Source: a virus
Virus record (IMG/VR): IMGVR_UViG_3300025141_000333
Coordinates: 1-36,140 of that record
Length of the DNA: 36,140 bases
Strand: one strand, 5' to 3'
Made by a program: the position numbers and the translations under genes. Position 1 is the first letter of the stretch, and every line of letters starts with the position of its first letter. The notes beneath the pieces were generated by a model. That model ran no database searches. It saw nothing but the letters and a program-made list of their open reading frames with translations, and was not told where the DNA came from. Positions 1-36,140 of this stretch are shown here, piece by piece.

Positions 1-97
1 ATATTACTCCCACAATCTTGTTAGTTAGAGTTTGCCCGGGCAAAGGACCAAAATATGCGGGAGGGACAACACTTCCAGAGAGCTTATTATATGCCAT
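1..97 (-). CDS. Tail/appendage protein, N-terminal part only (runs off window)
   Basis: A reading frame opens with ATG at 97 and stays open to the left edge, giving 32 codons that begin MAYNKLSGSVVPPAYFGP. A strong Shine-Dalgarno sequence AAGGAG lies 7 nt upstream, just past the stop of the 226-aa gene. The short N-terminus is of a type I associate with tail-fibre or appendage proteins of marine myophages, which is recall rather than a search. Its place at the end of the appendage gene block supports a structural role. Function beyond that cannot be judged from the fragment. Confidence 0.7.
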   Translation of the reverse strand, partial: MAYNKLSGSVVPPAYFGPLPGQTLTNKIVGVI

Positions 98-113
98 TTA
101 GCTACTCCTTAAA

Positions 114-794
114 TCAAAAGACCCACCAATTTGCGCCATCAGAAAACAAGTTGACTGCGGGTCGGTCGCCGGCAAGCTGATAAGTTGCTCCGGCATCTAT
201 GGTGTCTCCGGATGAAGCATATAGGGTGATCTTTCCGCCGCCGCGCCCGATTGCTGTCAGTTCGTCTTTAAATATACAGATAGCGCCTTGGCCGGCAACG
301 GACGCGCTATGTACGCGGATGTCAAGAGAGGCGGGGGGACCCGCAACACTATAGATACCAACTGTGGCAGAAGATGTAACCAAGTCCGTTGTAATGCGAT
401 CATATCTCATGGCGAGAGTATTGGCAAAAACCTGTTTTGAGTAAGCATTCGTAGTGAGGATGGCATTACCAGCTTCATTTTCAACCACCAAACTACCAGT
501 TCGTGCATGAATATCGTCATTAGTGTTACCCATCCACGAGGAACCGCTAACATCTATACGTGTGACGTCTTCAATCTGATAATGACTGGCTGAAATTGCG
601 CCGCTTACAACGAGTGTACCGGTGAGCGTTAAAGTGCTCGGTCCATAACTACCATAAGCATCTTGATGATAGACAAATTGCGAAGAACCCGTCGCTGTGC
701 TAGCGGTCTTCAAAAACTGAACAGACTTAAGTGGTCCGCCTACCCCTCCGCTGCTTCCAGTGCAGTTAACATATGCCCAACCAAAACTACCCAT
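114..794 (-). CDS. Putative tail fibre / appendage protein, 226 aa
   Basis: The product is rich in Ser, Thr, Gly and Ala with alternating hydrophobic residues, as in beta-structured phage fibres. Near residues 60-75 it has a TLTGTLVVSGAISASHYQI stretch, followed by GNTNDDIHARTGSLVV, patterns typical of trimeric fibre or spike proteins that build short repeated beta segments. It ends NLFSDGANWWVF, a common end of fibre shaft or tip domains. The start at 794 has an AGAGGA Shine-Dalgarno about 10 nt upstream. It follows the 1583-aa LamG protein by 18 nt and precedes another tail gene, so all are probably co-expressed. A structural role is fairly safe; the receptor and exact position on the virion are unknown. 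Confidence 0.7.
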   Translation of the reverse strand: MGSFGWAYVNCTGSSGGVGGPLKSVQFLKTASTATGSSQFVYHQDAYGSYGPSTLTLTGTLVVSGAISASHYQIEDVTRIDVSGSSWMGNTNDDIHARTGSLVVENEAGNAILTTNAYSKQVFANTLAMRYDRITTDLVTSSATVGIYSVAGPPASLDIRVHSASVAGQGAICIFKDELTAIGRGGGKITLYASSGDTIDAGATYQLAGDRPAVNLFSDGANWWVF

Positions 795-812
795 AATATT
801 TTATCCTCTCGT

Positions 813-3800
813 TCATGAATCTATCCCCGAACCTGTTAAATCAAACATGCTGCCGGTCGGAATGGTGGTAAGATCTGCTTGTACGGAATAAGAACAATCT
901 CCCCCTACCGCAGATAAATAGATTTCTTTTGTTTTTATGTTCATGGTTAATTTGTCATTTTTGTTCTCGAGCTTCCAATAATGCTTATTGGTAATTACCC
1001 CAGGATAAGACCCTGTGTGTTTTAAACCCATATATATGGCGCCCCCTCCGGCATCGCTAGCGGCCGGGTACCCCGAGGGTACTTCGGTTTCATACTCTCC
1101 GTATGCTGGATTGGGCATGCTGGCAGATGCGTTGGGAAAATCGGGATTATTGTTCAAAATAGCTCGACGTTCTATAGATCTGTTCCATAGCTTGCTCGTA
1201 GTATCGTCTGGCCACCCATCACTTGTGGCATTCGTATCAAAATTATACCAAATCAACTTTTGTGCGTTAACGTTATCTAGTGTCCAATTCCAGTTCCACT
1301 TCTCTTTGTCTAGCGCCGATCCTGTTGGCGTGGCGATATAAAATCTGCCATCATCAGGAACGGGTATACTCGCAGAAGCATTAGGGAAAGTCGCACAACT
1401 TCCGGTAATAGCACGAGGCTCCGTAGAATTATTATATAATATGCTGGTGGTATCGCCGCTATTTCGATTGCAATCATACCAGATCAATTTTTGTGCGTTA
1501 ACGTCGTCCAAAGCCCAATCCCAGTTGAATGATTTATTATCAATCGGATAAAGCCCCTTTGCTGGATGTCGAATGCTGGCGCTAGCAAAGGCAACAGAAG
1601 AAGTAACATTTGTGGCTTCATTATCTATGATAGAGGTAGTGTCTCCTGTGCCATCATCCATCTTCCAATGTAGGCATTTCTGAGCGCGGCGATCTCCGTA
1701 AGTGTCATTAAACCAGAAATTGTAGGTTGGACTGAGAGGTATGCAGCTTGCATTGATGCCAAAGTAAGATAGGCTAGCGTCGCCATAAGGTGATCGTATT
1801 TTGGTGCTGGAATATCCCGCGAGGCCTTTATCTATAGAGAGATCTACACCATACTCAACCGTTTTGCTCAAAGAAGCTGTTAGCCCGGACCATCCGGGGT
1901 CGCCTCCAGCATGGAAAACATCAAAATCTGTACCATATTTAGCTACTGTCCCATCACCGGTTCCATTGATCATGTGACAAAAATTAATAGCCGCTGTCTG
2001 GGGATATCCATTTCCGCCGCCTGCATTGCCAATAAGAAAGAATGTGTCGTCAGTGGCGGTGCCGCCGCCACCTCCTGGTCGGTAGGAAGGCATTCCTGTC
2101 ATCGCTCTAAATCGAGACAAGGTGCCAACGAAAGGCCAACTGCCATGATAATTAGCGATATCTAAATATCCAGTGTTGGTCACCCCTGAAAAAATGATAC
2201 CTCGCGCATTAGGATCAGCGCAAGGGGCAGTTGCAAAGCACCACTTGCCATAAGCATTGTTGGTCGCCAACATTTGTGTATAATCATATTCATCGCCGCT
2301 ATTGTAAACAGTGGTAATGTCCCCTGCCGTAAGCGCACGATCCCACACAACCATATCTCGGAATCGATATTCAGGACTCTTGTCGGAGGTAGAAGCAAAC
2401 GGATCACCAAATGACAAATAACTGTACTTGGTATTATGCATCCAGTTTCCAGCCGGAATACTCCATGCTGTATCGTTCCATGTAATCTCGTCCATTCCGC
2501 CGGCGTCATTAGATTGATAGAGCGTAGGTGTTGTCCGGCTCAGCCTTAAGGCATAAAATCGCCAATTTGTCTGATTATATCCATTAGAACTAGTGGCGGC
2601 TGGAAATGTTTCAGTGCCGGCGAATGCCGAACCTGCATTGCTAGCAGAAAACTGCTGAACGGCTCCTTGAAAAACGAACTTGCCATTGCCGGCAGCAGTT
2701 TGAGTCTTCAAATAGACTGTGGCTTCACTTGTCTTGTCCTCAGAAAAACCAACTATAACCGGCTCTTCTGCACCCAAAACGGTGTTAGCGTCTCCAGCCC
2801 AGTTAGAAGATGACAACATCCCCCACCATGTAACTGTCATCTCAGTTCCCATGGTAGAACCATCGGGCCATAGGCTAGCCTGTGCCATGCCACCAGCATT
2901 GGTCGTATCAATCGTTTGATAAGAACTAGATCCAAACAAAGTAGAATAAGGAGACACACTGTCCGATCCGGTCGGCATCGTTCCTTGGGTTGTGCCGGCA
3001 ACCAAATCGGTCCAGCCCGTCACGGCATCTGAGGTAAGGGCGCGCATGCGCAAATATTGGGCTAAACTAGAATCCTGTTCGGAAGACACCCATGTATCAA
3101 CGCCACCTTCAGTGTTCGGACTCATGGAAGCCGACAGTCCAGGGATTCCTTCTGTGATTCCTCCTGGCATCGTGGTGGCATTAACTTTATATTGAGCAGT
3201 TGTTCCCAGTCCGTTGATGGCATCGACTAAGTTTTTGGCGCTATCTGCTGCTGATGACTCTAGTTTAATCACCATATCAACTTCGTCCGTCGGATCGCTT
3301 CCGGGGAGCGTATTTACCTGCTGAAGAGTGATATCCTTAAATTCGCTTAAAGTGCTCCCATTCTGCTTCCATCCTTGTGGTAAGCGAATTTGAAATTGTG
3401 AATTGTTTTGTCCATTTACTACACTAAATCCTTTGTTGCCGCCGGTATAAGCATATTGATCTCCGATCGCCTGAGAAGCTTCGTCTGTCTTGGTTCCGAA
3501 TGTTCGTTGATAACTTCCATCGCGAGAATACACAAAACTTGACGATGGATAAGAAGTTCTCACCGGGAGAGGTGTTTCATAATCGACATTGTTGTGTTTT
3601 GCAAAAATGGCAGTTATGTCAGCTTCAATCAACGCACGATCCCACACAACCACATTGCGAATCTGTTGGGGTGCGGTTTCTGGATTTTGATTATAAGCAT
3701 CCCCTATGGTCAAATATGAACACTCCGACGAAGCAATGGTTTTTCCCGGGTCATAAGCCCTATTGATCTTGTGAATTCCGTTTATATAAATATCGACCGC

Positions 3801-5564
3801 AGCGGCAGATTGGACAATAGTGTAAAATTGCCATTCGTGCCAATTGCTTCCCGGGATATTAAAATTGGTGCCATAAGCGGGATGAGCATAAGAATCAGTG
3901 GCGGCATCAAAAGCGCGACCTCGCATAGAATAATCTTCACCACTACTCCCGTAAACCCTAAAGCGCCACTTTCCCTCCGAGGCACCATTGGTAAGAGCAG
4001 CAAACCCCACCATGGTCCGCATGTCGGGCCACACCAAATCTCGTGAGGTACATTTCGCCCAAAACGACACTGTGAATTCTCGACCGTTAGTAAGCCACAG
4101 CTTTCCTTGTGTCATAGTGCCTCCGCGATTCGCCGTGGAGGGTGGTCCAGCGCTTCCTGTTGCGGTAATCTCGTAACACCCATCGATGGGTGACCCATCG
4201 TCCGAACTATAAGGCATGTTGGCTACAGCATTCGATGTCATGAATGCGCCGCGATCATCGCTGTAAGGGGTGCGTATGCGCAGATATTGAGCCAGTGATT
4301 GATCTTGATCTTCGGCAACCCACATATCAACGCCGCCTTGAATATTGGGACTCACAGATGCTGAAAATCCTGGAAGACCTTCGGCTATACCACCCGGCAT
4401 CGTCGTGGCATTAACGTTATATTGATCAGTTGTTCCTAATCCATTGATAGCATCGGTAAAATTAATTGCGCTATCTAAAGGAGTGATAGGGCTGTTTTCG
4501 CCGGCTTCTCCCGTCCAAACGCGCACCAACATATCATCATATGTGGGGGCTGCAACGGGGGTGGCTGTTTGTCCGGTAAGGCGAATATTTATGTCTTTGT
4601 ATTCAGTAAGTGTAACCCCGTTATGTTTCCAGCCTGCCGGCAAGCGAATCTGTACGGTGGAATCCGACTTTGGTGCCATAAAGCGCCAGCCCTTATCGCC
4701 TGATGTATAAGTATATTGATCAGAGTAAGATGCTCCCTCCGATGGTGATCCGGCACGAGTACTCGGAAAGGTCCGTGTATACGCCGTACCATCAGCAAAC
4801 GAGAAACTGGAAGAAGGATAATCGCGATTAAGGAGGGCAATCTTGTAATCGTATTCGGTGCCAGAGTTATAGATAGCAGTAATATCCGCATCTTTCAATG
4901 CGCGATCCCAAACGACCAAATCTATTATATTGATTTGTGCACTCTCGTTAGTGTTGTTTGGGTCTCCTATTTGAAGATATCTAACTAAATTACCAGTATC
5001 TATCACCTCTCCTGGATTTGCTGTTATGGTTTTCTCGGGAGTCGTATTTCCGTTCATATGAAGAGAAAGTTGATTTTTAGTTTGAACAAGCGTATAAAAA
5101 TTCCAATCCGTAGAGGTAAAGCTAGGTGTCCAATCCGCATTCACCAAATTACCATCAGCGGTTCTGAATCGCATCTTATAGGCGCCGCCTTGGATCCGCA
5201 AACTCCAACGACCCTCGTTTTGCCCCGCCGGGGACACCGCAAGCCCAACTATAGTAGAGTACGAGAGGGCTGCGTTTACTTTAGCCCAAAACGAAATAGA
5301 AAACTCTTTTCCGTTAGTTGTCCAAGCTTGACCTTGGGTGACCGCACCACCATCACTGTTGGTTACCTTATAAGATCCGTTATCAATCTGTCCGCCAGCC
5401 GAAGAATCCAACTGAATACTCACATTACGAGTCACAGAGGGAAACTGAATTCGTATGGTGTCGCCCGAGGTGGCAGTCGCCGCCCTAACAAACGGAGTGC
5501 CAGAAACCTGATAACTGCCAACGTTTCTTAAACCAGCCGTAGGAGTGTATGTTTTGTCTGCCAT
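813..5564 (-). CDS. Giant LamG-repeat adhesin / appendage protein, 1583 aa
   Basis: Three concanavalin A-like LamG modules are visible at about residues 84-245, 492-665 and 905-1100. Each has a [FW]W core strand (SFWAK or VTWWG), a W-x-FY segment and a terminal VVWDRAL-x-x-x-DIT motif. LamG domains usually bind carbohydrate. Between them lie two near-identical 70-residue linkers (364-434, 774-844) and a degenerate third (about 1188-1262). Residues 1295-1500 form three tandem repeats. The first ~58 residues (AGLRNVGSYQVSGTPF) and last ~55 (MNIKTKEIYLSA...LTGSGIDS) match the two halves of the adjacent 122- and 117-aa proteins, so the array looks like an insertion into that small fold. The ATG lies 3 nt after the upstream stop. 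Likely a surface-exposed, glycan-binding virion protein. The receptor is unknown. Confidence 0.82.
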   Translation of the reverse strand: MADKTYTPTAGLRNVGSYQVSGTPFVRAATATSGDTIRIQFPSVTRNVSIQLDSSAGGQIDNGSYKVTNSDGGAVTQGQAWTTNGKEFSISFWAKVNAALSYSTIVGLAVSPAGQNEGRWSLRIQGGAYKMRFRTADGNLVNADWTPSFTSTDWNFYTLVQTKNQLSLHMNGNTTPEKTITANPGEVIDTGNLVRYLQIGDPNNTNESAQINIIDLVVWDRALKDADITAIYNSGTEYDYKIALLNRDYPSSSFSFADGTAYTRTFPSTRAGSPSEGASYSDQYTYTSGDKGWRFMAPKSDSTVQIRLPAGWKHNGVTLTEYKDINIRLTGQTATPVAAPTYDDMLVRVWTGEAGENSPITPLDSAINFTDAINGLGTTDQYNVNATTMPGGIAEGLPGFSASVSPNIQGGVDMWVAEDQDQSLAQYLRIRTPYSDDRGAFMTSNAVANMPYSSDDGSPIDGCYEITATGSAGPPSTANRGGTMTQGKLWLTNGREFTVSFWAKCTSRDLVWPDMRTMVGFAALTNGASEGKWRFRVYGSSGEDYSMRGRAFDAATDSYAHPAYGTNFNIPGSNWHEWQFYTIVQSAAAVDIYINGIHKINRAYDPGKTIASSECSYLTIGDAYNQNPETAPQQIRNVVVWDRALIEADITAIFAKHNNVDYETPLPVRTSYPSSSFVYSRDGSYQRTFGTKTDEASQAIGDQYAYTGGNKGFSVVNGQNNSQFQIRLPQGWKQNGSTLSEFKDITLQQVNTLPGSDPTDEVDMVIKLESSAADSAKNLVDAINGLGTTAQYKVNATTMPGGITEGIPGLSASMSPNTEGGVDTWVSSEQDSSLAQYLRMRALTSDAVTGWTDLVAGTTQGTMPTGSDSVSPYSTLFGSSSYQTIDTTNAGGMAQASLWPDGSTMGTEMTVTWWGMLSSSNWAGDANTVLGAEEPVIVGFSEDKTSEATVYLKTQTAAGNGKFVFQGAVQQFSASNAGSAFAGTETFPAATSSNGYNQTNWRFYALRLSRTTPTLYQSNDAGGMDEITWNDTAWSIPAGNWMHNTKYSYLSFGDPFASTSDKSPEYRFRDMVVWDRALTAGDITTVYNSGDEYDYTQMLATNNAYGKWCFATAPCADPNARGIIFSGVTNTGYLDIANYHGSWPFVGTLSRFRAMTGMPSYRPGGGGGTATDDTFFLIGNAGGGNGYPQTAAINFCHMINGTGDGTVAKYGTDFDVFHAGGDPGWSGLTASLSKTVEYGVDLSIDKGLAGYSSTKIRSPYGDASLSYFGINASCIPLSPTYNFWFNDTYGDRRAQKCLHWKMDDGTGDTTSIIDNEATNVTSSVAFASASIRHPAKGLYPIDNKSFNWDWALDDVNAQKLIWYDCNRNSGDTTSILYNNSTEPRAITGSCATFPNASASIPVPDDGRFYIATPTGSALDKEKWNWNWTLDNVNAQKLIWYNFDTNATSDGWPDDTTSKLWNRSIERRAILNNNPDFPNASASMPNPAYGEYETEVPSGYPAASDAGGGAIYMGLKHTGSYPGVITNKHYWKLENKNDKLTMNIKTKEIYLSAVGGDCSYSVQADLTTIPTGSMFDLTGSGIDS
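1065..1682 (-). repeat. Three tandem 63-77-residue repeats near the C-terminus of the LamG protein
   Basis: Residues 1295-1357, 1358-1434 and 1435-1500 each start QK[CL][LI][HI]W, have a DTTS[IK] motif, a [FP]xNASAS[IM] or AFASASI segment, and the first two end NW[DN]W[AT]LD[DN]VNA. They look like a stalk or spike made by tandem duplication. Confidence 0.8.
3033..3245 (-). repeat. Intragenic direct repeat, copy B (LamG linker)
   Basis: It encodes residues 774-844, the second copy of the linker, with DAINGLGTT, VNATTMPGGI and SLAQYLRMR. It is about 1230 bases from copy A, the length of one LamG-linker module, so it could recombine with it. Confidence 0.88.
4263..4475 (-). repeat. Intragenic direct repeat, copy A (LamG linker)
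   Basis: It encodes residues 364-434 of the 1583-aa protein (DAINGLGTT, VNATTMPGGI, SLAQYLRIR). It closely matches copy B at 3033-3245 in both protein and DNA, so the LamG-linker unit was duplicated. Confidence 0.88.
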
Positions 5565-5566
5565 GC

Positions 5567-5935
5567 TTAACTCGTTATTCCTGGTCCAGTAAGTGTGTAC
5601 ATTCTGGCGGCAGGAATTCCAGTTAGCGATGCATAAAGCGTATAATCAATCGCCGCTGACGAGCTAACAAAAACCTCTTTGGTCTTCATGTTAAAAGTTT
5701 GTTGATCGCCACCACTAATCGTATAGCGACATGATACTGGTGAGGCCGCATTAAAATAGACTTCCATGGGATCGGTAGCATGCCGATTTAAAACCACAAT
5801 TTGTTTTGTAACATCGGGGAATTCAATTGTTCTTCCGCTAATATTTAAAGATCCGGTGACACAATATGGACGGCCGGACACTTGATAGGAACCGACATTG
5901 TTTATACCCACATCATAAATAAAACTACGTGACAT
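5567..5935 (-). CDS. Small structural protein, 122 aa, paralog of neighbours
   Basis: The product begins MSRSFIYDVGINNVGSYQVSGRPY and ends YTLTGPGITS. Both ends match the 117-aa protein encoded just upstream and the two termini of the 1583-aa protein just downstream (GxxNVGSYQV[SA]Gx[PI][YF]; MKTKEVFVSSSA; LTGIPAARMYTLTG). The pattern is all-beta with no signal peptide or membrane segment. Its ATG overlaps the upstream stop by one base (TAATG), which suggests translational coupling, with a GGAGGGAG Shine-Dalgarno just before it. Three tandem copies suggest duplicated decoration, fibre-base or baseplate-periphery subunits. The family is not one I can name; the structural role is inferred from context. 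Confidence 0.75.
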   Translation of the reverse strand: MSRSFIYDVGINNVGSYQVSGRPYCVTGSLNISGRTIEFPDVTKQIVVLNRHATDPMEVYFNAASPVSCRYTISGGDQQTFNMKTKEVFVSSSAAIDYTLYASLTGIPAARMYTLTGPGITS

Positions 5936-6288
5936 TATACTCCCTCCAATCCATCTAGTGAATACATGTGTCGCGTTCCAATGGTTGTTAGCTCAGCAGC
6001 CATTTGTATCCCGCTGGCAGCGGAAGCCGACGCATAAATAAATACACACTTAACGTCCATGTTAAGAGTCTTGCCGGCCGGCAGCACAAGCTTGTTCACA
6101 GATGATCCCGAAAAATATAAATATAAGTCGTTAGAGCCTGTGTTTTGCACTAAGATATTTTTCGTTACATACGGAAACGTGAATTGCTTCTCTTGTGCAG
6201 AAAGATTGGAAGCAGTCAGATATGGTATACCTGCCACTTGATAGGAGCCGACGTTACGCAGCCCTGCTGTATAAATGTTTGTACTCAT
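5935..6288 (-). CDS. Small structural protein, 117 aa, paralog of neighbours
   Basis: This is the first of three tandem paralogs. It starts MSTNIYTAGLRNVGSYQVAG, almost the same as the N-terminus of the 1583-aa protein, and continues with LNMDVKCVFIYASASA and an end MYSLDGLEGV that matches the C-terminal part of both relatives. It looks like a compact beta-sandwich of about 115 residues. The start at 6288 lies 39 nt after the bS21 stop, with only a weak Shine-Dalgarno (TTGGGTTAATTT), so expression may rely partly on coupling or an unseen signal. Probably a virion decoration or appendage subunit; no named family recognised. Confidence 0.72.
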   Translation of the reverse strand: MSTNIYTAGLRNVGSYQVAGIPYLTASNLSAQEKQFTFPYVTKNILVQNTGSNDLYLYFSGSSVNKLVLPAGKTLNMDVKCVFIYASASAASGIQMAAELTTIGTRHMYSLDGLEGV

Positions 6289-6327
6289 AAATTAACCCAA
6301 AAAGATGTAGAACTATTAAATAAGTAG

Positions 6328-6579
6328 TTATTTTTTGTAGTTTCGCATTTGTTTTTTCAATCTCCGCTGTCTCTTTGCCTCTTCTCGTTTTCGAGCGCGT
6401 TCGGCTCTCATTCGCTTTTCTCGCTTCTTGACAGAAGGCTTCTTGTGAAAGCGCCGATCACGCACTTGTTCAATGATGCGTTCTTTTTTTACCTTCTTAA
6501 TAAACTTGCGAATCATACGATCTACATTGCCTTTGCATTCTTTAGCTGTCACACTTGCGTATACTAATTTCTTACTCAT
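6328..6579 (-). CDS. rpsU: Phage-encoded ribosomal protein bS21, 83 aa
   Basis: Residues about 17-70 follow the bS21 pattern: NVDRMIRKFIKKVKKERII, then VRDRRFHKKPSVKKREKR and an Arg/Lys-rich helical tail. Compare the E. coli S21 pattern [26 protein letters not shown]. The E. coli protein is about 70 residues, so this copy has a slightly longer basic C-terminus. bS21 sits on the small ribosomal subunit near the anti-Shine-Dalgarno end of 16S rRNA and helps initiation. Phage-encoded bS21 is documented, for example in Pelagibacter phage HTVC008M, and some copies join host ribosomes. I chose the ATG at 6579, which overlaps the upstream stop as ATGA, over an in-frame TTG at 6594. It sits in the head-gene operon, so it would be made with virion proteins and could bias translation toward phage mRNAs; that bias is inference. 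Confidence 0.88.
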   Translation of the reverse strand: MSKKLVYASVTAKECKGNVDRMIRKFIKKVKKERIIEQVRDRRFHKKPSVKKREKRMRAERARKREEAKRQRRLKKQMRNYKK

Positions 6580-7013
6580 TTCATTTCTTTCCAAATGCGA
6601 CTGGCGTCGCCCAAGAGAGAGCTAATGTCAACGCCCGAATCGCTCGGATCATCCCCCAACACGCTAGGCATAGCTGTTTGTCCAGCTTGTCCAGCTTTCG
6701 TGAGAGGTTCAGTCCCTTCGAATAAGTCGACGCCATTGTAAGAGTCTCGCCCGATGGCATCCATCATGCTTTGACGTTTAACTTTCATAGCGTCCCGGGA
6801 CTCTCTCATTTTGGCCTTCATTTCTTCATCTTCCGCATTGCGGCGAGGACGTGGTTTTCGTTGAGGGCGCGGTTGCTCTACTACCAAATTAGACTGCATG
6901 CCTTTAGCAACTTCCGATACAATGGTGGACAAGACTCCCTCTTCTATTAAGGCTTCTTGTATGCATTCTTTAACTATCGGCTTTATTAGATCTTTTAGTT
7001 CTTGTTTTTTCAT
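6576..7013 (-). CDS. Conserved-type head-region protein, 145 aa, unknown
   Basis: The N-terminus MKKQELKDLIKPIVKECIQE is an amphipathic helix resembling the K-x-x-L-K-x-[LI]-I starts of other proteins in this window. Then comes a Pro/Arg basic stretch (QPRPQRKPRPRRN), a charged helix (EMKAKMRESRDAMKVKRQ) and a C-terminal segment with SGVDISSLLGDASRIWKEM. No enzyme motif, signal peptide or membrane segment is visible. It overlaps the 397-aa gene upstream by 44 nt and the bS21 start downstream by 4 nt, so the three are probably translated as a unit. Position after the prohead protease suggests a minor prohead core or scaffold component, but this is inference only. Confidence 0.65.
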   Translation of the reverse strand: MKKQELKDLIKPIVKECIQEALIEEGVLSTIVSEVAKGMQSNLVVEQPRPQRKPRPRRNAEDEEMKAKMRESRDAMKVKRQSMMDAIGRDSYNGVDLFEGTEPLTKAGQAGQTAMPSVLGDDPSDSGVDISSLLGDASRIWKEMK

Positions 7014-8163
7014 TTAATACTCTCGAAAATTCTTCACTTAAAATGCGGCCAAGTTGTTTTTTACTAATACCTTCTTGCATTGTGGGATCGACCACATCCA
7101 CGGTACCCACATTCTTTTGGGCTGTTACGCCGGCGGCGCTAATCAATTTACGCAAATATTGCATCAACATTCCCACGTTTTGCTTATATACGCCCATTCT
7201 TTTATCAGGGTTTTTGGCGATGAAGCTTGTATAATTCTTGCCATACCATTTCTTATCTTTAGGATCTCGAATCGTGTTCATAACTTGATTAGCAATCTGA
7301 GCTAGCTGATCGATTTCAACAGCCTCAAGCTCCTTCTGAAGCGCTCGAGTAACTGCTTTGGCTAAGATAGAGTTCCCGTCTTTCCCGGGCTGAAACATCC
7401 GCAGACTTGCGCCTGATCCGGCGGCTTTGCCACGAAGCCGACCTTTGGCATGCCTGCGTTGTCCTTTGTTAAGTTTTACATTATCTGCCGACCCATAAGA
7501 TCCTACTTTGCCAGTACGGTCTTTTTTCTTTTGTCTCGCTCCATACTCTTCATTCAAAGGAAACAAATTGGCAAAGTCAATTTCAGTGATCACTACTTGG
7601 CGTTGAATACTTTCGCCCACATCAATATGAGCCTTTTTATCAATCTGTGCCAATGCGGGAAACAGAGCAGCCCTGAATGCTTTGAAGGTGGGCTTAAATT
7701 CTGGCTTATTCATCGCCGCTCCAAGCCGCTTTTTAATAATCTGGTCGATTTTCTTGGCGAGCTTTGGTCCCAGGGCGCCTTTGCCGCCGGGATGAAGCAC
7801 CATGCCCATTGTCGACAATTCGGTACCCGGGATATCCAACACATCACCGCTAGCCGCAGCGCTGGCGCTTGCTGGTGGTGCAGATAAAGGTGATACCGTG
7901 GCAGTCGGTACTGGTGTAGCACCGGGCCCGGGAGCGGTTGGGGATGTGGGGCTTGAGCTAGGTGCTTCTTCTTCCTCTTCATCACCAAAGGGTCCATAAA
8001 ACCTTCCCACAGCTTTGTTTATTTTGTCGCCGGCGGACCAGCGAGAGACTTTTCGACCCAGGTCTCCAAAAAAACCTTCTTCAATATCTTCAGATTCCTC
8101 CAGGTAACTTCGCCATGCCTCCATAATTTCTTTATCATTTGTAAAACTTGACCAATCACTCAT
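6970..8163 (-). CDS. Putative prohead core / internal head protein, 397 aa
   Basis: Near the N-terminus (residues 13-23) is IMEAWRSYLEE, one of three copies in this window of a motif like T4 capsid-targeting sequences. It is followed by an acidic run (GDEEEEEAP) and a Pro/Thr/Ala-rich low-complexity linker at about 65-110. The central part has a Lys-rich helix region, then a very basic segment (about 215-255, QRRHAKGRLRGKAAG). The C-terminus (ISKKQLGRILSEEFSRVL) resembles the start of the 139-aa protein. It overlaps the protease stop by 8 nt (ATGAGTGA). The location directly after the gp21-type protease, where T4 has its main core protein gp22, plus mixed charge and helices, suggests a core or internal protein processed by that protease. 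There is no recognisable homology to gp22. Confidence 0.7.
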   Translation of the reverse strand: MSDWSSFTNDKEIMEAWRSYLEESEDIEEGFFGDLGRKVSRWSAGDKINKAVGRFYGPFGDEEEEEAPSSSPTSPTAPGPGATPVPTATVSPLSAPPASASAAASGDVLDIPGTELSTMGMVLHPGGKGALGPKLAKKIDQIIKKRLGAAMNKPEFKPTFKAFRAALFPALAQIDKKAHIDVGESIQRQVVITEIDFANLFPLNEEYGARQKKKDRTGKVGSYGSADNVKLNKGQRRHAKGRLRGKAAGSGASLRMFQPGKDGNSILAKAVTRALQKELEAVEIDQLAQIANQVMNTIRDPKDKKWYGKNYTSFIAKNPDKRMGVYKQNVGMLMQYLRKLISAAGVTAQKNVGTVDVVDPTMQEGISKKQLGRILSEEFSRVLNEKTRTKRSNKADS

Positions 8164-8761
8164 TTTCTAATACCTCATTAAGTAACCTATTTATCTTATC
8201 GGCTCTAGTAAAGACTCGGTTTTCATAATCTCTAGCCTCTTTCATCATGAAGGCACCAGGAGTAGATGGCTCCGATACCATATCGAAACAAATCAATTGA
8301 AAATCATCTTCTACAATAGTTTGTCCATTGTGTTCCGTAACGGATCCCATCCCACGAGAGGAAATACCGATACTAACGCCACCCCTAACCAATTCTTGAA
8401 GAATTTTTCCGGACGGAGTGTTAAGAACTTGAATTTTTCCCATCACATTCTTGCCTTCCATCCAACAGGAGGTTACAAGATGAGAAGCATTCTTAAGATT
8501 AATAACAGAATCTTCAGGATGATCTAGTTCGCCTAGGGCTCTCTTTTCCTTAACTAGCTTTTGATAATTTTTTACTTCGTTCATAAGAACAGAGTGTGGG
8601 TAGACCCTACCATTGCCGTTAACAGTTTCCGCCATTTGCATGATACCGGAGAGCATCATACCACCCTCGGATACAAAACGCTTCTCTTCTTCTGTCAATA
8701 AATCCTGACAAACTCCGCCTTCGCAAAGTTGGTAATATTCTCTTAAAAGTTTTTTACTCAT
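8156..8761 (-). CDS. 21: Prohead core protease (T4 gp21-like), 201 aa
   Basis: The family pattern is clear: IMQMAETVNGNGRVYP at about 40-55, GELDHP with the candidate catalytic His81, ASHLV, GKIQVLNTPSGKI at about 109-120, GISSRG with the candidate nucleophile Ser at 134-135, and VEDDF near 150-154. The T4 gp21 family is a Ser/His herpes-assemblin-like protease that cleaves scaffold and internal head proteins after [LI]-x-E and then itself. I chose the ATG at 8761 because AGGTGA lies 7 nt upstream; an in-frame GTG at 8770 has no ribosome site. A terminator-like hairpin lies just upstream, so this gene may begin a new transcription unit or be read through. It probably processes the 397-, 296- and 314-aa proteins, which carry I-M-E and [LV]-x-E sites. 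Confidence 0.92.
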   Translation of the reverse strand: MSKKLLREYYQLCEGGVCQDLLTEEEKRFVSEGGMMLSGIMQMAETVNGNGRVYPHSVLMNEVKNYQKLVKEKRALGELDHPEDSVINLKNASHLVTSCWMEGKNVMGKIQVLNTPSGKILQELVRGGVSIGISSRGMGSVTEHNGQTIVEDDFQLICFDMVSEPSTPGAFMMKEARDYENRVFTRADKINRLLNEVLENE

Positions 8762-8774
8762 CGATTTCACCTAT

Positions 8775-8795
8775 AAAAAACGGGCGCTACCCGCG
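8775..8795 (-). terminator. Probable intrinsic terminator upstream of the protease gene
   Basis: On the minus strand GCGGGTAGCGCCCGTTTTTT forms a short GC stem (CGGG/CCCG, extendable by a G-U pair) around a TAGCG loop, followed by six U. It lies 27 nt past the stop of the 123-aa membrane protein and 14 nt before the protease start. It would end or weaken transcription from the terminase-portal operon. The stem is short, so read-through is likely. Confidence 0.55.
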
Positions 8796-8797
8796 TG

Positions 8798-8813
8798 AGT
8801 CAGCAGCCTGACT
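8798..8813 (-). other. Perfect 6-bp hairpin next to the terminator
   Basis: The minus strand reads AGTCAGGCTGCTGACT, a perfect inverted repeat (AGTCAG/CTGACT) with a GCTG loop. It sits 3 nt upstream of the terminator stem. It may form an RNA processing or stability element together with that stem, or a protein operator in DNA. Only the inverted repeat itself is seen. Confidence 0.4.
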
Positions 8814-8821
8814 TGCATCGC

Positions 8822-9193
8822 CTAACTGGCTGTATCATCCACCTTGTTGTGCAAATACCATTCTTCATCGTTTGTTACCTCATGTTTTCGTTGAATCTTT
8901 ATTCCATGATCTCCAAAGATCATATTTAGAATATATGACGTTCCCGAAGACAACCACCCCAAAAGGAAGAAATTTGTTATGGAAACATCAAAACTAAATA
9001 GTTCAGTAAACGGAGAAAGTAGCATTAAAAACCACCCCACATGAAACCCGACACACATTGGGCAATGGAAAACCTTCCCATAACCCCGCAAAAACTGCTT
9101 CGAAGGTCGTATTCTTTTTAAAAGAGGCATATCGCTATAGACTAAAATCTGAGTTAAGCCATAAGCTATAAGTGTAAAATATATAAATTCCAT
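8822..9193 (-). CDS. Small membrane protein with CPMCVGFHVG motif, 123 aa
   Basis: At least two or three hydrophobic segments are visible: residues 1-18 (MEFIYFTLIAYGLTQILV), about 50-65 (GFHVGWFLMLL) and 70-95 (ITNFFLLGWLSSGTSYILNM). Between the first two is FHCPMCVGFHVGW, a Cys pair in a membrane-proximal loop that I associate with small DUF1360-like phage membrane proteins; that label is a recollection. The tail is charged and cytoplasmic in character. The start has a strong AAGGAAGG Shine-Dalgarno. It follows the portal operon and precedes a terminator. An inner-membrane role is likely; whether it helps assembly, lysis or superinfection control is unknown. Confidence 0.7.
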   Translation of the reverse strand: MEFIYFTLIAYGLTQILVYSDMPLLKRIRPSKQFLRGYGKVFHCPMCVGFHVGWFLMLLSPFTELFSFDVSITNFFLLGWLSSGTSYILNMIFGDHGIKIQRKHEVTNDEEWYLHNKVDDTAS

Positions 9194-9202
9194 ACGCCTT
9201 CC

Positions 9203-9742
9203 TTATATTGTGTATAAATAATTTATACCATACGAATCTCTCATATATCCGGGACGAATCGATCCCTTGTCGGTAGCCTGGGGGACTTCACCAAGTTTGG
9301 TGGAGTCTGCATTATCGGGATGAATAAGTTCATCATCAGCCATCGAGATTATAGCCTCAGTAGATTCAAAATAAGGTCGCTCTTCGTCAATAAATTTAGA
9401 TATATTTACCAACGCCAGTTTTGCGGAATTGATACTCTCTTTGAACGGCTGTTGTAATTCGGCCTCTATAGCTCCGCAAACAGCGGAGCCCTGAATAGAT
9501 TCTGCCACTACGATTCCGCGCTTTCGCAAATGAGTAAAAAGACGATTTTGAGCACCATAAACCAAATCATTCATAGTCTCTTTGGGGAAAGCTACAACTT
9601 TGTTGGTTGAAGGTGAAAGAACAATATCAATATCTCCATGATCAAATATCATCAAGTCTCCATTAACAGACTTGCGGATATCCATCTCTAGGCGAATAGT
9701 TGCCTTTTGTTCTTCTTTCCCAATTGTAACTTTAATCGCCAT
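9203..9742 (-). CDS. Conserved-type hypothetical protein of the portal operon, 179 aa
   Basis: The product starts MAIKVTIGKEEQKATIRLEMDI, a beta-rich N-terminal region continuing to about residue 60 (DLMIFDHGDIDIVLSPSTNKVVAFPK). Two helical stretches follow: one that includes YGAQNRLFTHLRKRGIVVAES, and one covering about 105-140. No catalytic motif is recognised. I prefer the ATG at 9742, which overlaps the upstream gene by 11 nt with AGGA upstream, over an in-frame TTG at 9748. The C-terminus ends SIRPGYMRDSYGINYLYTI. It lies between portal and protease genes, where small conserved proteins of unknown assembly function are common in marine T4-like phages. Confidence 0.68.
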   Translation of the reverse strand: MAIKVTIGKEEQKATIRLEMDIRKSVNGDLMIFDHGDIDIVLSPSTNKVVAFPKETMNDLVYGAQNRLFTHLRKRGIVVAESIQGSAVCGAIEAELQQPFKESINSAKLALVNISKFIDEERPYFESTEAIISMADDELIHPDNADSTKLGEVPQATDKGSIRPGYMRDSYGINYLYTI

Positions 9743-10556
9743 TTTCAAAGATTTCCTGTTCTAATTGTTGCGTCCTTAAGATCGCCAAGATCATATCATC
9801 AGTAATTGGTGAGGATTGGTATGCTTCCAGCTTCTCAAAAACTTGCTCAGTTTTTTGTAACATATCTGCGTCTTTAAGGATTTCTGGGGAGTTGCACATG
9901 TCTTGCTTTCTTGCGCGAAGGCGTGTGATTTCCTGGACCAAAAACATCTTAAGCGACAAGGCGTTATCCGAAAAGGCAGAAATATAATTATTCAACAAAG
10001 TTTTCTGATTTTCTAGTAACTCAGTGTCATACTTGGTATTAAAGCGATTTACAAAGGAAGACACCACAACATCGTCGACGGGAGCGTTCTCTGTGGGGTC
10101 GCTTTCTTGACACATCATATCGGTGAGTTGACCCTCTAACATAACACATGCGCTCGGCGAAAGTTTATCAGAAAAAATCTGATCAATTGTGGCCAATGTT
10201 TTATAATTCGGAACAAAATTATTAAAAAACTTGGGTGTCAATTCCTTGTTCACATCTTTAATCAATTCCGTTTGGCTTTTAAATAAACCTTCTTTATCTA
10301 AAAGTCGCGAAGCTAATTTTGCTTCTTTTAGAATCTTTTCGCTGGTCTCTTGGGATAAGTTCTGATTCTCATAAAGCGAACGATAACACTGAAGATGTCG
10401 AAAAAGAATAGTGTCGGGAGAAAAATGCTCCTTAACAATGGCTATCGCAGCATCTCTACGCTCACTATTTTCTTTCAAAATAGCTATTGTTATCTCTTTA
10501 ATTAAAGCTTCAAAAACGAAAGCAGTGTTCCTTTTTTTATTGTGTTTAATCTTCAT
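9732..10556 (-). CDS. Conserved-type helical protein after portal, 274 aa
   Basis: The start MKIKHNKKRNTAFVFEALIKEIT is basic, then the protein is almost entirely helical and charged, with heptad-like runs (SEKILKEAKLASRLLDKEG, FLVQEITRLRARKQDM, MLQKTEQVFEKLEAYQ). There is no signal peptide or membrane segment. It overlaps the portal stop by 11 nt (ATG at 10556, portal stop at 10546), so translation is coupled to portal. The position right after portal and the helical make-up fit a prohead core or portal-associated assembly factor, as for T4 gp67/gp68, but no sequence match to those can be claimed. Confidence 0.68.
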   Translation of the reverse strand: MKIKHNKKRNTAFVFEALIKEITIAILKENSERRDAAIAIVKEHFSPDTILFRHLQCYRSLYENQNLSQETSEKILKEAKLASRLLDKEGLFKSQTELIKDVNKELTPKFFNNFVPNYKTLATIDQIFSDKLSPSACVMLEGQLTDMMCQESDPTENAPVDDVVVSSFVNRFNTKYDTELLENQKTLLNNYISAFSDNALSLKMFLVQEITRLRARKQDMCNSPEILKDADMLQKTEQVFEKLEAYQSSPITDDMILAILRTQQLEQEIFENGD

Positions 10557-12528
10557 TAGTTATTTGCTCCGTTGGTGTGTTGGTCTCCAAGTCTTCGATG
10601 AGGGTGCGAATAGATTCATTTAACTGAAGCATTTTTCTTTCCTCAGCCTCTTCTGATCTATTATAAGTAGGGTCTTCGTATTCGTAAATCCCCGCACCCA
10701 AACCCTGCATTGTGGTCATACCTTTCAAATCAGAATAACCGGGCATCACATTCCGTATACCCGAACTCGCTTTTTGTTGGCCTCCATGTGCCACGTAAGA
10801 ACGGCTTCTGGCGCCGGCAGGTCGTCGATCTACTTTCTTTGGAAAATGTTTCTTCCCTTTAGCTTGGGGCTCTAGAGACTTGTTTGTGGGGACATTGCGA
10901 GATCCTGGTGGAACCGCCAACAGTGGACTTTCGTCTCCGCCGCCAGCATCGCCGGCTGGCATCTCTGTGCCTCCGCCTAACTCTTCGCCTCCCAGATCTC
11001 CGCCAAGATCACCACCAAGATCACCTCCCAAGTCGCCTCCTAGGTCGCCGCCTGCGCCGTCGGCTGCCGCCGCTTCAGCAACAGCTTGAAGGGCTGCATC
11101 TTGTTTTCGATCATAAAAAAGCTCTCGTTGGTTGCGTATAAAATCTTCATGAGACATACCAAAGACATTTTCAGATACCCATCTACGGGAAAAGAAGCCC
11201 TCAGTAGCAGAAGCAGCAATATCAAACTTAGACTTCCAGTGTTCCAGTTCTTGTAATTCAGCAATCTTAGAAGGGTTATTTAGAGAAAGATTAAAAGACA
11301 ACAAATCATCGCCGCGAAAGCCGAGCGTATAAAGATGAATAATTCCTATCTTTTCTAGCTCAGCTATAATAACGCGCTGGAGTCTTTGGACGGTTCTAGC
11401 AAATCGAATGTCTTTCTGCGCTAGCGTAGTCTTGTCCTCAGAACCTTCTTCGCCCATGGATAAGTAAGCTTGGGGTACTTTAAGTGCAGAAAACAATTTA
11501 TCACGCAAATATTTGATGTCATCTATTTGTGTAATGTTTTGTGCTCCAGCCAGACTCTGAATTTCGGTTACTGATCCGGCGCGAACAGGGATAAAATAAT
11601 CCTCTTCGATAGACATGGGGTTATATCTTAAATCGACACGGCCAGTCTTAGGGTCTACCACGCTATGTCTCTTTAGTTGAGAAACAATCTTTTGCATATA
11701 TTGTTCGACATCCTGCGGGGCTATGCCCCCCACATCAATCTTGAACACACGCCTTTCAGAAGAACGAATTACGCGATAAGCCATCATTGCATCTTCCATA
11801 AGAACAAGCTGTCGCCAAATGCGACGAGCAGGTTCGAGAATAGATGTTCCATATGGAGCATACTTGTCGTTACCCAAAATTCGAAAGTGTGCGACTTGCC
11901 AATTCTCAAAAGTCATTCCAGCAGAATTCCACTGATATTGGACATAATTGGGGTTTGTCGAATCCTGACCCTCGAGTCTCTCGATTTCAGGGGAGGGAAG
12001 AGCAATAACCGACTTAACTCCGTATTTCTCGTCTATATCTAGATACAGAAAGAAATCGCCATATTTAGACATTGTGCGGGCCCATCCGAATAAGTTATAC
12101 TCAAGATTTAATATGTTGCTGTATAAGCTCGCCAACACTGCTTTGATCTCTTCATTCGCGCATTTGATATTAAGCATAGGTCGAAGATCGGAATAGGTCG
12201 TCATCTCATCGGCATAAATATCTAGTGTTGACGCAATCTCTGGCATGTACTCCATTTGATCGAAATCAATATAACGCTCTCCACGACGTTGGTTTTGGAT
12301 TGCATTAGCCGCAATGTTGTCCAAAGGGTTATACAGAGTCTTCTTGAACTGTTGTCCGGAGGCAGACTTGAATCGCGATGAAAACTTATCTAAATGCTGT
12401 CGTCGTATCCGTCGACCGGACTGCGAACGATAGTTAACAATTGGTCCCGAAAAAAGCCGCGTAAGTGCTTTAAAAAGCTGGGACTGGTTATTAACAGGGT
12501 TGTTACCTTTTTTAACTGGTGGCGCCAT
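10546..12528 (-). CDS. 20: Portal vertex protein (T4 gp20-like), 660 aa
   Basis: The length is near the T4 gp20 class (524 aa) plus a long C-terminal extension. Family features include RYIDFDQMEYMPEIASTLDIYADEMT at about 80-105, EEDYFIPVR, TQIDDIKYLRDKLFSALKVP at about 340-360 and the long helix of the portal stem (LRDKLF through RLQRVIIAELEKIG). Portals form the 12-fold ring at the unique capsid vertex through which DNA is packed. From about residue 500 a low-complexity GGDL repeat (five units) is followed by a Gly/Asp/Pro-rich and basic tail, unlike T4 gp20. It lies 8 nt after terminase, the usual gp17-gp20 neighbourhood. The identification is strong. Confidence 0.92.
   Translation of the reverse strand: MAPPVKKGNNPVNNQSQLFKALTRLFSGPIVNYRSQSGRRIRRQHLDKFSSRFKSASGQQFKKTLYNPLDNIAANAIQNQRRGERYIDFDQMEYMPEIASTLDIYADEMTTYSDLRPMLNIKCANEEIKAVLASLYSNILNLEYNLFGWARTMSKYGDFFLYLDIDEKYGVKSVIALPSPEIERLEGQDSTNPNYVQYQWNSAGMTFENWQVAHFRILGNDKYAPYGTSILEPARRIWRQLVLMEDAMMAYRVIRSSERRVFKIDVGGIAPQDVEQYMQKIVSQLKRHSVVDPKTGRVDLRYNPMSIEEDYFIPVRAGSVTEIQSLAGAQNITQIDDIKYLRDKLFSALKVPQAYLSMGEEGSEDKTTLAQKDIRFARTVQRLQRVIIAELEKIGIIHLYTLGFRGDDLLSFNLSLNNPSKIAELQELEHWKSKFDIAASATEGFFSRRWVSENVFGMSHEDFIRNQRELFYDRKQDAALQAVAEAAAADGAGGDLGGDLGGDLGGDLGGDLGGEELGGGTEMPAGDAGGGDESPLLAVPPGSRNVPTNKSLEPQAKGKKHFPKKVDRRPAGARSRSYVAHGGQQKASSGIRNVMPGYSDLKGMTTMQGLGAGIYEYEDPTYNRSEEAEERKMLQLNESIRTLIEDLETNTPTEQITNED
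10990..11052 (-). repeat. 20: 12-nt tandem repeat encoding GGDL in portal
   Basis: About five copies of a 12-base unit encode GGDL-GGDL-GGDL-GGDL-GGDL in the portal C-terminal extension. The units differ at wobble positions, so the repeat is old enough to have drifted but is kept in frame. Such repeats change copy number readily by slippage, giving a flexible acidic linker of variable length. Confidence 0.85.
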
Positions 12529-12536
12529 ATGTTATC

Positions 12537-14120
12537 TCACTTTATAATCCATTTAAATTGATCGTATAAATTTTTTGCATCTACAACTTTGTCGGCTAAA
12601 TTATCCGATCTATATCCTATTTGACCTTTCACTTGTGTATTCATTGTTGTGCGCGTAGTAAATATTGCATCAACAAACGCTTTCTGATAATTAAGGTCTC
12701 GAGCGCTTGACTGGATTGCAGTATCCCGCACCCAACAAGCTATAGCCAGGGCCATAATAAGATCATCATGATACCCCTTCATTGCCTGGGGTCTACCGTT
12801 GTTCCAAATAAAAGTTTTCATTTCGTTGACAGTCCGCGAAGAATATAGAGTAATTAGTTTATTTCTTATAAACTCTTCTAATTTCGCAATAATTAGCGGC
12901 CGGGTCTTGGCAGTTGTGGAAAACCCAGCTACTGAGTTGCTGCGCACTTCGGCTTGGTGTTGTTCGATATATTCATGTGTAGACTTAATAGAATAATAAA
13001 GATTAGGATAAGCATATTCAATTAATTTATCCAACACAGTGTATCCGATATTGTTATTCTCTACTACCAACATCGCGTTGCCAAATTCTCGACCAACCTG
13101 ATTTAACATGTTGGCATACAGATCCGGAGTGGGCTTTCCTTGATATTCCCCGATGATCTCCATAGTTTCTAATTTAAGAAGATGGAAAGTGGAATAGTCA
13201 GCAGCGTCTCCGCGAGCCACGTCAACAACCATAAGGTAATTACAAGTAGGATCAAATTCTTCCCAGATCCAAAAGTTTCGATCGAATCCGGTTCTATGTT
13301 TTGGTTCTTTGACATTAGATAACATCCATTCCATGCAATCTGGATCAATAACTGTTTCACCAGATGTATTAAAATTACACTCAAGCTCTTGCGCAATTTG
13401 TCTCCGAGACATGTTTCGCGTCTCTTTCTTAAACCACTCTTCGTCTCTATCCGGATGGACCTCCCACTTAAGAGTTGTTAAATTAAAGTTATTGATGTTG
13501 CTTTCGGCATCTTGACATGTTTTGTGAAACCAGTTTCCAACGCCGTTCGGAGTAGAAAGCGCGATACAGCGCCCACCGGTCGAAAGAGTGGGGTATAAAC
13601 CTGTCCAAAGATCTTCCAACCCTTCGATGTGAGCAGCCTCATCTAACACAAGAAGCGACAATGCTTCCGAACGCCCGGCATCGCCTGAAGTCGAAGTAGC
13701 CTTAATAGTTGAACCGTTCGAAAGCTCAAAGGACGTTCTATTGTCTACATCAATCTTAGAGATCGATAGCCACGATGGGAGATTTTTCATGATGCTTTTG
13801 ACTTTTTTAACTAAGTTTCCTGCTGTGGCAAACTTGGTGGCCATCACGAGAATGTTCTTGTCTCGATGAAAAAGCATCATCCAAACAATGTAGCCGGCAG
13901 TAATGGTTGAAATACCTAACTGCCTAGCCTTCAAAATAACATTGAAGCGATAGTCATTAAAATCCTTAAGAAGTTCATCCTGAAAGTCGTATGTGTTGAA
14001 AAGAATAAGCCCATGCAGCGGATGAGAAATTCGAGCATACGTTTTCAAAAAATAAGAAGGATCTTTACCACATTTGAGGATTTCAGCAACTTGTTGTTTT
14101 TTAGTTAACTTGAAGCTCAT
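12537..14120 (-). CDS. 17: Terminase large subunit (T4 gp17-like), 527 aa
   Basis: The ATPase domain has a Walker A-type motif KARQLGIST at residues 64-72, the phage variant of gp17, and Walker B LLVLDE at 156-161, followed by AAHI and a coupling segment ALSTPNG at 187-193. The RNase H-like nuclease domain has MVVDVARGD with Asp300, VVENNN with Glu354 and YHDDLIMALAI with Asp452-453. All three acidic catalytic positions are present, so it should be active in both DNA translocation and headful cutting. It starts 8 nt after the 177-aa gene stop and is followed by portal. The length is slightly shorter than T4 gp17 (610 aa). No small terminase subunit was recognised in the window. Confidence 0.95.
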   Translation of the reverse strand: MSFKLTKKQQVAEILKCGKDPSYFLKTYARISHPLHGLILFNTYDFQDELLKDFNDYRFNVILKARQLGISTITAGYIVWMMLFHRDKNILVMATKFATAGNLVKKVKSIMKNLPSWLSISKIDVDNRTSFELSNGSTIKATSTSGDAGRSEALSLLVLDEAAHIEGLEDLWTGLYPTLSTGGRCIALSTPNGVGNWFHKTCQDAESNINNFNLTTLKWEVHPDRDEEWFKKETRNMSRRQIAQELECNFNTSGETVIDPDCMEWMLSNVKEPKHRTGFDRNFWIWEEFDPTCNYLMVVDVARGDAADYSTFHLLKLETMEIIGEYQGKPTPDLYANMLNQVGREFGNAMLVVENNNIGYTVLDKLIEYAYPNLYYSIKSTHEYIEQHQAEVRSNSVAGFSTTAKTRPLIIAKLEEFIRNKLITLYSSRTVNEMKTFIWNNGRPQAMKGYHDDLIMALAIACWVRDTAIQSSARDLNYQKAFVDAIFTTRTTMNTQVKGQIGYRSDNLADKVVDAKNLYDQFKWIIK

Positions 14121-14128
14121 ATGTCATC

Positions 14129-14662
14129 TTAATCTTTTCTCGTATCATTCTTCGGGCGGGTACCCCACCCTCCTTGTTCAAGAAATGTTTTCCACCCGGC
14201 ATCGACGCGATTATGAGAGGGAGCCTCTATTTCCATATCTTCTCCTAATCCACCTACTTTATAATGCTTCTGGGCAGTAACCCAGGAGCGCACTCTAGAC
14301 GAGTTTTCCACACGAATATCAATTTCACCATCTTCTGTTAAGGTTATACTATTACCAGTGATTTTCTTATATTCTTTCTTGAGCCAGCCAGCAATATCAG
14401 TTAGGCGTTGATCTGTCTCTTCTTCAAAACCGCCGGCATACACTTCTTTGAGTTTGATTTCAGATTGATAACTCAAACACATCATGTCTCCGTAAAATTT
14501 GACGTTAAAACCGTCCATCACACGCTGATCGATCAATGCATCACCCTCTTCACGACGCAAAATTCCTGGCTTCACTGGCTCATAGTCTTCGCCCAGTGCT
14601 CCATCATAAGCATTTGCGGCCGCTTGCGCTAGCCCTTGTATAATTTCATAAGTTGTTGCCAT
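14129..14662 (-). CDS. Conserved-type protein upstream of terminase, 177 aa
   Basis: The N-terminus MATTYEIIQGLAQAAANAYDG is helical, followed by a mixed alpha/beta region with DGFNVKFYGDMMCLSYQSEIKLKEV (about 49-75), an ITLTEDGEIDIRVENSSRVRSWV stretch and a disordered basic end (RPKNDTRKD). It overlaps the zinc-binding gene upstream by 17 nt and precedes terminase by 8 nt. I recall similar proteins next to terminase in marine myophages. The position would suit a small terminase or packaging factor, but there is no recognisable helix-turn-helix, so no function is assigned. Confidence 0.7.
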   Translation of the reverse strand: MATTYEIIQGLAQAAANAYDGALGEDYEPVKPGILRREEGDALIDQRVMDGFNVKFYGDMMCLSYQSEIKLKEVYAGGFEEETDQRLTDIAGWLKKEYKKITGNSITLTEDGEIDIRVENSSRVRSWVTAQKHYKVGGLGEDMEIEAPSHNRVDAGWKTFLEQGGWGTRPKNDTRKD

Positions 14663-15035
14663 TATTCGGTCTCCATCCTGTTAGCCATCTATCTTCTCTC
14701 CCTTCCACATATTTGATGTAACAGTCATTGCAGCAGTCAAATTTTGACAAACATACATCATCCATCACGCCTTTAGGAAAATTCCTACAAGTAGGGCAAG
14801 AAATTAAAGATTCTCTATTAAGTAGTTTTTTTGAAACCTTTACACCATTTACATCTACTTTTTCTTGGGACTCGTCATTCTTCCGTACTTTGCGATAAAA
14901 TTCTTTTGATTGCTCCAAATATTCTCTCTCTTTCTCTTCATCCCAATTCGCCTTCGGATTCTGTATTGCTTCCTCGCCATATTTCTTTGAAATAGCTTTC
15001 TCGATCGCAGCGATTTTATTTGGGTCATCACTCAT
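14646..15035 (-). CDS. Small zinc-binding (CxxC) protein, 129 aa
   Basis: Residues 80-105 hold Cys80-x-x-Cys83 (CPTC), Cys95 and CC-x-x-C (Cys101, 102, 105) in FDCCNDCYIKYVEG, a probable zinc ribbon. The first 60 residues are charged and helical (IAAIEKAISKKYGEEAIQN, then DEEKEREYLEQSKEFYRK). I chose ATG at 15035, which overlaps the upstream stop as ATGAGTGA with an AGG upstream; an alternative in-frame ATG at 15068 would add 11 residues and a longer overlap. It lies between the lysis cassette and the terminase group. Zinc-ribbon proteins near phage terminase genes may help DNA packaging or transcription, but the role here is unknown. Confidence 0.7.
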   Translation of the reverse strand: MSDDPNKIAAIEKAISKKYGEEAIQNPKANWDEEKEREYLEQSKEFYRKVRKNDESQEKVDVNGVKVSKKLLNRESLISCPTCRNFPKGVMDDVCLSKFDCCNDCYIKYVEGREDRWLTGWRPNNGNNL

Positions 15036-15456
15036 TAAACAGCCTGTAGGCTCCATAAGAAGAGGCAATTCCCGCTGTCACACCACCGGCGAACCACCAC
15101 CACTTATTTGTTGAAGAAACTTTACCCAAGGTCTGTTGTAGTTTATCTATTTGAATATTGCTAGATTGTTCGAGCAATTCATATTTTTTCTGAAGGGTGT
15201 TGTATGCAATATGGTGGTTATCGATTTCTAGCTTGTGGGCAGTTTGGATTTTATAAATCTCATATTCCATCTTCAAATCACAATCGAGCCTCAAATCCTC
15301 GACAACCACCACCATCTCAGCCATGGCGGTGGGATCAAAAAGCCCCCCTTCATAGACTGCACACTGTCCCTCACCTAAGAATGTAAACTTTCCGTCCTTT
15401 CCATAAGCAACCGAACTAAGGAGTGTATTTAATACCAAAAGTATTGCTAATTTCAT
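15028..15456 (-). CDS. Secreted/membrane protein, possible spanin partner, 142 aa
   Basis: Residues 1-19 (MKLAILLVLNTLLSSVAYG) form a signal peptide with a plausible cut after AYG. There is no lipobox Cys. Residues about 60-110 form a coiled coil (EIYKIQTAHKLEIDNHHIAYN and following heptads). A C-terminal hydrophobic, Gly-rich segment WWWFAGGVTAGIASSYGAY at about 119-137 could span or insert into a membrane. It overlaps the i-spanin-like gene by 41 nt. Overlapping or nested spanin genes are usual for Rz/Rz1 pairs, so an outer-membrane or membrane-fusing partner is possible. The missing lipid Cys argues against a classic o-spanin. Confidence 0.6.
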   Translation of the reverse strand: MKLAILLVLNTLLSSVAYGKDGKFTFLGEGQCAVYEGGLFDPTAMAEMVVVVEDLRLDCDLKMEYEIYKIQTAHKLEIDNHHIAYNTLQKKYELLEQSSNIQIDKLQQTLGKVSSTNKWWWFAGGVTAGIASSYGAYRLFNE

Positions 15457-15808
15457 TGGCTAACTCATCCTTGTTATGAGTGAATTGTTTGGCTAGCGTA
15501 GTTTTTCGTTTTTCGCTAAATTGTTTATTCTTTTTCTTTTGTTCATTATAATCTTTCTCAATATTTTCCATCGCTTCTCGATAGAGATCTATTGCTTTGT
15601 TTTTTTGAGCCATCTCTTGAGCATGAATCTTGTTGAGTTCACTTATTTGAGATTTAAGTTCTTCTTGAGTAGTTTCATATGTATCTTTCATTCGATCCTG
15701 ATCTACTCGCATTTTACCAATTATAATCACCGATAGAATAATAAGTAAAATCTCTCTCCAGTATTTTTTGAAGAGAGAAAACAGTTGCAAAAAATTAACC
15801 GTTATCAC
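15416..15808 (-). CDS. i-spanin-like (Rz-type) protein, 130 aa
   Basis: An N-terminal membrane anchor (about residues 18-31, WREILLIILSVIII) is followed by a long charged coiled coil (RMKDTYETTQEELKSQISEL through NIEKDYNEQKKKNKQFSEKR) and a short tail. That is the architecture of inner-membrane spanins, which span the periplasm and disrupt the outer membrane at lysis. The start is GTG at 15808, overlapping the holin-candidate stop as GTGA; the first in-frame ATG would lie after the membrane anchor. Context between the holin candidate and a second membrane protein supports a lysis role. There is no sequence motif to prove it, so tail or envelope coiled-coil functions remain possible. Confidence 0.6.
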   Translation of the reverse strand: MITVNFLQLFSLFKKYWREILLIILSVIIIGKMRVDQDRMKDTYETTQEELKSQISELNKIHAQEMAQKNKAIDLYREAMENIEKDYNEQKKKNKQFSEKRKTTLAKQFTHNKDELANEISNTFGIKYTP

Positions 15809-16002
15809 CCCACGCCTTTAAGTTTAGCGATACCATCAATAACAGTTTGTCCGCCAATATAAAGCGCCGAGATAATAACCCAATCTCCGGATTCCAATCC
15901 AGACGTCACCATCAAAGCAGTGGCCGTTAGCCACACCAAAAACTTTCGAGAAATTGCCTTCTCAACTAGTTTATCCAGTTTTCCTTGTGCATATTGCATC
16001 AT
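15805..16002 (-). CDS. Putative holin, 65 aa
   Basis: The small protein has two hydrophobic segments, FLVWLTATALMVTSGL at about 21-36 and WVIISALYIGGQTVIDGI at about 41-58, joined by a short acidic turn (ESGD). A charged N-terminus (QGKLDKLVEKAISRK) and a basic C-terminus complete it. This is a class II-like holin layout; holins make the inner-membrane hole that starts lysis. Two ATG codons in a row open the gene, with AAGGAG 5-7 nt upstream, the best ribosome site in the cassette. It overlaps the i-spanin-like gene by 4 nt. No endolysin gene was found in the window. Confidence 0.6.
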   Translation of the reverse strand: MMQYAQGKLDKLVEKAISRKFLVWLTATALMVTSGLESGDWVIISALYIGGQTVIDGIAKLKGVG

Positions 16003-16005
16003 TCG

Positions 16006-16158
16006 TTACTCCTTTTCGTAATCTGATAGGTTTTTAATCATCTCAGTGTTCTCATAAGTAGAGCCAATTTCTTGATCGCTGAGCTTCTCCTGTGTGAAAT
16101 AAGCACTCACACAGACACCAAACACAAAGACTAATCCCAAAATAATATTCCTTTTCAT
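16006..16158 (-). CDS. Small membrane or secreted peptide, 50 aa
   Basis: The protein reads MKRNIILGLVFVFGVCVSAY at the N-terminus, a typical signal or anchor segment, followed by a 30-residue acidic polar tail ending NLSDYEKE. A Cys at residue 16 sits in the hydrophobic run, but the residue before it is Val, so it is not a standard lipobox. A GGGGTGG Shine-Dalgarno lies just upstream and the gene directly follows the promoter at 16176-16204. It is the first gene of the lysis cassette, ending 3 nt before the holin candidate. It could be an antiholin or a small lysis regulator; nothing in the sequence proves that. Confidence 0.6.
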   Translation of the reverse strand: MKRNIILGLVFVFGVCVSAYFTQEKLSDQEIGSTYENTEMIKNLSDYEKE

Positions 16159-16175
16159 TTTCCACCCCTATTAAT

Positions 16176-16204
16176 AATATATCACATTATCCCGCACTTG
16201 TCAA
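16176..16204 (-). promoter_or_regulatory. Sigma-70-type promoter of the lysis/terminase operon
   Basis: The minus strand has TTGACA (16199-16204), exactly 17 bases, then TATATT (16176-16181). The -35 box is perfect and the -10 box matches five of six. Predicted start near 16169 gives a leader of about 11 nt before the ATG at 16158. It sits two bases after the stop of the 296-aa gene, so it would begin a unit holding the lysis cassette, terminase and portal. Confidence 0.85.
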
Positions 16205-16205
16205 G

Positions 16206-17096
16206 TTAATATTGAACAGAATCATTTAATCGTTGCAGTTCGCCCAATAAAGACTCCACATCTTGATGCCCCAATGACTGTGCAATCGAAATGCCCCCGT
16301 CCTCTGAGGAATTAATGCGTTCTTGAACGTGTTTTGTTGCTCCCTCTACTTTGCCTTTGTATACATCAAAAGCAACGGACCAATCCGGAGGCAACATCTC
16401 CAGTCCCGATCCAGGATGATTGTCAAATGTTTTAGGCAAGTTGGGAGCTTTCTTCGTATAGGACCATTGTCCACTGGATCCGTAAAGAAGCTTATAGAGT
16501 CTATCGATATCCCACTTTTCTAAATGTGTCTGATAATCGTCCACACTTACGTTGCTCAAAGGCAGAACGAATTCGCCATCTAATTGATCGGGAGTAACCC
16601 ATGTGTAATCGCCGACTGTTGGACTACGGCTCCAATTCTTGTCCAGAGGCATCAAATCGCCGGCTTTATCGCTTTTTCCAAAAGTCGGCATATCGGTAAG
16701 CCCACCAATATCTTGTTGAGACTGAGGGGCTTTGGATACACCGTCATGGCTCGTTATAGCCGATCCAATGCCGGCACCCCCGCCAAGTCCGAGCGCCGTG
16801 GCCAAACCAAGACCTGCGAGTCCTTTTTTCCAACTAGCCTCATCCACCTGATCAATTTTTGATAGGGCAGCCAAAAGTTTAACGTTGTCATAGGTGGGTC
16901 CGATTTGTTTTTGCTCAGAGAGATAACCGCGCCATCCTTCCATTATCACTTGCATATTATGCCCCTCTTCGACTGAGTAAAGTTTTTTAAGATATTGTTT
17001 TGCTTTCTCGATCGAATCTGAGCATCCTACTTTGTCGCCTAGGGTGCCATCTGTGTTCTTTTTGTAAACACATTTTCCACTGCGAATATATGGCAT
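16206..17096 (-). CDS. Putative internal head / ejection protein, 296 aa
   Basis: Three parts are visible. Residues 1-45 form a small Cys-bearing module (RSGKCVYKKNTDGTLGDK, VGCSDSIEKAKQYLKKLY). Residues 51-61 are IMEGWRGYLSE, a copy of the window's shared targeting-like motif. Residues 92-114 are a Gly-rich hydrophobic stretch (GLAGLGLATALGLGGGAGIG), like a glycine zipper able to enter membranes. The rest is polar, with Trp-rich segments (WDIDRLYKLLYGSSGQWSY). No enzyme motif is seen. The ATG overlaps the upstream stop as TAATG. The targeting motif, prohead-protease-type site and glycine zipper together suggest a protein packed in the capsid and released into the cell envelope with DNA; this is inference. 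Confidence 0.65.
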   Translation of the reverse strand: MPYIRSGKCVYKKNTDGTLGDKVGCSDSIEKAKQYLKKLYSVEEGHNMQVIMEGWRGYLSEQKQIGPTYDNVKLLAALSKIDQVDEASWKKGLAGLGLATALGLGGGAGIGSAITSHDGVSKAPQSQQDIGGLTDMPTFGKSDKAGDLMPLDKNWSRSPTVGDYTWVTPDQLDGEFVLPLSNVSVDDYQTHLEKWDIDRLYKLLYGSSGQWSYTKKAPNLPKTFDNHPGSGLEMLPPDWSVAFDVYKGKVEGATKHVQERINSSEDGGISIAQSLGHQDVESLLGELQRLNDSVQY

Positions 17097-17515
17097 TATT
17101 TATCTTTCCGATCTTTTGCCATCTTGCGGAATGTTTTAGCCAAATTGTATCGTTTGGATCCGGGAGGACACTTTTCGCTTCCGAAATTCTCCCCTGTGCA
17201 CACACCTTCTGTTCCTCGGCGTTCGATATCTTTCTCTGCATCTTGAATCCAATCGTCGTCCTTTTCTTCCGAAAGTTGCAATTGAGATAGGATCATATCC
17301 AGCTTGCTCTCAATACTAGCAACCCTACTTTCGAGATCTGGTTCTTCTGCGGCAGCCGCACATGGAGAGACCTCTTCTGCATCGGGAACAGTTAGACGAG
17401 TATGTCCGCGCATGCCTCCGGTTTCTCCCGGGAGATAACCTCCCATGCCTCCAACTCGAATCTCTTCAAGTTCTTCAGCAATAAGTTTTTTAAGTTCGGA
17501 TTTTGTAATTTTCAT
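17096..17515 (-). CDS. Small putative head-associated protein, 139 aa
   Basis: The N-terminal helix MKITKSELKKLIAEELEEI is of a kind I recall at the start of many marine phage virion proteins, and it contains I-x-E cleavage-type sites. A Gly/Met-rich segment follows, then a coiled coil (LESRVASIESKLDMILSQLQ, about 70-90) and a C-terminal module GTEGVCTGENFGSEKCPPGS followed by KRYNLAKTFRKMAK, with two Cys and a basic end. The ATG at 17515 has GGAG 8 nt upstream and lies 2 nt after the FtsZ-like stop. A longer frame reaching 17842 exists but lies inside the FtsZ-like gene and is not supported. Likely a capsid-internal or core protein; function unknown. Confidence 0.68.
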   Translation of the reverse strand: MKITKSELKKLIAEELEEIRVGGMGGYLPGETGGMRGHTRLTVPDAEEVSPCAAAAEEPDLESRVASIESKLDMILSQLQLSEEKDDDWIQDAEKDIERRGTEGVCTGENFGSEKCPPGSKRYNLAKTFRKMAKDRKDK

Positions 17516-17517
17516 GA

Positions 17518-18666
17518 TTATTCTCCAGTAGGTAATCCATTCATACCTAGTATAGCAATAAGCCCAGGTACGTTTTGTCGTACATATACTCCCGAAAAGA
17601 GTGTTTCGCATCGACCACCTACGTATGCGATCGCAGATTCCAAATGTTTGCTGATACGGGGATCTGCAACCATTTCTTCGGAAGCCACCAATACGAGAGA
17701 GCCGGCTGCTGCCTTTCCTTTCGGCGGAGGACAAGGAGAGCGGTTCATACAGTTGTGAAGAATCACCGACCCAAGCTTTGCGGTGTTCGGATCTTTGATC
17801 ATAGTCGAACCTACAAAGCCGCGGCCGTTGTTTGCGAGACACGTTTCCAAATCTTTTGAGTCGAAAGACTGGATCGGTGAATCTTCATCTGAGAGTTTGA
17901 GCACCTGAGCCAATGACTTAGCAAACTGTGTGTTAGCAACGGGGTACAAACCAAGCATCCCGATCCTACCACGCAGAAGCCGCGTCGCTCTTTCATTATC
18001 CAACACAAAGTGAGGATAAACAGACACATCATTAAGGAGGGTGAGTGCGTTTTTGGCAATAGTAGGGTTTAACGCCTCTTGGGCAGTCGGCCATGAAACT
18101 ATATAAACGACCTTACCGGTCGACTGAACCGACTGCATATATCGCTCAAAAACATTATGAAGTGCTGCAACTGACGATCCGGTGCCACCACCACCACCAG
18201 CAAAAACAAATAACCAATCGACTTTCCCAAACCTAATTCGCAATGCGTCTTCTACGACTGCGCCGTTCTGAGAAAGTATTTCTTTTCCGTAGTCAATATT
18301 CTTACCAATTCCATCTGAATCGGGAATAAGACATACATGTTCTTCGGCTACATTCTTAGGAATATCTTTTCCTGTAGAATTAACCAGAAGCGTCTTGTTG
18401 AAGCCAAGCTGTAAAAATGCGTTGGCCATCTTATTGCCGCCGCCGCCAACACCCACAAATCCGATGTTTAACGAAGACGGTGCGGTGTTGTCAGGAAGCA
18501 AATCCTCATCCGCATATTCCATTTGGAGTCCAAAATCTTCCACCATGCCAAAATCTTCGGCTTCCACCTTTTCGTGATACGTATCTTTCTCTTGTACGAA
18601 AGATGGTGGTGGCTCTGCCGGAGGCAGAAAATCAAACTCGTTCTTAGTTTCTTTCTTTTTAGTCAT
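17518..18666 (-). CDS. FtsZ/tubulin-like GTPase, 382 aa
   Basis: Nucleotide-binding loops are clear: T1 GFVGVGGGGNKMAN at residues 69-82, the tubulin signature FAGGGGGTGSS at 155-165, and T3-like LLVNST at 93-98. The C-terminal T7 region FDSKDLET matches FtsZ VDFADVRT with both catalytic aspartates kept (Asp269, Asp272), so polymer-dependent GTP hydrolysis is expected. A 65-residue acidic, Pro-rich N-terminal extension is unusual, and the C-terminus ends soon after the fold, without a long FtsA/ZipA-binding tail. Phage relatives such as PhuZ and TubZ position DNA or segregate plasmids. Its start directly abuts the stop of the ParB-like gene, in one operon with the Mre11-Rad50 protein. It could center phage DNA or capsids, or interfere with host FtsZ. 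Confidence 0.88.
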   Translation of the reverse strand: MTKKKETKNEFDFLPPAEPPPSFVQEKDTYHEKVEAEDFGMVEDFGLQMEYADEDLLPDNTAPSSLNIGFVGVGGGGNKMANAFLQLGFNKTLLVNSTGKDIPKNVAEEHVCLIPDSDGIGKNIDYGKEILSQNGAVVEDALRIRFGKVDWLFVFAGGGGGTGSSVAALHNVFERYMQSVQSTGKVVYIVSWPTAQEALNPTIAKNALTLLNDVSVYPHFVLDNERATRLLRGRIGMLGLYPVANTQFAKSLAQVLKLSDEDSPIQSFDSKDLETCLANNGRGFVGSTMIKDPNTAKLGSVILHNCMNRSPCPPPKGKAAAGSLVLVASEEMVADPRISKHLESAIAYVGGRCETLFSGVYVRQNVPGLIAILGMNGLPTGE

Positions 18667-19611
18667 TTACGATTGATCCTTGTGTTGTTTGGCTCCCGTA
18701 TATGCTGCTTTGTAATTAACTTCGCCTGACTTCATTTTATCCACAACTTGGCCAAGGCTCACTTGTCCAGCGTGGGTTTCGCCACCATCAAACTGAGGCA
18801 TATAATCTCGCACAGGGCCCTGCGGTGGGGGGAGAGAGGATAGATTATTAGACACCACATTGACAATTTGCATCATGGTTTTCTCAGGAGACATTCCCGG
18901 CTTTACACCCCACAATTTTTGGGCGGCCGGGACATCCACTATTTTTTCTAAATATTCAGGTCCAAGAAGAGTCCCTGCTTCTGTCGATTGTCCTATTCGA
19001 TCTATGATCATTTTCTTAATTGTTTGGGCATCTTTTCCTAGTATATTATCAGATGAAGCTTCATCTTCGGGATCCCCACCAGTAGTGGCCTTTGGAACTG
19101 CGCCGGCATCGGCATCCATTGTTGCTGCTATAGCAACTTGGGCTACCGCCAATTTGTTCAGCGGGCCTTTTCCGGGAAGTTGAATATCTACTGCGTTAAT
19201 CGGCGCTTCCGCGCCGGCGGTAGCCCAAGTGGACGACCAGCGATGATGGCCATCGATGACCAAATTTCCCGCAACTACAATTTTCATACCTCGCCCAGTA
19301 ATATCACCCGTCAGGGCATTGGAGACTGATCCAAGAGTAGAAAGTGGCCACCCAATTGATTTCATCAAACTAATCTCATTTTGGGTAGGAGCCAAATTTC
19401 CAACAAGAGGCTTGGCATCTGGAATCACCTCAATAACCTCATCATTAGGAATACCATCTTCGTCGCCAGATCCCAGAATTGCTCTCACTTTAGGATCTTG
19501 TCCTTCGGGTGAATTTAAAAAATCCACCACCGGAACAACTTTGTTTTGGGAAAAATCGTCCGGCAATTTTTCATTTACAAATTTCTTCCAGTTTTCCATA
19601 ATAAGTTTCAT
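18667..19611 (-). CDS. ParB-like domain protein with head-targeting-like N-terminus, 314 aa
   Basis: Residues 73-86 (LAPTQNEISLMKSI) and 111-126 (IVVAGNLVIDGHHRWS) match the ParB/Srx fold, in which D-G-H-H-R forms the nucleotide-binding site. In ParB this fold binds CTP; in other relatives it has nuclease or kinase activity, so the chemistry is open. No helix-turn-helix is evident after it. The N-terminus MKLIMENWKKFVNE carries the shared motif (I4 to E14) that resembles T4 capsid-targeting sequences. Residues about 150-200 are an Ala/Gly/Asp-rich linker. Its ATG overlaps the Mre11-Rad50 stop by 4 nt (ATGA), and the FtsZ-like gene starts right after its stop. Possible roles are an injected internal protein or a DNA-partition partner. 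Confidence 0.78.
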   Translation of the reverse strand: MKLIMENWKKFVNEKLPDDFSQNKVVPVVDFLNSPEGQDPKVRAILGSGDEDGIPNDEVIEVIPDAKPLVGNLAPTQNEISLMKSIGWPLSTLGSVSNALTGDITGRGMKIVVAGNLVIDGHHRWSSTWATAGAEAPINAVDIQLPGKGPLNKLAVAQVAIAATMDADAGAVPKATTGGDPEDEASSDNILGKDAQTIKKMIIDRIGQSTEAGTLLGPEYLEKIVDVPAAQKLWGVKPGMSPEKTMMQIVNVVSNNLSSLPPPQGPVRDYMPQFDGGETHAGQVSLGQVVDKMKSGEVNYKAAYTGAKQHKDQS

Positions 19612-22600
19612 TGATTAACCCTTGCATGTCCTTGGAATTTTTCTATTACGATCTGTTGATCGACACAATCCTTGAGAGATTCAAGGTGTGAGATCAGCAA
19701 AACGTTCTTAAAATACACCTTAATTAGTGCCAAGATACGAATAAATCCCTCTAAATTTTCTTCATCCAGTGCAGTTCCGGGCTCATCAAGAATAAACAAG
19801 TCTCCCTTGGGCAACGAAGAAACACTCAACAACGCCAAACGAATAGCCATTGCTGCCATTGTCTTTTCTGATCCGGATGCCATCTCGATGGGGCGCGCCT
19901 CATACTGAGGATGTTTAATGAAGATATCAAACTTGTTTCCGCTGCTCTCAAAGAATATTTCGAAATCCACAATGTTAGTTAAGATTTTCGCAATCTCCTG
20001 GTTAATAACAGGAATCTTCTTTTTAATAATGTCGTAAGCAATCCCGTTGGAATGCATACACCTCATGAACAAATCATAAGCCGAAAATGAAGCTTGGAGA
20101 TTTTTATATTCTTCTTTTTGAGATCTTAAGAATTCTATCCGCTGCTCACAAGATCCTACTAATTTTACCAACTCTAATGTTTGCTCATCACACTCACAGA
20201 TTGAGTCCTCTTTTGCGGCCGCCTTCAGATCGTGATCCACACGCATTTGAAGAAGTCTTTCTAAGTTCTCGATAGCTTCCTTGTTAGAATTATATTCGCC
20301 AATTTTGGCTATGACCTCAGATAGCTTAGACTCTTGGCTAATAAGAAGCCCTTTGTTTCTTTCTCGACGCAGACTTAATTCGGATATTTCCTTTTCGGCA
20401 CTTACAACCCCTAGCTGCAACTCGCTATACGCACTCATTTTGGCCGCTGTCTCAGTGGGGTTAAGAGACATCAAGCGTTGTTGCGCAGCACGACGATCGC
20501 CTTCCACTAACTCTTCAGACGCAACAGCAATGTGAGCATCACGAATAAATTTGCAGCCTGGATAAGAACTCCCACAAGGAATCCCAGATAGAAGTTTTGC
20601 TTTCTTTTGAATATCTTTAAGTTCTTTATCGAACTTCGCCTCTTGTTGTTGGGTTTGGCGAATCATTTCCATCGTTTCCTTTAGATCGTCAAAATCCATA
20701 TCGCTCAACAATCTTGTCGATTCACGCACCTCTTCTTTTCTCAACTCAATCATTTGAGAATCTTCTATAATCTTTTGTTTGAGAGAGATGATGGCGTTGC
20801 TCTTTTGGGTTTGAGACTCCTTTAGTTTAACAATGTCAATATATTCATTAGGAATGGAATTAATAGTCTCATTAACTGTGATCAGTGACGTATGGATTAA
20901 TTTTAATTCTTCCCTCATTGAGAGACAGAGTCCTTTGTTTTTCTCCGCCCCCTTTCGATAGGTTGTCAATTCGTCTTCCACTTCCGCGATTTCATTATCA
21001 TAATCTTTATCTTGATGCTTCTTAAGAAGAACCTTCATATCTACAGAGTCTTCTTTTGCTAATTTAAATTTCTTATCAAATATCTCCAAATCTAAGAACT
21101 TGGCGATAATTTCTTTACGTCGGGTAGATCCTTCATCAATAAACGCCAACGAACCGTGTTGAGACGCCAGAGAAGACACAGAAAAATCTTCAATAGACCC
21201 AAAGTGCTTTCTAATATTTGCATCCGTCTGGTTGCGAGTAGTGGCGTTTAATGAGGTAGTTTCTCCAGTAATCATATCATAGACTTCAAAATTCAAATCA
21301 GTCTTGGCCTCGAGGGTTTCTTCTCCTTTTAATCTCTTGGTGTATTTCTCGGATTTACGAGAAATCGTATATATCTTTTCTCCTACCTCTATCTCTAATT
21401 CTCCAAAGCAATCGTCTTTGTTCTGATTAATAACATTAAGATTTTTTCTTTCGTTCTTTGAAGTGGTATTAAATAAAGTGTACAAGGCGGCATCCACAAT
21501 CGAGCTTTTTCCGGAAAAGTTCTTTCCAAAGATCCCAATAATTCCGTTGAGATTATCAAACTTGATGGAGTTCCCTTTTCCATAATTAAAGAGGTTATCC
21601 CACCTGAAAGATTTTAGTTTCCAATTTATGTTTCTGGAGATATCTTCGCTGTTTTCTACCAATTTATTATAGTGGCGATTGATTTCAAAAACTTTGTCTA
21701 GCGTCTCTTCGCTAGCTTGATATTCTTTTAAATATTCCCTCATCAATTGTTCTTGAATTTTGGGATCTCGAAGGTTTTCTGTTTGGAGTGTGCCAGTGAA
21801 TTCCTCTACGGTACCCCTTTGTCCCGACGCTCGATTCAGAAACGAGATGCTTTCTGGCTCAAAACGATGCTTGGCGATATCCAAGGCGCGCCGCATCGTA
21901 TCCAGAGGCAAGTTGTTGTTGCTTACCAAGCGCAACCGAGCACCCTTTGGCACCACTACCTTGTTGGGCATTCGTCCCTTTGGAGTCAGTTGTATGGTAA
22001 CAAAAGGTTTTGGATTTTTTAAAACAACGGGCTCAATGTCCCATTCCTCTTTCGAGGATATGTCCCAAATGAGAATACCTTTGTCGTTAGTTTCGCCATG
22101 GTTTTGTTGAACTGTGGAGCCAGCGTACCAGATGCGGCCGGCATCATCTAGAAACTGGCGGCGATGGATATCTCCCAACATTGCAAAATCAAAACTATTA
22201 AAAATATCTATATTATCTTCACCGTAATCCATCACCCAATTAGTGTCTGTACGACAACTGGAGATAGAACCATGATATAAAGCAATGTTAATCTTATCTT
22301 TATCGGAAGGATCTGTCCAATTATCTCTATCAAAAACTGAGAGGACATTCAAACAAAAGTTTTCGTCGATGTGTGTCTCTCCTGAGTTTTTAAGAAGATG
22401 TAGATTGGACAAGTCAAGCGCCTCTACAACAGGAGTAAGGGCATCTTGGCGGCTGCTGTTCTTCAGATTTCCATCATGGTTGCCTAAAATGATATATGTT
22501 GGCGCTATCTCCGCTAAGCTGCGAAAAAAATTAGAACACATCTCCACAAACTCGGGGGAAATTTGGGTCTTAGTGTGCGCTATGTCTCCGCAGTGTATGA

Positions 22601-22715
22601 TGTAATCAACTTCTTCTTCTTTAAGCTTGTCGTAAAGTTGTTGGAATACGATGCGATACTCATAATGATATTTTAAATTCTTAATATGAGTATCGCTAAT
22701 ATGTGCAAACTTCAA
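19608..22715 (-). CDS. 47-46: Fused Mre11-Rad50 (SbcD-SbcC, gp47-gp46) recombination nuclease, 1035 aa
   Basis: The N-terminal half is a metallophosphoesterase of the Mre11/SbcD/gp47 type: HISDTHIK (5-12), HCGDIAH (41-47), GNHD (78-81), YHGS (147-150) and GDIHRRQ (181-187). The second half is Rad50/SbcC/gp46: Walker A GIFGKNFSGKSS at 394-405, long coiled coils at about 570-710 and 740-880, a Cys714-x6-Cys721 hook (PCGSSYPGCKF), signature MASGSEKT at 945-952, Walker B LFILDEPG at 973-980 and the H-loop LISHLES. Together these make a DNA end-processing ATPase-nuclease for recombination-dependent replication. T4 uses two separate proteins. The start is TTG at 22715 with GGAGGG just upstream, and the SDTH motif fits that start exactly. 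It is driven by the promoter at 22750-22778. Confidence 0.93.
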   Translation of the reverse strand: MKFAHISDTHIKNLKYHYEYRIVFQQLYDKLKEEEVDYIIHCGDIAHTKTQISPEFVEMCSNFFRSLAEIAPTYIILGNHDGNLKNSSRQDALTPVVEALDLSNLHLLKNSGETHIDENFCLNVLSVFDRDNWTDPSDKDKINIALYHGSISSCRTDTNWVMDYGEDNIDIFNSFDFAMLGDIHRRQFLDDAGRIWYAGSTVQQNHGETNDKGILIWDISSKEEWDIEPVVLKNPKPFVTIQLTPKGRMPNKVVVPKGARLRLVSNNNLPLDTMRRALDIAKHRFEPESISFLNRASGQRGTVEEFTGTLQTENLRDPKIQEQLMREYLKEYQASEETLDKVFEINRHYNKLVENSEDISRNINWKLKSFRWDNLFNYGKGNSIKFDNLNGIIGIFGKNFSGKSSIVDAALYTLFNTTSKNERKNLNVINQNKDDCFGELEIEVGEKIYTISRKSEKYTKRLKGEETLEAKTDLNFEVYDMITGETTSLNATTRNQTDANIRKHFGSIEDFSVSSLASQHGSLAFIDEGSTRRKEIIAKFLDLEIFDKKFKLAKEDSVDMKVLLKKHQDKDYDNEIAEVEDELTTYRKGAEKNKGLCLSMREELKLIHTSLITVNETINSIPNEYIDIVKLKESQTQKSNAIISLKQKIIEDSQMIELRKEEVRESTRLLSDMDFDDLKETMEMIRQTQQQEAKFDKELKDIQKKAKLLSGIPCGSSYPGCKFIRDAHIAVASEELVEGDRRAAQQRLMSLNPTETAAKMSAYSELQLGVVSAEKEISELSLRRERNKGLLISQESKLSEVIAKIGEYNSNKEAIENLERLLQMRVDHDLKAAAKEDSICECDEQTLELVKLVGSCEQRIEFLRSQKEEYKNLQASFSAYDLFMRCMHSNGIAYDIIKKKIPVINQEIAKILTNIVDFEIFFESSGNKFDIFIKHPQYEARPIEMASGSEKTMAAMAIRLALLSVSSLPKGDLFILDEPGTALDEENLEGFIRILALIKVYFKNVLLISHLESLKDCVDQQIVIEKFQGHARVNQ

Positions 22716-22718
22716 ATG

Positions 22719-22724
22719 CCCTCC
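22719..22724 (-). promoter_or_regulatory. Ribosome site deciding the TTG start of the Mre11-Rad50 gene
   Basis: The minus strand reads GGAGGG-CAT-TTG. This near-ideal Shine-Dalgarno, although close, and the absence of an ATG before the conserved HISDTH motif fix the TTG at 22715 as the start. Confidence 0.75.
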
Positions 22725-22749
22725 AAGCGGATCTGTCCGTTACTATAAT

Positions 22750-22778
22750 ATTATAACCTATTATATAACATTTGTCAA
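22750..22778 (-). promoter_or_regulatory. Consensus sigma-70 promoter of the Mre11-Rad50 operon
   Basis: TTGACA (22773-22778), 17 bases, TATAAT (22750-22755): a perfect match in both boxes and spacing. The -10 region AATAGGTTATAATAT is the same as in the RuvC promoter. Predicted start near 22743 gives a leader of about 28 nt. It probably drives the Mre11-Rad50, ParB-like, FtsZ-like and following genes. Confidence 0.9.
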
Positions 22779-22781
22779 GTA

Positions 22782-23072
22782 TTATTTTCTTCTGTAATTT
22801 TTGCGGATGGTACGTAGGTCTGAATTGATCTTTTGTATGTCTCGTTTCATCAATTCGATATCTACTTTAATCTCCGACAAATCACTGCCGCTATCGCTTT
22901 CTAAGACCGAGAGAACTTTTTTTACGTTTTCATCAACGTCGGAAACTTCATGCTCCAATGTTCCGAGGCGACTTTCTGCTTCCCACACCCAAACAAAACA
23001 AGGTACAACAATCAAACTTAAAAGGATAGTAAACCCTTTCCAAACCCACTCTCCAATCTTCGATTTTTCCAC
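22782..23072 (-). CDS. Membrane-anchored coiled-coil protein, 96 aa
   Basis: Residues about 10-30 (VWKGFTILLSLIVVPCFVWVW) form one membrane span. The rest is a charged coiled coil (LGTLEHEVSDVDENVKKVL, then EIKVDIELMKRDIQKINSDL) ending in a basic tail NYRRK. The start is GTG at 23072 with a strong AGGAGG 7 nt upstream, just after the primase stop. It is the last gene before the Mre11-Rad50 promoter. The layout resembles small phage membrane proteins such as spanin-like or holin-like accessory proteins, or a membrane tether for replication, but no family is recognised. Confidence 0.65.
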   Translation of the reverse strand: MEKSKIGEWVWKGFTILLSLIVVPCFVWVWEAESRLGTLEHEVSDVDENVKKVLSVLESDSGSDLSEIKVDIELMKRDIQKINSDLRTIRKNYRRK

Positions 23073-23083
23073 ATCACACCCTC

Positions 23084-24022
23084 CTATATAGCCGATAGCA
23101 AATCGTACAATAAGTAGTCGTCCCTATCTACAAAGGTTGCGCTTTTCTTACGTTCTTCAAAAACAGATTTAGTCATAGATCCGACGTCATCATAGCCCGA
23201 AATATCTATCTTATAAAGCTCCACGTCATATTTTAATAGAGTCTTTATAATTTTTCTTTCTTTGTTGGCCGCGTCGGGATCTAAAGCCATATAAACGGGC
23301 GTGTCATTATATACAATCTTTTGTATAAGGCGGGAATCCGTTCGGAGAGTGCTTCCGAGAATAGGTACTCCATTCCCTGCAATTATGGCATCGAAAGCGC
23401 CTTCTACTAATATCAGATCGGCACCCCAGTCCACGTATAGCTCGTTAAATACCACATTCTTAGAAGCTTTTGGGTTTTTGTATTTATAAGAATCTTCGTT
23501 ATAGGATCTAGCAATAAAATAATTTACATCGCCATTATCATCAAAAGAAGGTATGACCACTCGATTTCGATACTCTCCGCTGAAGCAGTACCCAATCTTC
23601 CAGCGTACAATATCTGCATGGGTTAGCCCTCGAGACATCAAATATTTATAGGCATATACTCCGCTAGCGGGAACCTTGGGGGAAGTTAAAGTCTCGAATT
23701 CTACCGGGAGGTCCAGTTTTTCTCTTTCATCTCGGACGCTCGGATCCACGAATAAATCATCAAAGCCACTAAGATTGGTACGACCTGAAATTTCGTCCCA
23801 TTTCTGTAACTGTCGATACGAGCCAAAACGCCTAACAAGATGCCTAATATTACGACCGCGATAATCACAAACCCAACACTTAAAAGCATTTTTGTCCAAA
23901 TTAACAGAGAGTTTGCGTTTGTGGTGATCGCAAGCCGGACACCGGAAAAGAAGTTCGCTTCCTTTATCGCCGTAGTTTCCAAAAGTCTCATAAAGAATCT
24001 TCTTCGCTTGTTGGTTGTTCAT
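23084..24022 (-). CDS. 61: DNA primase (T4 gp61-like), 312 aa
   Basis: An N-terminal zinc-binding domain has Cys28-x2-Cys31 and Cys49-x2-Cys52 (CPAC, then CWVC). The TOPRIM catalytic core follows: LILVEGAFDA at 203-212 with Glu207 and YMALDPDA at 244-251 with Asp248 and Asp250. This is the arrangement of T4 gp61 and DnaG, which make RNA primers for the lagging strand; T4 gp61 is 342 aa, so the length fits. The ATG at 24022 has GAGGG upstream and a promoter ends just before it (24039-24067). It lies between the resolvase and recombination genes in a replication cluster. No helicase gene is in the window. Confidence 0.92.
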   Translation of the reverse strand: MNNQQAKKILYETFGNYGDKGSELLFRCPACDHHKRKLSVNLDKNAFKCWVCDYRGRNIRHLVRRFGSYRQLQKWDEISGRTNLSGFDDLFVDPSVRDEREKLDLPVEFETLTSPKVPASGVYAYKYLMSRGLTHADIVRWKIGYCFSGEYRNRVVIPSFDDNGDVNYFIARSYNEDSYKYKNPKASKNVVFNELYVDWGADLILVEGAFDAIIAGNGVPILGSTLRTDSRLIQKIVYNDTPVYMALDPDAANKERKIIKTLLKYDVELYKIDISGYDDVGSMTKSVFEERKKSATFVDRDDYLLYDLLSAI

Positions 24023-24038
24023 ATTTCCCTCGTAAAGA

Positions 24039-24067
24039 AATATATCCCGTTATAGTAGGTATGTCAA
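24039..24067 (-). promoter_or_regulatory. Sigma-70-type promoter of primase gene
   Basis: TTGACA (24062-24067), 17 bases, TATATT (24039-24044). The -35 box overlaps the last codons of the RuvC-like gene. Predicted start near 24032 gives a leader of only about 10 nt, with a GAGGG ribosome site inside it. Confidence 0.85.
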
Positions 24068-24612
24068 GAAGAAAGTTTTTCTTTCTCTGTAATAAGTCCG
24101 GCTCGAGCTACTATCAAAGCATCTGCCATATCGTAATATTTGGGTCTGGGGTTTCCCTGGTGTGTATATTCAATTTTAAAATCTTCATCGTTCTTAAGAA
24201 GATGCTCCATGACAACCTTTTTAGCCTTTTGTCCCCGGGGGACCTTGATTCCGGCTTTCTTTCGCGCTTGCGTGGCTCCGATATACTCCGGTTGCAATTC
24301 AAATATTTCATACAACATCCACGACGCCACTCCATTAAAGCGCTGTAATGCCGCCATCGTCTTTGCACTCGATCCGCCGGAATTAAAGAAAGTAAACGGC
24401 TGCTCAATGTAGATGTGATCTACGCCTCTTTTGTTAAACGCCTTACAGTGTTTGTCGGCCAAATCCAAAGAACATTCACGAAATTGCAAACATTTCTCAA
24501 AAAAACCTTTATACCTTCTAAGATCGCACACGCATGTTTCTATCAATTTGCCATTATCATCGATAACAGCAAACCCGGTAATACTAGTGGAAACGTCGAC
24601 ACCCAGAATCAT
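24064..24612 (-). CDS. ruvC: RuvC-family Holliday junction resolvase, 182 aa
   Basis: The RNase H-like core is plain: GVDVSTSITGFAV with Asp6, HIYIEQP with Glu70, and YYDMADALIVARAG with Asp161 and Asp164, the four acidic residues of RuvC. A QARKKAGIKVPRGQKAKKVV segment fits the usual DNA-binding stretch before the last motif. Such enzymes cut four-way or branched DNA before packaging, a job done in T4 by unrelated gp49. The ATG at 24612 lies only 6 nt after a perfect -10 box, with no Shine-Dalgarno, so the mRNA may be leaderless. It follows the tail block and starts the replication cluster. Confidence 0.88.
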   Translation of the reverse strand: MILGVDVSTSITGFAVIDDNGKLIETCVCDLRRYKGFFEKCLQFRECSLDLADKHCKAFNKRGVDHIYIEQPFTFFNSGGSSAKTMAALQRFNGVASWMLYEIFELQPEYIGATQARKKAGIKVPRGQKAKKVVMEHLLKNDEDFKIEYTHQGNPRPKYYDMADALIVARAGLITEKEKLSS

Positions 24613-24618
24613 ATTTAT

Positions 24619-24647
24619 ATTATAACCTATTTTTTGCTAAATGTCAA
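24619..24647 (-). promoter_or_regulatory. Consensus sigma-70 promoter of RuvC gene, predicted leaderless
   Basis: TTGACA (24642-24647), 17 bases, TATAAT (24619-24624): a perfect consensus. It overlaps the last codons of the 419-aa tail gene. The expected start, about 7 nt past the -10 box, falls on the A of the RuvC ATG. The AATAGGTTATAATAT segment is shared with the Mre11-Rad50 promoter. Confidence 0.88.
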
Positions 24648-25896
24648 ATTTTAATTTAAAAGAAACATCTTCTGATTCTTTTTTTAATACAGGATTCGCC
24701 AATGTAGCAATTCCAATAAGATTTTTATTTCTATCATAAATGGCGACCCTCGATACAAAAACTTGTCTCTCAAAGGACGCAGAGTAATAAGCCTCAGAGG
24801 AACTTACGAAGTTCTTCAATTTTAAATCTTTATTTTCTTCATACACATGAGAAGAAGTAAGAAAGATCTTAGACTGTCCGGTTTCCAGGAAAGTAGGATT
24901 GTTGGAGTAATTAACCTCTCCACGGCGCGCATGCGCCAACATGGTGGTTACCTGCGTTTCGGATTGTCCTTTAAATGTCATAGAAAAAGAAGCGCTATTA
25001 AAAGAAGTTGCCGACGTTACTTGCGTGACGCCATCATTCATTCCGGCACCGAAAAACAACCAAGAAGGATAACGGGTCTGTGGTATGTATGTGCTTAGCC
25101 CAATCTGAGTGTGAGTTTCTAAACTTGTGCTCCCGGTAAGCAACAAGAGTCCCTCTTCGTACAAAACGACGCCATGCACACTTCCGGAGCCAGGAGACCC
25201 AGTAGGCCCTGTTTGTATCAACTCTCCGTTTTGCCGGCTGTCTTGTAACTCCCCTATAAGAGAGCCACTAAAATACCACTTCAGAGACATCGTACCCGGC
25301 TTAAGACGAGAGCCGTAAAAAATAGAAGGAATATTAATGATACTGGCTGGGAGTAAATCTTTGTTCCCGCCCGGGCCATCTGGTAAGTACCAGGGAGATC
25401 TAACTCCATAATATTGTAACTTATTTCGCATGCTCACATAATAAGGATTATAGCGCCCCGGTGGATTTGGGCCATAAGGGGGATAATGGGGGGCGCCTGG
25501 GATATATTCTCTAGAAATAGAAGCCGAGAGAGGATAACTACTCGTTAAAATATCCCCATATTGAAATTCATTATTATAGGTGGTTTGCCCAACTGTTGTA
25601 AAACTGGATCTCGCACTATCCTTTGAAATCCAGGGATAAATAATGCCAGTATCCGGAAGGCTAGCCGATCCAACAAACCGGCCGGTACTAACCTCTGGTC
25701 GATCAATGTTGTACTCATAAAGACTAATAAAACCTTTTCCAGTATCCACGTTTCGAACTTGGCTATTTCGTGATCCGGATTGTGACGGGATTTGATTATA
25801 TATGACTTCCCCATTGTATATAAGGAACTCACAATTTGGAAAAGCCCGCATCGTGTTAACAAAGATATCTTTGTCACCGAACTTTTTCAAAGCCAT
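24637..25896 (-). CDS. Virion structural protein, 419 aa, paralog of 345-aa protein
   Basis: The product starts MALKKFGDKDIFVNTMRAFP and is rich in Tyr, Ser, Gly and Pro, with a Pro/Tyr-rich stretch at about 135-160 (GAPHYPPYGPNPPGRYNPYY). The C-terminal ~100 residues match the 345-aa neighbour: EVNYSNNPTFLE against EYNYSSNPSYLD, then a beta-rich end with IAIATLANPVL-like and KLKFDI against KLSEPL and RVRLDY. Both also have GVVLYEEGLLLLTGS against GVLFYQAGIAVVSSS. No enzyme motif is seen. It starts 3 nt after the upstream stop with weak ribosome site evidence, so coupling is likely. I recall similar proteins as structural components of marine myophages; the place on the virion is unknown. Confidence 0.72.
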   Translation of the reverse strand: MALKKFGDKDIFVNTMRAFPNCEFLIYNGEVIYNQIPSQSGSRNSQVRNVDTGKGFISLYEYNIDRPEVSTGRFVGSASLPDTGIIYPWISKDSARSSFTTVGQTTYNNEFQYGDILTSSYPLSASISREYIPGAPHYPPYGPNPPGRYNPYYVSMRNKLQYYGVRSPWYLPDGPGGNKDLLPASIINIPSIFYGSRLKPGTMSLKWYFSGSLIGELQDSRQNGELIQTGPTGSPGSGSVHGVVLYEEGLLLLTGSTSLETHTQIGLSTYIPQTRYPSWLFFGAGMNDGVTQVTSATSFNSASFSMTFKGQSETQVTTMLAHARRGEVNYSNNPTFLETGQSKIFLTSSHVYEENKDLKLKNFVSSSEAYYSASFERQVFVSRVAIYDRNKNLIGIATLANPVLKKESEDVSFKLKFDI

Positions 25897-25899
25897 TTT

Positions 25900-26937
25900 T
25901 CAGTAATCCAATCGCACCCTTATCGTAATATCATTATTAGGATCTTTACGAAGAGGTTCGGAAAGTTTAGCAACAGCCAACATTTCGCCGGCATCGTTGT
26001 ATAAACCAACGGTAGTAATATAAGAGACCGGTTGGTCGTCTTCTTGATTCTTTACTCTGATCTTACTACCATCAAGATAGGAAGGATTAGAACTATAATT
26101 GTACTCATTATGCGGAACGCGGCAAAAGTAAATGGTAGAATTAATTTCTGTAGTATTGTTGAAAGATATATCCTGAATACGATGCCTTAGAGCATTCGTG
26201 GACCCTGTAATTGGAAGATCTTTCATTGCCGTTTCTACTGTTGATCCGTCGGCAAAATTTGTGACTCCAGTAAAGACTGAAGATGAAACTACTGCAATGC
26301 CAGCTTGATAAAAGAGCACACCATGAGCATTATTAGTGGTGTCATAGAGGACCCCAAAATCGCCTCCGTTAGAGGTACCCACGCCACCGCTGCTACCATA
26401 AGATGCAGATGCGTCAGTAAGTACCTTGGTCGACGTAAAGGGAGTGGACCAACTATTATCCGTACCGAACGTGATAGTGAACGAGTTCCTCTTAATTTCA
26501 TCTTTAGTTAAAAGTCGAGAAAAGGGAATAAAGAAAACTTCCTTCATCTCACCATATCCGTCTAGGCTCAGATCCGACTCGAATTTCTTAATGGAATCCG
26601 CAGTTGAAGAAGTATATCCAAGTAACAATTGTGCAAATTGATTATAAAGATTTATCTTTTTCGCATTCTGAGGGTTGGCCGGGCTACTATAGCTTGATTC
26701 CTCGTCATACCCAATAGTCAAATCAAAAATATGATTGGCAGATGAGCTTAAAACGGGATAGTCAAAGACAGACTGAAACATTCCGTGAGTATAGTTTTTG
26801 ATATTGGTATCATTAGGGAACGTCCCATATACACCAGACATTATGGTTCCCGTAATAGGAATGACTTCGTGCAACATTGTCGTGGTTGTCGTCACATCAC
26901 TATTGGGATCAATTGGTGTTAAATTGATTACTGGCAT
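25900..26937 (-). CDS. Virion structural protein, 345 aa, paralog of 419-aa protein
   Basis: The sequence is beta-rich without signal peptide or membrane segment. It shares with the 419-aa protein a HGVLFYQAGIAVV segment near residue 205, NEYNYSSNPSYLDG near 275 and a C-terminal end SEPLRKDPNNDITIRVRLDY. The shared C-terminal domain suggests a duplicated attachment or oligomerisation module with different N-terminal parts. The start at 26937 has TGGAGA upstream. It follows the 359-aa gene by 21 nt in the tail block. Likely a tail or baseplate-periphery component; I cannot name a T4 counterpart. Confidence 0.7.
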   Translation of the reverse strand: MPVINLTPIDPNSDVTTTTTMLHEVIPITGTIMSGVYGTFPNDTNIKNYTHGMFQSVFDYPVLSSSANHIFDLTIGYDEESSYSSPANPQNAKKINLYNQFAQLLLGYTSSTADSIKKFESDLSLDGYGEMKEVFFIPFSRLLTKDEIKRNSFTITFGTDNSWSTPFTSTKVLTDASASYGSSGGVGTSNGGDFGVLYDTTNNAHGVLFYQAGIAVVSSSVFTGVTNFADGSTVETAMKDLPITGSTNALRHRIQDISFNNTTEINSTIYFCRVPHNEYNYSSNPSYLDGSKIRVKNQEDDQPVSYITTVGLYNDAGEMLAVAKLSEPLRKDPNNDITIRVRLDY

Positions 26938-26958
26938 TTAAAAATCTCCATTATTATA

Positions 26959-28038
26959 TTAAGTACTTACTCTTCGAATAATTCTAACAGGTATCGAAAT
27001 AGATGCACCGGTTCGGGCGCCAAAGACATATACCATTGAATCAATAAAGTCATATCTATACCCCGTCGTACTTCCGTTAAAGAGCGATGCTGCCGAAACA
27101 GAAGTGCTCCCTATTTGAGTATACAAGACGTCTCGGGCCCCACCAGAGGTTCCGTCGGTTCTTAGACTACTCTTAGCTATGGGCTTAAAGCAAGTTACTG
27201 TATCTCCTGGTCCTAAAATTGTAGAATATTGGTCAGCAGTGCCATTGGTGTTTGGAACAACAACGCTATTGGGTCGCGCAGCGGCCGGAAAGAAGTTGTA
27301 GTTACGAATACTAGCTCTTTCGGTTACCTTTCTAGCAACCTGCCTACGTTGAACCGACCAGCCCACACGCAAATCATCGTTATTGCTAATCTTATTGGCG
27401 AAGACGCCGTTAGTGTTAGAGGTAAAGACTCGACCGGTAAGTCGACTGTCTAGCCCTATAAAATAGCGACGGTTAGAAATATCATTACCTAAGATATAGG
27501 TTTGTCTATTGTCTACATCTTTAGTTAGCTCAGAAGTGTTCAAACCTCCTTCTATAAAGATATAAGGCGCCACTGGGCCCAAATAGGCTTTACCTACTTT
27601 CTCTGCGCTAATACCCTCGCCTGTGCGCAAATCTACAAGAGCATTATATGTGGTATTGTTAACAGCAAAATAGTACAATCCATTGTGGTTCTGTAAGGCT
27701 GGAAAAGTACTTGCAGCACTCTTCTCGTTCACCTTCAAACTAGGAAGGTAAAGCAGTTCGGTGTCCTGGATTTTCAAGAGTCCGTAATTGATACTAGAAT
27801 TGGCCATAGTAAACGCCTCTAAAATTGGCGTCTGCATGATCTCCAAATCTGCGTAGTTTGATCCCATGGGGTTATTTAAATCATATTCAGCGTAATTTAT
27901 CTCGTCGTCTCCTAATGCATAAGACACAATTCGAGCGCCCGATCCGCCGTTCTTGGCTGCTTCCGCCAACCTTTTGCGACCGGTCTCGGTCAACACGGCG
28001 TCTAAAATAATGTCGCCAGAGTTATCTAAAAAAGCCAT
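26959..28038 (-). CDS. Virion structural protein, 359 aa (GDIILDAVLT family), paralog of 330-aa protein
   Basis: It starts MAFLDNSGDIILDAVLTETG, then RKRLAE and YALGDDEINYAEYD. This N-terminus closely matches the upstream 330-aa protein (MAFQNKCGTIVLDAVLTDIG, FSLGDDEVDYAFG), and both end with a [DS]YIDT/YDFIDS-like segment and IPVRIIRRVST or IPLRIVRYAGT. The C-terminal half is beta-rich. I recall this family as conserved structural proteins of marine T4-like phages, without a proven position. The ribosome site is GAGAGG, 9 nt before the ATG. Two tandem diverged copies suggest a hetero-oligomeric ring or collar or neck-to-tail parts; that is inference. Confidence 0.75.
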   Translation of the reverse strand: MAFLDNSGDIILDAVLTETGRKRLAEAAKNGGSGARIVSYALGDDEINYAEYDLNNPMGSNYADLEIMQTPILEAFTMANSSINYGLLKIQDTELLYLPSLKVNEKSAASTFPALQNHNGLYYFAVNNTTYNALVDLRTGEGISAEKVGKAYLGPVAPYIFIEGGLNTSELTKDVDNRQTYILGNDISNRRYFIGLDSRLTGRVFTSNTNGVFANKISNNDDLRVGWSVQRRQVARKVTERASIRNYNFFPAAARPNSVVVPNTNGTADQYSTILGPGDTVTCFKPIAKSSLRTDGTSGGARDVLYTQIGSTSVSAASLFNGSTTGYRYDFIDSMVYVFGARTGASISIPVRIIRRVST

Positions 28039-28106
28039 TTATTATACCTCTCTTTACATAAATAGTTCATATTTTATTTGTATTCCTTTTATAGAAAATA
28101 AAATGA

Positions 28107-29099
28107 TCAAGTACCCGCATATCGAACAATACGAAGCGGTATCAACAATTGCATACCAGTAGACGCTCCCTCGAGCAATATATTGGTATCTATATAGTCA
28201 TATTTATCGCCTCCGCCGAATAACAAGGAGTCGGTAGTACCAAACGCGGTATAACGCTCGTCCGGGGATGCGGTGGATGGTCCCACTAACTTGTCGGTCA
28301 CTTTTATATTAAAAGCAATTGCGACTCCGCGAGGGCCAAGGATCGCGGAATTGGTGCTAGAATATTCAAAAATCTCATTGTTCACGGTTTTCGCCCTATA
28401 TGTTTCAAAATTCTCTATTGAAGACCCTAGGGATATCTTAACTGTCGAAACTAGTGGAGACATTTTTATATATAAATTGTCTCCCGTATCATCTTTAAAA
28501 TAGGCATCATTGGTGTTTATCAATAGTTTATCCACAAACCTGCCATCACAATACATAAACACATATTCGTCAGCAAGTCCCAGATTGGTTATAAATCTTT
28601 CTTTACCCGCAGGACCTGTTGTGACCGTAGACAGTTCTGTGTCAGTGATTCCTGATTCAATAAAAATAAAATTCCGAGATGCTTGGTTGTTTTCCATAAT
28701 ATAAGAGTCATTGCTGGAAAAAGCTGTTTTAAGCTTTGTCGTAGTCTCGTCATTGACTGCCACATAATAAACGTCCCCAACTGAAGACTTTAGGGCGGCG
28801 CCGAGGGCTTTCTGGTTAAACACGAAAGAAGGAAAATAAGTAACATCTTGTCGAGGTAAACTTAAAAGGCCATATTTTATATTGGAGGCGCCGATCGAGC
28901 CAGCCTCCAAAATTTTTGGAAAAGACCCCGGGGGGATTTCCCACGTTCCGTTATCCATGTTACCAAATGCATAATCTACCTCATCATCTCCTAAAGAAAA
29001 CTTTGATATCTTAAAATTAGATCTTGCCAACTTTTGCCGACCGATGTCTGTGAGGACTGCGTCGAGTACTATTGTTCCGCATTTGTTTTGAAAAGCCAT
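28107..29099 (-). CDS. Virion structural protein, 330 aa (GDIILDAVLT family)
   Basis: Paralog of the 359-aa protein directly downstream. Shared landmarks include the N-terminal IVLDAVLTDIGRQKLA, KFSLGDDEVDYAFGN, NIKYGLLSLPRQDVTYFPS at about 75-95, a FIFIESGITDTELS region near 150 and the terminal LLIPLRIVRYAGT. No enzyme or membrane features are seen. It starts 7 nt after the 925-aa gene; the region before the ATG is AT-rich (GGTATAATTATAAT) and lacks a clear Shine-Dalgarno, so coupled or leader-poor translation is possible. The 68-nt gap after its stop holds AT-rich sequence and no convincing promoter. Confidence 0.74.
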   Translation of the reverse strand: MAFQNKCGTIVLDAVLTDIGRQKLARSNFKISKFSLGDDEVDYAFGNMDNGTWEIPPGSFPKILEAGSIGASNIKYGLLSLPRQDVTYFPSFVFNQKALGAALKSSVGDVYYVAVNDETTTKLKTAFSSNDSYIMENNQASRNFIFIESGITDTELSTVTTGPAGKERFITNLGLADEYVFMYCDGRFVDKLLINTNDAYFKDDTGDNLYIKMSPLVSTVKISLGSSIENFETYRAKTVNNEIFEYSSTNSAILGPRGVAIAFNIKVTDKLVGPSTASPDERYTAFGTTDSLLFGGGDKYDYIDTNILLEGASTGMQLLIPLRIVRYAGT

Positions 29100-29106
29100 A
29101 TTATAA

Positions 29107-31884
29107 TTATACCGATTCTTGAGTTTTATAAGTGATATTTAAATCTATTTTCTTGCCGGTTTTCTTCGAAGTGACACGAATTTTGAAGGTTTTTCCCCAC
29201 AAAGAGCTTTCTTCTTCTACCGTTCCCACCTTGACGGCATCAATTTGACTATATGCATCCTGAGTAAAATCAACATCACTATTATCAAATTCAATCTGTC
29301 GCAAATTAGGGATCAGTTCAAAAATCTTTTGAAATGAGGTAGAAACAGACTCAAAATTGGTGGCTGTGTTTAGTTCACTTTCAATAATTACTCCGGCGTC
29401 CAAATATTTGTATCCACCATCATCAACCAATTTAATTATCTGGATCGGGCTAAACTTCCCCCCCATTCTGTGTTCATTTAAAAACCTAAAAGTATAATAA
29501 TATTCCCTGTTTGTTTGTACTGCCTCTTCGTAAAAACAAACTGTGGAAGTCTGAGTCGTGGGGCGAAAGTCATCCTCTTCAGCAGAAGGATAGATTCTTT
29601 CTGTTAGTTTTAGATCAATTTCTGTAATTAATTCTCCATCAAAATCTGCGAAACTTGTGGGACGCGTGTTTGTCCGGTAGACTTCCACATATCGCAGCGC
29701 TGAAACCGAAGAATTTTCAAGCAAATCGTCGTCCAAAAGATTTAAAGAATTTAAATATTTTTCTTTATCTAAGTCCTCGGCAGCATTCAGCGTAGTTGGA
29801 TAAGTCTCTTTAATAAAAGCCTCTTTTCTTAAATAAAACCCAATCACTTGAGAATTGTCTCTTCTCTGAAAGGGGGTGACGTCTACTTGACGCGGGGGAT
29901 TGTCAGTAATTTTTATATCTTTCGAGTAAAGAGGTATTTCGCTTATTTTCACATAAGGTTCAATCTCTAATACCATTTCTGCAACAAAATTATTTGTGGA
30001 TAATGCCTCCGAAAAGGTAGCATATGCTGAATCAATAAACTCTATTGGCTCTTCTGCAAGGTTGGTATTTCCCTCTTCCCACCACAACAAAGGTTGTTTT
30101 TGGGAATAAGAAGTGTCGTAAAATTGTAAACAACTCTTTTCGGTTCCGCTCTGATCGGACGTTCCGGTTTGTCGCGAAATCTTAAATCCCTTGTATACAT
30201 ATCGATAACTGATCACTGCCTCATAAGCGTAAATATTATAGTTATAGTTGGCGCCATATTTAACTTGGGTGTCTATAAGGTTGAATGGCGATCCGGAGGC
30301 AGAAACAGTCGGATCATTGAAGAAGAAAAAGTTTTGAAGCGCTTTCTTTTCGGCCGGCCCGCCTAATGATTGTTCGGCTCCTATTTTTTCTACACGAAAT
30401 GCCACAATCTCTGACATTGGGGTTCGCAGATCTGGAATAGATAAAAAATCCCCTATTGACCATGAGTCATCGCCTCGATAGGGAAATGGTAAATTGGTCA
30501 ACATCAAATTCCCTTCCGAACCAAAGAGTTTGACCAATTTTTCTAAAGCATCGGAGGCTCGACTGCTCCGCACGTAGCGGTAACTTCCATCGATGTCTTC
30601 CAGCATCTCCCTCTCTACACTATTGGTAGAAACAAACAAAAAATCCAACTCTTCAGCCGACTTAATCGGAGCATTCATTTCATCTATCAACATTTGATTA
30701 AAATCTGCGCTTCGGATGGTAGTGGTGGTTTTTGTCTGAGCGTTTCCTATCTCAGTAATCTTAACCAATTGCTGGGGCCATGGCTGAGTGTCTACGAATT
30801 TTTTCTTAATCTGCTCTAACAAGATGACATCCCAACCATACTCTTGAAGATATGATGCAAAATTGGGATAGTCGAAATTTGCGCCGGCGTTTATATCAAT
30901 ATGGTGAGTAAAAACATCACTAGGGATTTGCACATTAACATAATATGGTAATCGGGCAAGATCTGTCGTATTGCCCCCTGGTGATGGAGTGTTATTCATT
31001 ACCTCCGTATCGATAAAGACGTTTTTCATCCGCTGTGACAAAAAAGACTGCACCGTTTGGGAATATTCCGTGTTCGTCCAGGCATTGTAATAGTCATTAA
31101 TATAGTATTTGCGATCCCCATAGGGCTCCCCTGTTGTGTTGTTGAGATCTAGAACTGATTCATCGGGGGCTAACCACGCAAATTGTTTGGTTGCAAAAAT
31201 ATCGGATAAAGATAAAGCTGCACTTGCGTCATCACTGTATTCTCCATTTAAAGACACATACTGCCTTATTTCTTCCCGAAACGTCTCATAATCCGATAAA
31301 TTATTTATGACCATCTGCATGAAAGTGTAGCTAGGTAGCGAATAAATAGATTGCGCCTCTTCCTCAAATTTAGGAATATAGCCTTGGTAGACATTCTCTA
31401 CCGTCAGGTAGTTGGTGTCAGCATAATTTTCCCCATCGAGTTCTTTTGCTAACATCTTCCCGATCGGATAATCTTGTATACAGTAATGTCCGTCATATAC
31501 AGCGCTTGTTTCTATTCCCTCATATGTTTCTTCTCCGTAGGGGCCACCACCAATTAACGACTTCCACTGGAAATCTGTCTCTATTACTTCCGAATTTCCT
31601 ACCATCAATACAGATGTTTTTGTGGAAGGATAAATAAGATCTTCACTAACCGGCTGTTGAAACTCTGCTTCCTTAACATATATTTTCCCAAAAGGAATAG
31701 TGGGATCCGCATATTCTTCTACATTCTCTCCCGACTGGTTGTTCAACTCTACCATCTCTGGACTCTTAAACTCTGTGTTGCCATCTTCGTTGGTACCAAA
31801 ACCAGTCCCTAGGGTGCTTCTTATCTTATCGGACGATCCGATGAAAAGACTTGGAGAGATATATTTTACAGTTTTAGTAGTCAT
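29107..31884 (-). CDS. Large virion (probable baseplate/tail) protein, 925 aa
   Basis: This long, acidic, Tyr- and Asn-rich protein has no membrane segment. The N-terminal part (about 1-120) is beta-rich, with IPFGKIYVKEAEFQQPVSED. A C-terminal region at about 740-850 looks like a fibronectin III-type or similar beta-sandwich: VSALRYVEVYRTNTRPTSF, TERIYPS, CFYEEAVQTNREYYYTFRFL, and FSPIQIIKLVDDGG. It ends in a basic beta segment (FKIRVTSKKTGKKIDLNITY). It overlaps the 316-aa gene by 11 nt. Size and position in a structural block suggest a baseplate wedge or tail-periphery protein; no named T4 baseplate homolog is recognised. Confidence 0.7.
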   Translation of the reverse strand: MTTKTVKYISPSLFIGSSDKIRSTLGTGFGTNEDGNTEFKSPEMVELNNQSGENVEEYADPTIPFGKIYVKEAEFQQPVSEDLIYPSTKTSVLMVGNSEVIETDFQWKSLIGGGPYGEETYEGIETSAVYDGHYCIQDYPIGKMLAKELDGENYADTNYLTVENVYQGYIPKFEEEAQSIYSLPSYTFMQMVINNLSDYETFREEIRQYVSLNGEYSDDASAALSLSDIFATKQFAWLAPDESVLDLNNTTGEPYGDRKYYINDYYNAWTNTEYSQTVQSFLSQRMKNVFIDTEVMNNTPSPGGNTTDLARLPYYVNVQIPSDVFTHHIDINAGANFDYPNFASYLQEYGWDVILLEQIKKKFVDTQPWPQQLVKITEIGNAQTKTTTTIRSADFNQMLIDEMNAPIKSAEELDFLFVSTNSVEREMLEDIDGSYRYVRSSRASDALEKLVKLFGSEGNLMLTNLPFPYRGDDSWSIGDFLSIPDLRTPMSEIVAFRVEKIGAEQSLGGPAEKKALQNFFFFNDPTVSASGSPFNLIDTQVKYGANYNYNIYAYEAVISYRYVYKGFKISRQTGTSDQSGTEKSCLQFYDTSYSQKQPLLWWEEGNTNLAEEPIEFIDSAYATFSEALSTNNFVAEMVLEIEPYVKISEIPLYSKDIKITDNPPRQVDVTPFQRRDNSQVIGFYLRKEAFIKETYPTTLNAAEDLDKEKYLNSLNLLDDDLLENSSVSALRYVEVYRTNTRPTSFADFDGELITEIDLKLTERIYPSAEEDDFRPTTQTSTVCFYEEAVQTNREYYYTFRFLNEHRMGGKFSPIQIIKLVDDGGYKYLDAGVIIESELNTATNFESVSTSFQKIFELIPNLRQIEFDNSDVDFTQDAYSQIDAVKVGTVEEESSLWGKTFKIRVTSKKTGKKIDLNITYKTQESV

Positions 31885-32824
31885 TGTTTTGTCCTATGTC
31901 AGCAGCCGACATAGCCGACGGTTGAAGAGTGCTGATATTTTTCATCTTAACGCGGTTGGGGGTTTTTGCTTTTGCGAACGAACCTCTTCTTATTTGAGCA
32001 GAGGGGCGTACAAGGCTCCGGGCAATATCTTCAATTAGATCTCTTATATGCTGTTGTGGAGTACTTTCAAACGAAAACCCGAACTTGTCCTCAATCCTTT
32101 GAAACTCTAAATCGGTATAAGAAAGGGAGTATGTGCCGGTGGGGAAGCCGGCGGCGAGAAACTCTTCCATAAAAATACACGAAGGGGAGTTATCTGCGTA
32201 AGTATCATAGGTTAGATCTGTAAATTCGTATTCCCAATTGTATTCAACCCACTTTCGTATAGTGACGTCTCCGTCGTCCACACTGCTCGGCAATTTATTA
32301 GGCTCAGGAGAGACACTTACCCACGATTCTTCGTCAAATTCGATATCTTCTTCAGACTCCTTCGCCCATGCATCCATTATGAGCATCGACGTCCTCTCTT
32401 CCTCATAGGCATATACAGTGAAAATATCATCATCGGGACTGTCAACAAACAACACATGGGATGGCAAGTAGCTCGGAGGCGGATCCGCCGGCTCATATGG
32501 AGACTGCATATTTATATTCGAATATAACCACGCGTTCTGTTGAGATGACCACCCTTCTATAAAATAAATTCCCGCCGTGACTCTGGAGCCTTCTTCATAA
32601 AAGCCGCCCTCGCTCTGGTTATCGTCAGAAGCTTCATACTCTCCTGCCACATATCCACCGGGGCTGTCATCACCTGGTACCGGCACATCATGTTCCTCTT
32701 TTGGGTCATTTTTAGGATTCTCGTCATCATCAACATCTTCACCGTCACTTCCTGGGATGTCGTCTGGGCTTTGCCCACCGCCATCACCCTCTTCTTCATC
32801 TTTATCAGCAATAAAACCGCCCAT
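31874..32824 (-). CDS. Structural-block protein with acidic N-terminus, 316 aa
   Basis: The first ~100 residues are low-complexity and extremely acidic (ADKDEEEGDGGGQSPDDIPG, then EDVDDDENPKNDPKEEHD). Residues about 100-250 look folded, with GIYFIEGWSSQQNAWLY and VFTVYAYEEERTSM-type beta strands and a Trp-rich segment RKWVEYNWEYEFTDLTYD. The last ~50 residues are basic (SAQIRRGSFAKAKTPNRVKM). It lacks signal and membrane features. It follows the 210-aa gene by 16 nt, with AAAGGGG upstream of its ATG. The two-charge layout could mediate electrostatic contacts during tail assembly. No family is recognised. Confidence 0.66.
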   Translation of the reverse strand: MGGFIADKDEEEGDGGGQSPDDIPGSDGEDVDDDENPKNDPKEEHDVPVPGDDSPGGYVAGEYEASDDNQSEGGFYEEGSRVTAGIYFIEGWSSQQNAWLYSNINMQSPYEPADPPPSYLPSHVLFVDSPDDDIFTVYAYEEERTSMLIMDAWAKESEEDIEFDEESWVSVSPEPNKLPSSVDDGDVTIRKWVEYNWEYEFTDLTYDTYADNSPSCIFMEEFLAAGFPTGTYSLSYTDLEFQRIEDKFGFSFESTPQQHIRDLIEDIARSLVRPSAQIRRGSFAKAKTPNRVKMKNISTLQPSAMSAADIGQNNDY

Positions 32825-32840
32825 ATCAGCGTTCCCCTTT

Positions 32841-33473
32841 CTAAGTATATTTAGTAAACTGCGGCAAATTTGGACTCGAACTCCCCAGAGCAGAATTTTG
32901 TTTAAGCATATCCGCAGCTATCTTTGTTACATCTGGTTTTATCAATTTCTTTAAAGTTTTTTGCTTTCTTTTGGAGAATTTAGATCTACCGTCGTCCAAT
33001 TCATAAAAAGGAGAGGTCTTGTCCACAAACTTATCAATCGAAGGATCCGAAAGTTGATTAGGTAATGTTTTCAGTTTGGGATCTATAATATTGTCGTTAT
33101 CCAAGAGATCAGCATTTATTGTTTCATCCAACAAGCTATAACTTTTATTTACCTCTTCTCTGATAGTAATATTCATGCCTCCTAGCGCCAAGGTGGAAAC
33201 TTTAGCGGGAGTATCTAGAGTTGCAGGGATGAGATATCCAGCCGATGTCAGATCCTCATATCGAGCCGTAACCGTTATAAGATCGGGGTTGTTGGCTACC
33301 TTAACCCCTCTTATTCGCATTGTTGGCTGCTGTTGTTTTTGTTTTCTGCGTTTATTTAAGGAGGTAGAAGATGGCCCTGCCGCCAACTGATCGGCAGACA
33401 ATTTTCGTTTTCGTTTAGTTTCTTTTTTGGATTTATTTTTATTTGCAAATCGCACTATTTTACTAGTATTCAT
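32841..33473 (-). CDS. Basic structural-block protein, 210 aa, unknown
   Basis: The N-terminal 55 residues are strongly basic and disordered (KIVRFANKNKSKKETKRKRK, then NKRRKQKQQQ). The middle, about 50-110, looks beta-structured (MRIRGVKVANNPDLITVTAR, YLIPATLDTPAKVSTLALGG). The C-terminal part is helical and Lys-rich (SKRKQKTLKKLIKPDVTKIA). Such a basic tail can bind DNA or an acidic partner, and its downstream neighbour has an extremely acidic N-terminus. The ATG has AAAGGA upstream and lies 11 nt after the previous stop. Function unknown; structural by context. Confidence 0.65.
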   Translation of the reverse strand: MNTSKIVRFANKNKSKKETKRKRKLSADQLAAGPSSTSLNKRRKQKQQQPTMRIRGVKVANNPDLITVTARYEDLTSAGYLIPATLDTPAKVSTLALGGMNITIREEVNKSYSLLDETINADLLDNDNIIDPKLKTLPNQLSDPSIDKFVDKTSPFYELDDGRSKFSKRKQKTLKKLIKPDVTKIAADMLKQNSALGSSSPNLPQFTKYT

Positions 33474-33484
33474 TTGTGAGTCCT

Positions 33485-36140
33485 TTAATTGTTGTTGAGA
33501 GAAACGTTCAGTTGGAATGCCAATTGAAGAACCATCGCTCCGGCTTCGCGTTTCTCTGTTTTAGTCTGAGCGCTTTCTAAGGCCGATTGGGCAGCGGTGA
33601 TTTGCGCGGTGAAACCTTGGAGATTGTTTACGAACGAATTGATCTGAACTAAAGCCGTGGAATCCGACGTGTCTCGTTCTTGGTTCTGTCCATTTAGAAT
33701 ACTAGCCCACGCTTTCCCTTCTTGCACATATCCCGACACCGAAGACAAAGCTGTTTCAAAAAACGACACTGCTCCAACAACGTAAGCACCCCATTCATCA
33801 GCATTGCTGACGTCCACGCCGGTGGATTTATCAAACTCGAAACCCGTGGAAGATTGGAAAGGATTATAGTAACTTTCATCTTGTGAATCTATCGCGTATC
33901 CATAATCCACATCAGGTATACCCCACGTGTTGTCTAGCATCCAAGAACTTTTGTTTTCCCATGCGTATGTGTCCTCAAATCCCACTGCGATATCCCATTC
34001 GCCGGCGGCGCCAACACCGGTCTCTCCGATGATGTTAATAGATCCTGCTTTGGATTCAAAGTAATCCAGCCATTGGCCCATTAATGAGCCTTCTTTTGTT
34101 TCTTCCATTTTTACACTAGTGTTTTGGTCTTCCATTTCTTCGACTGCGTCTTGCACTTCTTGAGCCCTTTCAATATCTTCGTCAGAAACAATTTGTTCAT
34201 CTTCGGCATTGATCCCATATGGCTCAAGATCAAAGAAAGTATAGGCGCTAGTATATTCCATAGTTGAAGTGGCGTCTGTGTCTCCGCTGCCATAAATCTT
34301 TGTTGAAGAGCCGTACTGTCCCCCACCGTTCTTATATTGTGTGTGGGCCCAGCCGTTGGCGCCAAATTGTGCACTGTTTAAGGCTGTCATTGCTGCTCCA
34401 AACTTTGCAATATCTGAAGGGTTTCCAGTTTCGGGAGACAAAAGACTACTAGTGGCAATCGCTTTTTCTTTTATCTTTTCCAGATCCCCCTCAAACACGT
34501 TATAAAAAAGATCCAGGAAAAAATAGTAGTATAACGGCGCCACAATCCATGGTGCGGTGTGGGGCTCATCTGCGTATATAGCCATGGCTCCGTTAATAAA
34601 AAAGTCATTAAAATAACCTACTGTGCTGTTATACGAGCATTCATCTCCGGCAGCAATGGAGTAATTATACGTTGCAGTATAAGCCTGAGACCATTGGTTT
34701 TTCAATGTTATGTAGATTTGGCGAGTATTGTCGCTGATCCTTACTTCAAATTCATAAAATAAATTTCCAACATCTCGCACGAAGTCGTTATAGCTCTCAT
34801 TTTGATTAGTTGTGAAATGCGGCGCTTTCCCAACTTTATTGAAAGCAAACGCCATAAGACGATAATCTTTATCGTTCCCGGTGATCAAAGAATTGGGATA
34901 TGCAGCCTCAAAACTCCTTAACGCCAACGATGTCTTCTGTCCAGGTGTCGACGTCACTCCGTATGCTGGCCCGTATTCTTCTTTGTTTCGTACGAATGTT
35001 ATTTTTTTAGTACTAGTATGACTGGCTCCCTCGTATTGAAGCTCAGTATAACATACTCGATCAAACGCACTGTTAGGCAATACGCTTCCATTTCTTAAAG
35101 CACTCGCTTCCGTTTGGGTCAATTCACCGTTCTGTTGTGCTGCGGCGGGATCATTGTTGATTTTTATCATATTAGAATAAACGTATACTTTATCTAAGAA
35201 GAAATATTTATTAAATATGTCGCGACCCAAGAAGTTCTCCAATTTATCTATATGACATATTTGAGCAATAAGACTCGTCCGCTTAAGTGCTTTTTCCCAA
35301 TCAAAAAAGAACCAGCCGGTTTCAAGAAAGAGGTATTGGGATCCCTCGTCATCCATTTCAAATTGCCGAGATAATCGAGTGGCGCCCGGGTAAATATACG
35401 AATCCTCAATATTCCAAGATAAATCATATCCATTAAAGCCCGGAAATCTGGTAGAATTTATATTCGGGGCTCCAAAAGGAATAATCTCTAAATCCAGAGA
35501 GTTATCTGCCCCCTCCGCGTCTTTTGTATTAATAACCCTCGGATTACTAATCAATTGTTTGTATACGGCTAGCCCTTGTTTTACAAGATAGTCAGCCTCG
35601 ACCAGCGTCTTTTTAAGTACTTGGTAAAATCTTCCTATTTGTGTTGCGCTAGACTTCTGTGGGAATGCCATCCTCAGATCATCAACTTGAGTTAAAAACT
35701 GCACACTTGAGCCGTATTCTTGGACCACATAGCTTAGATTATCGTACAAAGATTGTAGATCGGGGTTCGTGGAAGTTCTTCCTCCGAGTGATTTGATATC
35801 TGTCTTTATACTTTCTCGCAAATCGGGCTCTACTGCATAATAAGACCCATCAATTGCTTGCATAACTTCGTCGACAACATTGCCGGCGGCGTCCGTATAT
35901 ATGGTATCGCGATAAGTTGCCATCAACCCATCTTCCACAAGATTAACATATGAGATATCTGAAATTAAAGAAGCGTGTACGGGATGTGTTAGTTGGAGAT
36001 CTTCTATGTCGTCCATAATCTCTTCTAATGATGTGGTGGTCGAAAAAGCTAACAAACCTAACGCTTGCAAATTCGAATCCTCCATCATAGCCAAGTCAAC
36101 ATAGTCTACAACCCCTGACTCGTAGCTGAAGTCTTCTATA
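33485..36140 (-). CDS. Large virion structural protein, 5' end beyond window
   Basis: The frame is open from the right edge: 15 codons upstream of the first possible start (TTG at 36094) read through without a stop (IEDFSYESGVVDYVDLAMME), and no Shine-Dalgarno precedes that TTG. The gene is therefore probably truncated by the window, with 884 residues or more visible. The N-terminal ~180 visible residues are helical. The central part is aromatic- and Asn-rich with beta segments (LFLETGWFFFDWEKALKR; PWIVAPLYYYFFLDLFYNVF). The C-terminal ~70 residues form a helix with Ala/Gln heptads (FTAQITAAQSALESAQTKTE). No enzyme motif is seen. Likely a large tail or baseplate protein; family not recognised. 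Confidence 0.7.
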   Translation of the reverse strand, partial: IEDFSYESGVVDYVDLAMMEDSNLQALGLLAFSTTTSLEEIMDDIEDLQLTHPVHASLISDISYVNLVEDGLMATYRDTIYTDAAGNVVDEVMQAIDGSYYAVEPDLRESIKTDIKSLGGRTSTNPDLQSLYDNLSYVVQEYGSSVQFLTQVDDLRMAFPQKSSATQIGRFYQVLKKTLVEADYLVKQGLAVYKQLISNPRVINTKDAEGADNSLDLEIIPFGAPNINSTRFPGFNGYDLSWNIEDSYIYPGATRLSRQFEMDDEGSQYLFLETGWFFFDWEKALKRTSLIAQICHIDKLENFLGRDIFNKYFFLDKVYVYSNMIKINNDPAAAQQNGELTQTEASALRNGSVLPNSAFDRVCYTELQYEGASHTSTKKITFVRNKEEYGPAYGVTSTPGQKTSLALRSFEAAYPNSLITGNDKDYRLMAFAFNKVGKAPHFTTNQNESYNDFVRDVGNLFYEFEVRISDNTRQIYITLKNQWSQAYTATYNYSIAAGDECSYNSTVGYFNDFFINGAMAIYADEPHTAPWIVAPLYYYFFLDLFYNVFEGDLEKIKEKAIATSSLLSPETGNPSDIAKFGAAMTALNSAQFGANGWAHTQYKNGGGQYGSSTKIYGSGDTDATSTMEYTSAYTFFDLEPYGINAEDEQIVSDEDIERAQEVQDAVEEMEDQNTSVKMEETKEGSLMGQWLDYFESKAGSINIIGETGVGAAGEWDIAVGFEDTYAWENKSSWMLDNTWGIPDVDYGYAIDSQDESYYNPFQSSTGFEFDKSTGVDVSNADEWGAYVVGAVSFFETALSSVSGYVQEGKAWASILNGQNQERDTSDSTALVQINSFVNNLQGFTAQITAAQSALESAQTKTEKREAGAMVLQLAFQLNVSLNNN

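Follow-up and report, generated by a model that had tools for sequence, protein, structure and literature searches.

The minus-strand reading frame at 17518-18666 of the viral DNA analysed here (the window, i.e., all 36,140 nucleotides of IMG/VR record IMGVR_UViG_3300025141_000333) is, as judged from sequence comparison and a structure model, a genuine gene whose 382-aa product is predicted to be a GTPase of the tubulin/FtsZ superfamily. We refer to this gene and its product as TUB. By the tests run, the protein is placed outside the described FtsZ, TubZ and PhuZ families, and its gene apparently belongs to the core set of T4-like phages that form an abundant, uncultured group. Tubulins of phages have mainly been described from jumbo phages that form a nucleus (PhuZ, which is helpful there without being essential) and from plasmid-like elements (TubZ). 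New is a phage tubulin/FtsZ-like GTPase in a T4-like group for which the literature searched holds no prior record; the kind of protein as such is already known.

The reading frame itself, reported in a preliminary description of this DNA, was borne out and lies on the minus strand. It begins with an ATG at 18666, directly behind the TAA stop that ends the preceding gene, and the plus strand of 17518-18666 shows many stops and no open frame. A chance frame can be dismissed, since at least 250 relatives exist and synonymous differences are near saturation at a pN/pS of about 0.13. TUB matches PF00091 (Pfam Tubulin) with 34.8 bits (E 2.7e-8), above the curated cut-off of 33, and the same family is matched by all 22 of the 22 diverse relatives scanned. 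An AF2 model built from 22 sequences displays a tubulin fold (pLDDT 82.7, core >90, pTM 0.80); it was used instead of a poorer model from 8 sequences (pLDDT 70.8).

The loops typical of such a GTPase can be located on the minus strand. The T1 loop VGVGGGGNK (18430-18456) is kept family-wide apart from single positions, the T3 loop SDGIGKN (18298-18318) is of the TubZ/CetZ/phage-G type, and the T4 signature loop AGGGGGTGSS (18172-18201), evident from the alignment, includes the previously noted GGGGGTGSS at residues 157-165. An LDNE motif in the T6/H7 region (17992-18003) is shared with TubZ, CetZ and phage G. The T7 loop SPIQSFDSKDLETC (17839-17880) carries D269 and D272 within its core SFDSKD, so both aspartates named in the preliminary description are indeed kept; they are invariant in our family alignment (A4), and the GTP loops and the T7 loop are retained in all aligned members. 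In the window copy, S267 replaces the Asn of the FtsZ motif NxDxxD; the relatives have either Ser or Thr at this position. At its C-terminus, the protein ends four residues past the last beta-strand (E369-378) of the AF2 model. An FtsZ-type C-terminal linker and a conserved FtsA/ZipA-binding peptide are absent from sequence and model, in good agreement with the earlier statement that TUB lacks the FtsZ tail.

The N-terminus deserves attention of its own. Residues 1-66 (18469-18666, minus strand) form an arm that is acidic, with 17 acidic versus 6 basic positions among residues 1-65, and that is predicted to be disordered, with pLDDT below 50 at residues 1-8 and 18-51. An acidic extension of 65 residues had been described before and stands at 66, yet that account was incomplete, as the arm also holds a motif under stronger constraint than any other segment of TUB. 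This motif, EDFGMVEDFGLQMEYADEDLLPDN (18487-18558, minus strand; residues 37-60), was delimited by alignment A4 and by its lowest pN/pS, and reads EDFGMVEDFG...LPDN in the window copy. While synonymous differences across TUB are near saturation (pS ~0.8, precisely 0.82) at a pN of 0.105, pN/pS is 0.05 for residues 37-60, 0.15 for the GTPase domain and 0.10 for the C-terminal part. In side lineages, the arm varies from about 30 to more than 90 residues and the core [ED]DF[GD].[VI]..[YF]...LP[ED]N is retained (alignment A4). Since a disordered arm of variable length thus carries a fixed short motif, comparison with FtsZ suggests an adaptor- or cargo-binding tail, i.e., a counterpart of the FtsZ C-terminal peptide at the opposite end of the protein. 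The gene as a whole is also strongly conserved. Main-clade relatives have a median identity, measured in each case to the window copy only, of 85.5% for TUB, 81.8% for the gp17 terminase, 75.3% for the gp20 portal, 74.6% for the gp21 protease and 59.2% for SbcCD.

To which family TUB is closest depends somewhat on the method. The NCBIfam FtsZ equivalog TIGR00065 is matched with 37.2 bits against a cut-off of 295.2, and PF00091 gives 147-181 bits for Bacteroidota FtsZ (main locus) versus 35 for TUB. A tree built from 27 proteins resolves the viral TUB family (98/99) and FtsZ (99/100) as two distinct starred clades, whose stems measure 1.85 and 2.19 changes per site, respectively. The tree leans TUB toward TubZ and phage G with a support of 67/45 and does not group CetZ with it; by AU test, however, every grouping tried is still compatible with the data, those of the viral family with FtsZ and with CetZ included (p 0.10 each). 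Profile-profile comparison yields 141.6 over about 290 columns against TubZ/phage G and 85.2 against FtsZ, which puts the TUB profile nearer to TubZ and phage G gp138 than to FtsZ. The TubZ sequences compared stem from plasmids of Bacillus, Priestia, Pontibacillus and Planococcus, those of virulence plasmids and toxin phages being left out. The loops give a mixed picture, as T1 and T4 are glycine-rich like those of FtsZ, T3 (DGIGKN) and T6 (LDNE) resemble TubZ, phage G and CetZ, and the T7 pattern SxDxxD is that of phiKZ PhuZ, FtsZ having NxDxxD. By Foldseek, CetZ, FtsZ and TubZ are about equal (TM ~0.6-0.68 by query length) and PhuZ is lower (~0.50). The preliminary description considered TUB closer to FtsZ than to PhuZ; the distinction from PhuZ holds, a special likeness to FtsZ does not.

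Each known system shares some features with TUB and lacks others. Phage G gp138, a putative FtsZ-like protein, and TubZ of Gram-positive plasmids provide the best profile match and have the T3 pattern G.G[RK][ND] and the T6 motif DNE/DNQ in common with TUB, but identity to gp138 is only about 27% over half of the protein, gp138 retains NxDxxD where TUB has SxDxxD, and the TubZ and gp138 proteins examined have a longer C-terminus and no counterpart of the N-terminal arm. Bacterial FtsZ shares the GTPase domain, the glycine-rich T4 loop and both T7 aspartates; it has the T7 Asn and a C-terminal linker and peptide, whereas TUB has Ser and, instead, the conserved N-terminal arm. CetZ is the top Foldseek match (3zid, E 5e-20, TM 0.63/0.66), likewise lacks the T7 Asn, and is the sole top-ranking PDB sequence match that extends to the C-terminus, although at 21% identity. 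The best viral structural match is A0A6J5RW92 in BFVD, annotated as 'FtsZ Cell division GTPase' of an uncultured Caudovirales phage; it reaches TM 0.73 by query length, but shows 16% identity and belongs to a separate family.

PhuZ is the best-studied phage tubulin, and its filaments place DNA centrally and transport capsids (PMC7950403, PMC11724907). It is dispensable and missing from a clade with 24% of known chimalliviruses (PMC11724907). Like TUB, PhuZ is a phage-encoded tubulin, and in phiKZ its T7 loop also reads SxDxxD. We rejected an identity with PhuZ on account of the weaker structure match (TM ~0.50), the missing PF22334 domain and the lack of detectable chimallin in these phages: the PhuZ C-terminal domain PF22334 was found neither in the scanned members of alignment A4 nor in nine genomes, and chimallin was not found in the seven long relatives searched, while the phiKZ control was recovered in both cases.

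A search of IMG/VR with the family alignment retrieved at least 250 stretches encoding TUB relatives. The best 80 matches to the window copy are 83-99% identical to it, and a second set is 54-63% identical. Outside this collection, few matches were found. Among 50,697 phage records (tblastn), only Bacillus phage G gp138 matches, and weakly so; one plasmid protein matches with E 0.2; and a degenerate-pattern scan of 84,980 cellular species genomes gave one match; it lies in a Flavobacteriaceae MAG, on a contig of 15 kb that is best read as a phage contig binned with the MAG. PHROGs hold no family for TUB (best E 0.029), and the open-access literature searched contains no description of the family and no tubulin recorded for this phage group. 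Judged by terminase, the phages that come closest among isolated or complete ones are Flavobacterium phage immuto (48%), a 484-kb metagenomic phage (44%) and Microcystis phage Mel-JY01 (43%). No TUB homologue occurs in their profile-screened regions, and tblastn of phage records gave none there either. When loci were sampled by their terminase, TUB was present in 17 of 18 with enough upstream DNA, at least four of which look like copies of one population; in the remaining one (L384), it is absent between SbcCD and the terminase. The IMG/VR sample series of the TUB-bearing records are, as we take them, marine. The phage group is widespread, uncultured and T4-like, and apparently marine.

The genes around TUB support the T4-like nature of the phage, which had been proposed before: the terminase large subunit (gp17-like, 12537-14120; PHROG 2), the portal protein (gp20-like, 10546-12528; PHROG 213) and the prohead maturation protease (gp21-like, 8156-8770; PHROG 207), all on the minus strand, are T4-type by PHROG matches. 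The operon that contains TUB starts with a fused SbcD-SbcC (gp47-gp46-like) exonuclease (19608-22715, minus strand; PHROG 77 and 100). Here SbcD and SbcC make up one 1035-aa gene, with its nearest relatives in Microcystis phage Mel-JY01 and in the 484-kb metagenomic phage. There follows a gene for a 314-aa protein (18667-19611, minus strand) with a capsid-targeting-like N-terminus (MKLIMENWKKFVNEK), whose stop codon abuts the TUB start. It is not conserved at this place beside TUB, and similar genes flank TUB in the 190-kb record G001. A ParB-like VIDGHHRW motif is visible by eye in the 314-aa protein, which has no Pfam match. On the other side of TUB lies a gene for a 139-aa protein (17096-17515, minus strand; start corrected with respect to the ORF list), again with a capsid-targeting-like N-terminus (MKITKSELKKLIAEELEE). 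In syntenic main-clade loci, TUB resides in the tract between the fused SbcCD and the terminase-portal-protease genes, with variable small genes on either side. Several side lineages have it in the late head cluster, in the orders gp20-TUB-gp21 (L280), gp21-TUB-gp23, the last being the major capsid protein (L299), and gp23-TUB-head-tail adaptor (L265); in L291, it follows a gene of late-sigma type. The position beside recombination and head genes, called unusual at first, is confirmed as a location; far from being an oddity of the window, it is shared as a constant trait by a large group of phages.

Several TUB-flanking genes encode short N-termini resembling T4 capsid-targeting peptides (MKLIMENWKKFVNE, MKITKSELKKLIAEELEE), a likeness that we assume on the basis of the T4 internal proteins. 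Unrelated genes with such N-termini (MENWKKFVNE, ITKSELKKLIAEE) are clustered in the window at 18667-19611, 17096-17515 and 16206-16955, and in G001 at 2610-5555, 9866-12370 and 95699-97954. From their sequences, these genes, several of them directly beside TUB, possibly encode internal head proteins that are injected. G001 also harbours a phage one-piece tmRNA (L155, 18710-19047; RF00023, 106 bits) with the tag ANNNNHYDEVRLAA.

A sigma70-type promoter with the perfect sequence TTGACA-N17-TATAAT (22750-22778, minus strand) precedes the SbcCD-TUB operon, and a near-perfect one lies ahead of the next operon at 16176-16204 (minus strand). Further near-perfect TTGACA-N17-TATA[AT]T sites occur on the minus strand of the window at 24619-24647 and 24039-24067. 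G001 has 26 such sites on the coding strand versus 1-7 in simulated sequence; directly behind a perfect one there is a gene for a GroEL-like chaperonin (166964-168595; named by eye, MSREYGNNRDLQQRILNGANVLADNVASTLGPRGRNVLLR). A near-perfect site lies just upstream of SbcCD in 32 of 52 relatives. Close to TUB itself, such a site was seen at a single locus out of 83, a phage-G-like one. A search for late promoters (TATAAATA) gave no useful signal, with 7 sites versus 2.4 expected, 3 of them antisense. Owing to the sigma70-type operon promoter, we read TUB of the main clade as probably transcribed together with SbcCD in the early or middle phase. In the side lineages, no sigma70-type promoter is near the head-cluster TUB. 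The Bacteroidota promoter consensus is not matched by TTGACA/TATAAT, and the near-perfect sites in the window and in G001 thus argue against a Bacteroidota host.

For the role of TUB, we propose the following. TUB would assemble into GTP-dependent head-to-tail filaments in the infected cell. Within the tubulin/FtsZ superfamily, the T7 aspartates of one subunit complete the GTP site of the next subunit; those of TUB would do likewise, with hydrolysis upon assembly. The N-terminal motif would recruit an adaptor, and the filaments would move or position replicating DNA, proheads or both in the steps from replication to packaging. Since chimallin was not detected, such a filament would act on naked replication centres or on proheads. 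Few capsids exist at the time of an early or middle promoter, and hence the organisation of DNA fits better than prohead transport in the main clade; as the head-cluster site of the side lineages pulls the opposite way, the cargo is left as DNA and/or proheads, the most likely candidates to judge from gene position only. By analogy with its superfamily, TUB likely polymerises. This was first concluded from the two aspartates being present; the preserved loops do make it likely, the replacement of the FtsZ T7 Asn by Ser is a reservation that the first account did not make. For the entire reading, a GTP-driven filament system that organises virus production, with replicating DNA and/or proheads as most likely objects, we see about an even chance. 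In its favour are the preserved loops, the tubulin fold, the conservation, the constraint on the motif, the neighbourhood of SbcCD and head genes, the presence in 17 of 18 terminase-selected loci, the flanking genes with capsid-targeting-like N-termini and the precedent of PhuZ. Against it are the T7 Ser, the sigma70-type promoter, the weakness of gene neighbourhood as evidence and L384, which has no TUB at the usual place.

Other roles have to be weighed against this one. In side lineages, TUB lies directly between the portal and protease genes or between gp21 and the major capsid gene, and it has neighbours with capsid-targeting-like N-termini; this would also suit a head-assembly factor or structural component of prohead formation that uses GTP as an assembly switch and forms no long filament. 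We regard this as unlikely: TUB has no capsid-targeting sequence of its own, in the main clade a sigma70-type promoter precedes the operon that it shares with SbcCD, and we know of no such tubulin in any phage head. A somewhat lower probability is assigned to a block of host division, in which TUB would copolymerise with or sequester host FtsZ and the cell would be kept large and undivided. A homologue without the membrane-tethering FtsZ tail is what a dominant-negative subunit might look like; however, co-assembly is improbable at 15-20% identity to FtsZ structures and given the separate clades, a division poison would not need conserved catalytic aspartates, and a gene directed against diverse hosts would not usually be more constrained than the terminase.

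The TubZ/phage-G group, the closest profile match, brings up a role in partitioning a phage genome that is plasmid-like or in a pseudolysogenic state, and TubZ of phage c-st does partition the phage genome (PMC7950403). This, too, we hold to be rather improbable. Plasmid TubZ works with TubR and iterons, neither of which was found at the TUB locus: instead of a TubR-like small gene, the unrelated 314-aa gene and then SbcCD lie directly upstream, no Pfam HTH domain was met in the neighbours scanned, and only chance-like two-copy repeats, no tubC iterons, occur in 15900-20000. As the gene content is moreover that of a virulent T4-like phage, a TubZRC partition system was set aside. A recent capture of a host ftsZ, finally, which the preliminary description had named as a phylogenetic outcome that would refute its reading, has next to no probability. 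The FtsZ-like glycine-rich T1 and T4 loops and the one relative in a Flavobacteriaceae MAG point in its direction, but it was rejected on the equivalog score (37 versus 295 bits), the PF00091 scores (35 versus 147-181 bits) and a tree that keeps FtsZ and the viral family in separate clades with long stems.

Besides TUB, a second protein of these phages drew our attention. At 139596-140435, G001 encodes a 279-aa protein without GTP loops (L445; relatives L404-L444), close to genes that were identified by eye as gp32 and PolA-like. It is found at 41 loci in IMG/VR and in seven of the eight TUB-bearing records of at least 130 kb searched, being missing from G004. Its profile is collinear with the TubZ/phage-G profile over 177 residues with a score of 35.3, versus a maximum of 26.0 in 60 column shuffles, and hhalign assigns a probability of 32% to this match. 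Pfam and phage records gave no matches, PHROGs one weak match, and PDB matches were at chance level. Its sequence would be compatible with a degenerate TubZ-like protein, possibly. That these phages, having no phage nucleus, rely on a core cytoskeleton of two tubulins, TUB and a degenerate partner, cap or regulator, in a filament system needed for virion production, is a doubtful extension of the filament proposal.

With the TUB family, the tubulin/FtsZ tree gains a deep viral branch, and the N-terminal motif of the family offers a concrete handle for finding the adaptor. Should TUB polymerise, phage cytoskeletons would organise infected cells even where no phage nucleus is formed, and such organisation may be widespread in the ocean.
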